Positions 1-64,000 of a stretch of DNA of 64,000 bases are shown piece after piece; within the stretch, counting starts at the first letter, position 1, and every line of letters begins with the position of its first letter. The stretch lies in the NCBI RefSeq assembly GCF_016765655.2, contig NZ_CP086106.1:3833001-3897000 (forward strand), in the 5' to 3' direction. This DNA comes from Skermanella mucosa (GTDB lineage: Bacteria > Pseudomonadota > Alphaproteobacteria > Azospirillales > Azospirillaceae). Both the position numbers and the translations under genes were made by a program. The notes below the pieces were generated by a model, which saw nothing but the letters and a program-made list of their open reading frames with translations, ran no database searches and had not been told where the DNA came from.

Positions 1-327
1 CGCATCGTGATAGACAAGGAAGGCGCCTCCGCCGAGCCCGGAGGACTGTGGCTCCGTCAGCCCGAGGACGAGCTGGACCGCGATCGCGGCATCGATCGCG
101 TTGCCGCCCCGCTCAAGGACGGCCAGACCGGCGCGCGATGCTTCCGCGTTGGCCGAGACGACCATTTCGCTTTCGGCCTCGACCAGGGGCTTCTGGCGGA
201 AGCCGGTGGCGATTTCCGGCGGGAGCCGGTCGTTCAACTGAAGTGCCCATACCGGCAGCGTCGCCGCTACGGTGCCGACCGCGCCGGCGATGATGGATAA
301 AACGACCTGTCTGCGCCCCCGGCCCAT
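1..327 (-). CDS. ggt: gamma-glutamyltransferase, N-terminal part (runs off window start)
   Basis: The minus strand is open from an ATG at 327 to the window edge (109 codons). It encodes a short hydrophobic N-terminus (VVLSIIAGAVGTVAATLPVWA), probably a signal peptide, and then VSANAEASRAGLAVLERGG followed by NAIDAAIAVQ and SSGLGGGAF. These are the signature N-terminal blocks of the gamma-glutamyltranspeptidase family, periplasmic Ntn-hydrolases that transfer or hydrolyse the gamma-glutamyl group of glutathione. The autoprocessing Thr and the small subunit lie beyond the edge. Plus-strand frames here give only low-complexity Arg/Pro-rich peptides and are shadows. Confidence 0.88.
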   Translation of the reverse strand, partial: MGRGRRQVVLSIIAGAVGTVAATLPVWALQLNDRLPPEIATGFRQKPLVEAESEMVVSANAEASRAGLAVLERGGNAIDAAIAVQLVLGLTEPQSSGLGGGAFLVYHDA

Positions 328-375
328 CCTGCTGCTCCTCGATTATGGCGGCCCCTTCCGACCGAAGCGTAATCG

Positions 376-861
376 CTACATGGGCGAGCCTGCACCACTT
401 TCCCCGGCCAGTTCCCGCGCCTCTTCGAGACGTTCCATGCACTGGGCCGTATCGCCCTGGCGGCCGGCATTGCGGGCACCGAGCAACAGGGTCTCCACCT
501 GCGCCCGTTCCGCCGCACCCATTTCCGGCTGTCCGCCCGGAACCGCCCCTTGGGGAGCGCCGTCCTGCCGCGGGATCGCCGGTGCCGTGTCCATGCCGTC
601 GGCGCTCGGATTCGGCGGCTCGACCACACGCCCGGCGCCAATGTCGGGCGGCTGGATGACGCCGCCGGACTGGGCGAGGCTTTCGCTGCCAGCGCTCCCC
701 CCACTCCCCGCCTGGGGGGCGCTTCCGTTCAGCCCCAGCGATCCGGCCAGCTGGTCGACCTCGGCGAGGCAATCCTGAGCCTGGCCCTGTTGGGCATAAG
801 TGGCCGAAGTCGCACCGGTCAGGATGACCGACGCAGTCAAGAGCATACCCAGTCCACGCAT
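376..861 (-). CDS. secreted protein of unknown function
   Basis: A 161-residue protein starts at the ATG at 861, directly behind the ribosome-binding site AAGGAGG; longer upstream starts in this frame overlap the divergent permease gene. Residues 1-24 (MRGLGMLLTASVIL, then ATYAQQ) form a Sec signal peptide with a likely AQQ cleavage area. The mature part has one early Cys (DCLAEVDQLAGSL), a Gly/Ser/Pro-rich linker, and a C-terminal helical block (QVETLLLGARNAGRQGDTAQCMERLEEARELAG) with a second Cys. This block resembles small periplasmic helical proteins with one Cys at each end, possibly disulfide-linked. I do not recognise a named family. It is divergent from the AI-2E-family gene with about 95 bp between them. 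Confidence 0.7.
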   Translation of the reverse strand: MRGLGMLLTASVILTGATSATYAQQGQAQDCLAEVDQLAGSLGLNGSAPQAGSGGSAGSESLAQSGGVIQPPDIGAGRVVEPPNPSADGMDTAPAIPRQDGAPQGAVPGGQPEMGAAERAQVETLLLGARNAGRQGDTAQCMERLEEARELAGESGAGSPM

Positions 862-955
862 TCGAACCTCCTTCGACCTGTCATGCCCTGTCAACACCTG
901 GAGGAGCGGTTTCGTCCCCCATGGCGCGGGCAGGCGCAACAAGTGATCGGGGAAC

Positions 956-2959
956 ATGTTCACAGGAGGCTCTATCCCCAACTTGCGGCCGCCCTGTAAA
1001 ATGCCAGCCTCGACGTCCGGTCCCCGGGTCTTCTCCCCGCGATCCCATTCGCCGCAATTCCAGCCGCCGCAATCCCAGCCGCCGCAATCCCAGCCGAGTG
1101 TCCGGCCGCTCCGCGTCCAGCCGGCCGCCCCGGCGGTATCGCCCGGCACGACGCTCGGCATCATCGTGACCGTCGTCGCGGCGCTCTATTTCGGCCGGGA
1201 CATCCTGATGCCGGTCGCGCTGGCGATCCTGCTCAGCTTCGCGCTGGCGCCGATCGTGATCCGCCTGCGCCGCTGGGGACTGGGCCGGGTCCTCTCGGTG
1301 ATCCTGGTCGTCCTGCTGATGTTCACGGCGATACTGGGCTTCGGCACCCTGGTGGCGAGCCAGCTTGTCGACCTGGCTCGCAACCTCCCGAACTACGAGC
1401 AGAACATAAGGGCCAAGATCCAGAGCGTACGGGGGGCGACCGAGGGGGGCGGCGGCGGCGTGATCGACCAGGCGTCGGAGATGCTGCGCGATCTCAGCAA
1501 GGAACTGGAGCAGGCGACCACTCCCAGTACCGAAGAGGTCGCCCGCCAAGCCGGGGAGGATGGACGGCTCGAGGTGCTGCGCCCCATCCCGGTCGAGATA
1601 CACGAGCCGCGCCCATCGCCCTGGAACGAGATCCAGACCTTCCTGGGGCCGCTGGTCGCCCCGATCGGCACCGCCGGCATCGTGCTGGTGTTCGTGATCT
1701 TCATGCTGCTTCAGCGGGAGGACCTGAGAGATCGCCTGATCCGGCTGGTCGGGGCCAACGACCTGCACCGGACGACCGAGGCGATGGACGAGGCCGGGGC
1801 CCGGGTCAGCCGATACCTGCTGATGCAGCTGATCATCAATGTCACCTACGGCATCCCGGTCGCGGTCGGCCTCTACTTCATCGGCGTGCCCAACCCCATA
1901 CTGTGGGGCGTGCTGGCGACGGTGCTGCGCTTCATACCCTATGTCGGCCCGGTCGTGTCGGCCTTCTTCCCCATAGTCCTGTCGTTCGCGGTGTCGCCCG
2001 GATGGACCGACCCGCTGCTGACCATCGGCCTGTTCCTGGGGCTGGAGCTGTTCAGCAACAACGTGCTGGAACCCTGGCTCTACGGCAGCAGCACCGGCCT
2101 GTCGCCGCTGGCCGTGATCGCGGCGGCCGTGGTCTGGATCACCCTCTGGGGGCCGGTCGGGGTCCTGCTCGCGACGCCGCTGACGGTCTGCCTCGTCGTC
2201 ATCGGCCGACACGTGCCGCAGCTCCAGTTCCTCCACGTGATGTTCGGCAACGATCCCGTCCTGCCGATCGAGGCCAGGTTCTATCAGAGATTGCTCGCCC
2301 GTGACCCCGCGGAAGCGGCGGAACTGGTGGAGGAAGCCGCCGGCGAACGTCCGCTCGCGGTCCTCTACGACGAGTTGATCCTGCCCGCCCTCCATCTCGC
2401 GGAGACCGACCGCCAGCGCGGCTCCTTCGACAACGTCACCCAGGCGGCCATCGCCGAAGGCATCGACACCGTGGTGGAAGCGCTCGACGACTATGAGGAG
2501 CCACCGGCCTCGGAAGATGATGCCGCCGAGAACGATGCCGTCAGAAGCCAGGCGGCTCCCGTCCGCGTCCTGTGCATCGCCGGCCGGAACGAGCTGGACC
2601 GGGCGGCGGCGGTCCTTACGGCCCATCTGCTGGAGCGGGACGGGTTCAAGGCGGAAGCCCTGCCCTGCGAGGCCGTATCGCTCCGCAACCTCGCCAAGCT
2701 CGACATGTCGGATGTCCGGCTCGTCTGCCTGTCGTATCTCAACCCTGGATCGGTCCAGCATGCCCGGCGGGTGGTGAGACGCCTGCGTGGCAAGCTGGGC
2801 ACTTCGACTCCCATCGTGGTCGGGATGTGGAGCGGACCAGGCACTTTCCCCCCGGCGGATGCAGAGAGCACCATATCGGCGGACAGGCTGGAAACCACCC
2901 TGTCCGGAACGCTCGCCCATATCAGGAATCAGCAAATCTTCGGGAGTACAGAGAGCTGA
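956..2959 (+). CDS. AI-2E family transporter (PerM-like permease) with C-terminal extra domain
   Basis: This is a 667-residue inner-membrane protein of the AI-2E/UPF0118 permease family. After a Pro/Gln-rich N-terminus (about residues 20-50, partly encoded by 15-bp repeats) come two membrane segments (LGIIVTVVAALYFGRDILMPV and RVLSVILVVLLMFTAILGF), an extracytoplasmic helical loop (about 130-220), and the conserved C-terminal membrane bundle (about 225-430, with the GVPNPILWGVLATVLRFIPY and GPVGVLLATPLTVCLVVIG blocks). Family members number about 350-400 residues, so about 230 residues are additional. Residues about 530-640 (VRVLCIAGRNELDRAAA, later LVCLSYLNPGSVQHARR) look like a Rossmann or B12-binding-like alpha/beta domain without the cobalamin His. 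An alternative start is the ATG at 1001. The transported substrate is unknown. Confidence 0.85.
   Translation: MFTGGSIPNLRPPCKMPASTSGPRVFSPRSHSPQFQPPQSQPPQSQPSVRPLRVQPAAPAVSPGTTLGIIVTVVAALYFGRDILMPVALAILLSFALAPIVIRLRRWGLGRVLSVILVVLLMFTAILGFGTLVASQLVDLARNLPNYEQNIRAKIQSVRGATEGGGGGVIDQASEMLRDLSKELEQATTPSTEEVARQAGEDGRLEVLRPIPVEIHEPRPSPWNEIQTFLGPLVAPIGTAGIVLVFVIFMLLQREDLRDRLIRLVGANDLHRTTEAMDEAGARVSRYLLMQLIINVTYGIPVAVGLYFIGVPNPILWGVLATVLRFIPYVGPVVSAFFPIVLSFAVSPGWTDPLLTIGLFLGLELFSNNVLEPWLYGSSTGLSPLAVIAAAVVWITLWGPVGVLLATPLTVCLVVIGRHVPQLQFLHVMFGNDPVLPIEARFYQRLLARDPAEAAELVEEAAGERPLAVLYDELILPALHLAETDRQRGSFDNVTQAAIAEGIDTVVEALDDYEEPPASEDDAAENDAVRSQAAPVRVLCIAGRNELDRAAAVLTAHLLERDGFKAEALPCEAVSLRNLAKLDMSDVRLVCLSYLNPGSVQHARRVVRRLRGKLGTSTPIVVGMWSGPGTFPPADAESTISADRLETTLSGTLAHIRNQQIFGSTES
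1051..1095 (+). repeat. three 15-bp tandem repeats coding QPPQS
   Basis: The unit gccgcaatcccagcc occurs three times in tandem; the first copy differs by one base. In frame it gives repeated Gln-Pro-Pro-Gln-Ser near the permease N-terminus. The copy number could vary by slippage without breaking the frame. Confidence 0.85.
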
Positions 2960-3028
2960 TCACGGGCATTTCCTGTTGTTAACGATAAGGAAATAACCAA
3001 ACGCTCGAAGTTCAGAAGGGGAATTACG

Positions 3029-3442
3029 TTGGGTGGAGTGCGTCTCATCATAGCCGAGGATCAGTTGCTGGTCGCGCTCGACATGGAGACGATCCTGACC
3101 GGAGCCGGCCATGAAGTCTGCGGCATCGCCTCCAATGCCGACGAAGCGCTGACCCTGGTGGCGGAGCACCGGCCAGACCTGGCGCTTCTGGACGTCGAGC
3201 TTGGCGGCACCGACGGACTGGAAGCGGCCCGCCTGATCATGGACCGCTGGCAGGTGCCCACGCTGCTGGTCACCGGTCACGTCACCATGGAGATCGCGCG
3301 GGGGGTGGGTGTCGTCGGGCTGGTGCGCAAACCCTTCACGGAGCGCACCCTGCTGGCCACCATCGACGCATGTCTCACATGGCTCGCCGATGGCGTGGTC
3401 CAGGAGCCGCGACCGCCGGGTTTTATCGGACCGGACATCTAA
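3029..3442 (+). CDS. single-domain response regulator (receiver only)
   Basis: A 137-residue CheY-like receiver without an output domain. It has the acidic pair (AEDQ, residues 9-11), phosphoacceptor Asp55 in LALLDVEL, the Thr switch (LLVTGH) and the Lys of LVRKPF. It probably signals through protein partners or acts as a phosphate sink. The start is a TTG behind an AGAAGGGG ribosome-binding site; a GTG three codons later is the alternative. It lies between the permease and the ECF sigma gene, separated from the latter by 431 bp, so it is probably transcribed alone. The sequence does not show which kinase phosphorylates it. Confidence 0.85.
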   Translation: MGGVRLIIAEDQLLVALDMETILTGAGHEVCGIASNADEALTLVAEHRPDLALLDVELGGTDGLEAARLIMDRWQVPTLLVTGHVTMEIARGVGVVGLVRKPFTERTLLATIDACLTWLADGVVQEPRPPGFIGPDI

Positions 3443-3873
3443 AGCGGTACCCGATCAGCCTGACCCGGCCGTAACAGGCGGGTCGATGCGTTGGCCCATG
3501 GCCCAACGCATCGCGACAATTGGAACGACAGGCTGTGTGGAACCGGTCAATCTGGTCAGAAACCGTTCTAGCGTTCCGGCCGGAACATCAGGGCGCCGAC
3601 GGATCGGAGTGAGCAGCCAATCGAAGCTGAGGTATCACACCTGAAACTTATTCATCAGCAACGGTGCCGGACTCTTGAAAAGCTCAGCCTAAGTAACAAA
3701 AGGCCCATCATTGGTCATAGCGGCATGTTCGACATGGTTCCGCACGATCCGAATAGTATCAGTTGGTATAAGTATTTATTGTAATGGACAGGCACCGTCA
3801 GTTCCGTAGATAAATCTGCTACTTGAAACGTCGGCAGCCTCGGGGCACAGCCGCTTTATCACCGGACTGAAGC
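3443..3873. other. non-coding region before the ECF sigma gene
   Basis: This 431-bp stretch has no convincing gene. Its first 80 bases hold a stem-loop that probably ends the response-regulator transcript. From about 3640 it becomes AT-rich relative to the surroundings and presumably carries the sigma-gene promoter. I looked for an EcfG-type promoter (GGAAC, 16-17 bases, CGTT); GGAAC at about 3540 pairs with CGTT only at a 20-base spacing, so I do not call it. Confidence 0.6.
3484..3513. terminator. stem-loop after response-regulator gene
   Basis: Eleven-bp perfect arms (cgatgcgttgg / ccaacgcatcg) close over a short near-palindromic centre. There is no T-run, so termination is an inference. 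The hairpin resembles the one at 4446-4465. Confidence 0.45.
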
Positions 3874-4377
3874 ATGACTTCGTGGGCCTTGCAGGATATG
3901 CGGCACGCTATCACCACCATGATGCCGGACCTGCGGCGCTATGCGCGTTCGCTGACACGATCAGCCGATGCCGCTGACGATCTCGTCCAGACAGCCTACG
4001 AGCGCGTCCTGACGCGACAGGTATCTCTGGAATCCATCGAGCAGCCGGCGAGCTGGATGCGCTGCATCATCCGGAACCTGTGGGTCGACCAGAAGCGCAG
4101 TTCCCGGGAGCGTCTGTCGGCGCCGTTGGAAGACGGCGAGCATATCGGAACGGAGGAAACCGAGCGGACCCTGATCGCACGCTCCACCCTGATGCGGGTG
4201 CGAGAGGTGATGGCGGCGCTTCCCGAGGAGCAGCGCGCGCCCATCATGCTGGTCTGCGTCGAGGGCTTCAGCTACCAGGAGGCCGCCGCGGAGCTGAACA
4301 TTCCGATCGGCACCCTGATGAGCCGCCTTGCTCGGGGACGGCTTGAACTCGCCAGACGGGTAGGTTTGGCGAAATGA
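3874..4377 (+). CDS. ECF-type RNA polymerase sigma factor
   Basis: A 167-residue sigma-70-family factor of extracytoplasmic-function size. Region 2 spans about residues 15-85: LRRYARSLTRSADAADDLVQ, then RQVSLESIEQPASWMRCIIRN and the WVDQKRS segment, which bind core polymerase and the -10 element. Region 4 spans about 105-160: VMAALPEEQRAPIMLVCVEG, then FSYQEAAAELNIPIGTLMSR, the -35-binding helix-turn-helix. The pattern is close to the EcfG (general stress response) group of alphaproteobacteria, but no NepR or PhyR gene lies beside it and no anti-sigma gene follows, so the regulon is unknown. An ATG eight codons downstream is an alternative start. Confidence 0.9.
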   Translation: MTSWALQDMRHAITTMMPDLRRYARSLTRSADAADDLVQTAYERVLTRQVSLESIEQPASWMRCIIRNLWVDQKRSSRERLSAPLEDGEHIGTEETERTLIARSTLMRVREVMAALPEEQRAPIMLVCVEGFSYQEAAAELNIPIGTLMSRLARGRLELARRVGLAK

Positions 4378-4445
4378 GGCGCGACCGCTGACCACCCCAG
4401 GAAGCATCCTCCTGCGGAATACCAAGTCGAGGAGCATCCGCAAGG

Positions 4446-4465
4446 GTTGGGCCCGAGGGCCCAAC
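4446..4465. terminator. bidirectional stem-loop between convergent genes
   Basis: Perfect 9-bp arms GTTGGGCCC / GGGCCCAAC with a 2-base loop sit between the converging sigma factor and SRPBCC genes. There is no T-run on either side. Confidence 0.5.
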
Positions 4466-4513
4466 GCACTGCGGGAGAAAACGTGGACGGCAGCCCCCTG
4501 GCGCCGCGGGACC

Positions 4514-5209
4514 TCAACCGCTACGGCCGGACGGCTGACCTTCCGTGGTGGTGATCTCGCCCGCTTCCATCAGCTGCTTGAGCCGGCGCAGCGCCCGGTG
4601 GGCATGGAGTTGGGGCTCCTGTCCCGATAGCATGGCGATCCCTCGGCCCAGCCGGCCCAGCGGCGGTTCGTAAGTCAGTTCGAGCCGTACTTCCGTGCCG
4701 CGGCCGCCCGGCGCGTCGGCGAACGTAACCCAGCCCGAGTTATGCACCTGGGCGTCGCCGACGCTGCGCCAGGCGATGCGCTCGTTCTCGCGGTCGTCAT
4801 CGACCTCCGCGTCGAAGGTCACCTTTGCCCCGCCCGGTCCGTTGACTACCCAGTGGGAGTGGCGCGGGTCCCGTACGTCGATCCGGTCGATTTCCGTCAT
4901 GATCCGCGACAGGTTCGTGAAGTCGCGCCAGAACCGGTACAGTTCCTCGCGCGGCTTGGCGATCGTGACCGAATGGCGGATGGTGACCGGTTTCGGGTGG
5001 ATGGCCGGCATGTCGCGCAAGTCCGGAAGATGGAGGCGCTCCCTTACGGCATCGTTGGCGACGCCGCTGGCGAGCAGGCCCGCCCCGGCCGCCGTCAAGG
5101 CCGCCCCAGCCCAACCGCCGCGGCGCAGCCCCTGGACGGTCAGCAATCCACCGCCGGCCAGCAAGGCGTAGCGGCCCCAGTTCGCGGCCGCCGTCATCGA
5201 TCGATCCAT
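4514..5209 (-). CDS. SRPBCC (START/cyclase-like) family membrane-anchored protein
   Basis: A 231-residue protein. The start is the ATG at 5209 behind CAGGAGGGTAG; an upstream start would add 12 unlikely residues. Residues 10-60 are Gly/Ala-rich and hydrophobic (RYALLAGGGLLTVQGLRRGG, then AALTAAGAGLLASG), a glycine-zipper-like membrane segment. Residues about 80-210 form an SRPBCC fold: the ITIAKPREELYRFWRDFTNL-like strand and helix, WVVNGPGGAKVTFDAEV, and LTYEPPLGRLGRGIAMLSG. Such domains bind hydrophobic ligands. Homologues in soil alphaproteobacteria are annotated as cyclase/dehydrase or SRPBCC proteins; the ligand is unknown. The small gene immediately upstream is probably cotranscribed. 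Confidence 0.8.
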   Translation of the reverse strand: MDRSMTAAANWGRYALLAGGGLLTVQGLRRGGWAGAALTAAGAGLLASGVANDAVRERLHLPDLRDMPAIHPKPVTIRHSVTIAKPREELYRFWRDFTNLSRIMTEIDRIDVRDPRHSHWVVNGPGGAKVTFDAEVDDDRENERIAWRSVGDAQVHNSGWVTFADAPGGRGTEVRLELTYEPPLGRLGRGIAMLSGQEPQLHAHRALRRLKQLMEAGEITTTEGQPSGRSG

Positions 5210-5251
5210 GTTTCTACCCTCCTGGTTTTCCGTTGATGGCCGCATCCGCTG

Positions 5252-5563
5252 TCAGGGAAGGCCGCCGATGCCGCCCAGTGTGCCCGCCTTGGTCCCGGTG
5301 GAGTCGGGATCCTCGTCATGCCCATAAGGCTTGCCGTCCGCATCCAGCGTCGGCGAGGCCCCCTGTTCCATCCGGCGCTCCTTGCCCGTCCGCATGGCTT
5401 GGTCGGGTTCGGGATCGAGCCCTCCGACCGAAGCCGATTCGCCCTGCTCGTCTGCAAGGTGGCGGGCGTCGCGCTCCATGATCACGTCGGTCCGGCTGCG
5501 GATGTCCTGCGGACGCTCGCCCACCGGCTTCTCACGCTTTTCGCGGGCTTCACGGTCGTTCAT
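5252..5563 (-). CDS. small hydrophilic protein of unknown function
   Basis: A 103-residue, strongly charged protein starting at the ATG at 5563 (MNDREAREKREKPVGERPQ). It has no membrane segment or Cys, and a Gly/Asp-rich tail (GKPYGHDEDPDSTG). The composition suggests an intrinsically disordered, possibly stress-related protein. It lies 42 bp upstream of the SRPBCC gene on the same strand. I do not recognise a family. Confidence 0.55.
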   Translation of the reverse strand: MNDREAREKREKPVGERPQDIRSRTDVIMERDARHLADEQGESASVGGLDPEPDQAMRTGKERRMEQGASPTLDADGKPYGHDEDPDSTGTKAGTLGGIGGLP

Positions 5564-5726
5564 TGCCTTGTCCCTGGACTGTTGTAGTGCCTTCGACAAC
5601 AGCCTGGACGCCAGACCATTGCGTGGCGACGCGCGGTTCCACCTTGGCTTGTCGCGCCCTATATGCGGCCGGCATGGAGCGTGTATCATCGCGGTACGGT
5701 AATCACGGCACGCGGAGCGACGATCG

Positions 5727-6263
5727 ATGAAATTCCGGATTGCCATGAAGGGCGCCCCGATGCGGGTCGCCGCGCTGACGGCGCTGGTCCTGCTCACGGG
5801 CCTTTCCCACGGGACGGCCTACGCCTCGGAGCAGGCCAACGGCCTGACGCTCGATCCGCCCAGCGGCTGGAGCCGGTCCCAGGAGGGGACCAACGTGGTC
5901 TACCGGACGCAGACGTGCAGCCTGTCCGTCCTGGCTCCGAGGGCATTGGGGGGCGAACGCCCGGTGCCTTTCTTCCAGCAGACCTGGAATTCGGTCAAAG
6001 GACCGCTGCGGGTCCTGCGCGAGCAGCCGCCGACGCAGATGCGGACGGGCGACGGATCGGTCGGCCGCTATGCCTCCGCCGTGGTGGATTCCGGCGCCGA
6101 CGAGCGCGTCGTCGCCGTGTTCATGGCGAGCGACTCGCGGGACGCCCACTTCATGGTCTTCACCGGAGAAGCGGCGGACTGCGAGCCCCATCTGCCGAGC
6201 GCGGAAACGGCCATGCGGAGCGTCACGTTGGGCCGACGCGGCGCGACTCCCGCGCCGCTGTAG
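5727..6263 (+). CDS. secreted protein of unknown function
   Basis: A 178-residue protein with an N-terminal signal peptide (MRVAALTALVLLTGLSHGTA, then YASE, cleavage probably after AYA). The mature part starts NGLTLDPPSGWSRSQEG, continues with beta-type sequence, and contains two Cys (TCSL and DCEPH) that could form a periplasmic disulfide. The first 11 residues precede a second ATG (MRVAAL), which may be the true start. It has the size and shape of small periplasmic proteins with a GW-type N-terminal motif; the function is unknown. It is divergent from the small charged gene at 5563 with about 160 bp between them. Confidence 0.7.
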   Translation: MKFRIAMKGAPMRVAALTALVLLTGLSHGTAYASEQANGLTLDPPSGWSRSQEGTNVVYRTQTCSLSVLAPRALGGERPVPFFQQTWNSVKGPLRVLREQPPTQMRTGDGSVGRYASAVVDSGADERVVAVFMASDSRDAHFMVFTGEAADCEPHLPSAETAMRSVTLGRRGATPAPL

Positions 6264-6316
6264 GCCGGGAAGCCGAGCCTGTAGCCGGGGCCGGGTACAC
6301 CTGATCGGGTAACGCC

Positions 6317-7180
6317 CTAGCGGCCGTAAGCCTTCCAGCCGCGGCCGGTGCGGCGCCCCTGGTGGCCGGCCGCGACCCGCTGCTTCAGGAGGGGGCGCGG
6401 CAGGAAGCGCGGGCCGTAGGCGTCGTGCAGGATCTCCTGGACCTGGAGCGTCAATCCGTTGGTCACCAGGTCCATCAGCTCGAACGGACCGACGGGGTGG
6501 CCGAGGCCCAGGCGACAGGCCTTGTCGATGTCCTCCGGCGTCGCGACCTCCTCCTCGGCGAGGCGGACGGCCTCGATCAGGAAGGCATGCAGCACCCGGT
6601 TGACGGCGAACCCGGCGACGTCCTTGACCTGGATCGGCTCCTTCGCGGCGGCCCAGCAGATCTCCATCACCCGGTCCACGACGTCCGGCGCGGTCTCGAA
6701 GCCGGGGATCACCTCGACGAGCTTCATGCGGCTGACCGGCGAGAAGAAATGGGTGCCGAGGAAGCGATTCCGCCGCTCCGCCGACAGCGCCGCCGCCAGG
6801 GTCGAGATCGGGATGGTCGAGGTGTTGCTGGCGAGCAGGCAGTCCGGCGCGCAGATCGCGTCCAGGCGGCGGAAAACCTCTGACTTGACCGAGACGTCCT
6901 CGAACACCGCCTCGATCACGAACTCGCGGTCGGCATATGCCGCGAGGTCCGGCGTCGGCAGCAGGCGGTCGAGCGTCGCCTGTTTGTCCTCCGCCTTGTA
7001 AAAGCCCCGTGAGGCGCCCTTGTCCAGCACCTCGCCGAGCCGCGCCATGGCGCGATCGATCGACGCCGGATCGTTGTCATGCAGCCGCACCTCGTTGCCG
7101 GCGAGGGCGAAGCTCAGCGCGATCTCCGCGCCCATCATGCCGGCGCCGACGATTCCGATTCTCACGGGTCCGATACTCAT
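6317..7180 (-). CDS. 3-hydroxyacyl-CoA dehydrogenase
   Basis: A 287-residue cytoplasmic enzyme that oxidises (S)-3-hydroxyacyl-CoA to 3-ketoacyl-CoA with NAD. The N-terminal Rossmann domain has the GAGMMGAEIALSFALAG nucleotide motif (residues 11-27) and acidic HDND at the end of the second strand. The catalytic dyad is in LGTHFFSPVSRMKLVEVIPG (His) with a downstream Glu. The C-terminal domain has FAVNRVLHAFLIEAVRL and GLGHPVGPFELMDL. The length is normal for the stand-alone (Hbd/PaaH-type) family. The gene lies 33 bp behind the acyl-CoA dehydrogenase gene on the same strand, so both are probably one beta-oxidation operon read from the regulated promoter near 9170. Confidence 0.93.
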   Translation of the reverse strand: MSIGPVRIGIVGAGMMGAEIALSFALAGNEVRLHDNDPASIDRAMARLGEVLDKGASRGFYKAEDKQATLDRLLPTPDLAAYADREFVIEAVFEDVSVKSEVFRRLDAICAPDCLLASNTSTIPISTLAAALSAERRNRFLGTHFFSPVSRMKLVEVIPGFETAPDVVDRVMEICWAAAKEPIQVKDVAGFAVNRVLHAFLIEAVRLAEEEVATPEDIDKACRLGLGHPVGPFELMDLVTNGLTLQVQEILHDAYGPRFLPRPLLKQRVAAGHQGRRTGRGWKAYGR

Positions 7181-7213
7181 GGGCGGTTCTTCCAGGAAAT
7201 AGTGAGGATACGG

Positions 7214-8983
7214 TCAAAACCAGTCCGGCCGCATGTCGAGCAGCGTCGGATCGAGCGAAAGCAGCACCTGGGCATGAGCCCGGGCGCGCGGCAGTTCGTA
7301 ATGGAAGAAGTAGCGGCAGGCCTGGAGCTTGCCCGCCCGGAACGCCGCGTCCGGATGCATCCGGACCGCGACTGCCTGCCTCAGCCACATCCAGGCGACG
7401 ACGGCATGGCCGACCAGATCCAGGTACAGCGAGGCGTTGGCGAGCGCGCGGTCGGCCGGCCCCTCGCCCAGCGCCGCGGTGATCCGCTCGATCAGGTCCC
7501 AGGTCCGCGCCAGGTCTTCGGCGTGGCCGGCCGCCTCCCCGCCCCCGGCCTGGTCGATGGTGGCCCGGACCTCCCGAACCAGCAGCCTGAAGGCGGCACC
7601 GCCCTCCATGGCGACCTTGCGGCCGAGCAGGTCCAGGGCCTGGATGCCGTTGGTGCCCTCGTGGATCGGGTTCAGCCGGTTGTCCCGGTAGAACTGCTCG
7701 ACCGGATACTCCCGGGTATAGCCGTAGCCGCCATGGACCTGGATGGCGAGGTCGTTGGCTTCCAGGCAGTACTGCGCCGGCCAGGCCTTGACCAGCGGCG
7801 TCAGGATGTCGAGCAGGAGCCCCGCCTCGCGCCGGGCGCCCTCGTCCGTGGCGGTGCGCCGCTCGTCGACCAGCCGGGCGGCGTAGAGGCACAGCGCCAG
7901 CCCGCCCTCCACATAGGCTTTCTGGGCCAGCAGCATGCGACGGACATCGGCGTGCTCCATGATGGGTCGCTGCGGCGCCGAGGGGTCCTTAGCCCCCGCC
8001 GGGCGCCCCTGGGGACGGTTCCGGGCGTAATCGAGCGCGTGCAGGTAGCCGGTATAGCCCAGCATGACGGCGCCGAGCCCGACCGCGATGCGGGCCTCGT
8101 TCATCATGTGGAACATGTAGGACAGGCCCTGGTTCGGCTCCCCGACCAGCCAGGCGACGGCGCCTTCCCGCTCCCCGAAGTTCAGCATGGTCGAGGTGGT
8201 GCCCCGCCAGCCCATCTTGTGGATCAGGCCGGCCAGCGCCACGTCGTTGCGCCGCCCGAGGGAGCCGTCCGGCTCGACCAGGAACTTGGGCACCAGGAAC
8301 AGGGAAATGCCCTTGGTCCCGGCCGGCGCCCCGCGGATCCGGCCCAGCACCATGTGGACGATGTTCTCCGACAGGTCGTGATCGCCGCCGGAGATGAAGA
8401 TCTTGTTGCCGGTCAGCCGCCAGGTGCCGTCGCCGGCGGGCTCGGCCATGGTCCTGATGTCGGCCAGTGAAGAGCCCGCATGGGGCTCGGTCAGCGCCAT
8501 GGTGCCGAACCAGCGCCCGGCCAGCATGTTCGGGACATAGCGGGCTTTCTGTTCCTCCGACCCGTGGGCCAGGATCAGGTTGGCCGCCGCCATGGTCAGC
8601 ATGGGATAAGAGGCGGTCGCCAGGTTGGCGGCCTTGAACAGCCCGAAGCCGGCCAGCGCCACCGCATGGGGAAGCTGCATTCCGCCAAGCTCGAAGTCCT
8701 GACCCGCGGCCATCATGCCGGCCCTTGAGAAAGCGTCCAGCGCCTCCCCGACTTCCGGGATCACATGGACCCTGGTGCCGTCGAAGCGGGGTTCCTCCAG
8801 GTCGGACTTGCGGTTATGCGGGGCGAAGTACCGTTCGGCCAACCGAAGCGCCGTATCGATGGAAGCATCGAAGGTCTCGCGGCTATGCTCGGCGAAACGC
8901 TCACGCGTGGTCAGGTCCTGGACCCGGAGAACGTCGTACAGCTGGAAATCCAGGTCGCGCCGGTCGATCAGCAGACTTGGCAT
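7214..8983 (-). CDS. acyl-CoA dehydrogenase, long (about 590-residue) type
   Basis: A 589-residue FAD enzyme that introduces the alpha-beta double bond into acyl-CoA. I start it at MPSLLIDRRDLDFQLYD (ATG at 8983), as in the family; an in-frame start 18 codons upstream gives an Arg-rich extension. It has the N-terminal extra domain, LTEPHAGSSLADI for FAD binding, GNKIFISGGDHDLSENIVHM, the C-terminal helical domain with VHGGYGYTREYPVEQFYRDN, and the tail domain of the acetyl-CoA-dehydrogenase-like type (to FFHYELPRARAHAQVLLSLD). The long form resembles FadE/DmdC-type enzymes. It is first in the operon with the hydroxyacyl-CoA dehydrogenase, and a PsrA-like operator lies about 180 bp upstream of the start. 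Confidence 0.93.
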   Translation of the reverse strand: MPSLLIDRRDLDFQLYDVLRVQDLTTRERFAEHSRETFDASIDTALRLAERYFAPHNRKSDLEEPRFDGTRVHVIPEVGEALDAFSRAGMMAAGQDFELGGMQLPHAVALAGFGLFKAANLATASYPMLTMAAANLILAHGSEEQKARYVPNMLAGRWFGTMALTEPHAGSSLADIRTMAEPAGDGTWRLTGNKIFISGGDHDLSENIVHMVLGRIRGAPAGTKGISLFLVPKFLVEPDGSLGRRNDVALAGLIHKMGWRGTTSTMLNFGEREGAVAWLVGEPNQGLSYMFHMMNEARIAVGLGAVMLGYTGYLHALDYARNRPQGRPAGAKDPSAPQRPIMEHADVRRMLLAQKAYVEGGLALCLYAARLVDERRTATDEGARREAGLLLDILTPLVKAWPAQYCLEANDLAIQVHGGYGYTREYPVEQFYRDNRLNPIHEGTNGIQALDLLGRKVAMEGGAAFRLLVREVRATIDQAGGGEAAGHAEDLARTWDLIERITAALGEGPADRALANASLYLDLVGHAVVAWMWLRQAVAVRMHPDAAFRAGKLQACRYFFHYELPRARAHAQVLLSLDPTLLDMRPDWF

Positions 8984-9160
8984 CACGCTCCGACAACGCC
9001 GGGTCGGCGTGGCGCGACCACCGGCCCGGTCCCGCAAGTCGGGGCCAAGCCGGCAGCAACGGAGAGGCCGGAAACCGGCGTCATCTGCGTAACCTCCCTA
9101 GAGGGGATTGTTCTTCCTGAATGCCCTGGTGTCCGGGCTTAGCGGGACTGTATATTCAAA

Positions 9161-9178
9161 CAAACGTATGAGTCAATC
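9161..9178 (-). promoter_or_regulatory. PsrA-like operator, site A
   Basis: The minus strand reads GATTGACTCATACGTTTG, matching the other four sites of the same type in this window. It is upstream of the acyl-CoA dehydrogenase operon; the distance to the chosen start implies a leader of over 150 bases. Confidence 0.6.
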
Positions 9179-9206
9179 ACGCAGGTGGCTCATGGGAGCG
9201 GAAATC

Positions 9207-9599
9207 CTATGGATTCCGCCAGAATGCGGCTCGCTCGTCCAACTTGGCCTTCAGGTCGTCCCGCGCCCTCTCCATGGCGTCGATGTCGGTCATCTCCATC
9301 GCCTCGCGGCAGTCCGCGCAAAATCCGGCGGTTTCCTGGATGGAAAACAGTATGAGGTCGAACCTCCACAGCATCAGCCCCAGATGGACCGACAGCAGGT
9401 CGAGTTGGTGCTGGAGCGTGCCGATCTCACCCCGGAACGCGTCCATATCCTCGACATGCGGAGCCGGACGGCCCGCGGCATGCGGGGCGCGCGCGGCGAC
9501 TGCCTGCTGGAAATCGATGATCTTGGCCGTCCCCATGATCACGCGGCCTGGACGCCGGCCATCCGGCTCACCGGAGTTCGGCAGCCCGTTCATTGTCAT
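9207..9599 (-). CDS. hypothetical protein with paired Cys
   Basis: A 130-residue soluble protein starting at the ATG at 9599 behind GAGGAGGAATC; a second ATG two codons later is equally possible. An N-terminal polar segment (about 1-35) precedes a predominantly helical core: IGTLQHQLDLLSVHLGLMLW, RFDLILFSIQETAGFCADCR, then MEMTDIDAMERARDDL. The CADC pair could bind a metal or form a redox pair. I do not recognise the family. The 282-bp gap to the next minus-strand gene end is AT-rich and holds its promoter. Confidence 0.6.
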   Translation of the reverse strand: MTMNGLPNSGEPDGRRPGRVIMGTAKIIDFQQAVAARAPHAAGRPAPHVEDMDAFRGEIGTLQHQLDLLSVHLGLMLWRFDLILFSIQETAGFCADCREAMEMTDIDAMERARDDLKAKLDERAAFWRNP

Positions 9600-9881
9600 G
9601 ATTCCTCCTCGGTAAGCAGGCAAAGGATTTCGATCCCGCAAGAGAGTTCCGGAATAACTTCGCTTGGAAACCGCTCCTGCCTGATGACGAGAAAGCTAGA
9701 TGTTTTTGCACAAAACAGTAATTGAGCTAAAGGTTAGAGGTCGAAGTTTTGCGGTGACCGGGCGTATAAGGCCGTTACATAGAATGTCATACACGCAGGC
9801 CAGGACATCGGCGGCTGCTCCATGCCGCCGCGCCTGAGGACGGGCCGGCGGCATCGCCTTCGGTGGACGGGGTCGGACCGG

Positions 9882-10349
9882 TCAGTCGATCTCGGCCAGC
9901 GCTGCGCTGAATGCCTCCGCTATCTGAACCATGGCGAAAGGCTTCACAAGGTAGCCGAAGGGTTCGGCGGCGGCCGCGCGCCGCCGGGTCGGCGCGTCGG
10001 ACTGGGCGCTCATGAAGATGGAGCGGATGCCGGGGTCCTCCCTGATCTCCAAGGCTGCCTGGATCCCGTCGGAGCCCCTGGCAAGGCGGATGTCCATCAG
10101 CACGACATCGGGGCGAAGCCGCCTCGCCGCCTCGACGGCAGCATGTCCGGTATCGACCGTGGCGATGACATCATGCCCGAGTTGGAGGACCATGTCCTCG
10201 ATATGCATGGCGGTAATGGCCTCATCCTCGACGATGAGGACGCGGAGCGCGCGACGGAGCCGCTCCACCCCGCCGGCGCCCGATTCCGCGGCATAGGCAG
10301 GTCGGCACATCATGCGATGATTGCAACCGGCGTAACCCAAGTTTTGCAT
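9882..10349 (-). CDS. response regulator receiver protein
   Basis: A single CheY-like receiver domain (from RVLIVEDEAITAMHIEDMVL to the C-terminus) with the acidic residues VEDE, the phosphoacceptor in VVLMDIRL, the switch residue in IFMSAQS and the Lys of YLVKPF. There is no output domain. The first 30-40 residues before the domain are atypical, so the true start may lie downstream (ATG near 10313 or a GTG near the domain edge). It is divergent from the PAS-HWE kinase gene with 92 bp between them, a common arrangement for a kinase and its single-domain partner; the pairing is inference. Confidence 0.82.
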   Translation of the reverse strand: MQNLGYAGCNHRMMCRPAYAAESGAGGVERLRRALRVLIVEDEAITAMHIEDMVLQLGHDVIATVDTGHAAVEAARRLRPDVVLMDIRLARGSDGIQAALEIREDPGIRSIFMSAQSDAPTRRRAAAAEPFGYLVKPFAMVQIAEAFSAALAEID

Positions 10350-10441
10350 TCCGCCTTAGCTTTCTTCGCAGTTTATTGAACGGCGGGATATGATCGCCGC
10401 TCGTCGGGCATGATGTCACACCGATACCAGGGAGTACCAGT

Positions 10442-11422
10442 ATGTCGAAGGCGGACAGGGATGGCGAACACCAGTTCCGCCTGCTTGCCGATAACGCTCC
10501 GGTCATGATCTGGCGATCCGACCTGACCAAGGCATGCGATTTCTTCAACAAGCCGTGGCTCGAATTCTCGGGCCGGACCATGGAAGAGGAACTTGGATTC
10601 GGCTGGGCCGAGGGGGTCCATCCCGAGGATCACGATCGTTGCGTCCGGATCTACACGACTAGCTTCGACACGCGCGAATGCTTCACCATGCCGTACCGGC
10701 TCAGGCGGCATGACGGGGAGTATCGCTGGCTGCTGGACAATGGACGCCCCTATCACGATGCCGACGGCTCCTTCGCCGGCTATTTCGGTTCTTGCATCGA
10801 CATCACCGACATGAAGCAGGCGCTGGACGACAAGGACGTGCTGCTGCGCGAGGTGCATCACCGGGTCCGCAACAACATGCAGCTGATCTCAAGCCTCCTC
10901 GAAATGCAGGCCAGCACCGCCCAGGCACCGGAAGCCAGGAGCAAGCTGCAGGAGACCGCCTGGCGCGTCCGGTCGATCGCACTGGCGCAAGAGCAGCTTC
11001 ACGAGGCCGGGAACTTCTCGAACGTCGATCTGGGGGACTATGTCCGGTCCCTCATCCTGGCGGTGGCGGACATGAGCGAGCGAATCACCTTTGAGGTCGA
11101 TGTCGATCAGATCCCTTTCCCGCTGGACCGGGCGGTGCCCACCGGGCTGATCGTCAACGAGTTGCTGACGAACTCCCTGAAACACGCGTTCCCCGGCGAC
11201 AGGGCCGGTACCGTCCGGGTCGAGGCGCGCCGGGGAGACGACGGAACGGTGACGATCACCATCTCCGACGACGGCGTCGGTCTGCCCTCGACCGACTTGC
11301 CGGAACGGGCGCGGAGCCTGGGATACCGCTTGGTCAAGCGGCTGGGCATGCAGGCGGGAGCCCGGATCTCGGTGGAGAACGCCTGCGGCACCCGCCACCG
11401 GATCGTCCTGTCCCCGGCGTGA
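10442..11422 (+). CDS. PAS-domain sensor histidine kinase (HisKA_2/HWE-type)
   Basis: A 326-residue soluble kinase without membrane segments. Residues about 8-125 are a PAS domain of PAS_3 type (FRLLADNAPVMIWRSDL, EGVHPEDHDRC, YRLRRHDGEYRWLLDNGRP, then GSCIDITD). Residues about 130-205 are a HisKA_2 dimerisation domain with the phosphorylated His at 139/140 in LLREVHHRVRNNMQLISSLL. The ATPase domain follows, with the N box LIVNELLTNSLKHAF and G box SDDGVGLP. Such kinases feed general-stress and related pathways in alphaproteobacteria. The divergent receiver gene is the obvious candidate partner. Confidence 0.9.
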   Translation: MSKADRDGEHQFRLLADNAPVMIWRSDLTKACDFFNKPWLEFSGRTMEEELGFGWAEGVHPEDHDRCVRIYTTSFDTRECFTMPYRLRRHDGEYRWLLDNGRPYHDADGSFAGYFGSCIDITDMKQALDDKDVLLREVHHRVRNNMQLISSLLEMQASTAQAPEARSKLQETAWRVRSIALAQEQLHEAGNFSNVDLGDYVRSLILAVADMSERITFEVDVDQIPFPLDRAVPTGLIVNELLTNSLKHAFPGDRAGTVRVEARRGDDGTVTITISDDGVGLPSTDLPERARSLGYRLVKRLGMQAGARISVENACGTRHRIVLSPA

Positions 11423-11498
11423 CGCGAGGCGCCATCGGCCGTGGTTCAGACCCGTCCCCGGAAGGAAGGGCCGGCCCACGGCGGATGGTCGCGACCAC

Positions 11499-12269
11499 CT
11501 ACTTGCGCGCTCGGATCGCCGCCAGCCGGTCCGAGAGGGCGGCCGGGGCCGGCGCCTGCCCTGAGGCGAGACGCAGGGCCGCCGCGATGTTGGGGTCGTC
11601 CTCCTCCGGCTTGGTCGGCTTGAGCAGCTTGGCCTTGGACGCCGCCGCGTCGGCCGACGCCATGTCGCGGGCCGCCGAATCCTGCATCGCCTTCAGCGCC
11701 ACGCTGAGACCGCTCGTGGCGCTCGCCAGCCCGGCGGCCTGCCGGGCGGCTTCGGCCCGGCGCTCGGCCGCCTCGCGCTGCTGCTGGGCGCGCGACATGT
11801 CCCGCTGGGCGCGGTCGAGTTCGCTGCGGGCGCGCTTCAGCTTCGTGCCGGCATCGGCATAGGTCTGCTCCAGCATTTCCAGGAATTCCTGGGCATCCTT
11901 GGCCTCGGCCTCCTCGCGCTCGATCTCCGGCGCCATTTCCTCCAGCATGGAGACCAGGGTGTTCAAACTCTTCTCGAAAGCCGCCTTGCGGCCCGGGTCG
12001 GTTTCCGCGGCGACCTGATTCTCGATCTGCTCGGCGGCGGCAAGGCGCTGCCGCGACAGGGCGTTGATCGCGTCGGCTTCCTTCTTTTCCCGCTCGTAGC
12101 TGGCGCGGGCATGGGCGACCTGGAGGCCCAGGTCGTCCAGATGCTGCTCCATGGTGCGCAGTTCAGCCTCGGTCGCGGCCTGCGGGTCCCACCGGACCAG
12201 CGCCTCGACGCTGGCCTGGACGGCGCGGTCCGTCTTGACACCGACGAGGTTGCGAATGAACGAGATCAT
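11499..12269 (-). CDS. yjfJ: PspA/IM30-like coiled-coil protein (YjfJ type)
   Basis: A 256-residue protein that is almost entirely helical coiled coil (residues about 30-190, rich in Ala, Glu, Arg and Gln), with the N-terminal segment MISFIRNLVGVKTDRAVQ typical of membrane-contacting PspA/Vipp proteins and a disordered C-terminal tail. PspA-family proteins form membrane-associated oligomers that protect the envelope under stress. It follows a DUF350 protein and a DUF2491 protein on the same strand, the same three families as yjfJ, yjfL and yjfK in Escherichia coli, which supports the assignment. The symbol is by family and context, not by strong sequence identity. Confidence 0.75.
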   Translation of the reverse strand: MISFIRNLVGVKTDRAVQASVEALVRWDPQAATEAELRTMEQHLDDLGLQVAHARASYEREKKEADAINALSRQRLAAAEQIENQVAAETDPGRKAAFEKSLNTLVSMLEEMAPEIEREEAEAKDAQEFLEMLEQTYADAGTKLKRARSELDRAQRDMSRAQQQREAAERRAEAARQAAGLASATSGLSVALKAMQDSAARDMASADAAASKAKLLKPTKPEEDDPNIAAALRLASGQAPAPAALSDRLAAIRARK

Positions 12270-12309
12270 CTAGGGCTCCTTGCCAAATTGGTCGATGCAG
12301 ATTTGGGCA

Positions 12310-12735
12310 TCATCCCGCCATCGCGCCAGCGTTCAACAGGCCGATTCCGATCTGAATTCCCGCCAGGGTCAGGGCCGCCGCCACATTCCCCCCTTCGATC
12401 ATCGGCCGCATGTCGCGGAACAGCAGGGTCGCGATGCCGAAGGCGGCGAGCTGGAGCACCAGGGCGATCAGGCCCCAGATCACGATGTCCAGCAGGAACA
12501 GGCTGGTGGCGAGCGTGGCGCCCAGCGGTATCGCGAAGGCCACGATGGTGCCGCCATAGACGATGCCGGCGGCGATGTTGCCGCCGCGGACGAGGTGCCG
12601 CTCGTTGAACGGGGTTATCGCGGTGTAGCAGGCGACGCCGAGCGCCAGCAGCAGCAGGGTCACCGCGAAGTGCAGCAGCAGGACGGGCAGGCCCTGGCCA
12701 AGGCTGGTGAGGACGGTGCCGAAATCGGTTTCCAT
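12310..12735 (-). CDS. yjfL: DUF350 family membrane protein (YjfL-like)
   Basis: A 141-residue inner-membrane protein with four predicted membrane segments (residues about 13-38, 50-72, 80-105, 118-140). Features include the polar TPFNERHLVRGGNIAAGIVY junction and a second internal repeat-like half with MRPMIEGGNVAAALTLAG. The two similar GGN-AAxxxxxG blocks indicate an internal duplication, typical of DUF350. The function is unknown. It lies between the DUF2491 and PspA-like genes with short gaps, so it is probably part of one envelope-stress operon. Confidence 0.82.
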   Translation of the reverse strand: METDFGTVLTSLGQGLPVLLLHFAVTLLLLALGVACYTAITPFNERHLVRGGNIAAGIVYGGTIVAFAIPLGATLATSLFLLDIVIWGLIALVLQLAAFGIATLLFRDMRPMIEGGNVAAALTLAGIQIGIGLLNAGAMAG

Positions 12736-12778
12736 GGGGTGTCCGTGCTTCTTGGATGGCGGGTCGGGTCGGGCCGGC

Positions 12779-14476
12779 TCAGGCGAGGGAGAGCATGGCG
12801 GGATTGATGTCGATGCCGGCGTGGATCTCGACCCAGGCCTGGCTGCCCTCCTCCACCGCCGACACCATGATGTATTCGGTCGGCGGCGCCGGATCGGCGG
12901 CCCCGGTCGGAGCGGCGTAGAGCATGGTGTTGACCGTCCTGACGGTCATGCCGTTGGCGTCGGTGCCGTTCTCGTACTGGGTGTGCGGCGGAATGCGCGA
13001 CGGCCCGGGCGCCCAAAGGCGCGGATAGACCTTGCCGTCCTTGGTCTGGAACTCCGGCCAGCCGATCATGCCTTCGCGCTTGTCCAGCCAGAAACCCCAC
13101 TCCTCCTCGCTGCCCGGCTGGACCTCGTCCATCAGGGAGAAGAAGCGGCATTCGTCGGGCTGGCCCGCGGTGTTCAGGTGGATCTGGAAGAATCCCTTCT
13201 CCTCCGGCAGGTAGAGCCGGTGCAGCGTGGCGGCGCCGTCGCCGACGGTGGAGACCATGGCGACGCTGACCAGCATGTTGGAGCCGGAGACCTCGCTGGG
13301 CGCCGCGACCTTGGTCGTGCCGCCGGCCAGGATGAAGGGCGTCGGGTCCAGGGTCAGCGTCATGCCCACCCGGAACAGCGACGGCTTGTAGGTTTCGCCC
13401 GACAATTTCTGACGCAGGATATTGCCTGCGGTCCTAAGATTGCTCATGGAGCCACTCCCTCCGGAACGGGCGGGCCGCGCGCCCTTCTGCTTTCGCCACA
13501 GCCAGACCAGGAAAATCACGCCTCCGCCGACCAGTACGATCGCGACGAGGCCGAACTCGCCGAAACCGCCCGAATCGGCCGGCGAGTCGGCGGTCCCGGC
13601 CAGCGCGACCTCGCGCGGGGTGTCGGGCGGCAGGTATTCGGGATCGCGGGGTTCGCCCTGCTTGGCGTCCAGGGATTGGTCGAGCGAGTTCAATTTCGAT
13701 CGCAGGTCGGCGTTGTCGGCGGCGAGGCGGTCGGCCTCGGCCCGCCATTGCTGGTAGCCCGGATCGTTCTGATGGTTATGGAAGAAATCGGCGTAGCCGG
13801 GGCGGGTCAGGTTATCGAGCAGGAACCACAGGAACAGTCCGTCCCAGATCCCGAACCGGGACGCCGAACGGGCCGCGTAGCCGGGCACCGACCAGCCGCG
13901 CGCCCCGCCCCAGCCGCCGAAGCCGCCACCGTACCCGCCGCCCGAATATCCGCGACCGAAGGAGCCGCCGTACCCTCCCCCACCATAGCTTCCGCCGGTG
14001 CCCGAGCCCCAGCCCCAGCCGGAGCCGCCGCTGCGCCGCTGCCCGCCGTACTGGGTGCCGTAATCTGGCCTGGGCGCGGTCGGAGCCGCCGCGGCCGGGG
14101 GCTGCTGCTGTTCGCGGTAGCGGCTGAGCGCATCGCCGCCGGACTGGCGCGACACGGCGCGGTCGCCCGCGGAGGGCGCGCCGGAGCCGAAGATGCCGCC
14201 GCCCGACGTGGACGGCCGGGAATAGCCGCCGCTGGCCGACGGCGTCCTGCTCGACCGGCTCGTGCTCCCGAACGACGGCGTGCGCGAATAGCTGCTGCTC
14301 GGCCGTGAATAGCCGCCCGACGACCGTGAACCACCGGACCGCGGGCGTGCCTCCGCATGGTCCACGCCCATGGTGACCTCGACGCGGCCGCCGGACGGCC
14401 AGCGTTCCAGCGCCGGGGCGCCGGTCAGGACCAGCGCGGCGCCGAGCGCCACCACCTTGAGCCATCGCCAAGTCAT
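12779..14476 (-). CDS. Gly/Ser-rich membrane protein fused to a DUF2491 (YjfK-like) domain
   Basis: A 565-residue protein. The start at MTWRWLKVVALGAALVLTGA (ATG at 14476) gives a signal peptide. Residues about 45-200 are low-complexity Gly, Ser, Tyr and Arg (repeated YSRPSSS and GYGG blocks), then a hydrophobic patch GIWDGLFLWFLLDNL. A coiled-coil segment follows at about 235-260 and a membrane helix near 310 (FGLVAIVLVGGGVIFLVWLW). After a basic stretch, SNLRTAGNILRQKLSGETYK begins a DUF2491 domain running to the C-terminus. YjfK of enteric bacteria has only the last domain, so this is a fusion that places it on the cytoplasmic side of the membrane. Probably cotranscribed with the DUF350 and PspA-like genes. 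Confidence 0.8.
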   Translation of the reverse strand: MTWRWLKVVALGAALVLTGAPALERWPSGGRVEVTMGVDHAEARPRSGGSRSSGGYSRPSSSYSRTPSFGSTSRSSRTPSASGGYSRPSTSGGGIFGSGAPSAGDRAVSRQSGGDALSRYREQQQPPAAAAPTAPRPDYGTQYGGQRRSGGSGWGWGSGTGGSYGGGGYGGSFGRGYSGGGYGGGFGGWGGARGWSVPGYAARSASRFGIWDGLFLWFLLDNLTRPGYADFFHNHQNDPGYQQWRAEADRLAADNADLRSKLNSLDQSLDAKQGEPRDPEYLPPDTPREVALAGTADSPADSGGFGEFGLVAIVLVGGGVIFLVWLWRKQKGARPARSGGSGSMSNLRTAGNILRQKLSGETYKPSLFRVGMTLTLDPTPFILAGGTTKVAAPSEVSGSNMLVSVAMVSTVGDGAATLHRLYLPEEKGFFQIHLNTAGQPDECRFFSLMDEVQPGSEEEWGFWLDKREGMIGWPEFQTKDGKVYPRLWAPGPSRIPPHTQYENGTDANGMTVRTVNTMLYAAPTGAADPAPPTEYIMVSAVEEGSQAWVEIHAGIDINPAMLSLA

Positions 14477-14614
14477 CTGCAGGAGCCGATCCTTCCGAAA
14501 ATTCGGTGCCAACGAAACGCGGCACGGAACCGTCAACACGTCGGGAAGCCTTTTATCCCTTCCGCGGTCCGGGCGGGAAGCCTCTTTATCGGCGACGAGA
14601 TCGGATAATCCGGC

Positions 14615-15823
<1,209 letters not shown>

Positions 15824-15851
15824 GGCGTTCTCTCCCCTAACCGGTGAATTC

Positions 15852-15872
15852 ATTCAAACGATCGTTTCAATC
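15852..15872 (-). promoter_or_regulatory. PsrA-like operator, site B
   Basis: The perfect core AAACGATCGTTT lies inside GATTGAAACGATCGTTTG (minus strand). It fits the published PsrA form GAAAC-N4-GTTTG exactly and lies 29 bases upstream of the chosen GTG start of the acyl-CoA dehydrogenase. Confidence 0.7.
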
Positions 15873-15932
15873 ACGCACGATAAATGCTCCCCCTGCCCTT
15901 TGTCCATTGCCTTATGAGAGGTCATCGACATT

Positions 15933-15950
15933 GATTGAAGCGAACGTATG
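15933..15950 (+). promoter_or_regulatory. PsrA-like operator, site C1
   Basis: GATTGAAGCGAACGTATG lies 40 bases upstream of the TetR gene. It is the weaker of two adjacent sites. Confidence 0.5.
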
Positions 15951-15956
15951 AAATAA

Positions 15957-15975
15957 GATTGAAACGTTGTTTGAA
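15957..15975 (+). promoter_or_regulatory. PsrA-like operator, site C2
   Basis: GATTGAAACGTTGTTTGAA lies 15 bases before the TetR start codon and fits GAAAC-N3-GTTTG. The position suggests autorepression. Confidence 0.65.
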
Positions 15976-15989
15976 CGCGGAACGGGACC

Positions 15990-16670
15990 ATGCGCGGATC
16001 GGAGACCAAGGAGATCATCCTGGACACGGCGGAGCGGCTGTTCGCGGAGCGGAGCTTCGCCAGCGTGTCCCTGCGGGAGATCACGGCCGCCGCGGGCGTC
16101 AACCTGGCGGCGGTGAACTACCATTTCGGCTCCAAGGACGCCCTGCTGCTGGCTGTGTTCAAGCGGCGCGCCGCCGACCTCAACCGGGAGCGGGTGGCGT
16201 TGCTGAGGGAGGCGGAGGCGCGCGCCGCCGGCGGACCGGTTCCCCTGAGGGAAATCCTGTACGCGCTCCTCTGCCCGCCGATCCGCTGGACCCAGAATCC
16301 CAGCGGCGGGCTGTCGGTCTTCATCCAGTTCATGGCGCGGGTGCGCACCGACGGCACGCCGGAGATGCGCAGCCTGATGGACAAGGATGTCGGGCACCTG
16401 CAGCGGTTCGTGGTGCCGCTGGGCCGGGCACTGCCCCATCTGCCGCAGGAGGAGATCTACTGGCGCCTGCACTTCACGCTGGCGCTCATGCACTACACCA
16501 TCACCGACCTGGGCCGGCTGGAAGCCATCTCCGGCGGCCTGTGCGACCTGGAGGATACCGACGCGCTGGTCGAGCGGATGATCGATTTCGCGGTGGCCGG
16601 TTTCCACGGGCCCCATGCCGCCGCGGCCGCCAGGGCCGCGGCGCCGGAGACGGCCTCGGCGTCAGGATAA
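15990..16670 (+). CDS. TetR-family transcriptional regulator, PsrA-like
   Basis: A 226-residue regulator. The N-terminal helix-turn-helix (residues about 5-50) has the TetR pattern LDTAERLFAERSFASVSLRE followed by VNLAAVNYHFGSKDALLLAV. The C-terminal ligand domain (about 80-205) contains GGLSVFIQFMARV and LHFTLALMHYTITDLGRLE, like the C-terminal domain of PsrA-type fatty-acid sensors. PsrA binds long-chain fatty acids and represses beta-oxidation genes. Two operator-like sites precede this gene and related sites precede three neighbouring lipid-oxidation transcripts. The last nine bases overlap the convergent surE gene. Confidence 0.88.
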   Translation: MRGSETKEIILDTAERLFAERSFASVSLREITAAAGVNLAAVNYHFGSKDALLLAVFKRRAADLNRERVALLREAEARAAGGPVPLREILYALLCPPIRWTQNPSGGLSVFIQFMARVRTDGTPEMRSLMDKDVGHLQRFVVPLGRALPHLPQEEIYWRLHFTLALMHYTITDLGRLEAISGGLCDLEDTDALVERMIDFAVAGFHGPHAAAAARAAAPETASASG

Positions 16671-17435
16671 CGCCTGGCGCAGGTCGGCCATGGCATCCAG
16701 GTCGGTGCGGTCGAACTTCAGCGGGGTGACCGCCACCGCGCCCCGCTTGAGCGCCGCGACGTCGGTGTCCGGAGCCAACTCCCGGCGCTCGCGCAGGAAG
16801 CGCAGCCAGTAATAGGCTTTCTCTCGGGTATCCTCCCGCTGTTCGATTCCGATATGCAGGATGCCGCCCTCGCCCTGGCGGACCGCCTCCATCGCGGTGA
16901 CCTGCTCCGGCGGAACGTCGGGGAAGTTCACGTTGTAGCACAGGTTGCCCGACCATCCGCCCACCGTCAGGCTGCGGATCACCTTCGGTGCCCAGTGGGC
17001 CGCCGTCTGCCAGGGCACGGAGTTGCGGGTACGGTAGGACTGGCTCAGCGCGATTCCACGGATACCCAGGAACAGGGCGGTCATGGCGCCCGCGACCGTG
17101 CCGGAATAGGCCACGTCGTCGCCCAGGTTGGCGCCCGCGTTGATGCCGGACAGCACGAGGTCGGGCCGCTGGTCGCCCATCAGGTGCTGCACGCCCATCA
17201 GGATGCAGTCGGCCGGCGTGCCGTTGACGCTGTAGCGCCGGTGCCCGCGCTCCCGGACGCGGATCGGCTGGTGCAGGCTGATCGAATTGGCCGTGCCGCT
17301 CTGGTCGGCTTCCGGCGCCACCACCCAGACTTCATGCGCCAGCGTCGCCGCGACCTCCTCCAGGATGTCCAGGCCCGGCTCGCCGATGCCGTCGTCGTTG
17401 GTCAGCAGCACGCGGTTGAACGGACGGTCCGTCAT
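16662..17435 (-). CDS. surE: 5'/3'-nucleotidase SurE
   Basis: A 257-residue metal-dependent phosphatase that removes phosphate from nucleoside monophosphates, with possible exopolyphosphatase activity. The start is the ATG at 17435 behind AAGGAGAAA. The metal-binding N-terminus is LLTNDDGIGEPGLDILEEVA, followed by WVVAPEADQSGTANSISL and the DLVLSGINAGANLGDDVAYSG-type loop with SGTVAGAMTALFLG. The C-terminal half is slightly divergent but of normal length. It is usually next to pcm, which is absent here. It converges on and overlaps the TetR gene and is divergent from the SDR gene. Confidence 0.93.
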   Translation of the reverse strand: MTDRPFNRVLLTNDDGIGEPGLDILEEVAATLAHEVWVVAPEADQSGTANSISLHQPIRVRERGHRRYSVNGTPADCILMGVQHLMGDQRPDLVLSGINAGANLGDDVAYSGTVAGAMTALFLGIRGIALSQSYRTRNSVPWQTAAHWAPKVIRSLTVGGWSGNLCYNVNFPDVPPEQVTAMEAVRQGEGGILHIGIEQREDTREKAYYWLRFLRERRELAPDTDVAALKRGAVAVTPLKFDRTDLDAMADLRQALS

Positions 17436-17504
17436 ATCGGTTTCTCCTTGGGTACGCGGACGGAGCCCGCTCGACAGGCCCCGTCCCATGGCATAGAATT
17501 AGAA

Positions 17505-17522
17505 CAAACGTTTGAGTGAATC
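17505..17522 (-). promoter_or_regulatory. PsrA-like operator, site D
   Basis: The minus strand reads GATTCACTCAAACGTTTG with the perfect core CAAACGTTTG. It sits in the surE-SDR divergent gap, about 85 bases before the SDR start. Confidence 0.6.
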
Positions 17523-17606
17523 CACAGGCCATGGCTTGCGGGTCGCTCCAGGCGGGGCACCATGGCACGGGCTCCGCCCCGAAAACAGGAAACCGAGGGG
17601 AAGCGC

Positions 17607-18371
17607 ATGTTCGACTTGACGGGCAAGGTCGCCCTGATCACCGGCTCCAGCCGCGGGATCGGCCGGTCGACCGCGGAGTGCATGGCGCGGGCCGGCGCCA
17701 AGGTGGTGATCTCCAGCCGCAAGGCGGACGCCTGCGCCGCCGTTGCCGAAGAGCTGGCGGGTGCCGGCCACGAGGCGATATCGGTGCCCTGCAACATCTC
17801 CCGCAAGGAGGATCTCCGCGCCCTGGTCGATACCACCCTGGAAACCTGGGGACGAATCGACGTACTGGTCTGCAACGCCGCGACCAACCCGGTCTACGGC
17901 CCGTCGATCGAGGTCAGTGACGAGGCGTTCGACAAGATCCTGGGCACCAATCTCCGAAGCACCTTCTGGCTATGCAACATGGTCCTGCCCCAAATGGCGG
18001 AACGGGGGGACGGCTCGATCGTCCTGCTGTCCAGCATCACCGCCCTGACCGGCAATCCGGTGATCGGTATCTACGGCGTCTCCAAGGCGGCTGAGGCCCA
18101 GCTCGCCCGCAACCTGGCGGTCGAATGGGGACCGCGCGGCATCCGGGTCAACTGCATCGCGCCGGGCCTGGTGAAGACCGATTTCGCGCGGGCCCTGTGG
18201 GAGAACCCCGACCTGCTGAAGCGCGTCGAGGAACGCACGCCCTTGCGGAGGATCGGCGACCCGGACGATATTGGCGGCATCGCCACCTTCCTGGCGTCGC
18301 GCGCCGCGCAATTCATCACCGGGCAGGTCATCGTCGCAGATGGCGGCGCCACGGTTTCCGATCCGCTCTGA
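17607..18371 (+). CDS. short-chain dehydrogenase/reductase
   Basis: A 254-residue classical SDR. The start is the ATG at 17607 behind GAGGGGAAG; an ATG 15 codons earlier gives an atypical Arg/Lys-rich extension. It has the cofactor motif ITGSSRGIGRSTAECMARAG (residues about 11-30), NAATNP, the catalytic Ser in IVLLSSITAL, and YGVSKAAEAQLARNLAVEWG with Tyr and Lys. The C-terminal part is RVNCIAPGLVKTDFARALWE and the end ITGQVIVADGGATVSDPL. It probably oxidises or reduces a hydroxyacyl or keto intermediate. It lies 15 bp upstream of the APH-like kinase gene, and both seem to be expressed from the promoter with site D. Confidence 0.92.
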   Translation: MFDLTGKVALITGSSRGIGRSTAECMARAGAKVVISSRKADACAAVAEELAGAGHEAISVPCNISRKEDLRALVDTTLETWGRIDVLVCNAATNPVYGPSIEVSDEAFDKILGTNLRSTFWLCNMVLPQMAERGDGSIVLLSSITALTGNPVIGIYGVSKAAEAQLARNLAVEWGPRGIRVNCIAPGLVKTDFARALWENPDLLKRVEERTPLRRIGDPDDIGGIATFLASRAAQFITGQVIVADGGATVSDPL

Positions 18372-18386
18372 CATCCGGAGAAAGCC

Positions 18387-19454
18387 ATGACGACCAATTC
18401 CCATGCAGGAGCGGCCGACACCGGCGCGGTGCGCGACGTCCACCGGTTCGACGAGAACGCCCTGGCCGCCTATCTGAGCGCGGCCCTGCCGGGGTTTCGC
18501 GGGCCGGTGACCATAAAGCAGTTCAAGGGCGGCCAGTCCAATCCGACCTTCCTGATCGATACGCCGGACCGGCGCTATGTCCTGCGCAAGAAGCCGCCGG
18601 GCACGCTGTTGCCGTCCGCCCACCTGATCGAACGCGAATACAAGGTGATGGCCGGCCTGAAGGGCACTGGCTTTCCGGTCGCGACCCCGCACCTGCTGTG
18701 CGAGGACACCACCATCATCGGAACCGCGTTCTACGTGATGGATTTCGTCGAGGGCCGGATCTTCTGGGACCCTGCCCTGCCGGGAATGTCGGCGGACGAG
18801 CGCGCCGGCATCTTCGACGCCATGAACGACACGCTGGCCCGGCTCCACTCCGTGGACTGGCGCGCCGCGGGGCTGGCGAACTACGGCAAGCCGGACAACT
18901 ATATCGGCCGGCAGATCGACCGCTGGACGCGCCAGTACCAAGCTGCCCGGACCGAGCCCATGCCCGCCATGGACCGGCTGATCGAGTGGCTGCCCGCGAA
19001 CCGGCCCCCCGGTGACGAGACGGCGATCGCCCACGGGGATTTCCGGATCGACAACATGATCTTCCATCCGACCGAGCCGCGCGTCCTGGCCGTCCTGGAC
19101 TGGGAACTCTCCACGCTCGGCCATCCCCTGGCCGACCTCGCCTACAACTGCATGATCTGGCATCTGCCGGCCGGCCAGCGGGCCCTGACCGGCCTGGGCG
19201 GGCTAGATCTGGCGGCGCTCGGCCTGCCGACCGAGGACGAGTATGTCGCGGCCTATGCAAGGCGGACCGGGCGTTCCGGGATCGACGACTGGCGCTTCTA
19301 CATGGCGTTCGGGCTGTTCAGGATCGCCGCGATCGCCGAAGGGGTTCGCGCCCGGGCGCTCCAGGGCAACGCGAGTTCGCCCGACGCCGATGCTGTCGGC
19401 GGCATGGCGCCGCTGTTGGCGGAACTGGGATGGCAACAGGCCCGGGCGGCCTGA
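18387..19454 (+). CDS. aminoglycoside phosphotransferase-like kinase (ACAD10/LvaA-type)
   Basis: A 355-residue APH-family phosphotransferase. It has the N-lobe [20 protein letters not shown] and [20 protein letters not shown] with the ATP-binding Lys, the [19 protein letters not shown] hinge, catalytic loop [16 protein letters not shown] and metal site [20 protein letters not shown]. This subgroup accompanies acyl-CoA dehydrogenases in bacteria and is fused to one in vertebrate ACAD10 and ACAD11. LvaA of this type phosphorylates 4-hydroxyacyl-CoAs so that phosphate can be eliminated. With the ACAD10/11-like dehydrogenase and the SDR it suggests catabolism of 4-hydroxy acids; this is inferred from family and context. 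Confidence 0.88.
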
Positions 19455-19483
19455 ACGACGCGTCCAAGCCGGTCGTGCGGACC

Positions 19484-19726
19484 TCAGTCCGCGGCCTTGG
19501 CCTTGGCGCGCTTGCGGACGGGTGTGGGGCGCGCCGCGTCCGACGCCTTCTTGGCGGCCTGCTTGGCCAGCCGGCGGGTAGCGAGTTCCTGTTCGAGCGC
19601 CGGCATCAGGGCCGTCGCCGCTTTCTTCTGTGCCGTCGTCCCGCTCTGTATCAGGCGCGAGGCGTTGCCGTTCAACGTATCGAGGGCACTGTCCGTCATG
19701 TCGGGAAGCTTTGCGGCAAGATCCAC
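19484..19726 (-). CDS. small basic protein of unknown function
   Basis: An 80-residue protein from a GTG start behind GGGAGGTCACC. The N-terminal half is helical (MDLAAKLPDMTDSALDTLNG) and the C-terminal half is Lys/Ala-rich (TRRLAKQAAKKASDAARPTP, then VRKRAKAKAAD), like nucleoid-associated or histone-H1-like tails. DNA or RNA binding is a guess from the tail. It is convergent with the phosphotransferase gene and downstream of cspA. Confidence 0.6.
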   Translation of the reverse strand: MDLAAKLPDMTDSALDTLNGNASRLIQSGTTAQKKAATALMPALEQELATRRLAKQAAKKASDAARPTPVRKRAKAKAAD

Positions 19727-19800
19727 GATGGTGACCTCCCTTGTTCAGGGTCGCCTTCAGAAACCGGACGGGGCCGGTTCACCTGGAAGGAGACCGGGCC

Positions 19801-19832
19801 AAAAAACAAAACGGGCGGCCGAAGCCGCCCGT
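19801..19832 (-). terminator. rho-independent terminator of cspA
   Basis: On the minus strand a 9-bp GC stem (ACGGGCGGC / GCCGCCCGT) with a 4-base TTCG loop is followed directly by TTTTGTTTTTT. It lies 11 bases after the cold-shock gene stop. Confidence 0.93.
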
Positions 19833-19842
19833 CCCGCACCAG

Positions 19843-20052
19843 TCAGAGAGCCCGGAGGCTTTCCGCCGAGCTTTTGCCGCGACGCGGGTCGCGGACGATC
19901 TCGTAGGAAAGCTTCTGGCCTTCCTGGAGATTGCCGAGGCCGGCGCGCTCGACGGCAGAGATGTGGACGAACACGTCCTGGGTGCCATCGTCCGGCTGAA
20001 TGAAGCCGAAGCCCTTGGTGCTATTGAACCATTTCACGGTGCCAGTGGACAT
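19843..20052 (-). CDS. cspA: cold-shock protein, CspA family
   Basis: A 69-residue single cold-shock domain that binds single-stranded nucleic acid and acts as an RNA chaperone. Both RNP motifs are intact: [11 protein letters not shown] (residues 13-23) and [13 protein letters not shown] (26-38). The start is the ATG at 20052 preceded by GGGAGAGACAT. Length and sequence are typical ([18 protein letters not shown]). A long untranslated leader may lie upstream, as usual for cold-shock genes, and a strong terminator follows. The symbol is by family; the genome probably has several paralogues. Confidence 0.96.
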
Positions 20053-20460
20053 ATGTCTCTCCCAAGCTGGCGTTGCCCCGCGCAATATCGCGGATGGGGC
20101 ATCGAGGTGACTGAGGGTAGACCAGTACCGGCACGAGGGACGGTAGACGTGGAAGACCAGAACAGCATCGACAGCCCTAATGTGGGACTCCCCGTCACCA
20201 TAAGCAAGACGCGATTTCACCGGAAGCACCAGCCGAAGGATTTAATCTCGGCATCAGGTTGCGCAAAAGATCGGCAAGAATTTCGACGACCACCTCACCG
20301 AAAGAGAGCAGGTTGGTTCTTCTCGGAAAATCGCTCATTATGTGTTAGCCCGTAAAGTCAATAACCCTAAATAGGCGGCGAAAAGGCCTTATTTTTCCAC
20401 TTTCATCCTGGCGTCTTGAGGTAAGTTGGGATGGTTTAATTTATCCCTCTGAGGAACCCA
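20053..20460. other. non-coding divergent region between cspA and the LuxR-type regulator
   Basis: This 408-bp stretch has no convincing gene. It must hold the cspA promoter and leader (minus) and the promoter of the NarL-type gene (plus). The 140 bases nearest the regulator are AT-rich. One TAAATA occurs on the plus strand near 20367; it is an isolated host copy of the motif that recurs in the phage region. Confidence 0.6.
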
Positions 20461-21147
20461 ATGCCTCCTGTACAGGTCCTTTTGATCGACCATAACAAGC
20501 TGTTCCGCGAAGGCCTGAAACTCCTTCTGAGCGGGGAGAAGTTCGAAATCTCCGGCGAAGCTCAGAACGTTGCCGAGGGCGTCTCCCTGGTGCAGGGCGG
20601 GTTGAAGGTCGAGCTCGTGCTGCTCGACATGACCTGGAACAGCGACACGGAAACCGAAACCCTCCGGACCCTGCGCGACCTCCTGCCCGACGGCCGGATC
20701 GTGCTTCTGGCGGCCGACATGGACCCGCAGCGGCTGATCTCGGCCCTTGCCGCGGGTGCGGACGGCTGCCTGATGAAGGATCTTTCGGCCGATGCCCTGA
20801 TCCAGTCGCTTCGCCTCGTCATGATGGGCGAAAAGGTGTTTCCGACCCATCTGGCGGCCCTGCTGATCAGCGGCCGGATCAACACCAGCACCATGGACAT
20901 GCCGAGCGCCCGCAAGGGCCTGTCCCAGCGTGAGGTTCAGATCGTCCGCTGCCTGCTGAACGGCGACAGCAACAAGGTGGTCGCGAACCACCTGAACATC
21001 ACGGAAGCGACCGTCAAGGTCCACCTGAAGAGCCTGCTGCGCAAGATCAACGCGACCAACCGGACCCAGGCCGCGATCTGGGCGCTCAACAACGGCTTCG
21101 CCAGCGAGCCGGCCCAGCAGCAGCAACCCACGAGCAAGGCGGGCTGA
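20461..21147 (+). CDS. LuxR/NarL-type response regulator
   Basis: A 228-residue two-domain regulator behind CTGAGGAACCC. The receiver domain covers residues 1-120 (LLIDHNKLFREGLKLLL, phosphoacceptor Asp56 in LVLLDMTWN, Lys in GCLMKDLSADALI). The second acidic-pocket residue is His (IDHN), as in other NarL/FixJ regulators. Residues 150-210 form a LuxR helix-turn-helix (LSQREVQIVRCLLNGDSNKV, then ITEATVKVHLKSLLRKI). The C-terminal tail is Gln-rich. No kinase gene lies beside it, so its signal is unknown. Confidence 0.92.
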   Translation: MPPVQVLLIDHNKLFREGLKLLLSGEKFEISGEAQNVAEGVSLVQGGLKVELVLLDMTWNSDTETETLRTLRDLLPDGRIVLLAADMDPQRLISALAAGADGCLMKDLSADALIQSLRLVMMGEKVFPTHLAALLISGRINTSTMDMPSARKGLSQREVQIVRCLLNGDSNKVVANHLNITEATVKVHLKSLLRKINATNRTQAAIWALNNGFASEPAQQQQPTSKAG

Positions 21148-21189
21148 GCGTCCGGGTCGCTCACCTCCGCCGGTCTCTACCCGCTGGTC

Positions 21190-22233
21190 TCAGTCCTGGC
21201 TGATCCGGACCAACTGCTTGCCGCGGTTGGCTCCGGCCAGCATCCCGATGAAGGCCCGCGGTGCCGCCTCGATGCCTTCGGCCACGTCCTCCTTGTAGGT
21301 GACGCGGCCTTCGCGCAGCCATCCGGCCATGGTGTGACGGAATTCCTCGGTCCTGTGGGCATGGTCGAAGACCAGGAAGCCCTCCATCCGGGCCCGCTTG
21401 ACCAGGAGCTGGCGCATCCAGCGGATCCCTATGTCGCGCTTCTCCAGCTCGTTGTAGACCGAGATGGTCCCGCAGATGATGACCCGGCCGTGCAGGGCGA
21501 TGTTCGCCATGGCCGCGTCGTGGACGGTTCCTCCGACATTGTCGAAATACACGTTCACGCCCTCGGGGCAGCTGTCGGCGACCTCCCGCGACAGGGTCTC
21601 GAAGTCCTTGGCCTTGCCTTCCGAGTCCTTGTAATTGATCGCGGCATCGAAGCCGAGCCGGTCGCGGACATAGGCGAGCTTGTCGTCCGATCCGGCGACC
21701 CCGACCACCCGGCAGCCGCGGATCCTGGCGATCTGGCCGACCACCTGCCCGACCGCGCCCGAGGCCGCCGAAACCAGGACGGTCTGTTCCGGCTGAGGCT
21801 CGCCCAGGTAAAGCAGCGCGCAATAGGCGGTCATTCCCGGCATGCCGAGCACGCCCAGGTAATAGGAGGCCGGCGCCAAGTCCGGATCGATCCGGGTGAT
21901 CCGCTCGCCCGGAAGCAAGCCGTATTCCTGCCATCCCGTGCTGGCCAGCACCATGTCGCCGGGGCGCCAGGCTGGGTGCCGGGAAGCGACGACCCGCCCG
22001 ACCGCTTCGCCGGGCATGACGCCGCCGATCTGGACCGGCTCGGCGTAGGATTTCACGGCGCTCATCCGGCCCCGCATATAGGGGTCGAGCGACAGGAAGC
22101 TGTTGCGGATCAGCACTTCGCCGTCGGCCGGATCGGTGAGCGGCACCTGTTCGATCCGGAAGTCGCCCTCGACCGGAGCCCGGTTCACCGGCCGCTCCGC
22201 GAGCACTACGCGCGTATTGTTACCCTCGGGCAT
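21190..22233 (-). CDS. NADP-dependent MDR-superfamily oxidoreductase (CurA/YncB type)
   Basis: A 347-residue zinc-free medium-chain reductase. Features: N-terminal RVVLAERPVNRAPVEGDFRI, FLSLDPYMRGRMSAVKSYA, the nucleotide fold SAASGAVGQVVGQIARIRGC, NYKDSEGK, YFDNVGGTVHDAAM, GRVIICGTISVYN, and a C-terminal LLVKRARMEGFLVFDHAHRT block typical of the prostaglandin reductase/CurA subfamily. These enzymes reduce the C=C bond of alpha,beta-unsaturated carbonyls with NADPH, often as detoxification. The start is the ATG at 22233. It is convergent with the LuxR-type gene, 42 bp apart. Confidence 0.92.
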   Translation of the reverse strand: MPEGNNTRVVLAERPVNRAPVEGDFRIEQVPLTDPADGEVLIRNSFLSLDPYMRGRMSAVKSYAEPVQIGGVMPGEAVGRVVASRHPAWRPGDMVLASTGWQEYGLLPGERITRIDPDLAPASYYLGVLGMPGMTAYCALLYLGEPQPEQTVLVSAASGAVGQVVGQIARIRGCRVVGVAGSDDKLAYVRDRLGFDAAINYKDSEGKAKDFETLSREVADSCPEGVNVYFDNVGGTVHDAAMANIALHGRVIICGTISVYNELEKRDIGIRWMRQLLVKRARMEGFLVFDHAHRTEEFRHTMAGWLREGRVTYKEDVAEGIEAAPRAFIGMLAGANRGKQLVRISQD

Positions 22234-22621
22234 GTGGCCTCTACTCCCTCGACGCTTTCTTGATGCGCTTTCGAACGAACGCGCTCTTCGTTGACGCAAC
22301 GTCCCCCATACCGGGACCGGAAAATCCGGCCAGATGGTCCTGGCGTCATGGGGGCGTGATGCGGAGGGCAGACTAGCGTCTGCATGCCGGAGGGACAAGC
22401 CTCGCCGCCTGGGGCTACCGCGGCCTGCGACCGGCAAGAAAAATGGTATCAGGCGGGAAAAGAAAAAAGGGCCGCCCGAAGGCGGCCTGAGTCTAGGGAG
22501 GAAACGCCCAAGAGAGGCGTTGCGGCATCGCTGCTGCACTGCGGAAAATGGTCTCGCGGCAAATTGGTTTCAATCAAAAAAGCAAGGTGCGTATCAGTTT
22601 TTTCGAATATGCGGGTCACGC
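22234..22621. other. non-coding region upstream of the CurA-type gene
   Basis: This 388-bp stretch holds no convincing gene. The part near 22240-22300 should carry the oxidoreductase promoter; the part near 22470 carries the terminator of the LOV-kinase operon. Short open frames on the plus strand have poor codon use and no ribosome-binding site. Confidence 0.55.
22461..22487 (-). terminator. rho-independent terminator of LOV kinase-receiver operon
   Basis: On the minus strand a 7-bp stem (GGCCGCC / GGCGGCC, loop TTCG) is followed by CCTTTTTTCTTTT. It lies about 135 bases after the receiver gene. Confidence 0.85.
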
Positions 22622-22990
22622 TCAGAAGTCCCGGACGGTGCCGCTATCGGCCAGCAGCTGGGTCAGCCGGGCCGTCAGGGCGCGGGGGCTGACCGGCTTC
22701 GCCAGCAGAACGGTCAACGGCGCGCCCAGGTGAACCTCGCCGGCATACCCCGTCACGACCACCGCCGGGAGATCCGGGCGTCGTTCACGCAGGCGATCCA
22801 GCAGTTCACGGCCCCCCATGCGCGGCATCGCCAGATCCGTGACCAAGGCTTCGGCCGGATCCCTGGCGTCCGCTTCCAGAGCCTCGATGCCGTCGCGCGC
22901 CACGGTGACCCTGTGCCCCTCTTCTTCCAATGCGTCCTGAAACATCAGCGCGATCAAAACCTCGTCCTCGGCCAAAAGCACATGCGCCAC
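22622..22990 (-). CDS. single-domain response regulator, partner of the LOV kinase
   Basis: A 122-residue receiver domain. The GTG start at 22990 lies seven bases after the kinase stop codon, behind GAGGGGTGA, which indicates translational coupling. It has the acidic pair LLAEDE, phosphoacceptor Asp in ALVTDLAMPRMGG, the switch Thr in VVVTGYAGEV and Lys in LLAKPVSPRAL. There is no output domain. As the last gene before a terminator it is the natural phosphorylation target or a phosphate sink of the hybrid kinase. Confidence 0.88.
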   Translation of the reverse strand: MAHVLLAEDEVLIALMFQDALEEEGHRVTVARDGIEALEADARDPAEALVTDLAMPRMGGRELLDRLRERRPDLPAVVVTGYAGEVHLGAPLTVLLAKPVSPRALTARLTQLLADSGTVRDF

Positions 22991-22997
22991 GTCGGCT

Positions 22998-24749
22998 TCA
23001 CCCCTCGTGCTGAAATTTTTCGGCGCCGTTCGGCCGAGCGGCCTCGCCGCCGCCCAAGGCGGCACGGATTCGTTCGGCCAGATCGCTGCGCCGGTACGGC
23101 TTGTTCAGGATATCCATGCCCGACCAATCGGCACCCGGCGCCGTCGCCTCGTCGGTGTATCCCGTGGTGAGCAGAACGGGCAGTCCGGGAAAGCGGTCCC
23201 GCACCCTCCGGGCCAACACCAGTCCGTTCATCCCTCCCGGCATGACCAGATCGGTGAACAGGAGGTCGACGGAGTCGCGATCGTCCAGCAGGTCGAGCGC
23301 CTCCTCGCCGCTCCGGGCGCAGATGACGCGATAGCCGAGGCCGCGCAGATGTGTCGCGGCCACGTGGCAAACATCGTCATTGTCCTCGACCACGAGGATG
23401 GTCCTGATCGGACCGGGAGCGGACTTGCCGTCCGCCTGTCCGATTCCGCTGACGTCCTCGGGTTCGGGAGCAGGCGTGCGCGAGGTCTCCACCGGAAAGA
23501 TCATCCGGACGGTGGTTCCCTCGCCCGTCCGGCTTTCGATTTCCAGCCTTCCATGGGACTGCTGGACGAAGCCATGGACCATGGCGAGGCCCAGGCCGGT
23601 ACCCGGCGACTTGGTCGTGAAGAAGGGCTCGGTGGCGCGCTGGGCCACCTCCGGAGCCATACCGAGTCCATCGTCGGTCACGCACAGCACGACGTAACTC
23701 CCCGGCGGAAGCTGGTGGGCGGCGGCCTTCCCGTTCACCGTCCGGGTCGCGGTCGCGACGGTCACCCTCCCGCCGTCCGGCATCGCATCGCGCGCGTTGA
23801 TCAGCACGTTGAGCAGAGCCATCTCCAAATGTACCGGATCGAGCGTGCTCGACGGCAAGCCCGGCTTGAGATCGAGACGCAGGTCGACCTTGTCGCCGAT
23901 GGTCCGGACCAGCATCTCGCTGAACTCGACCACCAGCGTATTGAGGTTTACCCGGCGCGGTTCCAGCCGCTGCTTCCGCGCGAAGGTCAGCAGCTGCTGG
24001 GTCAGCTTCGCCCCCTGCCCGGCCGCGCGGCCGGCCCGGTCGATCGCGCGGCGCAATGCCTCGTCGTTCCCGGCCCTGGACGCGGCGATCTCCAGGTTAC
24101 CGGAAATCACCTGCAGCAGGTTGTTGAAGTCATGGGAAAGACCGGCGGTGAGCTGGCCGATGGCCTCCATCTTCTGCGCCTGGCGGAAAGCCTGCTCAGA
24201 CGTGCGCCGGCGGGTCACGTCCATCTGGGACGCGAAGAAATAAAGCAGCTTTCCGTCCTGATCGAAGATCGGACCGATGAAGAGTGCGTTCCAGAACGGG
24301 GTGCCGTCGCGCCGGTAGTTAAGGATATCTACCGCGACCGCCCGCTGCTCGGTGAGCGCAGTGCGAATTTCGTCCACCGCCTCGGGATCCGTCTGCGGAC
24401 CCTGGAGGAACCGGCAATTCCGTCCCAGCACCTCGCTCTCGTCGTACTGGGTCAACTCGAGGAAAGCGAGGTTGGAGAAGACGATCGGATTGTCCGGCTG
24501 GTTCGGGTCGGTAACCAGCATCGGCATGCGTGTCATCTCGACGGCGGCGAAGAACACGCTGCTGCGGTCGTCCAGGCCGGGTCGCGTGATGTAGCCCTCT
24601 TCCCAATGACGGGCGCCTGGAATTCCCGTCGGGGAATAGACGTGGCGGCTGTCCAGATCCCTGGTGGCGGGCAAGCCGGCGCTTTGTCCGCCGCCTTCGA
24701 CATCGAGCGATCTTTCATCGCCTGTCCTGTTGTTCTTCCCACCAACCAT
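22998..24749 (-). CDS. LOV-domain hybrid sensor histidine kinase (blue-light receptor)
   Basis: A 583-residue soluble protein when started at the ATG at 24749; a GTG 11 codons upstream is possible. The LOV domain covers residues about 65-180 with the flavin-reactive Cys112 in GRNCRFLQGP, YRRDGTPFWNALFIGPIFDQ and the FFASQMDVT end. A HisKA dimerisation domain has His206 in GLSHDFNNLLQ. The ATPase domain (310-420) has LINARDAMPDGG, DDGLGM and GTGLGLAMVHGFV. A C-terminal receiver has Asp500 (LLFTDLVMPGG) and Lys550. Blue light should form a Cys-flavin adduct and change autophosphorylation. It is cotranscribed with the following single receiver. Confidence 0.93.
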   Translation of the reverse strand: MVGGKNNRTGDERSLDVEGGGQSAGLPATRDLDSRHVYSPTGIPGARHWEEGYITRPGLDDRSSVFFAAVEMTRMPMLVTDPNQPDNPIVFSNLAFLELTQYDESEVLGRNCRFLQGPQTDPEAVDEIRTALTEQRAVAVDILNYRRDGTPFWNALFIGPIFDQDGKLLYFFASQMDVTRRRTSEQAFRQAQKMEAIGQLTAGLSHDFNNLLQVISGNLEIAASRAGNDEALRRAIDRAGRAAGQGAKLTQQLLTFARKQRLEPRRVNLNTLVVEFSEMLVRTIGDKVDLRLDLKPGLPSSTLDPVHLEMALLNVLINARDAMPDGGRVTVATATRTVNGKAAAHQLPPGSYVVLCVTDDGLGMAPEVAQRATEPFFTTKSPGTGLGLAMVHGFVQQSHGRLEIESRTGEGTTVRMIFPVETSRTPAPEPEDVSGIGQADGKSAPGPIRTILVVEDNDDVCHVAATHLRGLGYRVICARSGEEALDLLDDRDSVDLLFTDLVMPGGMNGLVLARRVRDRFPGLPVLLTTGYTDEATAPGADWSGMDILNKPYRRSDLAERIRAALGGGEAARPNGAEKFQHEG

Positions 24750-25071
24750 GAACCGCCGTCCGTCCCGAGTCGTAAAACACACCAGATACCGTCACGACCT
24801 TGAACCGAGGTCGTTTCGCAGGAGCAGGTTCCATGGGAAAGCCGCGCCTGAACAGAGTCACTCCAGTACGGCATGACGGAGCTAAACGCGGGATCGAAGG
24901 GGTTGTTCCAGTCGAATGCCCCGAAATTCTACCCTCTATGCGCCGCACCGCCATGGAACCGGTTCGGCCGGCCGTCCGGCGCACATGATCTAACCGGACA
25001 TCCACTCTTGTGTGGATGATATGTATGCATACATCATCCCGGCAAAACATCCATACAACTGGTAGACCCTC
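24750..25071. other. non-coding divergent region between LOV kinase and DUF983 gene
   Basis: This 322-bp gap carries promoters for the kinase (minus) and the DUF983 gene (plus). Short overlapping plus-strand frames are not credible. Its last 75 bases contain the inverted repeats listed separately. Confidence 0.55.
24999..25039. promoter_or_regulatory. two overlapping inverted repeats, probable operator
   Basis: CATCCAC and GTGGATG (six bases apart) form one inverted repeat. The second is a perfect 14-base palindrome ATGTATGCATACAT framed by GGATGAT and ATCATCC. TGTATGCATACA has the shape of a GntR-family operator. The DUF983 start lies 33 bases downstream, and a GntR-type (MocR) regulator gene follows it. 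Confidence 0.5.
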
Positions 25072-25461
25072 ATGGAACCCTATAGCGAGCCTCTCGGAAA
25101 AAGTTCTCTGGAACTCGGTGCGCGAGGGCTCTGCCCCCGATGCGGCAAAGGTCATATCTTCAAGGGCTTCCTGACGCTGGCGAAGCAATGCGAGGTCTGC
25201 GGGCTCGACTACTCCTTCGCCGATCCGGCGGACGGCCCTGCCTTCTTCGCCATGTCGATCGTAAGCTTTCCTCTCGTCGGCTTCGCCGCCTGGCTGGAAC
25301 TGGCCTTCCAGGCTCCGATCTGGGTCCACCTCATCACGACCTTGCCGCTGCTGGTACTGTCCTGCCTGGCCTTGCTACGGCCCTTGAAGGGGTGGCTGGT
25401 CTGTTCGCAATACATCAACAAGGCGAACGAAGGCCGCTTGACCCCGCGCGACCAGCCCTGA
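25072..25461 (+). CDS. DUF983 family membrane protein
   Basis: A 129-residue protein. The N-terminus carries a zinc-ribbon-like pair, GLCPRCGKGHIFKGFL (residues about 19-34) and CEVCGLDYSF (about 40-49), followed by two hydrophobic segments (AMSIVSFPLVGFAAWLEL and LITTLPLLVLSCLALLRPL). This is the standard layout of DUF983 proteins, which in other alphaproteobacteria lie near cytochrome oxidase or NUDIX genes; the function is unknown. The palindromic operator candidate lies just upstream, and the MocR gene starts 53 bp after its stop. Confidence 0.9.
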   Translation: MEPYSEPLGKSSLELGARGLCPRCGKGHIFKGFLTLAKQCEVCGLDYSFADPADGPAFFAMSIVSFPLVGFAAWLELAFQAPIWVHLITTLPLLVLSCLALLRPLKGWLVCSQYINKANEGRLTPRDQP

Positions 25462-25514
25462 CAAATGCCGGATACGGTCGGCGACCAAGTCGGAATTCGG
25501 AGGGGGAGCGCAGT

Positions 25515-26918
25515 TTGAAGGAGGAGTCTTCGCCCTGCTCCTGGGTGCCCGATCTTTCCGACGCCTCCGGCCCGATCTATCTGGCCCTCGCCGACGCGAT
25601 CCAGGCGGACATCGCCGCGGGAGCCCTGGTCGCGGGGGAACGCCTGCCTACCCACAGGGCTCTCGCGCTCGCCCTCGACCTGGACCTGACGACGGTCACC
25701 CGGGCCTATGGCGAGGCGCGGCGGCGCGGACTGGTGGATGCCGCGGCCGGACGCGGCACCTTCGTGCGCGGCTCCGCGGCGCAGCCTCCGGTGGTCGCCC
25801 CCTTTCCCGCGGAAATCGACCTTTCCATGAACCTGCCGCCCCAGCCCCCGGCGGCGGCCATTCCCGCCAGGCTTTCCCAAGCCCTGGCGGCGATCCTGCG
25901 CCGAAGCGATGCGCCCCGGGTGCTCAGCTACCACCCCAGCGGTGGCGGCACTGCGGAGCGCGCCGCCGCTGCCCGGTGGCTTGCACCCCTGCTCGGCACC
26001 GTGCCGCCGTCCCGCGTCCTGGTCACGGCCGGGGGACAGGCGGCACTCATGGCGCTCCTGACGACGCTGGCGCCTTCGGGCGGCACGGTCCTGACCGAAC
26101 AGTTCACCTATCCCGGCCTGCGGGCCGCCGCCTCCCAGATCGGCATCAGGCTGGAGGGGGTGGCCATGGACGGGAACGGCCTGATTCCCGAAGCCCTCGA
26201 CGATGCTTGCGCCCGCTTGAAGCCGGCCGCGCTCTATACCATTCCCACCATACAGAACCCGACGGCAGTCACCATGCCGCCGGCGCGCCGAGCCGCCGTG
26301 GCGGAAATCGCCCGGCGCCACCGGCTGACGGTGATCGAGGACGACGCCTATGGCCTGCTGCCGTCAGCACCGGTCCCGCCCATCGCGACCCTGGTGCCGG
26401 AGCTGACCTGGTATCTGGGGACGCTCTCGAAGTGCCTGCTGCCCGCGCTTAGAGTGGCTTATCTCGTCTGTCCCGACGACCGCGGCGCCTCGCGCGTCCA
26501 GGCGGCATTGCGGGCGGTCTGCCAGATGGTCCCTCCCCTGTCGGCCGCGGTCGCGACCCGGTGGGTCCAGGACGGCACCGCGCTCCATTTGGTCGAGACG
26601 ATCAGGGCCGAAGCCGCCCTCCGTCAGGAGGTCGCCGGTCGCATCCTCCCGGCCGGCAGCTTCACGGCCCACGGCCAGGGGCACCACCTCTGGCTTCGGC
26701 TGCCCGCCGGCTGGAGCGCCACGGGCTTCGCCGCCCAAGTCCGCCGCTTCGGCCTTGCCCTGGTTCCCGACACGGCCTTCGCCGTGGGACCGGCACCGGA
26801 CTCCGCCGTCAGGATATCGTTGGGAGCGGCACCTGACCTCGACTGCCTCGCCGCGGCGCTCGGGCGGATCGGCAGCCTCCTGGAAGAAGACGCGGACGCC
26901 CTGCCGGAGATCGTCTGA
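25515..26918 (+). CDS. MocR-type regulator (GntR helix-turn-helix fused to aminotransferase fold)
   Basis: A 467-residue protein from a TTG start behind GGAGGGGGAGCGC. Upstream in-frame ATGs lie inside the DUF983 gene and are rejected. Residues about 15-85 form a GntR winged helix (PIYLALADAIQADIAAGALV, ERLPTHRALALALDLDLTTV, then AAGRGTFVRG). Residues about 110-460 form a type I aminotransferase fold with GGQAALMALLTTLAPSGG, TIQNPTAVTMP, VIEDDAYGLLP and GTLSKCLLPALRVAYLV, whose Lys should bind pyridoxal phosphate. MocR proteins sense PLP or amino compounds and commonly act on a neighbouring gene. Here the neighbour is DUF983, not a pdx, gab or ddl gene. Confidence 0.9.
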   Translation: MKEESSPCSWVPDLSDASGPIYLALADAIQADIAAGALVAGERLPTHRALALALDLDLTTVTRAYGEARRRGLVDAAAGRGTFVRGSAAQPPVVAPFPAEIDLSMNLPPQPPAAAIPARLSQALAAILRRSDAPRVLSYHPSGGGTAERAAAARWLAPLLGTVPPSRVLVTAGGQAALMALLTTLAPSGGTVLTEQFTYPGLRAAASQIGIRLEGVAMDGNGLIPEALDDACARLKPAALYTIPTIQNPTAVTMPPARRAAVAEIARRHRLTVIEDDAYGLLPSAPVPPIATLVPELTWYLGTLSKCLLPALRVAYLVCPDDRGASRVQAALRAVCQMVPPLSAAVATRWVQDGTALHLVETIRAEAALRQEVAGRILPAGSFTAHGQGHHLWLRLPAGWSATGFAAQVRRFGLALVPDTAFAVGPAPDSAVRISLGAAPDLDCLAAALGRIGSLLEEDADALPEIV

Positions 26919-26928
26919 CCTCCGGCAG
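26901..26928. terminator. stem-loop overlapping the MocR stop codon
   Basis: Perfect 9-bp arms CTGCCGGAG / CTCCGGCAG with a 10-base loop lie between convergent genes. There is no T-run. Confidence 0.45.
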
Positions 26929-26974
26929 GGCGCCGCTCAGCCTTTACACCATGATGCAGCCGATGATGCCGCCG

Positions 26975-29710
26975 TCAGCCCCCCGCCGCGTCGGCGACCA
27001 GCGCGCCGGCCGGCTGGGGGGCGACAAGCGAGGCGGTAACCGGCTCCGGCGTAGCCTCGGCAGTCTTCTCGCGGACCGGCATCAGGTCGGTCGCCGCCAG
27101 CATCGCCGCGATCAGGTTCGGCACCGCCATGACCGCCAGCAGGATGGTCCACAGGGTCAGCGACACGGTCCCGGCATGATTGAGCACGGTGGCGATCAGG
27201 CAGCAGACCACCAGCAGCCCTGCCAGCACGGCTTCCGGCACGGCGGGGAACTTCGACGCCTTCTTGCGCTTGCCCTTCGACGTCACCTTGAAGGGTTCGT
27301 GCTTGGTGAACAGCCCCTTCAGCACGGCGGCGCCGACGGTGTAGTTCAGGCTCATGCCCAGCAGCGCGGTGCCGACCGTCTCGCCCCAGCCATGCCGGGA
27401 GGCGAACTTCGTCAGCGCCATGCTGGCCGCGGCGCGCAGCATCAGCGCCGCGATCGCGATGGCCGTCACCTCCGGCGGCGGCAGGTGCAGCGGCAGCACG
27501 GTCGCCAGCAGGGTCCAGGTGATGGCGCCGGCACCGGCAATCAGCCCCAAGGCATCCGACCACCAGCGCGCCCAGCCGGTCCAGAAGTGGAACTTCTGGA
27601 TCCCGTTCAGGCCCTTGGCGCCGGGCAGCAGGGCCCGCAGGTGGGCCTTCATGATCTGGACCGAGCCGTAGGCCCAGCGATGGCGCTGCTGGCGGAAGTC
27701 CTTGTAGCTGTCCGGCGTGATGCCGGCGCCCAGCCGCTCCGTCGTGTAGTGCTGCTTCCAGCCCTGCTCCAGCAGGGTCAGGCCCAGTTCGGTGTCCTCG
27801 ACGATGCACCACTCGGACCAGCCGCCGAGATCCTCAAGGGCGGAACGCCGGACCATGATCATGGTGCCGTGGGCGATCAGCGCGTTGTCCTCGTTGCGCT
27901 CGACCATGCCGCTGTCGAAGAAGGCGCGGTACTCGGCCGCCATCAGCCGCTTCAGCAGCGACTGGTCGCCGTCACGGTGTTCCTGAGGCGCCTGGACCAG
28001 ACCGACGGCCGGGTCCGAGAAGGCGGGAGCCAGCCGGCTCAGCCACTGCGGCGAAACGGCGTAGTCGGCGTCCAGCACGGCGATGACCTCCGCCTCGTCG
28101 GCGGTGATCCGAAGCGCGCGGTTCAGGGCGCCCGCCTTGAAGCCGGTGATCGGGTTGAAGTTGGCGAACTTGAACACGGTGCGGCCCAGCCGCGCGTTCA
28201 GGGTCCGGCAATGCTCCTCGACCGGGGTGATCAGTCCGACGTCGTCGGTGTTGTTGATCGCGACGACCACCTCGAAGGCCGGATAGTCCTGGGTGGCGAG
28301 GCTGTCAAGGGTGGCGTTCAGCATCGCCGGATCCTCGTTCCGGGCGGCGATGTGGACGGAGACCATCGGCTCCCGCACGGCGATGCCGGCGTTGCGGATC
28401 AGTGCCGCGGCGCCGTCGGCCGGCAGCAGCCGGGTCGGCCGGCGGCCCAGCAGGGTCCGGGTCATCTCGTCCAGGTCGGCGAGCGCCAGCACCAGCAGGA
28501 TGCCGCCGAGCGCGAGGCCGCTGCCCCACATGATCACGGTACCCATGGTCGGATAGACGCCCATGGCGGCCAGGACGGCCCAGGCGGTCATGCCGGCCGA
28601 GCCATGGGCGGCGATCGACCACAGCAGGGTCTGGAGCACGGTGGCCCGCCGGCGGAACAAGGCGGGAAGCGACAGGAACACGCCGACCAGCACCGACGCG
28701 ACGCCGACCGCGTAGGCTTCCGGCTTGGGCTCGACGGCGCCCTGGAGCTGCCACTTGGGCTGCCGGTCGGCATCGAGAACGCCCCAGAACGGGCCGGGGC
28801 TGCCTTCGATCGCGGTCTTCCAGGGCTGGTCGAACGCCTCGATCACGTTGTACTCGACGCCCATCCGCTTGGCGTCCCGGGCGAATTCGCGGATGATCCG
28901 GGCCTGCTCGGGACGGGACGCGTGGGCATCGCCGAAATTGTCGCCGTCCGAGGGCCAGCCGATTTCACCTACCCAGATCGGCTTGCCGGGATAGGCCTGC
29001 CGGATACGCTTGATCTTGTCCAGCGCGTAGGGCAAGGCGCCGGAGCTGTCGAGCTTTTCCCAGTAGGGCAAGGTATGGATGCCGACGAAGTCGGACACCG
29101 CGACCGTCTTCGGCGCGTTCAGCAGCTCCGACCAGGTGTCGGCCGTGCCCACTGGGATGCGCCGCGGAACGCGCGACCGTACCTCCGCGACCAGAGCCGC
29201 GAGGCTCTCGTCGGTCTGGTCGGCGCGCAGCAGCGACTCGTTGCCGACCACGACGCGCACGACGTTGGGCGTGCTGCGCGCGATCGCCACGGCCTGGTCG
29301 ATTTCCTGCCTGTTGTGCTCGGCGTCGGCGTTCAGCCAGATGCCCAGGCTCACCTTCAGCCCCATGCGGGCGGCCACGCCGGGAGCGCGGTCCTGACCGT
29401 CGGAAACGGTATAGGTCCGGATGCCGTCGGCGATGCCGTTGATCGCCGCCATGTCCTTGCGGATGTCGGCGACCGACACGTGCTGGTCGTCTTCCGGGCT
29501 GAAGTCGCGGCCGGAAGGGCTGTACGACACCGATTGCAGGCGGCTCGGCGATGCCGCCACATCCACGGGGGCGGTCTGGCCGCGCCAGATGCCGAGGTGG
29601 GTCATCGCGGTGCCGGCGATGACCGCAGCCATAAGGGTCAGGGAAAGGATGGTCCGCCTGGGCGGAGTGCGTGTGTCCACCGCCGGTGAGCCGGTGGGAA
29701 GGATCGACAT
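26975..29710 (-). CDS. GH17-GT2 fusion, membrane beta-glucan synthase (NdvC-like)
   Basis: A 911-residue inner-membrane enzyme. After an N-terminal membrane anchor (about 20-40), residues 55-300 are a glycoside hydrolase family 17 domain with likely catalytic Glu158 (VVVGNESL) and Glu249 (IWVGEIGWPS). Membrane helices follow at about 330-420. A family 2 glycosyltransferase domain covers about 445-700 (VSVHIAARNEDPAMLNATLD, VLDADYAVSP, EDTELGL, and QQHRWAYG as the QxxRW motif), then four or five C-terminal membrane helices. Rhizobial relatives make beta-1,3/1,6-glucans of the periplasm; GH17 probably transfers or branches the chain. Monocistronic and divergent from pal. Confidence 0.9.
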   Translation of the reverse strand: MSILPTGSPAVDTRTPPRRTILSLTLMAAVIAGTAMTHLGIWRGQTAPVDVAASPSRLQSVSYSPSGRDFSPEDDQHVSVADIRKDMAAINGIADGIRTYTVSDGQDRAPGVAARMGLKVSLGIWLNADAEHNRQEIDQAVAIARSTPNVVRVVVGNESLLRADQTDESLAALVAEVRSRVPRRIPVGTADTWSELLNAPKTVAVSDFVGIHTLPYWEKLDSSGALPYALDKIKRIRQAYPGKPIWVGEIGWPSDGDNFGDAHASRPEQARIIREFARDAKRMGVEYNVIEAFDQPWKTAIEGSPGPFWGVLDADRQPKWQLQGAVEPKPEAYAVGVASVLVGVFLSLPALFRRRATVLQTLLWSIAAHGSAGMTAWAVLAAMGVYPTMGTVIMWGSGLALGGILLVLALADLDEMTRTLLGRRPTRLLPADGAAALIRNAGIAVREPMVSVHIAARNEDPAMLNATLDSLATQDYPAFEVVVAINNTDDVGLITPVEEHCRTLNARLGRTVFKFANFNPITGFKAGALNRALRITADEAEVIAVLDADYAVSPQWLSRLAPAFSDPAVGLVQAPQEHRDGDQSLLKRLMAAEYRAFFDSGMVERNEDNALIAHGTMIMVRRSALEDLGGWSEWCIVEDTELGLTLLEQGWKQHYTTERLGAGITPDSYKDFRQQRHRWAYGSVQIMKAHLRALLPGAKGLNGIQKFHFWTGWARWWSDALGLIAGAGAITWTLLATVLPLHLPPPEVTAIAIAALMLRAAASMALTKFASRHGWGETVGTALLGMSLNYTVGAAVLKGLFTKHEPFKVTSKGKRKKASKFPAVPEAVLAGLLVVCCLIATVLNHAGTVSLTLWTILLAVMAVPNLIAAMLAATDLMPVREKTAEATPEPVTASLVAPQPAGALVADAAGG

Positions 29711-29987
29711 GGCCGTTTTTCTGGGGGTGAGTGGTTGAGCGGGAAGCTACTCAGGAAGGGGTGATGCCGGGGCGACTGTATCGAAACCGATTTTGCCGCC
29801 ACATTACCGGATGGCACTCTAATCGAGTTTGCGCAGATGGGTATGTGACAGCTATCACTTGGCTACGATGTCGCAGGGGCCGATTGCCACCAATCGGCTT
29901 CTTGCCGGTTTCGTTAACGGTTTAGTAGCCATGTTTATTCTATGTGTCTGCGGACAAAACTAGGCCAGTCGTCATAAAGGGTATGCA

Positions 29988-30557
29988 ATGCGGTTGAAGC
30001 TTTTCGGGATAGTGGGCGCCCTGCTCGTTTTGACGGCTTGCGAGTCGGCACCATGGGACGCCTCGAGCAACAGCGGCATGGGTGCGGTGAGCGGAGCCCC
30101 GATCGGCTCGGGCGGCCCGGGCGGGGTCGGAGTCGGCGGTGTCGGGGGCGTGGGCACCGGCGGACTGTCGAGCGCCCGTCCCGGTGCCGGCGGCGTGATG
30201 CCGGGCTCCCAGCAGGATCTGGCCAACAGTGTCGGCGACCGTGTGTTCTTCGGATACGACCAGGTCGACCTGAGCGCGGAGGGCCGGGCGACGCTGGAAC
30301 GTCAGGCCCAGTGGCTTAAACAGTACGCCAACGTGACCGTGACGATCGAGGGCCACGCCGACGAGCGCGGCACCCGGGAGTACAACCTGGCGCTCGGCGA
30401 CCGCCGGGCCAACTCGGTCAGGAACTATCTGGTCACCCAGGGCATCCAGCCCGGCCGCATCGGGACGCTGAGCTTCGGCAAGGAACGCCCGGCGATCGGC
30501 GCGTCCGGGGAACAGGCCTGGGCACAGAACCGCCGCGCGGTGACCCTGGTCAATTGA
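29988..30557 (+). CDS. pal: peptidoglycan-associated lipoprotein Pal
   Basis: A 189-residue outer-membrane lipoprotein. The signal peptide ends in a lipobox (LLVLTACES, Cys20 lipidated), followed by a long Gly-rich linker (GSGGPGGVGVGGVGGVGTGG) and an OmpA-like peptidoglycan-binding domain from residue about 80 (VFFGYDQVDLSAEGRATLER, VTIEGHADERGTREYNLALG, RRANSVRNYLV, QNRRAVTLVN). The TVTIEGHADERG block with Asp and Arg binds diaminopimelate. It normally follows tolB, which is not adjacent here; the 277-bp AT-rich gap upstream probably holds its own promoter. Confidence 0.94.
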   Translation: MRLKLFGIVGALLVLTACESAPWDASSNSGMGAVSGAPIGSGGPGGVGVGGVGGVGTGGLSSARPGAGGVMPGSQQDLANSVGDRVFFGYDQVDLSAEGRATLERQAQWLKQYANVTVTIEGHADERGTREYNLALGDRRANSVRNYLVTQGIQPGRIGTLSFGKERPAIGASGEQAWAQNRRAVTLVN

Positions 30558-30590
30558 CGCCCTCCCCTGCGGGTTGGCGTCGGAAAGCCC

Positions 30591-30624
30591 GCAGGTCGGA
30601 TACCGCTTCGCTTATCCGACCTGC
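30591..30624. repeat. REP-like palindrome
   Basis: Arms gcaggtcggata / tatccgacctgc (12 bp, perfect) close over ccgcttcgct. It resembles the widespread intergenic palindromes of the GTAGGTCGG... type; a relative lies at 36952-37007. Confidence 0.55.
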
Positions 30625-30677
30625 GACAAGGAAAGAGGGCTTCGGGAGTGATCCTCCCGAAGCCCTCTTTCCTTGTC
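30625..30677. terminator. long bidirectional stem-loop between pal and fixX
   Basis: Perfect 24-bp arms (30625-30648 and 30654-30677) with a 5-base loop sit between the converging pal and fixX genes. The outer ends are A- and T-rich (GGAAAG / CTTTCC), so it could terminate in both directions. Confidence 0.85.
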
Positions 30678-30689
30678 CGGACGGTCCGG

Positions 30690-30983
30690 TCAGCCGAACT
30701 TGTAGCTGATGCCGTAGCCGCCGCGCGGATAGTTCCACGAGACATTGCCGTGGTCCTGGCAGATGACCCGGCAGGTCCCGCACTCGAGGCAGCCGTCGGT
30801 AACGAGGTTGACGCCGCCCGCGTCATCCTTCGTGTAGCAGTTGGCCGGGCAGCAGAAGGTGCACGGCTGACTCTTGCAGTTGGACGCGCAGACCTCGGCG
30901 TCCTTGATGTAGATGTGGGGACGGTTTTCGTCGACGATGTACCGGTTCTGGTACAGCTTGTCTTCAACCTTGATCACGCTCAT
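30690..30983 (-). CDS. fixX: ferredoxin-like protein FixX
   Basis: A 97-residue ferredoxin-like partner of FixABC. It carries [11 protein letters not shown] for a [4Fe-4S] cluster plus the FixX/ETF-QO-specific upstream [10 protein letters not shown] segment. The length is normal. Its ATG overlaps the fixC stop (ATGA), showing coupled translation. In the complex it takes electrons from FixC and passes them, with FixA/B flavins bifurcating NADH electrons, towards ferredoxin or quinone for nitrogenase. It is the last gene of the operon, followed by the long stem-loop. Confidence 0.96.
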
Positions 30984-32281
30984 CGGAAAGCCCTCGCCAG
31001 CTTGAATGCGTCACCGACCAGGCCGAAGAGCGACCGCCGCTTGGCGAACGACTTCAGGATCTGGTTCTCCTTGGTCTTCTTGTCGACATTGTCCACGGTG
31101 AAGAGATTGTGGGCGGCGCCGTTCAAGAGGTCCGGATAGGCGCTGAAGAACTGCGGCGACATGTGCATGATCTCCGGCAGATTCTTGTACTTCTTCAGAT
31201 CCTTCATGACGAAGCTCTCGTCGAGCTTCTTCTTGTAAAGGGACAGGTTGGCGGCTACCGGCGCCTTGCCCTGCTTCTTCAGTTCGATCAAGGTCTCGGC
31301 GGCGAAACGGCCGCTGGTCATCGCCAGGTTCGACCCTTCGCGGTGCGCGGCGTTGTTCAGGTGGGCGGCGTCGCCGACCACCATCCAGCCATCACCGCAG
31401 ACCTGCGGGGCAGCCTTGTAGCCACCCTCGGGGATCAGGTGGCCGGCATACTCCTTGACCTCGCCGCCCTGGATCAGGGGCTTGATCACCGGATGGTTCT
31501 TCAGGTCCTCGAGCAGCTTGTACGGGGCGATGCCCCTCTCCTTGAAGTCGGAGATCAGGCAGCCGATGCCGATGGTCAGCGATTCCTTGTTGGTATAGAG
31601 GAACGCGGTTCCGACCATGCCGCCGGTGACCTTGCCCATCATCTCGATGACGACGCCTTCGTCGCCCTTGACCTGGAAGCGCTGCTCGATCAGCGCGGGG
31701 TCGATGAAGTGGATCTCCTTCACCGCCAGCGCCGCGTTCTCGGGCGGAAGCTCCGGCTGCAGGTCGGCGCGGCGGGCCAGCAGGGCGTTGACGCCGTCGG
31801 CCATGATGACCACGTCGGCATGGACCTCGCCGTTCTCGCGGTCGGTGCGAACGCCGTAGACCTTGCCGTTGGCATCGCGCAGCAGTTCGGTGACCGTGGT
31901 CTCGCAGATCACGAGGGCGCCGGCTTCGCGGACCTTCTCGTTGAACCATTTGTCGAACTGGGCGCGGATGATGGTGTAGCGGTTCGGGCGCTCGCTGTTG
32001 AAGCTGTCGGACCGGTAATTGGTCCCGATATAGCTGTCGTCGCCCAGCAACCAGATGCGCTGTTCGATGATGTGGCGTTCCAGCGGCGCGTCGTCGCGGA
32101 AGTCGGGGATGATCCGCTCCAGCGCGTCGGCATACATGATCGCGCCCTGGACGTTCTTGGAGCCGGAATATTCGCCGCGCTCGATCTGCAGGACCTTCAA
32201 GCCACCCTTCGCCAGGGTGTACGCCGCCGAGTTGCCGGAAGGTCCGGCGCCGACGACGATGGCATCAAACTTCTCTACCAT
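30980..32281 (-). CDS. fixC: flavoprotein FixC (ETF-quinone oxidoreductase family)
   Basis: A 433-residue FAD protein. The ATG at 32281 begins [20 protein letters not shown], with the dinucleotide-binding GxGxxG and then [16 protein letters not shown]. Further conserved parts are [54 protein letters not shown] and [20 protein letters not shown]. It matches family length. The frame stays open upstream into fixB, but that extension is Arg-rich shadow. FixC accepts electrons from FixAB and passes them through FixX. The gap to fixB is 26 bp. Confidence 0.96.
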
Positions 32282-32307
32282 GTCAGGCACTCTCCTCTGG
32301 CGGGTGG

Positions 32308-33411
32308 TCAGCTCGCCTTGCGGTTGACCAGTCGGCGCTGGCGGAACTGCTCCGTCAAGGCCGGAAGAATCTGCAGCGCGTCGCCGACGATGCCATGGTG
32401 GGCGAAGTCGAAGATCGGCGCGTTGGGATCGGAATTGATCGCCAGGATCACGTCGGAATTCTCGCAGCCGACGCGATGCTGGATGGCGCCCGAGATGCCG
32501 GCGGCGATGTAGAGCTTCGGGCGGACCGTCTTGCCGGTCTGGCCGACCTGCCGGTCGCTGGTGACCCAGCCGGCCTGGGTGCAGGGCCTGGACGCGCCGA
32601 CCTCGGCCCCCAGCACTTCGGCCAGGTCCCAGATCAGCTTGAAGTTCTCCGGCTTCTGGAGCCCCTTCCCGCCCGACACGATGATGTCGGCGAAGGCGAG
32701 CTGCGCCTCCTCCTGGTCGCTGTCCGGGATGAAGTCCAGCACCTTGGTGACGAACACCTCTTCCGCCAGGTTCGGCGTGACCTCGACGACCCGGCCGGTG
32801 CGGGTTCCGTCGCGCTCGGGCATCTGCATGACGCGCGGCCGGATGGTCGCCATCTGCGGGCGATAGGCCAGCGTCTGGATGGTGCACAGCAGGGTGCCGC
32901 CGAAGGTCGGGCGGGTGGCGGCCAGGCTGCGGTTCTCGGCGCTGATGTCCAGCTCGGTGCAGTCGGCGGTCAGGCCGGTCAGCAGCGTGGTCGCGATGGC
33001 CCCCGCCAGGTCGCGGCCCAGCGTCGAGGCGCCCAGCAGCACGATCTCCGGCTTGAAGGTGTTGACCACGTCGGTCATCACCTTGGAATAGGGCTCGGTC
33101 CGATACTCGGCCAGGACGGGATCGAGCACCGTGTAGACCACGTCGGCGCCGTAAGCGATCGCCTCGCCGGTGATCTCGTTGATGAAGGGGCCGGGAGCCC
33201 CCAGGATCACCGCGCCGACCTCGACGCCCAGCTTGTCGGCCAGCTTGCGGGCCTCGCCCAGCAGCTCGTACGAGACGGTGTGGACCTTGCCGCGCTCCTG
33301 CTCGACGATGACCCAGACACCCTTGTAGACTTTCAACTCTTCCGGCAGTTCGAACTTGCGGCCACCGGCGGCCTTCTTGGCGGGGGGTGGATTGGCAGGC
33401 GCTTGGCTCAT
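32308..33411 (-). CDS. fixB: electron-transfer flavoprotein alpha subunit FixB
   Basis: A 367-residue ETF-alpha homologue. Residues 1-25 are a Pro/Ala/Lys-rich extension. Then come [20 protein letters not shown], the adenine-nucleotide domain with [20 protein letters not shown] and [20 protein letters not shown]. The C-terminal FAD domain has [39 protein letters not shown] and [20 protein letters not shown], then [19 protein letters not shown]. It pairs with FixA as the bifurcating flavoprotein. A 108-bp GC-rich gap separates it from fixA. Confidence 0.96.
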
Positions 33412-33519
33412 GTCGGCCTCACAGTCTCGAAGTAGGGGTTCGGCAGGCGTCGGACGGGGTCGGGTACGATCGGGGTTGGCGGCGGCCGTGTCAGGCGCCC
33501 GCCTTCCGCGACCGGTCCC

Positions 33520-34350
33520 TTATCGGACCAGGTCGTTCGCCAGCTTCGGGTAGGTGGTGAAGAGCATGTCGATCGCCGCCGCCGCCTGGGCCTCGGCACC
33601 GCCTTCGGCCTCGATCATCTTCGCCTTCTCGGCGCGGGGCTTCGGCACGAACACCTTGGAGACGACGGTGGGCGAGCCCTTCAGGCCGACCTTGTTCTCG
33701 TCGTCGACGCAGGTATCCTTGTTCCAGGTCTTCAGCGGCGTGCGCGCGGCCCGGAACATGTCGTCCATGGTGCCGAAGCGCATCGTGTTGGAACCCTCCA
33801 GCATGGTGACCATGGCCGGCAGGCGGCTCTTCAGGACCTGAACGCCGCCTTCGGAGCGGCGCTGGACGGTGATCTCGCGGCTGTCGAGATTCACGTCCTC
33901 GATCTTCGCCACATAGGTCAGCTGCTGGAGGTTGAGGCGCGTGGCGATGCCGGGGCCGACCTGGGCGGTGTCGCCGTCGATCGTCTGCTTGCCGCAGAAC
34001 ACCAAATCGACCGGCTCCTCCTCGTGCAGCTTCCGGATCGCGGAGGTCAGCGCGTAGGAGGTCGCCAAGGTGTCCGATCCGGCGAATTTGCGGTCGGTCA
34101 GCAGCACCGCGTCGGTCGCGCCGAAGGAAAGCGCCTTGCGCAGCGACGCCTCGGCCATGGGCGGCCCCATCGTCAGGACGGTGACCCGTCCGCCGAACCG
34201 GTCCTTCAGCCGCAGCGCCTCTTCCAGGGAGAAAAGGTCGTACGGGTTGATGATCGCCGGCACGCCCTGGCGCATGATGGTATTGGTGACCGGATGGATC
34301 CGGATCTGGGCGCTGTCGGGCACCTGCTTGATACAGACGACGATGTGCAT
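33520..34350 (-). CDS. fixA: electron-transfer flavoprotein beta subunit FixA
   Basis: A 276-residue ETF-beta homologue (MHIVVCIKQVPDSAQIRIHP) with NPYDLFSLEEALRLKDRFGG, VLTMGPPMAEASLRKALSFG, FCGKQTIDGDTAQVGPGIAT and the C-terminal QVLKSRLPAMVTMLEGSNTM block. It takes electrons from NADH in the FixABCX bifurcating complex that supplies low-potential reductant to nitrogenase. It is the first gene of fixABCX, with a sigma-54 promoter about 50 bases upstream and a NifA-type site about 160 bases upstream, so it can be transcribed independently of nifW. Confidence 0.96.
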   Translation of the reverse strand: MHIVVCIKQVPDSAQIRIHPVTNTIMRQGVPAIINPYDLFSLEEALRLKDRFGGRVTVLTMGPPMAEASLRKALSFGATDAVLLTDRKFAGSDTLATSYALTSAIRKLHEEEPVDLVFCGKQTIDGDTAQVGPGIATRLNLQQLTYVAKIEDVNLDSREITVQRRSEGGVQVLKSRLPAMVTMLEGSNTMRFGTMDDMFRAARTPLKTWNKDTCVDDENKVGLKGSPTVVSKVFVPKPRAEKAKMIEAEGGAEAQAAAAIDMLFTTYPKLANDLVR

Positions 34351-34400
34351 CCCGCTATCCTCTCGACTGGTGGCCCCTCAGGGCTTGCTCAACTCCGCTT

Positions 34401-34418
34401 ATGCAGGGGGCGTGCCAA
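34401..34418 (-). promoter_or_regulatory. sigma-54 (-24/-12) promoter of fixABCX
   Basis: The minus strand reads TTGGCACGCCCCCTGCAT, a close match to TGGCAC-N5-TTGCA with the invariant GG and GC pairs correctly spaced. It lies about 50 bases before the fixA ATG. Confidence 0.9.
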
Positions 34419-34507
34419 TGTGCAGAACACCGGAGCCATAAGCTTAAAGTACTGATTTTAATAGGCTTAATCGGACGGTATCGGAGAAGGCACCCTGTAG
34501 CGGCACT

Positions 34508-34523
34508 TGTCGGCTAACCGACA
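34508..34523. promoter_or_regulatory. NifA upstream activator site
   Basis: TGTCGGCTAACCGACA matches TGT-N10-ACA exactly and is itself palindromic, 90 bases upstream of the -24 element. A near-match (TGT-N10-ACC) follows at 34536-34551, at the end of nifW. Confidence 0.85.
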
Positions 34524-34546
34524 GGAGCCGCCGCTTGTCGGCTTTG

Positions 34547-34882
34547 TCACCGGGCGCCGGACAGGGTCAGGCTCGCCAGCGGAACGAAGCTGGCACTGTG
34601 CCGTTCGGCTTGGTCCTTGTGGACCTTGAAGACCTTCTCGGCGATCGCGTCGGACTTGACGAAATCCTGGTACGCCTGCGTGATCAGCACCTTGTAGCGG
34701 TCGCGCAGGAGATCCTCGGCGAGGCTGTCCAGGTTGGCCTCCTCCGCGAGGTAATCGTGGAAGCGCTGCAGGATGTGCAGGCGGTTGACGTGGACGACCC
34801 GCGCGTCGAAATCGATTTCGAAGAACCGCAGGAAGTCTTCGGCGGTGTTCAGATCGTCCAAGTCGTCCTGGAAGCTGCTCAT
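34547..34882 (-). CDS. nifW: nitrogenase stabilising/protective protein NifW
   Basis: A 111-residue acidic helical protein, MSSFQDDLDDLNTAEDFLRF, then FEIDFDARVVHVNRLHILQR and HDYLAEEANLD. This is the family pattern; NifW binds MoFe protein and protects it from oxygen damage. I start at the ATG at 34882 behind a GACAGGAATTCTCCC-type leader; longer upstream readings run into cysE in a shadow frame. The gap to cysE is 35 bp. The NifA site for fixA overlaps or follows its 3' end. Confidence 0.95.
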   Translation of the reverse strand: MSSFQDDLDDLNTAEDFLRFFEIDFDARVVHVNRLHILQRFHDYLAEEANLDSLAEDLLRDRYKVLITQAYQDFVKSDAIAEKVFKVHKDQAERHSASFVPLASLTLSGAR

Positions 34883-34917
34883 GGGAGAATTCCTGTCGGT
34901 GGGGAGGTTTGTGAGGA

Positions 34918-35730
34918 TCAATGTTCGCATCCCGGCAGCTCGCAGCCGGGCTGGTCGCAACTGTTGCCGCACCGCGCGCAGACGATGCCTTCCATGGCCT
35001 GGCTCAGCTGGCCGACGACTTCGGCGGCGGTGTGCTCGTCCAGGCGGTTCTCGATCTTGTTGATGTGCTCGATCAGGCAGGCGAGCGCCCGGCCGACCGG
35101 GTCCGGCATCAGGTGATGATCCAGGTCGATGCCGTGGTCGGCGATGCGCCGCTCGATCGGCTTGACGATGCGTCCGGGGATGCCCACGACCGTCATCTCC
35201 GCCGGGACGTCCTTGGTCACGACCGAGTTGGCGCCGACCCTGCCGTTGCGGCCGATGGTGATCGGCCCCAGGATCTTGGCACCCGCCCCGCACATCACGC
35301 CGTCCTCCAGCGTGGGATGGCGCTTGCCCTTGTTCCAACTGGTGCCGCCCAGGGTGACGCCGTGGTAAAGGGTGACGTCGTCGCCGACCTCCGCGGTCTC
35401 GCCGATCACCACGCCGGCGCCGTGGTCGATGAAGAAGCGCCGGCCGATGGTGGCGCCGGGATGGATGTCGATGTTGGTGACCATGCGCGCCATGTAGCTG
35501 ATGAAGCGCGCCGGCCAGCGGACGTTGCGGCGCCACAGCGCATTGGCGATGCGGTGCGCGATGATCGCATGGATGCCCGGGTAGCAGGTCAGGACGTCGA
35601 AGGTGTTGCGCGCCGCCGGGTCGCGGTCGGCGACGCATTCCACGTCCTCGCACAGCAGGCTCCAGATGCTCCTTTCCGGCGGAGGCGCCGGGCCGGCGGA
35701 AGGAGGGGATGCTTCGACGATGCCGGACAT
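34918..35730 (-). CDS. cysE: serine O-acetyltransferase (CysE/NifP type) with Cys-rich tail
   Basis: A 270-residue enzyme that makes O-acetylserine for cysteine synthesis; in nif clusters it boosts cysteine supply for Fe-S assembly by NifS. It has the N-terminal helical domain with [20 protein letters not shown] and [20 protein letters not shown], then the left-handed beta-helix hexapeptides [20 protein letters not shown] and [20 protein letters not shown] with catalytic His. The last 20 residues are unusual: five Cys in [20 protein letters not shown]. That suggests a metal site not seen in ordinary CysE. It lies between nifV and nifW with short gaps. Confidence 0.92.
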
Positions 35731-35751
35731 GCCGGATCTCCCGCTTTCAGG

Positions 35752-36909
35752 TCAGGATGCCAGGACGGCCGGCGATTCACCCGGGACGGCGTCGCGGCGG
35801 AACTGGAGGAGTTCGTCCGGGGTCGGCGGTCGCTTGAAGGCGCCGGCGACCCGGCGCACCCGCGGCAGGATCGCCTGCGCCTCGCCGTCGCTCAGCTGGA
35901 TCCCCAGGCCGGCGAACGCCAGCTTGACTCCGGCCGAACCGGAATGCTTGCCGAGCACGATGCTGTGCCGGCGGCCGACCTCCGCCGGGTCGAAGCCCTG
36001 GTAGGTCAGCGGATCGCGCAGCAGGCCGTCCACATGGATGCCGGCCTCGTGAGTGAAGACGGCGCCGCCGACGATGCTCTTGTTGATCGGCACCGGCCGG
36101 TTCGACGCCCTCGCCACCAGATCCGAGATGGCCGGCAGGCGCATCGCCTCGACGCCGGTATCCGTGCCGTAGAGGTGGCGGAGCCCCATCACGATCTCCT
36201 CCAGGGCCGCGTTGCCGGCGCGCTCGCCCAGGCCGTTGACGGTGGTGTTCACGTGGGTGGCCCCGCCGCGGACCGCGGCCAGCGAATTGGCGGTGGCGAG
36301 GCCCAGGTCGTCGTGGGCGTGGATCTCGATCTCTAGGTCGGTCCGCGCGCGCAGCGCCTGGATGAAGGCGAAGGTCTGGAATGGGTCGAGCACGCCCAGC
36401 GTGTCGGCGAAGCGGTAGCGCCGGGCGCCGGCGGCCTGCGCCGTCTCCGCGACCCGCGCCATGAAGTCGGGATCGGCGCGGGAGCTGTCCTCGCCGCCGA
36501 AGCCGACTTCCAGGCCCAGGTCGCGGGCGGTCCGGATCTGGCGGTCGATCTGGGCCAGCGCCCAGGCCCGGTCGCGGCCCAGCTTGCGCTGAATGTGGAT
36601 GTCGGACACCGGCATCGACATGTTGACGAACGACACGCCGCAGGTGGCGGCCTCATGCAGGTCGTCGGCCCGCATCCGGCACCACACCATCAGGCGGGTC
36701 CGCGCCAGCCCGGCGGCGGCCACGGCGCGGATACTCTCGCGCTCCTCCTCGCCCATGGCGGGAATGCCGATCTCCAGTTCGGGCACCCCCGCGGCGTCGA
36801 GCGCACGGGCGATCGCGATCTTCTCCTCGACGGTGAAGGCGACGCCCGCGGTCTGCTCGCCATCGCGCAGCGTGGTGTCGTTGATCGTGACGGAGCTCGG
36901 CTCGGGCAT
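35752..36909 (-). CDS. nifV: homocitrate synthase NifV
   Basis: A 385-residue acyltransferase that condenses acetyl-CoA and 2-oxoglutarate to homocitrate, the organic ligand of FeMo-cofactor. It has the TIM-barrel start [20 protein letters not shown] (residues 5-24) with the catalytic Arg-Asp, [49 protein letters not shown] with the metal-binding HxH region, [18 protein letters not shown] and [18 protein letters not shown] use the ATG at 36909; the in-frame start 19 codons upstream is atypical. nifS lies 100 bp upstream with an inverted repeat in the gap. Confidence 0.95.
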
Positions 36910-36951
36910 CGCGGTGACTCCAGGGGAGGACTTTGTAGCCGTAGGTCGGGT

Positions 36952-37007
36952 AGAGCGCAGCGGCACCCGACAATCAGGCGCGATGGCGTCGGGTGCCGCT
37001 GCGCTCT
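36952..37007. repeat. REP-like inverted repeat between nifS and nifV
   Basis: The 20-base arm agagcgcagcggcacccgac (36952-36971) is repeated as a perfect reverse complement at 36988-37007. It could attenuate transcription from nifS into nifV or stabilise the 3' end. Its sequence style resembles the palindrome at 30591-30624. Confidence 0.8.
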
Positions 37008-37009
37008 GC

Positions 37010-37771
37010 TTACGAGTAGACCGGCTGGAAACCGGCCGTTGCCCCCTGGTTGGTCCAGTAGGGCGACAGCTTGCGCAGCCGCTCGATGATGCCCGGCATG
37101 ACCCGGATCACCGTGTCGATCTCCTCCGCCGTGGTGTCGCGCGACAGGGAGAACCGGGTGGCGCCGTGGGCCGCAGTGTAGGGCACGCCCATCGCCCGCA
37201 TCACATGGCTCGGCTCCAGCGAACCGGACGTGCAGGCCGATCCGGAGGAGGCCGCGATGCCTTCCTCGTTCAGCAGCAGCAGGATCGCCTCGCCCTCGAT
37301 GAACTCGAACGCGATGTTGGCGGTGTTGGGCAGGCGGTTGGCCGGGTTGCCGGTGACGAAGCAGTTGGGGATCGCCTCCACCAGCGCCCTCTCCAGCCGG
37401 TCGCGAAGCGCCGCCACCTGGGTCAGCTCGATCGACATCGACTCGCGCGCGAGCTCGCACGCCTTGCCCAGCCCGACGATCGCCGGCGCGTTCTCGGTGC
37501 CGGCACGGCGACCGCGCTCCTGGTGGCCGCCGCGAAGCATCGGCCGGAAGCGGACTCCGCGCTTGACGTAAAGGGCGCCGATGCCCTTGGGGGCATGCAG
37601 CTTGTGGCCCGACAGCGACAGCATGTCGATGGCCGAGTTCGCCAGGTCCATCGGCAGCTTGCCGACCGCCTGGACGGCGTCGGTGTGGAACAGGGCGCCG
37701 ACCTTCTTCGCCATGTTCGCCAGCAAGTCGACCGGGAAGATGGTGCCGGTCTCGTTGTTGGCCCACACCAA
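37010..37771 (-). pseudogene. nifS: nifS, 3' part, interrupted by phage-like element
   Basis: The frame encodes the last about 253 residues of NifS, the PLP cysteine desulfurase that supplies sulfur for nitrogenase clusters. It begins inside the conserved WANNETG motif and keeps the PLP Lys (SLSGHKLHAPKG, residue 57 of this fragment), RGGHQERGRRAGTENA and the catalytic Cys (AASSGSACTSGS, residue 180). About 140-150 N-terminal residues, including the pyridine-stacking His, are missing. Upstream of a fortuitous TTG the frame gives unrelated codons (SFSSAIL) and a TGA near 37818. The fragment shows no frameshift, so inactivation is recent or the interruption is reversible. Confidence 0.93.
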
Positions 37772-37858
37772 AATAGCTGAAGAAAAACTATTTCGAAACA
37801 GCGGGTTACTGGCTCACCAAACCAATTGTGTTTTCACTGGGAGTTCGGATCACCCCCA

Positions 37859-37899
37859 GGAGGCCGTAAGCCCGGATATCTATCCGACGTTCTGCCTCC
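37859..37899. repeat. nested inverted repeats near the element's left end
   Basis: Outer arms GGAGGC (37859) / GCCTCC (37894) enclose inner arms CGGATA / TATCCG two bases apart. It lies about 90 bases inside the junction and just before the first TAAATA motif. It may be a terminator shielding the phage from host transcription, or a recombinase or packaging site. Confidence 0.45.
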
Positions 37900-37910
37900 T
37901 CCCCGCTCTT

Positions 37911-37916
37911 TAAATA
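37911..37916 (+). promoter_or_regulatory. TAAATA motif, copy 1
   Basis: CTTTAAATACC lies 54 bases before the first small phage gene. Confidence 0.4.
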
Positions 37917-37964
37917 CCTTTAATGCAAAGTTAAGGGGACCGCGCGACTCGGGGAGGGGCACAG

Positions 37965-38252
37965 ATGACGGTGACGGTTTTTCGTTTCGCGCCCGCGCCG
38001 TCAGCGGCGGTGCTGGTCCACCTCACGCCGATCCGCCTGTTGCGCACCGAGATCGAGGGCTACCACACCCTGCCGATCTCCGCGACCGCCTCCTCGGTGC
38101 CCCTGCACGAAAAGTGCGAATGGATCGCCCAGCACGCCACCGGAAAATGGTATGTGGACCTGTTCCGCACCGCACCGGTCTCGCCGGGCTGGAACTGCTT
38201 CCTGTTCGAGCACCTGAACGACGCGATCCTGACGAGGTTGCGCTGGGCCTAA
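37965..38252 (+). CDS. small phage protein of unknown function
   Basis: A 95-residue protein directly before the large terminase. It begins MTVTVFRFAPAPSAAVLVHL and has Trp-rich parts (KCEWIAQHATGKWYVDLFRT, then SPGWNCFLFEHLNDAI). It has no helix-turn-helix, so it does not look like a small terminase although it has that position. The stop codon TAA forms part of a TAAATA motif. I do not recognise a family. Confidence 0.65.
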   Translation: MTVTVFRFAPAPSAAVLVHLTPIRLLRTEIEGYHTLPISATASSVPLHEKCEWIAQHATGKWYVDLFRTAPVSPGWNCFLFEHLNDAILTRLRWA

Positions 38253-38255
38253 ATA
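38250..38255 (+). promoter_or_regulatory. TAAATA motif, copy 2
   Basis: GCCTAAATAGT overlaps the previous stop codon, 33 bases before the terminase start. Confidence 0.4.
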
Positions 38256-38282
38256 GTTCATCCATAGTTTGGTGAACTGTTT

Positions 38283-39605
38283 TTGTCGAGCGTTCTTCTG
38301 CCGGACGGCGTGCTCCGGACCACGATTAACTTTCAGTACCGGCGCTGGCAGCGCGAGGTTCTTCCGCTGATGACCCACTGGGTCGCGATGAACGTTCATC
38401 GCGGCGGGGGCAAAACCGTTTTCTGCACGATGCGCCTCATCCAGGCAGCCCTCACGACCAAGACCAAGAATGGTATCCCGGCGAAATTTTCATACGTCGG
38501 GATGTCGATCAGCCATGCCCGCCAAACCATTTGGAACGAACTGAAGCATTACCTCGCTCCACTGGGCGACAAGGTTCAGTTCAACAGCAACGACAACACC
38601 GTAACCTTCGAGAACGGCAACATAATCCTGTTGTCGGGCTACGAGGACCCCGAGCGCAATCGCGGTTTGCACCTTCACGGACTGGTGCTCGATGAGGCGC
38701 AGGGATGCCCACAGAAGGTGTGGGACGAGATCCTGATGGCGACGCTGGCGCAGAACGAGGCGTGGCTGATCGTGATCGGCACGCCGCGCGGCACGGGGAA
38801 CCTGTTCCACAAGTTCTGCCTCCAGGGCGACGACCCGAACGACGACACGATCACCACGATTACCCGAACCGTCGCCGATACCGGCGAGATGTCGCCGACC
38901 ATGTGGAAACGAATCCTGGCGAACGGTGACCGGGACGCCATCCGCCAGGAGTATTTTTGCGATTTCATGGCTCGGGTGAAAAACCGGGTCTATTCCAACT
39001 TCGACACCCGGACCAGCTTCCCCGCAGGCGATGACACCAAACCGCACATCGACCCGTCGATCCGGTTCGACAAGGACCGGCCGGTGTGGGTCGGCATGGA
39101 CTTCAACGTGGGAACGTTGCCCGCCGTCTGTGCCCAGATGCAGGACGACGGCACGATCCACATCTTCAACGAACTCACCCTGCACGACACCACGACCGAC
39201 CGGATGGCGGCGCTGTTGCGCGCGGAGTTCCCGAACCAGAACGTGATCATCTGCCCCGACGCCTCGGGCACCCAGCGCAAAACCTCGGCGCTCGCGGGGT
39301 CGGACATAACGATCCTGAAAAGGATGGGTTTCGAGGTCCGAATCCCGACCATGAATCCCCGGACCAAACACCGCGTGCTCGCCTGTCAGGTGGCGCTGGA
39401 GAGCGCGGACGGCACCCGGTCGGTGTTCATCCACCCCCGCTGTAAGCGCCTGATCGAGTGCCTGACGCTTCAGCAGTACAACGCGAACGGCGACCCGGAC
39501 AAGACCAAGGGCTTCGACCACCACGCCGACGCCTTCGGCTACCTGATCTGCGCCCTGCGGCCGATCAAATACAACCGGACCCGGAGCCGGGAATTCATCC
39601 TCTGA
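38283..39605 (+). CDS. terL: phage terminase large subunit
   Basis: A 440-residue DNA-packaging motor. The N-terminal ATPase has a Walker A-like HRGGGKT (residues 39-45), Walker B LHGLVLDEAQ (Asp138, Glu139) and the coupling motif VIGTPRGTGN. The C-terminal RNase H-like nuclease has Asp273 in VGMDFNVGTLP, Asp326 in IICPDASGT and the final GFDHHADAFGYLI. The start is a TTG; an in-frame TAG 18 bases upstream limits the choice to TTG or a CTG. It drives headful or cos cutting of concatemers into proheads. No small subunit gene is recognisable next to it. Confidence 0.95.
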   Translation: MSSVLLPDGVLRTTINFQYRRWQREVLPLMTHWVAMNVHRGGGKTVFCTMRLIQAALTTKTKNGIPAKFSYVGMSISHARQTIWNELKHYLAPLGDKVQFNSNDNTVTFENGNIILLSGYEDPERNRGLHLHGLVLDEAQGCPQKVWDEILMATLAQNEAWLIVIGTPRGTGNLFHKFCLQGDDPNDDTITTITRTVADTGEMSPTMWKRILANGDRDAIRQEYFCDFMARVKNRVYSNFDTRTSFPAGDDTKPHIDPSIRFDKDRPVWVGMDFNVGTLPAVCAQMQDDGTIHIFNELTLHDTTTDRMAALLRAEFPNQNVIICPDASGTQRKTSALAGSDITILKRMGFEVRIPTMNPRTKHRVLACQVALESADGTRSVFIHPRCKRLIECLTLQQYNANGDPDKTKGFDHHADAFGYLICALRPIKYNRTRSREFIL

Positions 39606-39612
39606 CGATCCA

Positions 39613-39618
39613 TAAATA
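39613..39618 (+). promoter_or_regulatory. TAAATA motif, copy 3
   Basis: CCATAAATACC lies 36 bases before the portal start. Confidence 0.45.
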
Positions 39619-39648
39619 CCCAAGATTTTTGAAGCGAGGTAAGAGACC

Positions 39649-41088
39649 TTGAACGTATTCAATCCCAGTCACGCATATTTGGATATGCAGGCTCACCGGC
39701 ATCTGCCTCGCACTCTTTGGGCCGGGCTGCGCGCGATGCAGGCATGCGGTGAGCTTTACCTGCCGCGCGAGCCGGGCGAGAGCCAGCCGAACTACGAAGT
39801 CCGCCTGCGGCGCAGCACCTTGTTCAACCAGTTCAGCCGGACGATTGAGACCGCAGCCGGAAAAGTTTTCAGCAAGCCGCTGAGGTTTGTCGATCTGCCG
39901 CCCGATCTGGAGCCCTTCCTGGAGAATTGCGACCAGATGGGCAACCACATCGACATCTTCGCGCGCGATTGGTTCCGCGAAGCCCTCGTGGACGGTCTGG
40001 CGTTCGCGTGCGTGGACGTATCGCGCACCACGCCGCCCGGTCAACCGGTCACCGTGGACGACCGGAAGTCCGGCCGGGTGCGCCCCTACGTCGTGATGTA
40101 CAAGGCGGGCGATGTGCTGGAAACCCGGTTCGAGACGGTCGATGGCGTGCCGGTGCTGACCCGCGTGCGCATCCGGGAGAGCCGGTTCGTCCCCGACCCG
40201 GCTAATGACTACGCCGAAATCTTCGTTGAACGGGTTCGCGAACTTCGGCCGGGCTCGTACACGGTCTACGAACGGCAGGCCGATGGCGACAAGGTGATCG
40301 CGACCGGTTCGACCGGACTTTCGTTCATCCCGTTCACGTGCCTGATGTTGGGTCGGCGGATCGCCCCGATGACGGCTTACCCGGCGCTGGCGAACCTCGC
40401 GACGGAGAACCTGCGGCACTACCAGAGCCAGAGCGACCAGAACAACATCCTGCGCATCGTCCGGGTGCCGCTTCTGCATCTGGCGGGCTTCGATGAAGTA
40501 GATGACGAAGGGAACAAGCGGACGGTCGTGGTCGGTCCGAACACTTTGCTTGAGTCCGGAGAAATGGGCAAGGCGCAGTACGTCGAACATTCAGGAGCCG
40601 GTGTCGGTTCTGGTTTCGAGGACTTACGTTCTATCGAAGAGCGCATGAACCAGATGGGTATGTCCTTGACCGTTCGCCAGACGACCGGCGATATTACTGC
40701 GACCGAGAATAATTTGGTTTCCTCCGAGGCGCATTCGGCCCTCGGCGCGATGGCGACCAGCTTGCAGGACAGCCTGGAACTGCTGCTGGCCTACGCCGCC
40801 CAGGCCATCGGCCTGCCGGGCGACGGCGGCAGCGTGATCGTGCACAAGACGTTCGGTTCGGACGGCAACTCCATCGTGGAGGCCCAGCTTCTCACCCAGG
40901 CCCGCGCAAATCGCGACATCACGCAACTGACCTTTTTGCGCGAATTGAAGCGCCGGGCGATCCTGAACGAGGATTTCTCCCCGGAGGACGAAGTGGAGGC
41001 GGTCGGCGACGAGCAGCCGGAACCGTTGATCGGGTCACCGCTGGCGCTCAACACCGCCCCGGCCGATGACGACGGCGACGGCGAGTAA
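39649..41088 (+). CDS. phage portal protein (DUF4055 type)
   Basis: A 479-residue portal that forms the dodecameric channel at the capsid vertex. It begins with a TTG (MNVFNPSHAYLDMQAHRHLP) behind CGAGGTAAGAG. Blocks include YEVRLRRSTLFNQFSRTIET, DWFREALVDGLAFACVDVSR, FIPFTCLMLGRRIAP, LATENLRHYQSQSDQNNILR and QMGMSLTVRQTTGDITATEN, the pattern of DUF4055 portals. The C-terminus is acidic and disordered. It abuts the MuF-like gene with a one-base overlap (TAATG). Codons around 40590-40720 are AT-richer than the rest of the gene. Confidence 0.9.
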   Translation: MNVFNPSHAYLDMQAHRHLPRTLWAGLRAMQACGELYLPREPGESQPNYEVRLRRSTLFNQFSRTIETAAGKVFSKPLRFVDLPPDLEPFLENCDQMGNHIDIFARDWFREALVDGLAFACVDVSRTTPPGQPVTVDDRKSGRVRPYVVMYKAGDVLETRFETVDGVPVLTRVRIRESRFVPDPANDYAEIFVERVRELRPGSYTVYERQADGDKVIATGSTGLSFIPFTCLMLGRRIAPMTAYPALANLATENLRHYQSQSDQNNILRIVRVPLLHLAGFDEVDDEGNKRTVVVGPNTLLESGEMGKAQYVEHSGAGVGSGFEDLRSIEERMNQMGMSLTVRQTTGDITATENNLVSSEAHSALGAMATSLQDSLELLLAYAAQAIGLPGDGGSVIVHKTFGSDGNSIVEAQLLTQARANRDITQLTFLRELKRRAILNEDFSPEDEVEAVGDEQPEPLIGSPLALNTAPADDDGDGE

Positions 41089-42146
41089 TGTCGGTCAACG
41101 AGGATTTGGCCGACCGGGCGCTCGCGCACGCGATTGACCTCCAGCGGCTCAGCGCCGGGGAACGGCGCTCCCTGCTGTCCTTTTTGGAAGAGCTTCAGGA
41201 CGAGATATCCGCGCTGCTGGTCGGCTACAAGCCCGGTGCCCGGAGCGAGACTCAGCGCAGGCGATTGACCGAACTGCTGGCGATCATCACGGAAACGATC
41301 ACCGCCAGCTACTCGGCCATGGCGAAGCAGCACATCGCCCACCTGACCGAACTGGCCGAGATCGAAGCCCTCGCCACGGTCAAGGCGCTGACCGCCAGCC
41401 TGCCGGTCAAGCTGGCTCTGGTCACCCCGACCGGGAACCAGTTGAAGTCGATCATGGCCGATCTGGTCATCGAAGGCGCGCCGGTTTCAGTGCACTGGAC
41501 GCGCCTCGCCGGGGACATGGCAGCGCGCGCCCATGATGAAATCCGCAAGGGGCTGATCGCCGGGGAGACCGGTCCCGATCTGGTCAAGCGGATCGTCGGC
41601 AGCAAGACCACCCCGGCGTTGATCGACGCGCCCAAGCGCCACGTCACCAGTCTGGTCAAGACCTCGACCGCCGCAGTCGGCAACACGGCGCGGATGGAGA
41701 CCTACCAGCAGAACAGCGACGTGGTGAAGGGTGTCCAACAGCTATCCACCTTAGATGGTAGGACTTCCGCAGTGTGCATTGCATACTCGGGGAAATCCTG
41801 GCAGTTAGATGGCAAGCCCATCGGCCACAACCTACCTATGAACGGTGGGTGCCCACGTCACTACAATTGTCGAAGTGTCCTGATTGGAATTGTCCGCTCG
41901 TGGAAGGAGTTGGGGATCGACCTGGAGGAAGCCCCGCCCGGCACCCGCGCCAGCCTGGACGGACAGGTGCCATCAAGCCTGACCTTCGACCAGTGGCTCG
42001 CCAAGAAGGACAGGAAGTTCCTTGACCAATTGCTCGGCCCCGGCCGCGCCGACCTTTACGCACGCGGCAAGATCACGGCCAGCGACCTCGTGGACCAGAC
42101 CGGCCGTCCCATGAGCCTGGAAACCCTGCGGGCTAAATACCGCTAA
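41088..42146 (+). CDS. phage head morphogenesis protein (Mu F/SPP1 gp7-like)
   Basis: A 352-residue minor head protein. The N-terminal two-thirds are helical. The C-terminal MuF domain (residues about 215-270) has STLDGRTSAVC, QLDGKPIGHNLPMNGGCPRH and YNCRSVLIG, the conserved Cys/His set. MuF proteins bind the portal and help assemble or eject. About 41740-41900, which encodes exactly this conserved domain, has AT-rich codons (TTA, AGG, GTC-poor) unlike the flanks and may be a recombined segment. The last codons contain GCTAAATACCGC. Confidence 0.9.
   Translation: MSVNEDLADRALAHAIDLQRLSAGERRSLLSFLEELQDEISALLVGYKPGARSETQRRRLTELLAIITETITASYSAMAKQHIAHLTELAEIEALATVKALTASLPVKLALVTPTGNQLKSIMADLVIEGAPVSVHWTRLAGDMAARAHDEIRKGLIAGETGPDLVKRIVGSKTTPALIDAPKRHVTSLVKTSTAAVGNTARMETYQQNSDVVKGVQQLSTLDGRTSAVCIAYSGKSWQLDGKPIGHNLPMNGGCPRHYNCRSVLIGIVRSWKELGIDLEEAPPGTRASLDGQVPSSLTFDQWLAKKDRKFLDQLLGPGRADLYARGKITASDLVDQTGRPMSLETLRAKYR
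42134..42139 (+). promoter_or_regulatory. TAAATA motif, copy 4
   Basis: GGCTAAATACC is in the last codons of the MuF gene, 88 bases before the scaffold-like gene. Confidence 0.35.
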
Positions 42147-42221
42147 GACCCCCGATGACCGGGTTTTCGGGGGCATCACCGCGCCTGGGGCGCACCAACA
42201 ACAAAGCCTTGGAGGTTTGTT

Positions 42222-42914
42222 TTGACGACCGAAACTACCATTCCCGAAAACACCGAGAACACCGCTGATCCGACACCGCCGACCGGCGAGGATGTGACCG
42301 GACTAAAAAGCGCCAACCAGAAGCTACTTTCAGAAAAGAAGGCCCTGGCAGCCCGTCTGGCGGCGCTGGAGGCCAACCTGACCGAACTCGCTGGCGAGAA
42401 GGCCGCGAGAGAGGAGGAAGAGAGCATCCGTCGGGGCGATTTTGATCGTGTAAAGACCAAGATGGTAACGGATCACCAGAACGCGCTGAAGGCGGCACAG
42501 GAAGACGCCGAGAAATGGCGCAATGCCTATCAGGCCCACGTGGTCGAGAACACACTGGTCAAGGCGCTGGCAGCCGAGCAGGCCGATGTCGATCTGGTAC
42601 TCCCCCATCTCCAGGGCCGCATGAAACTCGCCGAGGTGGACGGCAAGGTGGTCACCCAAATCTACGACCGCGACGGCACCGAACTGCCCGGCAAGGACGC
42701 CGCCTATCTGGTCGAGGAGATCAAAACCCGTTTCCCGACCGCGTTCCGGATCAACACCGCTTCCCCGACCAACGCCCGGCCGAACACCAGTGTGGCCGCA
42801 GGCGAAACCAATCCGTGGGCCAAAGAGACGTGGAACAGGTCTCATCAGGCCAGGATCGAGATGACCGACAAGAACAAGGCGGCGCTGCTGAAGGCCCAGG
42901 CAAACGTTAAGTAA
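42222..42914 (+). CDS. probable capsid scaffolding protein
   Basis: A 230-residue acidic protein from a TTG start eight bases behind GGAGG. Residues about 25-75 are a strong coiled coil (GLKSANQKLLSEKKALAARL, then LTELAGEKAAREEEESIRRG). A helical region with VKALAAEQADVDLVLPHLQG follows, then a polar tail. Position between MuF and the major capsid gene, charge, size and coiled coil fit phage scaffolds, which shape the prohead and leave it. No protease gene is nearby, so it may be released without cleavage. The assignment is structural. Confidence 0.75.
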   Translation: MTTETTIPENTENTADPTPPTGEDVTGLKSANQKLLSEKKALAARLAALEANLTELAGEKAAREEEESIRRGDFDRVKTKMVTDHQNALKAAQEDAEKWRNAYQAHVVENTLVKALAAEQADVDLVLPHLQGRMKLAEVDGKVVTQIYDRDGTELPGKDAAYLVEEIKTRFPTAFRINTASPTNARPNTSVAAGETNPWAKETWNRSHQARIEMTDKNKAALLKAQANVK

Positions 42915-42942
42915 TACGACATAACCATACTTCGAAATAACA

Positions 42943-42948
42943 TAAATA
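42943..42948 (+). promoter_or_regulatory. TAAATA motif, copy 5
   Basis: ACATAAATATT lies in the AT-rich 131-bp gap, 104 bases before the major capsid start. Confidence 0.45.
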
Positions 42949-43046
42949 TTGCTTTAAGAGGCAGGGCCTCACACGGGGATTGGCTGGGCTGATCCACGAT
43001 TATCGAACGAACATTTCAATCAATTCCTTTGTGAGGAAATCATATT

Positions 43047-44000
43047 ATGGCTAAGATGCAGACTGCCGATCTGGCGTATATCGTCCAGAACTCGGCCCCC
43101 TACATTCGCGAAGCGAGCGTCAAAAAGAGCGTTTTCTTCGGCTCGGGCGTTATCACGCCGGTCCCCGGCCTCACCATTCCGAAGGGTGGGCAGGTGACGA
43201 TCCCGAATTTCGGTCGGATCGCCTCGACCGCCCAGGTTCTCCGTGATGACCAGCCGCTCGTCACCTCGAAGATCACCACCGGCAAGCAGGTCGGCGTCGT
43301 CGTCAACCGTGGCGATGCGTGGTCGGTCAATGACCTCGTGGGTGCGTACGCAGGCGAGGATTTCGTCGGCGAGATCGAAAGCCAGATCGGCGAATACTGG
43401 AGCGACCAGATCGACCAGCACGCCGTCTCGGTCGTCAAGGGCGTGACCGGCGCGCTGGCCGCGACCAACGCTCACAACATTTCGGGCCTCACCGGCTCCG
43501 ACGCCGTGATCAGCAACCAGAGCTTCAACGCGGCCCTCCATCGCCTCGGTGACGCTCGCGGCAAGCTGGCGATGGTCGTCGCTCACAGCGACGTGATCCA
43601 GAAACTCGAAGACCTCAGCATGCTGGACAATCTGACCGTTTCGGAAATGCCCGACGTGCAGACGATCCGCAAGCGCCCGATCCTGGAGACCGACAGCCTG
43701 ACCCCGACCGGCGGCGTCTACGACATGTACATCGTGTCGCGCGGCCTGCTGGCCTTCGGTGAAGGGTTGAATCTTGGTGACGAACTGGAGTCGGACCGCG
43801 ACATTTTGGCCCGTGACACCGTGATCACCAGCGTCCGGTCATATACGATTCATCCATTCGGAATGAGCTATGGCGGCACCGCCATCGGCACCAACGGTCA
43901 GACCCCGACGAACGCGGACTTCGCGACGGCTGGCAACTGGACCCGCGTGTTTGATCCCAAGAACATCGGTGTTGTGAAGTTCAGCTTCAAGCTGGCCTAA
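43047..44000 (+). CDS. phage major capsid protein (HK97 fold)
   Basis: A 317-residue protein behind GTGAGGAAATC. The start MAKMQTADLAYIVQNSAPYI and the blocks TIPKGGQVTIPNFGRIASTA, KQVGVVVNRGDAWSVNDLVG, QSFNAALHRLGDARGKLAMV, VAHSDVIQKLEDLSMLDNLT and YTIHPFGMSYGGTAIGTNG fit the major-capsid family that lacks a cleaved delta domain. The NDLVGAYAGEDFVGEIESQI helix resembles the HK97 spine helix. Position after the scaffold is canonical. Its own AT-rich upstream region suggests strong separate expression. Confidence 0.9.
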   Translation: MAKMQTADLAYIVQNSAPYIREASVKKSVFFGSGVITPVPGLTIPKGGQVTIPNFGRIASTAQVLRDDQPLVTSKITTGKQVGVVVNRGDAWSVNDLVGAYAGEDFVGEIESQIGEYWSDQIDQHAVSVVKGVTGALAATNAHNISGLTGSDAVISNQSFNAALHRLGDARGKLAMVVAHSDVIQKLEDLSMLDNLTVSEMPDVQTIRKRPILETDSLTPTGGVYDMYIVSRGLLAFGEGLNLGDELESDRDILARDTVITSVRSYTIHPFGMSYGGTAIGTNGQTPTNADFATAGNWTRVFDPKNIGVVKFSFKLA

Positions 44001-44048
44001 CCAGAGTAGAGGGAGGGGGAAACCCCTCCCTTTCACTTGAGGAGCATC

Positions 44049-44249
44049 ATGGGTCTATTCGCCTTTAACCGCATCCGTCAGCAGCAGCAGGCCGAGCGCG
44101 CGCTTGAGCCGGTACAGTCCGTCATCGAGCCCCCCGCCGTTGTTGAACCTCCGCTAAGCGAGCTTGAGCCCCCGCCGGTTCCGGAGCCGGAGCCGGAACC
44201 GGTAAAGCCCGCGCGAAAGCGCCGCGCGACCAAGAAGAAAGAGGTTTAA
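44049..44249 (+). CDS. small Pro/Glu-rich phage protein
   Basis: A 66-residue protein from the ATG at 44049 behind GAGGAGCATC. It has a Gln-rich helix (FNRIRQQQQAERALEP), a Pro/Glu-rich rod (EPPAVVEPPLSELEPPPVPE, then PEPEPEPVKPA) and a Lys/Arg tail (RKRRATKKKEV). Its position between capsid and connector genes suggests a head-associated or decoration role, but no family is recognised. Confidence 0.7.
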   Translation: MGLFAFNRIRQQQQAERALEPVQSVIEPPAVVEPPLSELEPPPVPEPEPEPVKPARKRRATKKKEV

Positions 44250-44252
44250 GAA

Positions 44253-44753
44253 ATGATCGTCGTGGAAACCGGGGCGCTCGACAACGCCGAGGCCAATTCT
44301 TACGTCAGCCTGTCCTCGTTCAAGGGGTTCCTGGTGCTGCACGGCGCGACTACCGCACTGGAACGCGACGACGCCGAACTGGAAGCGGCCCTGATTCGGG
44401 CGGCAGCGCACATCGATACCTACCGGGCCAAGTTCCTCGGCCGACCGGTAGCCTTCGACCAGCCGCTCGTCTGGCCGCGTACCGCCGTCACCCTGGACGG
44501 CTTCGACGTTCCCTCGACCACGATCCCGCGCATCATCCTCCAGGCGCAGCAGCAGCGCGCCCTCGCCGATCTGAACGGCACCCTGCCCGAGACCTCCCAG
44601 GTGGTCCTGCGTCGCCGTGAACGACTGGACGTGATCGAGGAAGAGACGGAATACGCCCCGATTCCGGCGTCCGCCCGGCCGACCGGCGACATCACCCGCC
44701 TGCTGTCGCCGCTGTTCGGTAGCCGCTCGACCGGCGAGATCGTCCGAGGATGA
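44253..44753 (+). CDS. head-tail connector/adaptor protein (DnaT_2-like)
   Basis: A 166-residue protein. MIVVETGALDNAEANSYVSL, ELEAALIRAAAHIDTYRAKF, DQPLVWPRTAVTLDGFDVPS and IPRIILQAQQQRALADLNGT match phage proteins annotated as DnaT-like ssDNA-binding that occupy the adaptor (gp6/gp15-like) position below the portal. A role as head-completion adaptor is more likely than DNA priming. It overlaps the next gene by four bases (ATGA). Confidence 0.82.
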   Translation: MIVVETGALDNAEANSYVSLSSFKGFLVLHGATTALERDDAELEAALIRAAAHIDTYRAKFLGRPVAFDQPLVWPRTAVTLDGFDVPSTTIPRIILQAQQQRALADLNGTLPETSQVVLRRRERLDVIEEETEYAPIPASARPTGDITRLLSPLFGSRSTGEIVRG

Positions 44754-45112
44754 GCAGGCTCTATCAGGCCAAGGCGAAAGCCAAGCTCGACGGACTGGTG
44801 CCGCGCGGGCTCGGCGTCCAGATCACCCACATCCGCAAGGCCGTGATCTTCGACCCGGCGACACAGACCGCCACCACCACCGACCTGAGCCAGAAGGCAT
44901 CCGCCTCGATCAAGACGCACGAGGTGCGCAACGACGACGGCACGATCCGCAGCGTCCAGCGCGTCTTCCTGTGCGACGCGGCGGGACTGAAGACGGCCCC
45001 GGTCGCGGGTGACATCATCCGCCACGCGGGCACCGACTACACGATCACGGCGGTCGAGACCCTGGCCCCCGGTGGTGTGCCGATCCTGCACAGGATTTTC
45101 GTGAACTCGTAA
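44750..45112 (+). CDS. head-tail joining (stopper-like) protein
   Basis: A 120-residue, mostly beta protein: QAKAKAKLDGLVPRGLGVQI, SIKTHEVRNDDGTIRSVQRV, then GDIIRHAGTDYTITAVETLA and VPILHRIFVNS. The GDxIxxxGxxYxI pattern is typical of head-closure proteins such as SPP1 gp16 and HK97 gp7 types. Overlaps on both sides (ATGA and TAATG) indicate translational coupling in the connector block. Confidence 0.75.
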   Translation: MSRLYQAKAKAKLDGLVPRGLGVQITHIRKAVIFDPATQTATTTDLSQKASASIKTHEVRNDDGTIRSVQRVFLCDAAGLKTAPVAGDIIRHAGTDYTITAVETLAPGGVPILHRIFVNS

Positions 45113-45507
45113 TGGCCGATCAGTTCGTTCTCGATCTCCAGAAGTTCGCCAAGCTCACCGAGGACAAGATCACCCTGGCGCTGCGCAAGATCATCTTGGA
45201 AATCTTCACCCGCGTCGTTGAACGAACTCCGGTCCGCGATGGGCGAGCCAGAGGTGGGTGGCAGGTCGGAATCAACGTCCGACCCGAGGGCGAAACCAGC
45301 CGGATCGACAAGGACGGCAGTCCGACCATCTCGGCGGGCGAGGCCGACATCCTGCGCGCCATGCTTCGGGACGAAATCTGGATTTGTAACGGTGTCCCGT
45401 ACATCGGAATTCTTGAGACCGGCAGCAGCACCCAGGCACCTCACGGGTTCCTGGCGATCACGCTGCGCGAATTCCAACAGATCGTGAAGTCGGCTCCGAA
45501 TAAATAG
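45112..45507 (+). CDS. HK97 gp10-like tail completion protein
   Basis: A 131-residue protein with the helix LTEDKITLALRKIILEIFTR, then VVERTPVRDGRARGGWQVGI and VPYIGILETGSSTQAPHGFL. The TPVxxGxxRxGW and YxxxLExGxSxQAPxG blocks identify the gp10-like (minor tail Z) family that joins tail tube to neck. The stop codon lies within the motif AATAAATAG. Confidence 0.88.
   Translation: MADQFVLDLQKFAKLTEDKITLALRKIILEIFTRVVERTPVRDGRARGGWQVGINVRPEGETSRIDKDGSPTISAGEADILRAMLRDEIWICNGVPYIGILETGSSTQAPHGFLAITLREFQQIVKSAPNK
45501..45506 (+). promoter_or_regulatory. TAAATA motif, copy 6
   Basis: GAATAAATAGG overlaps the end of the gp10-like gene, 36 bases before the tail terminator. Confidence 0.4.
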
Positions 45508-45536
45508 GGTCACCACATCGTGACCTACAGGGAGCC

Positions 45537-45941
45537 ATGGCTGTCAGCTACACCGCGTTAGAAACCGCGCTCGGGAACCACCTACGGGCCATCCCCGGCG
45601 TCACCCACATCGCTTGGCCGAATGTCCCGTTCACCGCGCCGAAGACCGCCCTGTGGGTTCGCCCCACCCTGCTGGCCGCGCGCGCCGCGACGCTGACCTA
45701 CGGCACCAGTTCGGTTTCCGGGTTCCCCGGCGTCTACCGGATCAACGTGTTCGGACCCAAGGGCCAGGGCATCGCCCCGGTTTCCAAGCTGGTTGACGAC
45801 ATCATCAACGCTTTCCGCGCCGCCAGCATCGATGCGGATGGCATAAATATCGAAGTCGAGAACGCATGGCGTTCGTCTTCGCTTTCGGACGATCTGTATT
45901 TCCAGATCACGGCCGACATTTCGATCAATTTTATTAGTTAG
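45537..45941 (+). CDS. tail terminator protein (DUF4128-like)
   Basis: A 134-residue protein, MAVSYTALETALGNHLRAIP followed by HIAWPNVPFTAPKTALWVRP and FPGVYRINVFGPKGQGIAPV. This is the alpha/beta pattern of phage tail terminators (lambda U/DUF4128), which cap the tail tube and set its end. It follows a CAGGGAGCC ribosome-binding site. One in-gene TAAATA (45844) precedes the tail tube gene by 109 bases. Confidence 0.85.
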   Translation: MAVSYTALETALGNHLRAIPGVTHIAWPNVPFTAPKTALWVRPTLLAARAATLTYGTSSVSGFPGVYRINVFGPKGQGIAPVSKLVDDIINAFRAASIDADGINIEVENAWRSSSLSDDLYFQITADISINFIS

Positions 45942-45952
45942 AGGAATAGTCC

Positions 45953-46870
45953 ATGGCGTTTACCCAAGGCTCCCGCAGCCGGATTTCGTTCATCGCAGAG
46001 ACCACTTTGGGCGTGACGCCCGCCACCCCGGTTTTCCAGGCGATCAATTTCCAGTCGTTCGATCTGGCACCGACGCTCACCATGTCCGAGAATCCGGTGA
46101 TCCGCAGCGACCGCAACTCCAGTCTGCCGACACCTGGGAACCAGGGCTCGACCGGCCAGATCGTCGGGCCGCTGCATTACCAGGGTTATGATTCGCTGAT
46201 CGCGGGCGCGCTGGGCGGCACCTGGACCGCGAATGTCGTCAAGAACGGCGTCCTGAAGCCGACCTTCTCGATGGAGCGCGCGCACCTCGACACCGCCCAG
46301 TACGGTATCGGTCGCGGCATGTACGTCAACGGCATGACGCTGAACTTCGCGGCGGGTGAGCCGGTCGGCGCTACCTTCAACATGATCGGCAAGAGCTTCG
46401 CCTGGAGCAGCGCCGAGCCGCAGGTTTCGTTCGCGACCTCCACGACCGATCCGGTTTCCGCCAACAACCTGATGCGGTCGGCGTCCGGTGTCGTAACAGA
46501 AGGTGGTCAGACCATTGCTCTGATGACTTCGGCGAACATCACCCTGAACAACGGCGGCGAACAGCTTTACGTCTACGGCTCGAATAGTGCCGCTGAACTG
46601 TCGCAGAGCACGGTCCAGGTGACCGGGACCATCTCCCTGTACTGGGAGAACAAGACGATGATCCAGAAATTCCTGAGCGGTGCCCAGTCCTCGCTCTCGA
46701 TCAAGGCCAGCAATGGCACCAACGAATACACGATCACCCTGCCCGCGATCCGCTACACGGGCGGCAACGCGCCGGTTTCGACGGCGGGCGCGCTGACTCT
46801 CGAAATGCCCTTCGTGGCCGGTTACGACGCCACGGCGGACTGCACCATCTCGGTGACGAGGACCGCGTAA
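45953..46870 (+). CDS. major tail tube protein
   Basis: A 305-residue beta-rich protein. MAFTQGSRSRISFIAETTLG, QAINFQSFDLAPTLTMSENP, VIRSDRNSSLPTPGNQGSTG, then QIVGPLHYQGYDSLIAGALG fit the siphovirus tail tube family (TTP, lambda V-like N-domain). The C-terminal part (ITLPAIRYTGGNAPVSTAGA) closes the tube fold. It polymerises around the tape measure. Short gaps to both neighbours. Confidence 0.9.
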   Translation: MAFTQGSRSRISFIAETTLGVTPATPVFQAINFQSFDLAPTLTMSENPVIRSDRNSSLPTPGNQGSTGQIVGPLHYQGYDSLIAGALGGTWTANVVKNGVLKPTFSMERAHLDTAQYGIGRGMYVNGMTLNFAAGEPVGATFNMIGKSFAWSSAEPQVSFATSTTDPVSANNLMRSASGVVTEGGQTIALMTSANITLNNGGEQLYVYGSNSAAELSQSTVQVTGTISLYWENKTMIQKFLSGAQSSLSIKASNGTNEYTITLPAIRYTGGNAPVSTAGALTLEMPFVAGYDATADCTISVTRTA

Positions 46871-47272
46871 ATGGCTAACCTGACCGCTCTCAGCACCAAG
46901 CGAAAAGCCGAGGAAGGCGTGGAGATCGAACTGCATCTCCACAACTACCCCGGCGAATACACCGGTCTGTTCGTCACCATCCCCGGTCCGGGCTCCGCCG
47001 TCGCCAAGCGCGTCGGCAAGGCCATGGCCGACCTGGAGCAGCAGGCCGAGCGCCAGCGCCGCCAAGTCAAGGTCGATGACGCCAAGTATATCGAGATCAT
47101 GAGCGACTTGATCCTCGACTGGCGAGAGTTCGAGGAAACCAACGACAAGGGTGAACTGGTCGAAATCCCGTTCACGAAGCCCAACGTCCTGCGCGTCCTG
47201 ACCGAGAACGACTGGATCATCGAGCAGGTGTTGTCCGCGATGAAGGACACCAAACTTTTTATCAGCGCGTAG
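46871..47272 (+). CDS. tail assembly chaperone, G-like
   Basis: A 133-residue protein starting at the base after the tube stop. It is acidic (KRKAEEGVEIELHLHNYPGE, ADLEQQAERQRRQVKVDDAK, LILDWREFEETNDKGELVEI, NVLRVLTENDWIIEQVLSAM) and in the position of lambda gpG. It would coat the tape measure before tube assembly. The T-run AAACTTTTTA just before its stop is a candidate -1 slippery site leading to the GT fusion. Confidence 0.88.
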   Translation: MANLTALSTKRKAEEGVEIELHLHNYPGEYTGLFVTIPGPGSAVAKRVGKAMADLEQQAERQRRQVKVDDAKYIEIMSDLILDWREFEETNDKGELVEIPFTKPNVLRVLTENDWIIEQVLSAMKDTKLFISA

Positions 47273-47616
47273 TCGAGGATTTAGCCAAAGTCATCAGATA
47301 TCGCGTCTGGCTCGACTACGCACGAAAAGACGGCTCGACCATCCGCGACCAGTTCCTTGCCGTCGAGGCGATGACTGGTCGCACGCCCCAAGAACTGCTG
47401 GACGAACCGGCCGTCCCGAGGGCGTACGCCGAGCTTATCGAAACCCTCTGGCATCTAAATAGTAGTAGTGGTGGCGAGGGAATCTCCTACCGCGAGATCG
47501 ACAGCTACATGCGATGTACCGGAGCGATCCTCCATCCGTGGGAATGCGAGGCACTGGTGAAGCTGGCCACGGTCATCCAGCACGCTATGGTTGAGCAACG
47601 GAGGGGAACTGAATGA
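47257..47616 (+). CDS. T domain of tail chaperone, read by -1 frameshift (GT)
   Basis: The -1 frame relative to G is open from 47155 to 47616 and has no start or ribosome-binding site at its beginning. After a slip on T5 (47256-47260) it encodes FYQRVVEDLAKVIRYRVWLD, YARKDGSTIRDQFLAVEAMT and a C-terminal ISYREIDSYMRCTGAILHPW, typical of lambda T-like domains that bind the tube protein. The stop overlaps the tape-measure start (ATGA). The slippery sequence is not a textbook heptamer, so the exact slip codon is uncertain. An internal ATG (47371) exists but would lose a third of the domain. Confidence 0.78.
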   Translation, partial: FYQRVVEDLAKVIRYRVWLDYARKDGSTIRDQFLAVEAMTGRTPQELLDEPAVPRAYAELIETLWHLNSSSGGEGISYREIDSYMRCTGAILHPWECEALVKLATVIQHAMVEQRRGTE

Positions 47617-50195
47617 CGGATATCGCGTCGCTCGCAGTAAAAATCAGGATGGACGGCGCGGATCAGGCCGTCGCCGGTCTCAACAAGGTGGCAGCCGCCG
47701 GTAAGAAGGCGGCGAACGATGTCGGCGATGCATCCGGCCGGTTTACCGATGCGGCCGGGCGGCTGCGCGAGGCCAACGGCCGGTTCGTCCAGAGCGGCAA
47801 CGTGCTCGACGGCCTCGGCAAGAAGGCGACCAGCCTGAAGGACAGGCTGGCCGATCTGGTGCCCAACTTTGGGGCGCTGGGCACCATCGTCGGCACCCTC
47901 GGCCTCGCCAAGCTGGCATCCGACTTCATCGACGCCAACAAGGAAGCCGAACGCCTCCGGACCTCCCTGACCTCGGTGGTCGGCTCGGCCGGTCAGGCGG
48001 GCCAAGACCTGGAATTCTTGCGGGAATTTGCCAAGGATACCCCGGCGGGCCTCAACGAGGCGACCGAGGCGTTCATCGCGCTGCGGGTGCGCGGCGTCAA
48101 GCCGACCATGGACGAACTCAAGGGTCTGGCCGACCTCGGTTCGGCGTTCTCCGGCCGCTCGGTCAAGGATGCGGTGGACGCGGTGACGGCGGCGACCCGT
48201 GGCGAGTACGACCAGTTGGAAGGTTTTGGCCTCGCTGCGAAGGCGGTCGGCAAGGAGGGCGATAAGCTCGCCATCACCTTCAATAATGTGACGACGGTGG
48301 TCAAGAAAGACACCGACAGTATTATGAAATATATGTCGAATTTGGGTAAAACCAGGTTCGCCGGGGCCGCTGCGGCGCAGATGCAGACCCTCGGCGGGTC
48401 CATCGACACCCTGGCCGAATCCTACCGGAACCTGATGACCAAGTTCGGCGAGACCGGCGTCTCCGAAGTGCTGGCGCTGGCGATCCGGGGCCTCGCCGGG
48501 GCGATGGATTTTCTTGCCGATAACATCAATGTCGTGGTCGGTATCCTGAGCGGGGCCTTCGTCGGCGGCATGGTGTACGCCGCCTCGACCGTGCTGCCGC
48601 TGCTGGTCACCGGCCTGACCCTGGCGACCGGTGCGGTGAAGGCGTTCACCGCGTCGCTGATGCGCAACCCTTTGACCATCATCTTCACGCTGCTGGCGGT
48701 CGCCATCGGCTCCGTGATCACGGCGATCCTGGACTTCAAGGACGAACTCAGCGAGGCGGCGGGTCGGGCGGTCTCGCTGGCGCAGACGCTCAAGATCGTG
48801 TGGGAAGGGGTCAAGACGACCTTCAAGGTGGTCTTCGAGCAGATCGGCATCATGTTCGCCAGCACCGTAGACTACATGCTGGGCGTCGCGGTCGGCTTCT
48901 GGAACGACCTCAAGGCGATCTGGAACGACGGCGACTTCTCGTTCAGCCACCTCGCCGCCGCGTTCAACAAATCGATCACCGGGATGGATTTCGGCCTGAT
49001 CAAGAAGAAGGTCGGCGAAGCCTTCGACGCCCAGGCCATCGGCAAGAGGATCGGCGGCGGTCCTACGACCAGTACCGACACCCCCGGCGCTGGTGGCGTA
49101 ACCGGGGAACCCGACAAGGAGATCGAGAAGGCCCGCCAAGCCTACGCGGAACGCCTCGCCGACATGGCCGAGGAACGCGACTTCCTGCGCTACAAGCTGA
49201 CCTACATCACCCAGGAAGCCGACCTGATCGACCGGCTGAACATGGATTACGAACTGGGCAATCTGCGTAAGAAGGCAGGGGTCGCGCTGACCGACGAGAT
49301 CAAGAAGAAGGAAGGCGATCTGGTCAAGGACTTGGCGGCGCAGCGCAAAGAATACGACCGGATGGTGGAGCTTAAGGGCCACGCCAAGTCGCTGATCGAG
49401 AGCCTGAAAACTCCGGCCCAGGAATACCGCGAAGAAATCAAGAAGATCAACGAGGAGCTTGAGCGGAAGCTGATCACGCCGGAGCAGGGCGCACTCGGCA
49501 AGCAGCAGGCGGAGTTCAGGCGGCAGGACGAGAGCAAGGAAGGCATCGACGGGGCCAAGCGCGGCCTGCGCAAGCTCAGTATCGCGGTGAACGACGACGC
49601 AGCCCTGATGGAGAGCACGGTGACATCCGCGTTCACCTCGATGGGCGACGCGATGGCCGAGTTCGTCACCACGGGTAAGTTGAATTTTGGCGACCTCGCT
49701 CGCTCGATGATTGCTGAAATGGTTCGGATTTACACGATTCGGATGGCCCTCAAGGTCTTCGACATGATCGTTCCCGGCATGGGCGCGGCAGCCGGTGCGG
49801 CGGTCCAGCCGAGCGCCAACGGCAACGTAATCAGCGGCGGAAATATCGTTCCGTTCAGCCGGGGCGGCGTCGTCGGTTCGCCGCGATATTTCCCGCTCGC
49901 CAACGGCAATGTCGGATTGATGGGGGAGGCCGGACCCGAGGGCATTCTGCCCCTTCAGCGCGGCCGGGACGGCAAGCTCGGCGTGATCGCCCAGCCCGGC
50001 GCGGCCTCCGAGGGCGGCGGCAACCAGATCATCAACGTTTCGCTCCAGACGACGATCAACCCGGCACCCGGCGCGACGACGGAGGATGCCCGCAAATTCG
50101 CCGACGAATTTGACAAGGCCGTTGAAGCGAAGGTGGTCAGCACCCTGGCGACGATGAACCGGGGCAACCGGGCACGCGGCGCGATGCGGGGCTAA
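47613..50195 (+). CDS. tail tape measure protein
   Basis: An 860-residue protein that sets tail length. The N-terminal MTDIASLAVKIRMDGADQAV, then NKVAAAGKKAANDVGDASGR begins a long helical region. FIDANKEAERLRTSLTSVVG and FAKDTPAGLNEATEAFIALR identify the tape-measure domain. Two or three membrane-like helices lie at about 305-375 (NINVVVGILSGAFVGGMVYA, LLVTGLTLATGAVKAFTASL). The C-terminal part has GDLARSMIAEMVRIYTIRMA and the TMP tail GEAGPEGILPLQRGRDGKLG. By the usual 1.5 angstrom per residue it implies a tail near 130 nm. Confidence 0.95.
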   Translation: MTDIASLAVKIRMDGADQAVAGLNKVAAAGKKAANDVGDASGRFTDAAGRLREANGRFVQSGNVLDGLGKKATSLKDRLADLVPNFGALGTIVGTLGLAKLASDFIDANKEAERLRTSLTSVVGSAGQAGQDLEFLREFAKDTPAGLNEATEAFIALRVRGVKPTMDELKGLADLGSAFSGRSVKDAVDAVTAATRGEYDQLEGFGLAAKAVGKEGDKLAITFNNVTTVVKKDTDSIMKYMSNLGKTRFAGAAAAQMQTLGGSIDTLAESYRNLMTKFGETGVSEVLALAIRGLAGAMDFLADNINVVVGILSGAFVGGMVYAASTVLPLLVTGLTLATGAVKAFTASLMRNPLTIIFTLLAVAIGSVITAILDFKDELSEAAGRAVSLAQTLKIVWEGVKTTFKVVFEQIGIMFASTVDYMLGVAVGFWNDLKAIWNDGDFSFSHLAAAFNKSITGMDFGLIKKKVGEAFDAQAIGKRIGGGPTTSTDTPGAGGVTGEPDKEIEKARQAYAERLADMAEERDFLRYKLTYITQEADLIDRLNMDYELGNLRKKAGVALTDEIKKKEGDLVKDLAAQRKEYDRMVELKGHAKSLIESLKTPAQEYREEIKKINEELERKLITPEQGALGKQQAEFRRQDESKEGIDGAKRGLRKLSIAVNDDAALMESTVTSAFTSMGDAMAEFVTTGKLNFGDLARSMIAEMVRIYTIRMALKVFDMIVPGMGAAAGAAVQPSANGNVISGGNIVPFSRGGVVGSPRYFPLANGNVGLMGEAGPEGILPLQRGRDGKLGVIAQPGAASEGGGNQIINVSLQTTINPAPGATTEDARKFADEFDKAVEAKVVSTLATMNRGNRARGAMRG

Positions 50196-50198
50196 ATA
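50193..50198 (+). promoter_or_regulatory. TAAATA motif, copy 9
   Basis: GGCTAAATACT includes the tape-measure stop codon and ends only four bases before the next ATG. That is too close for an ordinary promoter of that gene. Confidence 0.35.
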
Positions 50199-50202
50199 CT
50201 GC

Positions 50203-50571
50203 ATGGCTACTCCCTCGCATCCCCTCCCCAACGGCCTCGACGCGAAGATTTCCCAGGCCGTTGCGGGAAGTTTCAATCAGGCCCGCCGAACCATCGAGTT
50301 CGGTGACGGCTACGTGCAACATCAGAAGTCCGGTATCAACGGCGCGGGCGCGACCTACAGCGTCGAGTGGGTCGGCCTCAGCGAGACCGACGCCGCCACC
50401 CTGATCGCGTTCTTCGAGGCCCGTGGCGGCGTCGAGCGCATCCGGTGGAAGCCGCCCCTGCGCAGCGCCGAGCAGCTATTCACGTGCGCGACGTTCAACG
50501 CCAAGCTGACCAACGGCTCCGGTATCCTGTGGACGGTCACCGCCGACTTCGAGCGGACCTTCTCGCCATGA
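50203..50571 (+). CDS. minor tail protein, lambda M-like
   Basis: A 122-residue beta-rich protein with IEFGDGYVQHQKSGINGAGA, YSVEWVGLSETDAATLIAFF and the GGVERIRWKPPLRSAEQLFT block, the signature of the phage minor tail M family (FGDGY and FxWxP). It belongs to the tail-tip initiator complex. Its stop overlaps the L-like start (ATGA). Confidence 0.93.
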   Translation: MATPSHPLPNGLDAKISQAVAGSFNQARRTIEFGDGYVQHQKSGINGAGATYSVEWVGLSETDAATLIAFFEARGGVERIRWKPPLRSAEQLFTCATFNAKLTNGSGILWTVTADFERTFSP

Positions 50572-51089
50572 GCTACGTCCTGGACCAGCAGGCCGAGGGA
50601 TTGGTTCTCGGCGCTCGCATCGAGTTGCTGGAAGTCGATATCAGTTCGGTGGTCGAGGGTGCCCCGACCTACCGGTTCACGCCGAATGTCACCAGCACGG
50701 GCGACATCGTGCGCTACAACGGCTTCGTGTGGGCCGCGACGGCGCTGCGCACCTCGGGGATGCTGTACGACGGAACCGGCGGGTTGCCGCGCCCGACCCT
50801 GGAACTGGCCGATGTGAACGGCATCCTGATGATGGAAGCGATGAAATACCAGGATTTGGTCGGCTGCACCGTGAAGCGGTGGATCACCTGCGAACAGTAC
50901 CTCGACCCCAATCCCAACGCGGCATGGGGTCCGGAGATTTTCGTCGTGAACAAGAAGATCGCGGCCGATGGCACCCGGATCGTCCTCGAACTCGCCAGCA
51001 TCGTTGACCAGCGCAACATGGTGATACCGAAACGCCGAATGTTTAGGAAAGAGTTCCCCGGACTGGCGCGGACACGGCCGAGGGGCTGA
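50568..51089 (+). CDS. minor tail protein, lambda L-like, without the C-terminal Cys domain
   Basis: A 173-residue protein starting at the ATG at 50568. LVLGARIELLEVDISSVVEG, FVWAATALRTSGMLYDGTGG, LPRPTLELADVNGILMMEAM and LVGCTVKRWITCEQYLDPNP match gpL of lambda-like tails. Lambda L has 232 residues and a C-terminal Cys cluster holding a [4Fe-4S] centre. Here the protein stops at MVIPKRRMFRKEFPGLARTR and that domain is missing; no frameshifted remainder is visible downstream. It is part of the tail-tip hub. Confidence 0.9.
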   Translation: MSYVLDQQAEGLVLGARIELLEVDISSVVEGAPTYRFTPNVTSTGDIVRYNGFVWAATALRTSGMLYDGTGGLPRPTLELADVNGILMMEAMKYQDLVGCTVKRWITCEQYLDPNPNAAWGPEIFVVNKKIAADGTRIVLELASIVDQRNMVIPKRRMFRKEFPGLARTRPRG

Positions 51090-51114
51090 CGGCGGATCAA
51101 TCGCCGAACCTGCC

Positions 51115-51120
51115 TAAATA
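51115..51120 (+). promoter_or_regulatory. TAAATA motif, copy 10
   Basis: GCCTAAATAGA lies in a 36-bp gap and is directly followed by GGC and the K-like ATG. The overlapping AGAGG may be the ribosome-binding site. Confidence 0.35.
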
Positions 51121-51125
51121 GAGGC

Positions 51126-51890
51126 ATGTACCCCGAACTCATCCCCGAAATCAACGCCCACGTCCTGGCCGAGTATCCCCGCGAAGCGTGCGGCATCATC
51201 TACCATAACGGCGAGCGGGCCGTCTACAAGGCGTGCCCGAACATCCACCCCGAGCCGGAGAAGGCGTTCCGGATCAACGCGCGCATCATCGCGCCGTTGC
51301 AGCGGGACAGGAAACTGCGGGCCGTGGTCCACAGCCACACCAACGGGCAGTTCCACCCCTCGCGCGCCGATATGGAAAGCCAGATCAAGGTCGGTTGCAG
51401 CTACGCCATCGTGGTCACGGACGGGGAAAATTGTTCGCGGCCGGTGTACTGGGGCGACGACGTGCCGATCCCGCCCTACGACGGGCGCGAATTCCGCCAC
51501 GGCCCGAGCGGGTCGGACGGGCGCGGCGATTGCTATTCGCTGATCCGCGATCACTATTTTCAGGAACTCGGCATCCGGCTGCCGGAATACCCGCGCGACG
51601 CCGACTGGTGGCTCGATGGATTGGACCTGTACAGCCAGTTCGCGGGTGACGCCGGGTTCGTCCAGGTCAGTCTGACCGACATCCAGGAACACGACTGCGT
51701 GCTGATGTCGATCCTGAACAAAAACAACACCGCGAACCACGGCGCGGTCTACCTGGGTCACGAGAAAGGCACGCTGCGCCATCACCTCGGCCACCGCCTC
51801 TCGCATTCCGAGGACCCGCTTTACAAGTGGCAGCGACAAATTCACTCGGTCTGGCGGCACAAATCCATGTTCAAGCCTGAGCAAAATTGA
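51126..51890 (+). CDS. tail assembly protein, lambda K-like (JAMM peptidase + NlpC/P60)
   Basis: A 254-residue two-domain protein. The N-terminal Mov34/MPN domain has the full JAMM zinc set: Glu20 (YPREACG), His69 and His71 with Asp82 (VVHSHTNGQFHPSRADM). The C-terminal NlpC/P60 domain has Cys136 (GRGDCYSLIRDHYF) and His205 (NTANHGAVYLG). K proteins act in tail-tip assembly and probably cleave peptidoglycan cross-links at entry. Its stop overlaps the I-like start (ATGA-type). Confidence 0.95.
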   Translation: MYPELIPEINAHVLAEYPREACGIIYHNGERAVYKACPNIHPEPEKAFRINARIIAPLQRDRKLRAVVHSHTNGQFHPSRADMESQIKVGCSYAIVVTDGENCSRPVYWGDDVPIPPYDGREFRHGPSGSDGRGDCYSLIRDHYFQELGIRLPEYPRDADWWLDGLDLYSQFAGDAGFVQVSLTDIQEHDCVLMSILNKNNTANHGAVYLGHEKGTLRHHLGHRLSHSEDPLYKWQRQIHSVWRHKSMFKPEQN

Positions 51891-52480
51891 TGAGCGAATT
51901 CAAAGAGATATGGATACACGGCAAGCTCGCCGAACAATTTCCCGACAGCCCCTACCGGTTCAAGGTCGCGACCGCGCACGAGGCAAGCTGGGCGATGGAA
52001 ATCAATTTTCCCGGCTTTCATGCCGCGATCCGCGACCAGATGATCGAAGTCGTTCTCGGCGACAAGGACACCGGTCTGGCGCTGGATGAGGAAGAGCAGG
52101 TGCATTTCGCCGTGCCGGAGAACCAGATTCATTTCTCCTACGCGCCCGAGGGCGAAGGCTCGCGCACCGGCAAGGCGATCCTCGGCACCCTGCTGATCGT
52201 CACCGCCGCCGTCCTGTTCGTCGCCGTTCCCGGCACCTCGCAGTACGCCCTGCAACTCGCCCTGGCGGGCGGCGCGATGATCTTCGGGGCGATGACGACC
52301 CCGCCCAAGTCGGATTATTCGGCGCGCGAACAGGACCCCAGGAAGTCCAGTTTGCTGTCAGGCCCGGCGACCCAGGTCGAGGAGGGCAATTCGGTCCCCC
52401 TGGTCCTGGGCGGCAACGAGGGCGTGCTGTGCGGCGGCGTCTTGATCAGCGCCTCGCTTGATGTTCAGCAGGTCGCGTAA
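51887..52480 (+). CDS. tail assembly protein, lambda I-like
   Basis: A 197-residue protein. The N-terminal ubiquitin-like part (KEIWIHGKLAEQFPDSPYRF, MEINFPGFHAAIRDQMIEVV) is followed by a hydrophobic segment (AILGTLLIVTAAVLFVAVPG, QLALAGGAMIFGAMTTP) and a C-terminal VEEGNSVPLVLGGNEGVLCG block that resembles the J-binding region. It assists J incorporation. The residues after the membrane-like segment match the GxxVPLxYG pattern common in this family. Confidence 0.9.
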   Translation: MMSEFKEIWIHGKLAEQFPDSPYRFKVATAHEASWAMEINFPGFHAAIRDQMIEVVLGDKDTGLALDEEEQVHFAVPENQIHFSYAPEGEGSRTGKAILGTLLIVTAAVLFVAVPGTSQYALQLALAGGAMIFGAMTTPPKSDYSAREQDPRKSSLLSGPATQVEEGNSVPLVLGGNEGVLCGGVLISASLDVQQVA

Positions 52481-52509
52481 CACAACCGTTCTATTTTAGG
52501 TGATTTCAC

Positions 52510-55500
52510 GTGAACGATTTTAACGAAGAGCATTGGCTTGACGGGAACGGTACGCCCTACGTGTACGGTGCCGGTGGCGGCGGCAAGGGTGGTAGTTCAA
52601 GAACTCCTGTAGAAGAAGCCAACACGCTTCAAAGCAATAGCATCGCCCGCGTACTATTCGCCGTCTCAGAAGGAGAAATCGGCGGGCTACGCCGTGGTAG
52701 AAAATCGGTTTTTCTGAACGAGACCGCCTTGGAGGCCGAGGACGGCACTCAGAACTTCGAGGGCGTTACTGTCCAGGAAGTCACCGGCCTGCCCGATCAG
52801 GCGTATATTCCCGGTTTCGCCCAGGCGGAGTCTCTGATCCAGGTCAACACCGAAGTGGTCAAGGCGTCCCCCTTCATCCGCGCCAACACGTCGCCCGACA
52901 TCGACTCGGTTCGCGTCATCATCGGCCTGCCCGCCTTGCTGAAAGTGGACGTGTCAACCGGTGACCAGCGCGGGACCACGGTCGAGTATGCCCTGGCGGT
53001 TCGCGACACGGCGCTCGGCGTGTGGGAGGATCGCGGGAACAAGACGGTGACCGGCAAGTGCACCAGCCCGACCGAACTGGCCTATCTGGTCGAGCGCCCC
53101 TCGGTCGGCACCGGGCAGTGGGAGGTCCGCGTCACCCGCATCACCGACGACAGCGCCTCGACCACGCTGAGCAACAAGACTTTCGTCTCCAGCATCGTGG
53201 AGATCACCGACTTCAAAAGTAATTATCCGGATACCGCATGTATCGCCCTTACTTTTGATTTGAGTAAATTTGGTAACTCCCTGCCCAGCGTGGCGTTTGA
53301 TTTGGTGGGTATTAAAATTCCCGTTCCAGTCAACTACGACCCGGACACTGGTATCTACAGCGGACCGTGGACAGGTGAATTCCGCAACCTCCCCTGTTCG
53401 AACCCGGCATGGCACCTGCTCAACCTGATCCGCGAGGATCGCTATGGATTGGGTATCCCGGCGCAGTACATCAACGTGTGGGAATGGTATCAGATCGCCA
53501 AATACTGCGACGAACTGGTTCCCGATGGCAAGGGCGGTCAGCGCCGCCGCTTCACCCTGCGCTACCAGATCAACTCGACGCAGGATGCGCTGCAATGGAT
53601 ACGAACCATCGCCAGCACGATGAACGCGCTCCCCTACTGGGGCAGCGGCGTCGTGCACGTCGCCCAGGACCGGCCGAAGACGCCGGTCATGCTGGTCAAC
53701 AGCGCGAACGTCCGGGACGGCCTTTTCACATATGCCTCTACCGAGTTCCGCGAGAGAATTACATACTGCGCATGTACTTACTCGTCCGAAAGTAACTTCT
53801 GGAAGCCCGAGGTTGCAATCTACGAGGCATCTGCGGCGGACATTACCCGTTACGGGCGCAACGAGGAACATATTCTCAAGGTAGGGTGTGTGTCAGAAAG
53901 TGAGGCGCTGGCACTGGCGAAATATGTTGTCGAGACCTCGCTGCGGGAATACGAGACCGTTTCCTACCACGCCGGGGCCGATCACACCCACGTGCGGCCG
54001 GGCGACGTGGTGAAGATCAGCGACCCCCTGTTCACCGCCAGCCGGGTCGCGGGCCGGGTCGCCTCGGCGACAGCCAACACCGTGACCTTCGACGCGGGCG
54101 TACTTTTGAATCCGGGCGAGAGCTATTCAATCTCGATCCTGGAAACCGTTACCGAGCAGGCCGAGAACGGCCAGAACGTGACCTACCGCAAGGTCGTGTC
54201 GCGCACCGTGACGACGCCCGGCGGCAGCGAGCCGGTCACCACGGTCACGGTCACCCCGCCCTACACCGCCCCGCCGACCAGCGACCAGCTTTTCATCGTC
54301 AGCGGCTCGGACATCCAGCCCCGGCCCTTCCGGGTTCTGTCGATGAAGGAGGGCGCGAACAATGTCGGCTGGGAAGTGAATGCCCTGTTCGTGGACGAAA
54401 CCAAGTATCCCGAACTGGATTTGGGGATCGACCTCGAACCGCCGATTTTCTCGCGCATCCGCGACGACGTGCCGGAGCAGGTCGGCCCGCTGGAGTTCCA
54501 GATCGTGCCGGTCATGGATGCGGTCACCGGCCCGTCGAACAATCTGGTGGTCAAGTGGGCGCGCTCGCCCAGCAAGATGGTTTTCACTTACCGGGTGATG
54601 CATCGCGTCAACAACGGCCAGTACAAGACCATCGGCACCACCCCGGTCCCGGAATTCGTTCTGGAACGCGCGGGCGTCGGAGTTCACGATTTCATCGTCT
54701 ATGCGATTTCGTTGACCGGCAAGGAGTCGCATCCGCGCAGCGGGACCTACGAATTTTCGTACGGCGGCTCGACCCCGGCCGACCTCAGCGCGCCGACTTC
54801 GATCTTCGTGACCGGGACATCCGGGCAGATTTTTCAGACCCAGGACTGCCCGCTGTCGTGGACCGAAAACCCGGCCAACGCCGCGAATGGTTTCGTAACT
54901 GCGGCGTGGCAGATCACGATCAAGGATTTCGCCACGGACGCGATCCTGCGCACCGCCACGACCCCGGCCAAAGAGCTTAACTGGACCTATTTGTATGCCA
55001 TGAACAGGGCGGACGGCGGCGGCACGCCGCTGCGCAAGTTCAAGGTCGAGGTGCGCGCGGTCGATGCCGTGAACCGGCTGAGCGCCCCGGCCACGGCGAC
55101 CATCGAGAACCCTGCCCCACCTCTGCCAACCGGCGTCAGCTTCACCGAATTCTTCCAGTTCTACCGGTTGCAGCACGACCCCTCGACCGACCCCCAGGCT
55201 ATCGGCACGCTGATTTGGGCTTCCGATACTGCCGGATTTACTCCGGGTCCGTCGAACTTGGTCTACCGGGGTGCCGGAACCATGCACGACGTGCCGTCCG
55301 CGCAGAATAAGACGTGGCGCATCCGGTTCGCGGTCATGGACGATTTCTCCGAGACCGGCTTGAACGTGTCGTCCGAGTACGTCCTGACCACGCTGAACAG
55401 TGACGTTACCGTGGACGATCCGGCAGCCCCGGTGCTGAACTCGGTCACCTCGGCGTCCGAAATCGCCCGCGACGGCACCGAGCGGGTCACGGTCACGGCG

Positions 55501-57894
55501 AATTTCACGCCCGCCGCCGACAAGCCGCACGACAAGTTCGAGCTTGGCATCCGCGAGAGCCAGCAGGGTATCGAGCGGTGGTACACCGGTCTCCAGAGCC
55601 CGATCACCGTCGAGTACAAGGCGAACCAACTGATCATCGCGCGGGTCCGGGCGTACAACCTGTCGATCCCGTCCGACTGGTCCAACGAGATTTCGATCAC
55701 CACGGCGCGCGACACCACGCCGCCCGCAGTACCGGCGAACTTTGCCGCCTCGGCGGGCTACAAGACGATCATCCTGACCTGGGATCGTCATACCGAGATT
55801 GATTTTTCCCACGTCGAGATTTACGAAAGCACCACGACGACCGCGCCGACTACGGGCACCACGCCGACTTTCCGAACCGATGGCTCGGTCTTCGCCCGAG
55901 AGGGCCTGACCGCCGCAGGAACCCGGTATTTTTGGGCGCGTGCGGTGGATAGGAGCAACAACAAGTCCGCGTGGACCGCGCGGGTCTCGGCCGAGGCCAT
56001 CGTCTCGATCAATGTTACCGATTTCGCGAGCGGTATCGCGCCCGTCGAGATCGTTTCGACCCTGCCGACCACCGGGAATACCGAAGGTCGGATGGTTTAC
56101 TTGACTTCCGATAAGAAATTGTATCGTTTCAACGGCAGTTCGTTCACCGCTGGAGTTGGTACGGGCGATCTCGTAGGCACCATCAGCGCGAACCAAATCG
56201 CCGCGAACTCGATCACGGCGGGTCAGATCGCGACCGGAGCCATCGCGGCCGACGAGATCGCTACGGGAGCGATTACGACAGATAAAATTGGTGCGAACCA
56301 AGTAATTGCCGAGAAGATTGCTACTGGCGCGGTGACCGCTGACAAGATTTTGGCAAACGCAGTGACCGCTGTCAAGATCGATGCGAACGCCGTTACTACG
56401 GATAAGATCGCTGCGGGGGCAATTACTGCCGCGAAGATTAAGACCGGCGAGATTACCGCCGATCATATTCAGGCCGGGGCGATCACGGCGCGTAGTTTGA
56501 CTATCTCGAATACCGACAATTTGAACCCTGACCCGGAGTTCCGCGACCCGGCATTCTGGAACCCCAACAGCCTATCTGGAGCGTCGTACTTCGACACGAA
56601 TACCGCGTGGCCGGTTCGCCGCGCCATCCGGATCAACGGCCAGGGGGCGATGCGCGACTACCACTCGGAAATGTTCAGCTTGCCAACGGGCGGCAAGTAC
56701 CGCATCTCCGGCTGGGTCGTCTCGAACATCTCGGGAACCGGGCGGGCCTCGGTCTACCTCCACCAGCCGCTGTACCAGTGGAACGCGATGGGTCAGGCGG
56801 GACTCGGGACCTTCTCGGAGACGGGTAACCAAATTCACTACAACTCCGGCAACAACGGCGGTCCGAAATACTTTTCGCTGACTTTCGAGAACCCTACCGG
56901 ACAGAATAGCAACGCCAACAAGGAGGCGCAGTTCCGCATCTCCGCGAACATGCCCTCGGGGTCGTATATCGAGATCGGTGGGCTGGAGATCGTCCGCGCC
57001 TCGGACGAGACGCTGATCACCGAGGACGCGATCACGACCGGCAAAATCCGCGCTAACGCGATCACGTCGGAGAAGGTTTTGGCCGGGGCGATCACGGCCG
57101 GGAAGCTCGCGGCGAACTCCGTGGTCGCGGACAACATCCAGGCGGGCGCGATCACCACCGGCAAGATCGGGGCGAACCAGATCAACGGCGCACATATCGT
57201 CGGCGGGTCGATTACCGGCGGGCATATCGTGGGCAACACGATCAACGGCGCACATATCATCGGCGGGTCGATTACCGGCGGGCATATCCAGGCTCAGACG
57301 ATTGACGCGAACGTGATCAAGTCCTCAAATATCACGACGAACCTCGTGACCACGGGCGGCAGCATCCAGGTGTGGGACAGCAACAACTCAAGAACCCGCG
57401 TCCATATCGGCCACATCTCGGGGCACGACTTCGGTATGCGCATGTGGGCTCCAAATGGATCGCTGATCTTCGACTTGGTTTCCGGAGACTTCAATGGGGC
57501 CTATATCAAGGACTTGTCCGTGGGCACTTTGAAGGTCGCCGGGGGTGCTATTACCAACCAAGTCGGCGTGCAGGGCAATAACACTCTGTGGATCACCAAA
57601 CAGACCGCCGGTCCGGTCCTCGTGATCGCGCAGGGCAACGTCTACGCCGGGAACACGCAGTCAATCGGCGGGCACGACGGCCAAATCAACTACATCCCCG
57701 GTCCGGGATCAGTCTCGCTCTACCGCCACCAAACATTCCTCAAGACGGTCTCCGGCTATTTTCACGGCAGCAACTCGTTGACCGTCGTGTATTACGACCA
57801 GAACGCGGGTGCCGCCGGGTCGGCCCAGGCTTACGTTCTGCACGGCCCGGCCGCGTCCGGCTGTACCCTTTATGCGGTGGAGTTTAAGAGATGA
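52510..57894 (+). CDS. host-specificity tail tip protein, lambda J-like
   Basis: A 1794-residue protein from a GTG start. The conserved J core covers about residues 1-600 (LQSNSIARVLFAVSEGEIGG, SVFLNETALEAEDGTQNFEG, RYGLGIPAQYINVWEWYQIA, FTYASTEFRERITYCACTYS, YHAGADHTHVRPGDVVKISD). Fibronectin-III-like domains occupy about 690-1180. A repeat region with ITAGQIATGAIAADEIATGA and similar units covers about 1220-1330 and 1505-1610, flanking a carbohydrate-binding-like domain (NPDPEFRDPAFWNP to MPSGSYIEIGGLEIV). The C-terminus should bind the host receptor. N-terminal codons near 52,540-52,700 and 53,210-53,360 are AT-rich, with AGA codons. Confidence 0.95.
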   Translation: MNDFNEEHWLDGNGTPYVYGAGGGGKGGSSRTPVEEANTLQSNSIARVLFAVSEGEIGGLRRGRKSVFLNETALEAEDGTQNFEGVTVQEVTGLPDQAYIPGFAQAESLIQVNTEVVKASPFIRANTSPDIDSVRVIIGLPALLKVDVSTGDQRGTTVEYALAVRDTALGVWEDRGNKTVTGKCTSPTELAYLVERPSVGTGQWEVRVTRITDDSASTTLSNKTFVSSIVEITDFKSNYPDTACIALTFDLSKFGNSLPSVAFDLVGIKIPVPVNYDPDTGIYSGPWTGEFRNLPCSNPAWHLLNLIREDRYGLGIPAQYINVWEWYQIAKYCDELVPDGKGGQRRRFTLRYQINSTQDALQWIRTIASTMNALPYWGSGVVHVAQDRPKTPVMLVNSANVRDGLFTYASTEFRERITYCACTYSSESNFWKPEVAIYEASAADITRYGRNEEHILKVGCVSESEALALAKYVVETSLREYETVSYHAGADHTHVRPGDVVKISDPLFTASRVAGRVASATANTVTFDAGVLLNPGESYSISILETVTEQAENGQNVTYRKVVSRTVTTPGGSEPVTTVTVTPPYTAPPTSDQLFIVSGSDIQPRPFRVLSMKEGANNVGWEVNALFVDETKYPELDLGIDLEPPIFSRIRDDVPEQVGPLEFQIVPVMDAVTGPSNNLVVKWARSPSKMVFTYRVMHRVNNGQYKTIGTTPVPEFVLERAGVGVHDFIVYAISLTGKESHPRSGTYEFSYGGSTPADLSAPTSIFVTGTSGQIFQTQDCPLSWTENPANAANGFVTAAWQITIKDFATDAILRTATTPAKELNWTYLYAMNRADGGGTPLRKFKVEVRAVDAVNRLSAPATATIENPAPPLPTGVSFTEFFQFYRLQHDPSTDPQAIGTLIWASDTAGFTPGPSNLVYRGAGTMHDVPSAQNKTWRIRFAVMDDFSETGLNVSSEYVLTTLNSDVTVDDPAAPVLNSVTSASEIARDGTERVTVTANFTPAADKPHDKFELGIRESQQGIERWYTGLQSPITVEYKANQLIIARVRAYNLSIPSDWSNEISITTARDTTPPAVPANFAASAGYKTIILTWDRHTEIDFSHVEIYESTTTTAPTTGTTPTFRTDGSVFAREGLTAAGTRYFWARAVDRSNNKSAWTARVSAEAIVSINVTDFASGIAPVEIVSTLPTTGNTEGRMVYLTSDKKLYRFNGSSFTAGVGTGDLVGTISANQIAANSITAGQIATGAIAADEIATGAITTDKIGANQVIAEKIATGAVTADKILANAVTAVKIDANAVTTDKIAAGAITAAKIKTGEITADHIQAGAITARSLTISNTDNLNPDPEFRDPAFWNPNSLSGASYFDTNTAWPVRRAIRINGQGAMRDYHSEMFSLPTGGKYRISGWVVSNISGTGRASVYLHQPLYQWNAMGQAGLGTFSETGNQIHYNSGNNGGPKYFSLTFENPTGQNSNANKEAQFRISANMPSGSYIEIGGLEIVRASDETLITEDAITTGKIRANAITSEKVLAGAITAGKLAANSVVADNIQAGAITTGKIGANQINGAHIVGGSITGGHIVGNTINGAHIIGGSITGGHIQAQTIDANVIKSSNITTNLVTTGGSIQVWDSNNSRTRVHIGHISGHDFGMRMWAPNGSLIFDLVSGDFNGAYIKDLSVGTLKVAGGAITNQVGVQGNNTLWITKQTAGPVLVIAQGNVYAGNTQSIGGHDGQINYIPGPGSVSLYRHQTFLKTVSGYFHGSNSLTVVYYDQNAGAAGSAQAYVLHGPAASGCTLYAVEFKR
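57181..57300 (+). repeat. two 60-bp tandem repeats in the J-like gene
   Basis: 57181-57240 and 57241-57300 are nearly identical for the first 49 bases (one difference), coding INGAHI(V/I)GGSITGGHI twice. Neighbouring units code similar peptides with different codons. Confidence 0.85.
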
Positions 57895-59024
57895 AATATT
57901 TCGCAATCTATCAAAAGGCCACGGGAACCATCGAATATACCGGCAGCGTGGCGACCAGCGAGGACAATTACCTGCCGACTTTGGAGCTATATGCGGACCC
58001 GCTCGACCCGGCCGTGCACGGCATGCTGGTCGGGGACCAGGACAGCGCCCCGGAGACCCACTACGTCCAGAGCGGACCGGGCACGATCACCGCGCCGTGG
58101 ACGCCGCTCGACCTCACGCCGCGCGCGTGGTATCAGGGCGGCGACCTGGAGACCGCCGGGGTCTGGCCGGACACCATGGGGCTGTACGACGCCACCCAGC
58201 CCGACCTGACCCGAACCCCCGGCTTCTACCGGGAGACCTTCGCCGGGCAGAGCGTCCTCATCTTCGACCCGCTGCGCCAGACCTACATGGACCTGCCGAC
58301 CACCCTGTACACCGGCATGACCGAGGGCAGCGTGTTCGTGGTGAGCCGCGAGGTCAATCCGGAGATCACCGGTCACCTGATCCCGCCCGATTTCGGCAGC
58401 GATGTCGCGCACGATCTCAGCGGGCTCGACCAGGACTCGCTCGGGCAGTGGCACATCCTGTGCTACCGCGCGGCCCCCGATGACTGGCGGGCGCGGAAGA
58501 ACGGCCAGGAGGTCTACGCCAGCGCCGTGAACACCGTGGCGTTCAGCCCGGCCCCGACGCTGGGTACGACCACGGAGTCCTATTTCGAGGGCGAGGTCGC
58601 CGAGATCATCTTTTTCCCGGTCCGTCTCAGCGATGCCGACACGGCGATGGTCGAAGGCTACCTCGCCCATAAATACTTGCTGAACAGTGAACTAGATGCG
58701 GGTCACGCCTACCGGAGCGCGCCGCCGGTCATCGAGACGCCGGGCACGGTTGCCTCGCTGGTCGCCAAGCCGACCTTCGACATCGCCTTCGATGTCTCGG
58801 AAATCCCCGACGACGGGGTGACGGCGGCGACCATCGTCGGGACGATCCCCTCGGGAACGCTGATCGAACTGGCGGCTGACCCGACCATGGGGATCACCGG
58901 GCAGTCGATGACCTACATTTCCGGCCCATTTTCGTTGACCAGCATGTGCCCCGGAGACCACGTGATCACCTTCAGCCTCGATAACTATGTTAGCAAATCT
59001 CTCACCGTGACGGTCCTCCCATGA
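57891..59024 (+). CDS. tail tip/fibre protein with LamG-like domain
   Basis: A 377-residue protein overlapping the J stop by four bases. Residues about 80-260 look like a concanavalin/LamG fold (PRAWYQGGDLETAGVWPDTM, SVLIFDPLRQTYMDLPTTLY, VAEIIFFPVRLSDADTAMVE, GYLAHKYLLNSELDAGHAYR). The last 100 residues form a beta domain. LamG-like modules bind glycans, so a receptor-binding or adhesin role is likely. It contains TAAATA copy 11 at 58671. Confidence 0.75.
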   Translation: MKYFAIYQKATGTIEYTGSVATSEDNYLPTLELYADPLDPAVHGMLVGDQDSAPETHYVQSGPGTITAPWTPLDLTPRAWYQGGDLETAGVWPDTMGLYDATQPDLTRTPGFYRETFAGQSVLIFDPLRQTYMDLPTTLYTGMTEGSVFVVSREVNPEITGHLIPPDFGSDVAHDLSGLDQDSLGQWHILCYRAAPDDWRARKNGQEVYASAVNTVAFSPAPTLGTTTESYFEGEVAEIIFFPVRLSDADTAMVEGYLAHKYLLNSELDAGHAYRSAPPVIETPGTVASLVAKPTFDIAFDVSEIPDDGVTAATIVGTIPSGTLIELAADPTMGITGQSMTYISGPFSLTSMCPGDHVITFSLDNYVSKSLTVTVLP

Positions 59025-59920
59025 GTTTCAATGTCGTCCTACCAGTTTCCCCAGTCTCCGGACTGACCGCGATCCAGGGGGTCAAGAGCGCCGCCCTTCG
59101 GTGGTTGGCCCCGGTCGATTTCACGGTCAACTGCGTTTACGAAATTTGGGCGGGATCGACCACGGATTTCGCCAGCGCGACCAAGCTCCGCGAAACGCGA
59201 GAGACCCATTTCAGCGAGTTCAATTTGGTCGCCGACACCACGCGGTACTACTGGGTCCGCGTGCGCCGGGTATACTCGGACACGCTCGCGCGGTATTCCA
59301 CGGTCAACTGGGTCAGCGTATCCCCCGAGGGCGTTGGAAGTGGTTCCGGGACGATTGCCGACGGGTCCATTACGACTTCGAAGCTTGCCAACTCGGCAGT
59401 GACCTCGGCGAAGATCGCTCTCGGAGCCTCGGGTAACCAGAATTTCTACGCGAGCAACGCGAACAGCCCGGTGTACGACAACGGAGTGTGGTCGTTCTAC
59501 GGCCAGATCGGCAGTTCGACCGATACTTACGGCGGAATGTACGCCTTCACATGGCACATGGACGCCGGGCTCAACTTCGGTGACCTGCTGCCGGGCGATC
59601 ATGCGGTGTGCAAATTCAAGCCGCAGGTCACCGTCAACCCCAGCAATTACCTGGGCAGGACCACCGTCGTCCACGAGGAAGAATCATGGTTCGGCGAGCA
59701 TCTGGAACCGGAGCCGGGCGAGATCGCCCCGCTGGGCAGCAGCTATTTCAACGGCATTTGGGAGCGGACCATCCTGCTAACTCTCCAGCCCGGCGACAAG
59801 TTCCAGACCATCTTCTACATGCGGACGGACATCGTGGACGCGCTCGGAACCCCGGTGACACGCGGTATTTTTCGCCCCAAGATCAACAAATACAAATTTA
59901 ACTATAGGAAAAGCCAGTGA
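59021..59920 (+). CDS. tail tip/fibre-associated protein
   Basis: A 299-residue protein overlapping its neighbour by four bases. The N-terminal 100 residues resemble a fibronectin-III domain (IQGVKSAALRWLAPVDFTVN, YEIWAGSTTDFASATKLRET, RYYWVRVRRVYSDTLARYST). GTIADGSITTSKLANSAVTS is the same type of repeat as in J. The C-terminal 170 residues are a beta domain (NFYASNANSPVYDNGVWSFY). Probably a side fibre or J cofactor; no exact family. Confidence 0.7.
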   Translation: MSFNVVLPVSPVSGLTAIQGVKSAALRWLAPVDFTVNCVYEIWAGSTTDFASATKLRETRETHFSEFNLVADTTRYYWVRVRRVYSDTLARYSTVNWVSVSPEGVGSGSGTIADGSITTSKLANSAVTSAKIALGASGNQNFYASNANSPVYDNGVWSFYGQIGSSTDTYGGMYAFTWHMDAGLNFGDLLPGDHAVCKFKPQVTVNPSNYLGRTTVVHEEESWFGEHLEPEPGEIAPLGSSYFNGIWERTILLTLQPGDKFQTIFYMRTDIVDALGTPVTRGIFRPKINKYKFNYRKSQ

Positions 59921-60306
59921 TGTTTATCGTAGAGCATGACGCGGCGGGCCGCATTATCGGCTACGGTGACCGCGCCCTGTACGGCGATCTGCCCGACAAC
60001 TACATCGAGGTGGACCGCCCCCCGGACATGGAGCGCGAGATGGTCGTGGACGGTGCCCTGGCACCCCGGCCGATCCTGCCGGTCAGCCTGAGCGCCGTCG
60101 AGATCGTCTCGGGCTCCGCTGTGCCGCTGGTGATCAGCGGGCTGCCCACCGATTCCCGCCTGATAATCAGGCGCGGCGGCTGGTACGTCGCCGAGGTCAC
60201 CGCGTCGGGCGAGTACAGCTTCATCCCGCAGCAGGCGGGAGCCTATCACATCCGCGTCGAAGCGTTCCCATTCCTAGACGAGACCCTGCGCTTCCGCGCT
60301 ACTTAA
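59917..60306 (+). CDS. small tail-associated protein
   Basis: A 129-residue protein, overlapping the previous gene (ATGA type). It begins FIVEHDAAGRIIGYGDRALY, followed by YIEVDRPPDMEREMVVDGAL, a hinge, then an Ig-like beta segment (SAVEIVSGSAVPLVISGLPT, WYVAEVTASGEYSFIPQQAG). Small proteins of this type follow tip fibres in several siphoviruses and may act as fibre chaperones. Function not established. Confidence 0.65.
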   Translation: MMFIVEHDAAGRIIGYGDRALYGDLPDNYIEVDRPPDMEREMVVDGALAPRPILPVSLSAVEIVSGSAVPLVISGLPTDSRLIIRRGGWYVAEVTASGEYSFIPQQAGAYHIRVEAFPFLDETLRFRAT

Positions 60307-60319
60307 TGGAGTTTACTAA

Positions 60320-60676
60320 ATGATTTTGGATGAAATTGATTTCGAGCTTCAAGCAGGCAGTGAGGCCACTTACCGCTGGACCCTGAGCGATCTCGACCTG
60401 ACCGGGGTCAGCGAGGCCAAATTCGCCCTGTTCAGCGACTTCGGCAAGGTCCCCGTCCTGGTCGCGAGTTCGTTGAACGGCTCCGGAGCCCGAATTGTGG
60501 TGAACTCCGCGTCGGGCAGGATCGATCTGATTCTGCCCGGCAGTGCGACCAAAAGTCTGGTGACACGCGGCGCGGAGTTCATCGGCAGGTTCCAGTGCGA
60601 ACTCCGGTTCAGCGACGGCAGTGAAGTGATCTTCGCCCGTGGTCCCGCCACGGTCGCCCGTGACGGGATCATTTAA
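60320..60676 (+). CDS. small beta-rich phage protein (baseplate-upper-like)
   Basis: A 118-residue protein: LDEIDFELQAGSEATYRWTL, DLTGVSEAKFALFSDFGKVP, then RIDLILPGSATKSLVTRGAE and RFQCELRFSDGSEVIFARGP. The GSxxxYxWxL start and the DLILPGxxT block resemble the N-terminal domain of baseplate-upper/fibre-base proteins. The stop codon abuts the stop of the opposite gene with no gap. Confidence 0.65.
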   Translation: MILDEIDFELQAGSEATYRWTLSDLDLTGVSEAKFALFSDFGKVPVLVASSLNGSGARIVVNSASGRIDLILPGSATKSLVTRGAEFIGRFQCELRFSDGSEVIFARGPATVARDGII

Positions 60677-63600
60677 TCACACCAGTCCTGAGATAGGCGG
60701 GAACTCGCGCACCGTTTCGACGGCTGCCGTGAGGTCCCGCACCACTTCAATAGAGTAACCGATCTCCACGGGCTGCCGGGTGACCGTGTACGGATTGCTG
60801 CCGGACGTGATCATGCGCGTCTGTGTGAACGTCGCGGCGATCCTCGCGGGCAGCTTGGTTTTCGAAACCACCGACCCGGTGCTGAGCGCGGTCGCCGAGA
60901 CGCTGCCGAGCAGGCCGAGTTTGGCCGAGGCCCGGCCGGTGCTACCCGATGTTGCCGTGACCAGCCCGGTGATGCCGCGCTTGCGGCCCCACGGTGCCGG
61001 AGTAACCGTCGCCGTCCCCGAAGCCGTCGCCTGAAGGCCGCGAAGGCGCTGGACCGATGCCGTGCTGGTCGATGTCGCCAGGGCGGTTGCCGCGATCCCG
61101 CGCAGCGGCTTCAGCGTTGCCTGGGCCGTCGCCGACGTGGCGGTGACCGGGGTGGCCGACAGCGGGACACGGGCACTGCTCGATGCCGTAGCGGATGCAG
61201 ACGCCGCGACCGGATTGGCAGACAGCTTGCGCGTCCTGACCAGAGTCGTTGCACTGGTTGCCGCTGCTATCGAGATATTGGCGACGATGCCGCGCCTCCG
61301 GGCGACCGTGGATGCCGTTGCCGAGGCGCTGGCGGAGACATTGCCCGACATCGTACCGGACTGGCTGAGCGACCCGGTGGACGAACTGGAAACCGAAACA
61401 GGGTTGCTGATGACCGGACGACGGCGACCAAATCCAGTAACCGTAGAGACCGCGCTGGCGGCGACAGGAGCAGCACCGAGGCCGGTCCGCTTGCGCAGTG
61501 TTGCCGGTGTCGTCGTGCTGGTGGACGCCACAGGCGGCGCGCTGAGGGGGCGCACGCGGCCAATCTCGGCCGGTGCCACGGTGGCCGAAGCCGATGCGAA
61601 ACCTTCGAAGGTTCCGGACAGGCTGAGCGTCAGCGCGGTTGCTGAACTGGTAACCGAAACCGGGTTGGCGGCGACGGTCCGGACGCGCACACACGTCGTG
61701 GCAGACGCCGCAGAGGAGGCCGAAACTGTGGCCGAGAACGATCCGCTCTGACTCAGCGATCCGGTGCAGGATGCCGTCGCCGTGACCGGCTGAGCCGTGA
61801 GCGGACGGTGCCGGGCCAGGGTGGATGCGGCAGCCGTTGCCGATGCCTGCACCGTATCCGCCTGTAGCGGGCGCTGGCGGACCACGGTGGACGCCGTGGC
61901 GCTCGATACCGCCTGGACCTGATCGGATGCCAGGGCGCGTTGGCGAACCAGTTCGGCCGTCGATACGGTAGCGGTCGCCGCGACAGCATCACCGGTTACC
62001 GGGCGCTGGCGAACCAGCGTGGAACTGGTAGCCGCAGCGGTCGCCGAAACCAGATCAGCCGCGAGGCCGCGCTTCGGATTAAGCGTCGTCGCGGTGGCCG
62101 AAGACGTTGCCGAACCAGTTTCGGCGACCAGTTCGTGGATGACAGCCGGTGCGGCGAAGCTCAGCGCCTCCAGCGGGTTGGCGTCGTAATCAGAGACATC
62201 CTGGGCCGACCAAGCAACCCCGGAAACCGTCCCCACCTCGTAGATTTTGCCGTGCCAAGCATGTTTGTTTTCCAACGAGGCCGCGCCGTACGTAAACCTG
62301 CCAAGCTGGAGCGACGAGCCGCCGCCCGCGTCGAGCGCGATGGTCTGGCTGACCCGGCGCACGCCGTTGTAATAGAAATGAAGCTGCGTGCCGTCGTAGG
62401 TCAGCGCGAAGGTCGAGACCGCATCACGCGGCACCTCGCCCTGGACCAGCGACATCTCGGCCTGACCGTTATCGACCAGGAACCGGTCATCGAAGCTGCG
62501 GATCGAGAGGTTCCGCGCCGCCGCGCCGGAACCGTACGAAAAGATACCGCCCTGATCCTGCGCCGCCGATGGATTGACGCGGGCGAAGATTGTGAACGGC
62601 TGGCTGCCGCCGATGCCAAGCTGGTCGCCGGTCAGGCCGGTCGCGAAGTAGTTCGCGTAGGTCGCGGTGCCGAGCAGGTGTCGGCCAACCTCGTCGCTTG
62701 CGGTGGTGATTCCACCCATCGGCACTGCATCACCCGTGCCGGGGTTCGCGATGTTCGGCGACAAACCAGATTGTTCGTTGAAAATCCAGTAGCCGGTCGT
62801 GCCCGCATACTTCCCGGATTTGGTAAACGAAACTTCGGTAGTCGGCTTTTCAACGGTCCGATTGCCCGGCTTGCGCACCGTCATCGACGCCGGGTTTGCT
62901 GTGGCCGCAGCAGCGACCGGAGCGGCTGCGAGCAGGCGCGTCCGGACCAGATCGGCCGGGGCGACTGACGAGGATTCGGAAGCCTCGGCAGTGATCAAGC
63001 GTGTCCTGGTCAGCGTGGTTGCGGAGGATGTCGCGGCTGCCGAGACGGCATTGCCGCTAAGCGGACGGTGGCGCACCAGCGAGGCCGGAGAGACCGTGGC
63101 CGCAGCACTGATCGTCGCGACAAGCTGGATCGCCGCCTTGTTGACGCCCATCTCGGTAGTGACCGTCGAAGCCGCCGACACTGCATTGGCTGCCAGCGAG
63201 CGGGTGCGCGCCAGCAAGGCGGGGCCGACCGTCGCCGCAGCCGGGATCGTGTTGGGCGCGATCCGGCGCGAGCGGCGCATTGTGGCGCTGGGCACCGTGG
63301 ACACCGCAGCGAGCGCGTTACCGGCAAGCTGGTGCGTGGTGCCGCCCGGCTGCTGGACGTAGGCCGCGTTGTACTCGCGGTAGGTGGCTGCCATCGACAT
63401 CATGTTAACGTAGGCGGTCGTCGTCGAGGTCGTCGTGTTGCGGACCATGAGACCGACGCCGAGAGTCGCGAGATCGCTCACCAGGATCGAGGGCAGCCCC
63501 CACAGATCGCTGCTGCCGCCGTAAACTGCGGCGCTTTCTCCGCCCGTGGTCGGCCACAGGGTAGCTGTGTCGGCCTTGTCGTCGGCGGAATATTGCGCCT

Positions 63601-64000
63601 GGGGCACGGAGCCCCCGGTCAAGACCACCGCCTCGTCGCGCAGGCGGCTGGAGGCACTGGCGGAGCGGACGATCCGCACCTCGATACCGGTGACTTCGGC
63701 ATCGGCCGGGACGTTGAAACCGAACGCCCGGCCGATGCCGACGCGGGTCCGGGTGGACGACGAGACCGACGAGGAGGCTCGGCTAGACGAGGCATTGACG
63801 TTGCTATTGATACGCGCCACCGTCCAGTTGCTCCATGTCGTGCCGGTATTGCCATCGATGGGGGCACTGTTGCTGTGGACGGTCGTCGGAGTCATGAAGG
63901 CGGTCGTCACCGGAGCCGTGTAGCCCTGCGCGTCGTAAGCTTTGAGTTCCGCGCTGGACACCGTGGCCGTGGCGCTCGCCGAGCCGTCTAGCTGGTGCGT
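60677..64000 (-). CDS. long repetitive fibre/adhesin-like protein with LamG domain (5' end outside window)
   Basis: The minus strand is open from the stop at 60677 to the window edge (1107 codons). A GTG at 63961 exists, but the frame continues upstream with the same repeat type (THQLDGSASATATVSS), so the true start is outside. Over 30 units of about 18-24 residues have the pattern LVRxRxL-x-A-x-PVxAxAxxxxSTL (LVRQRPVTGDAVAATATVST, then LVRQRALASDQVQAVSSATA). A LamG-like domain (about 62,170-62,830; GYWIFNEQSGLSPN, GRHLLGTATYANYFATGLTG, HAWHGKIYEVGTVSGVAWSA) sits in the middle. An N-proximal beta domain has AFGFNVPADAEVTGIEVRIV. Probably a structural fibre or surface adhesin. Confidence 0.78.
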   Translation of the reverse strand, partial: THQLDGSASATATVSSAELKAYDAQGYTAPVTTAFMTPTTVHSNSAPIDGNTGTTWSNWTVARINSNVNASSSRASSSVSSSTRTRVGIGRAFGFNVPADAEVTGIEVRIVRSASASSRLRDEAVVLTGGSVPQAQYSADDKADTATLWPTTGGESAAVYGGSSDLWGLPSILVSDLATLGVGLMVRNTTTSTTTAYVNMMSMAATYREYNAAYVQQPGGTTHQLAGNALAAVSTVPSATMRRSRRIAPNTIPAAATVGPALLARTRSLAANAVSAASTVTTEMGVNKAAIQLVATISAAATVSPASLVRHRPLSGNAVSAAATSSATTLTRTRLITAEASESSSVAPADLVRTRLLAAAPVAAAATANPASMTVRKPGNRTVEKPTTEVSFTKSGKYAGTTGYWIFNEQSGLSPNIANPGTGDAVPMGGITTASDEVGRHLLGTATYANYFATGLTGDQLGIGGSQPFTIFARVNPSAAQDQGGIFSYGSGAAARNLSIRSFDDRFLVDNGQAEMSLVQGEVPRDAVSTFALTYDGTQLHFYYNGVRRVSQTIALDAGGGSSLQLGRFTYGAASLENKHAWHGKIYEVGTVSGVAWSAQDVSDYDANPLEALSFAAPAVIHELVAETGSATSSATATTLNPKRGLAADLVSATAAATSSTLVRQRPVTGDAVAATATVSTAELVRQRALASDQVQAVSSATASTVVRQRPLQADTVQASATAAASTLARHRPLTAQPVTATASCTGSLSQSGSFSATVSASSAASATTCVRVRTVAANPVSVTSSATALTLSLSGTFEGFASASATVAPAEIGRVRPLSAPPVASTSTTTPATLRKRTGLGAAPVAASAVSTVTGFGRRRPVISNPVSVSSSSTGSLSQSGTMSGNVSASASATASTVARRRGIVANISIAAATSATTLVRTRKLSANPVAASASATASSSARVPLSATPVTATSATAQATLKPLRGIAATALATSTSTASVQRLRGLQATASGTATVTPAPWGRKRGITGLVTATSGSTGRASAKLGLLGSVSATALSTGSVVSKTKLPARIAATFTQTRMITSGSNPYTVTRQPVEIGYSIEVVRDLTAAVETVREFPPISGLV

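Follow-up and report, generated by a model that had tools for sequence, protein, structure and literature searches.

The window, meaning the whole 64,000-nucleotide stretch of DNA that was analyzed, covers bases 3833001-3897000 of the 6,407,183-bp contig C1 in a genome of 7,840,710 bp on 5 contigs. The genome was treated throughout as that of strain Skermanella mucosa 8-14-6T. On the minus strand, nifV (35752-36966) was found as an intact open reading frame, with a score of 537.2 bits against TIGR02660 (cut-off 462.9). This is the host gene to the left of a junction that interrupts nifS. The 3' part of nifS (37010-37767, minus strand) extends from the WANN|ETG segment to the stop codon in an unbroken frame, matches positions 142-379 of TIGR03402 with 403.9 bits, and breaks off at position 37767. 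When the frame is read across the junction from the nifS side, a stop is met ~45 bases past it (open frame of 267 aa, against 253 aa from the first possible start). The GC content of the inserted element was determined to be 61.8%, compared with 66.7% for 34.6 kb of its flanks.

The inserted DNA occupies positions 37753-64000 of the window and continues to genome position 3916184. The genes on its plus strand were assigned by comparison with PHROGs and encode, in order, the large subunit of the terminase (38283-39605; phrog_2, E 8.2e-42), the portal protein (39649-41088; phrog_145, E 2e-104), a head morphogenesis protein (41088-42146; phrog_241, E 1.5e-107), a head scaffolding protein (42222-42914; phrog_206, E 6.5e-34), and the major head protein (43047-44000; phrog_247, E 6.7e-59). 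These are followed by the connectors (head-tail adaptor, head closure, neck protein, and tail terminator; 44253-45941; phrog_477, phrog_161, phrog_169, and phrog_179) and by a block of tail genes at 45953-52480 for a minor tail protein, an assembly chaperone, the tape measure protein, and further minor tail and tail assembly proteins (phrog_290, 313, 1716, 30, 14, 18, and 32). The tape measure gene within this block is located at 47613-50195 (plus strand). A central tail fiber J-like protein of 1794 aa is encoded at 52510-57894 (phrog_31, E 9.8e-208). Genes for a primase-like protein, a replication-initiation-like protein, and an integrase are found towards the right end of the element.

The gene for the integrase, a tyrosine recombinase of 460 aa (phrog_1, E 6.8e-28), lies beyond the window at genome positions 3914656-3916038 on the minus strand. 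The score against Pfam PF00589 is 24.8 bits, slightly below the cut-off of 27.1, and no match to PDB sequences was obtained at E<=0.01. The R, HxxR, and Y segments expected for the family were seen by eye in the translation.

Immediately past the integrase, the remainder of nifS was located on the minus strand at genome 3916185-3916629 (3916183-3916626 in the profile search). This 5' part matches positions 1-148 of TIGR03402, and the two nifS parts thus lie on the same strand at either end of the element. At the left junction is a 15-bp core, CGTTGTTGGCCCACA (37753-37767, plus strand), which codes for the conserved WANN(E) stretch of NifS. An identical copy is found at genome 3916185-3916199 (83185-83199 if the window were extended), in direct repeat and 45,432 bp away from start to start. 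The core occurs in 2 exact copies in the whole genome, with 3 further places that differ by one mismatch. When the two flanks were joined in silico, nifS became a single open frame that scores 584.2 bits against the TIGR03402 cut-off of 530.75.

A sequence-only reading of the window had described an abrupt break at WANNETG into less GC-rich DNA with a stop about 45 bases on, a 3' part free of frameshifts, and only phage genes beyond the break. The frames, the GC values, and the PHROGs matches to head and tail genes bear this out. The same reading had pointed past the window for the missing 5' part on the minus strand, for a short direct repeat near the junction, and for a recombinase next to the far repeat; all three were found, with the integrase gene ending 146 bp from the right core. 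Its statement that the 3' two-thirds of nifS keep every catalytic residue was too strong, because the N-terminal DNNATT and His regions, conserved segments of NifS, would lie in the 5' part.

With an integrase at the att site, a set of head, connector, and tail genes, and a duplicated core, the element is assigned from its gene content as a temperate siphovirus-type prophage whose att sites lie within nifS. The prophage is presumably still able to excise. Three further features of the prophage were noted. An open frame of 1568 aa runs from window 60677-64000 on to genome 3898383 on the minus strand, opposite to the structural genes; the codon-position GC bias fits its own strand (phase assigned by hand), and no match was found in PHROGs, Pfam, PADLOC, or PDB sequences. 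A DUF2971 protein encoded past the window but inside the prophage (genome 3909495-3910451) matches the candidate phage-defense models PDC-S31 (best E 1.6e-41) and is possibly the product of a prophage-borne defense or superinfection-exclusion gene. The tRNA-SeC called by ARAGORN at 53586-53651 (minus strand) falls within the J-like tail fiber gene and is probably a false positive.

The single S. mucosa genome available for comparison (completeness 98.58% as computed in this analysis and 100% according to PMC11767975) was compared with 4 congeners: S. aerolata KACC 11604 (G078), G079 (tentatively S. pratensis W17T), S. rosea M1T (G080), and G081. Each of the congeners was found to carry two nifS paralogues, A and B, with a DNA identity of only about 60-62%. 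Relative to G079, the 5' half of the S. mucosa gene is 96.5% identical in amino acid sequence to nifS-B and 46.9% to nifS-A, whereas for the 3' half the amino acid identity is 98.0% with nifS-A (95.9% in nucleotides) and 50.0% with nifS-B. The same pattern, B for the 5' half and A for the 3' half, was obtained with S. rosea as the reference. DNA alignments to the congeners end exactly at the two core copies, the left one in nifS-A and the right one in nifS-B, and the bases beside the core in S. mucosa are A-type to the left and B-type to the right of the prophage. On these alignments, the two nifS pieces in S. mucosa are parts of two different genes of its relatives.

In each of the 4 congeners, both nifS genes carry an exact copy of the 15-bp core (8 of 8), and its orientation is the same wherever A and B share a contig; in G079 the two cores are 20,592 bp apart. 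An ancestor with the layout of the congeners would therefore have offered the phage two attB sites that flank the nitrogenase core, which lies between nifS-A and nifS-B in the three congeners that have both genes on one contig (G078, G079, and G080). G081 has nifS-A on a contig other than that of nifS-B and nifH. The interval between nifS-A and nifS-B in G079 contains nifU, nifN, nifE, nifK, nifD, nifH, and draG above the NCBIfam cut-offs, in addition to further genes.

This interval of ~20.6 kb is absent from the S. mucosa assembly. From G079, 61 reading frames were picked by length and codon composition and compared with a 127-kb region of S. mucosa; 17 of these lie wholly between the cores, and 0 of the 17 were matched at E<=1e-10. 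One of the 61 frames is nifS-B, and outside the interval 41 of 43 frames match and 2 do not. The two unmatched frames (G079:C1:3731375-3735071) lie beyond the nif cluster, and the S. rosea region that was compared has no match to them either. Genome-wide, nifN, nifE, nifK, nifD, nifH, and the dra genes were covered, among the matches listed, by a 15.7-kb DNA query taken from the interval in G079. This query was recovered almost in full, both in G079 and, at 83-94% identity, in all 3 other congeners (split into two pieces in G081). With S. mucosa, the same query gave short cross-matches only, the best being 64% over 1.2 kb among the matches listed. The absence of nifU was determined within the 127-kb region.

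No match to nifK was detected on the 5 contigs of the S. mucosa genome at E<=1e-10; the interval DNA query and the nifH search, both positive in the 4 congeners, served as controls for this result. The search of the S. mucosa genome for nifH gave nothing over the cut-off, and the best matches, at 224 and 199 bits, are inferred to be the bacteriochlorophyll relatives BchX/BchL. At E<=1e-110, nifH is present in 63 of the 82 genomes of the family, and it is missing from just one of the 5 Skermanella genomes, that of S. mucosa. In the genus labeled g3, nifH was found in 42 of 45 genomes; G017, G041, and G043 have neither a nif-type nifS nor nifH at the thresholds used, and G047, a fragmented draft, has nifS without nifH. 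These four genomes represent possible independent losses of nif.

The absence of these genes agrees with the published description. According to section 3.2.3 of PMC11767975, nifDKH are absent from S. mucosa 8-14-6T and the strain did not grow when NH4Cl was left out, and the same paper reports that strain TT6T and S. rosea M1T possess nifDKH and grow in N-free medium. The section on nifDKH in PMC11767975 offers no cause for the loss, and the main text of that paper, which does mention bacteriophage immunity, contains no word that starts with nifS, phage, deletion, or integrase.

The nif-linked genes that are left behind show no relaxation of selection in a comparison of branch dN/dS values. 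For 11 genes picked by position (2738 codons; nifV, cysE, nifB, fixA/B-like genes, and others), the value for S. mucosa was determined to be 0.112, versus 0.105 and 0.116 in two relatives. The corresponding values for 30 other genes were 0.141, 0.153, and 0.133. The frames of nifB, nifV, and cysE are open in S. mucosa, and a stop seen in the nifB alignment is upstream of the likely start. Since the remaining nif-linked genes show no decay, the nitrogenase genes were probably lost recently relative to the divergence of the species rather than long ago. The constraint on these genes does not show that nitrogen fixation persists.

The possibility had been raised from the sequence that the element is of the heterocyst type and would excise in nitrogen-fixing cells to rebuild nifS for fixation. 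Several features fit this proposal: conserved nif coding sequence is interrupted, direct repeats and a recombinase are present at the end of the element, excision yields one open nifS frame, and the leftover nif-linked genes look constrained. The proposal fails on content. Excision would leave a B/A chimera rather than a native nifS, in a genome where the nifK, nifH, and interval searches found no nitrogenase genes, and the strain does not grow when NH4Cl is absent (PMC11767975). The arrangement also shows no sign of conservation, with a relative of the integrase in 1 of the 81 other family genomes (31% identity, E<=1e-30). Among the best 80 of 542 confirmed nifS-like loci, 0 are interrupted; 77 align over their full length in one piece, and the other 3 are truncated at the end of a contig. 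No second split nifS was seen in the family among the matches listed. Programmed restoration of nifS for fixation is thus contradicted by the missing nitrogenase genes, the A/B chimerism, and the lack of growth without NH4Cl, and the chance that the element serves in this way is close to nil. The other option that had been offered, a recent disabling insertion, is nearer to the evidence; what is observed, however, is a deletion plus a phage and not an insertion alone.

Recombination between two homologous prophages in direct orientation deletes the DNA between them and leaves one prophage at the junction. In S. mucosa, the DNA between the two att sites of the relatives is missing, and one prophage is found at the junction. 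We consider it likely that the nitrogenase genes were lost in a phage-associated deletion between the two nifS att sites. The ancestor would have had the layout of the congeners, with two direct attB sites ~20.6 kb apart around the nitrogenase core. By the main route, the phage would integrate into both nifS-A and nifS-B to give a double lysogen, and the two 45-kb prophages would then undergo homologous recombination, which would remove the interval and leave one prophage. Alternatively, the integrase may have joined the att site of a single prophage to the second attB. Either route would give the 3' half of nifS-A, the core, one prophage, a second core, and the 5' half of nifS-B, with nifHDKEN gone. 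Among the genomes and phage collections searched, no double lysogen, no single lysogen in one nifS, and no excised form was seen. A rather improbable variant is that the integrase treats the nif core itself as a cassette and excises the 20.6-kb segment as a circle via the nifS-A and nifS-B sites; if this were true, such phages would be recurrent one-step strippers of nitrogenase in the Azospirillaceae.

The main competitor of a phage-associated deletion reverses the order of events, with nifS-A and nifS-B crossing over at a short shared stretch and the phage later entering the attB site of the chimeric nifS. In keeping with this order, joining the halves gives an in-frame chimera that scores above the NifS cut-off. 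Since there are several short runs of identity between nifS-A and nifS-B (23, 17, 17, 15, 14, and 14 bp in G079, the att run being among them and not the longest), a phage-independent crossover at this place would be no great coincidence. The att run accounts for 17 of the ~100 bp in identical runs of at least 14 bp in G079, and for 20 of ~112 bp in S. rosea, so that the coincidence with the att site is estimated at ~1 in 6 on the assumption that the frequency of crossovers is proportional to the length of the run. However, homologous recombination works poorly between two genes with such low DNA identity, and the switch from A to B falls inside the very stretch that holds the phage core. For these two reasons, a deletion that preceded the phage is judged to be the less probable order, though one that deserves to be taken seriously, and a deletion brought about with the participation of the phage is favored.

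It is also conceivable that the deletion is an artifact, in which identical prophages in both nifS genes were collapsed into one during assembly and the nitrogenase segment was dropped. A repeat of 45 kb is long for Nanopore reads, and the same junctions would be expected. The assembly is described in PMC11767975 as a hybrid one with 820-fold coverage and every contig circular, which speaks against an artifact. In addition, the nitrogenase genes were found on 0 of the 5 contigs, and the reported lack of growth (PMC11767975) fits a real loss. An error of this kind is very improbable.

In the family (82 genomes), the integrase was matched at E<=1e-30 in its own genome and in one other only, the latter being the distant relative mentioned above. 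In the class (385 genomes), it was found at E<=1e-40 in its own genome only, among the matches listed and with no more than 4 candidates scored in each genome. A collection of genome contigs gave 8 pattern matches and 0 relatives of the integrase, and no relative of it was found in the phage records or in IMG/VR. For the portal protein, a relative was detected at E<=1e-60 in 1 of the 81 other family genomes (40% identity), and 5 pattern matches in IMG/VR included 0 relatives. The phage records gave 433 matches to the portal, all at <60% identity and at most 37.1% among the best 12 of the 433. When 24.9 of the 45.4 kb of the prophage were searched for near DNA matches, only 8 Escherichia phage records were returned, each matching in one short place; the 5 matches listed of these 8 are 71-77 bp in length and fall in the tape measure gene. 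No IMG/VR contig gave an exact match to the attP junction. Several of these searches may leave out records of the genome of the window itself. Close relatives of the phage and integrase were found nowhere else in these collections, and the order of events was thus not observed.

The arrangement in S. mucosa shares features with three known systems. In heterocyst-forming cyanobacteria, interruption elements that are excised during development occur in nifD, nifH, fdxN, hupL, and other genes, with both serine and tyrosine recombinases reported (PMC4874684); the 22 ortholog groups given as interrupted in Table 1 of this 2016 survey do not include nifS. The S. mucosa element resembles those described in PMC4874684 in its location in conserved nif coding sequence, its short direct repeats, and a recombinase near one end. 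It differs in being a phage with head and tail genes, flanked by halves of two paralogues, in a genome from which the nitrogenase genes are gone. The phage phiSa3 in hlb of Staphylococcus aureus is an example of a temperate phage integrated within a protein-coding gene (PMC6597384). The element in S. mucosa is like such phages in having an integrase gene beside the att site, an exact core in coding sequence, and a structural module, but in the congeners the target is present twice and flanks an operon, and this operon is missing here. As expected for the product of a deletion between prophages, the intervening DNA is lost and one prophage remains at the junction; unlike in those deletions, the sites here are two paralogues of one metabolic gene, whose halves flank the phage. 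The present case combines a prophage whose att site lies in a coding gene with the associated deletion of an operon. A literature search, with most subscription papers outside its scope, found no title or opening of an abstract on a prophage in nifS or a nif deletion made by a phage.

A phage-associated deletion offers a concrete cause for the lack of nifDKH and the difference in growth that are reported in PMC11767975, and removal of the phage alone should not bring back nitrogen fixation in S. mucosa. A split gene with perfect repeats may also turn out to be the halves of two paralogues and thus a false positive for programmed gene restoration. The conditions for such an event are found more widely. 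Among the matches listed and as judged by hand, 3 Skermanella genomes and 19 of the 45 g3 genomes have nifH on a single contig with a nifS copy on each side; in the other g3 genomes, the second copy of nifS is far off, on another contig, or absent among the matches listed. In the 30 best-scoring nifS loci of the family, the core was sought anywhere in each ~4-kb locus and not at the nifS site alone. It was found to be exact in 14 of the 30 (4 of 4 in Skermanella and 10 of 26 in the others) and to have one mismatch in the remaining 16. Since all 30 loci hold the core or a copy with one mismatch, this phage may find a target in many of the relatives. With nifH flanked by two nifS genes and the core so widespread, a phage that uses this site could strip a whole metabolic trait from its host at once.
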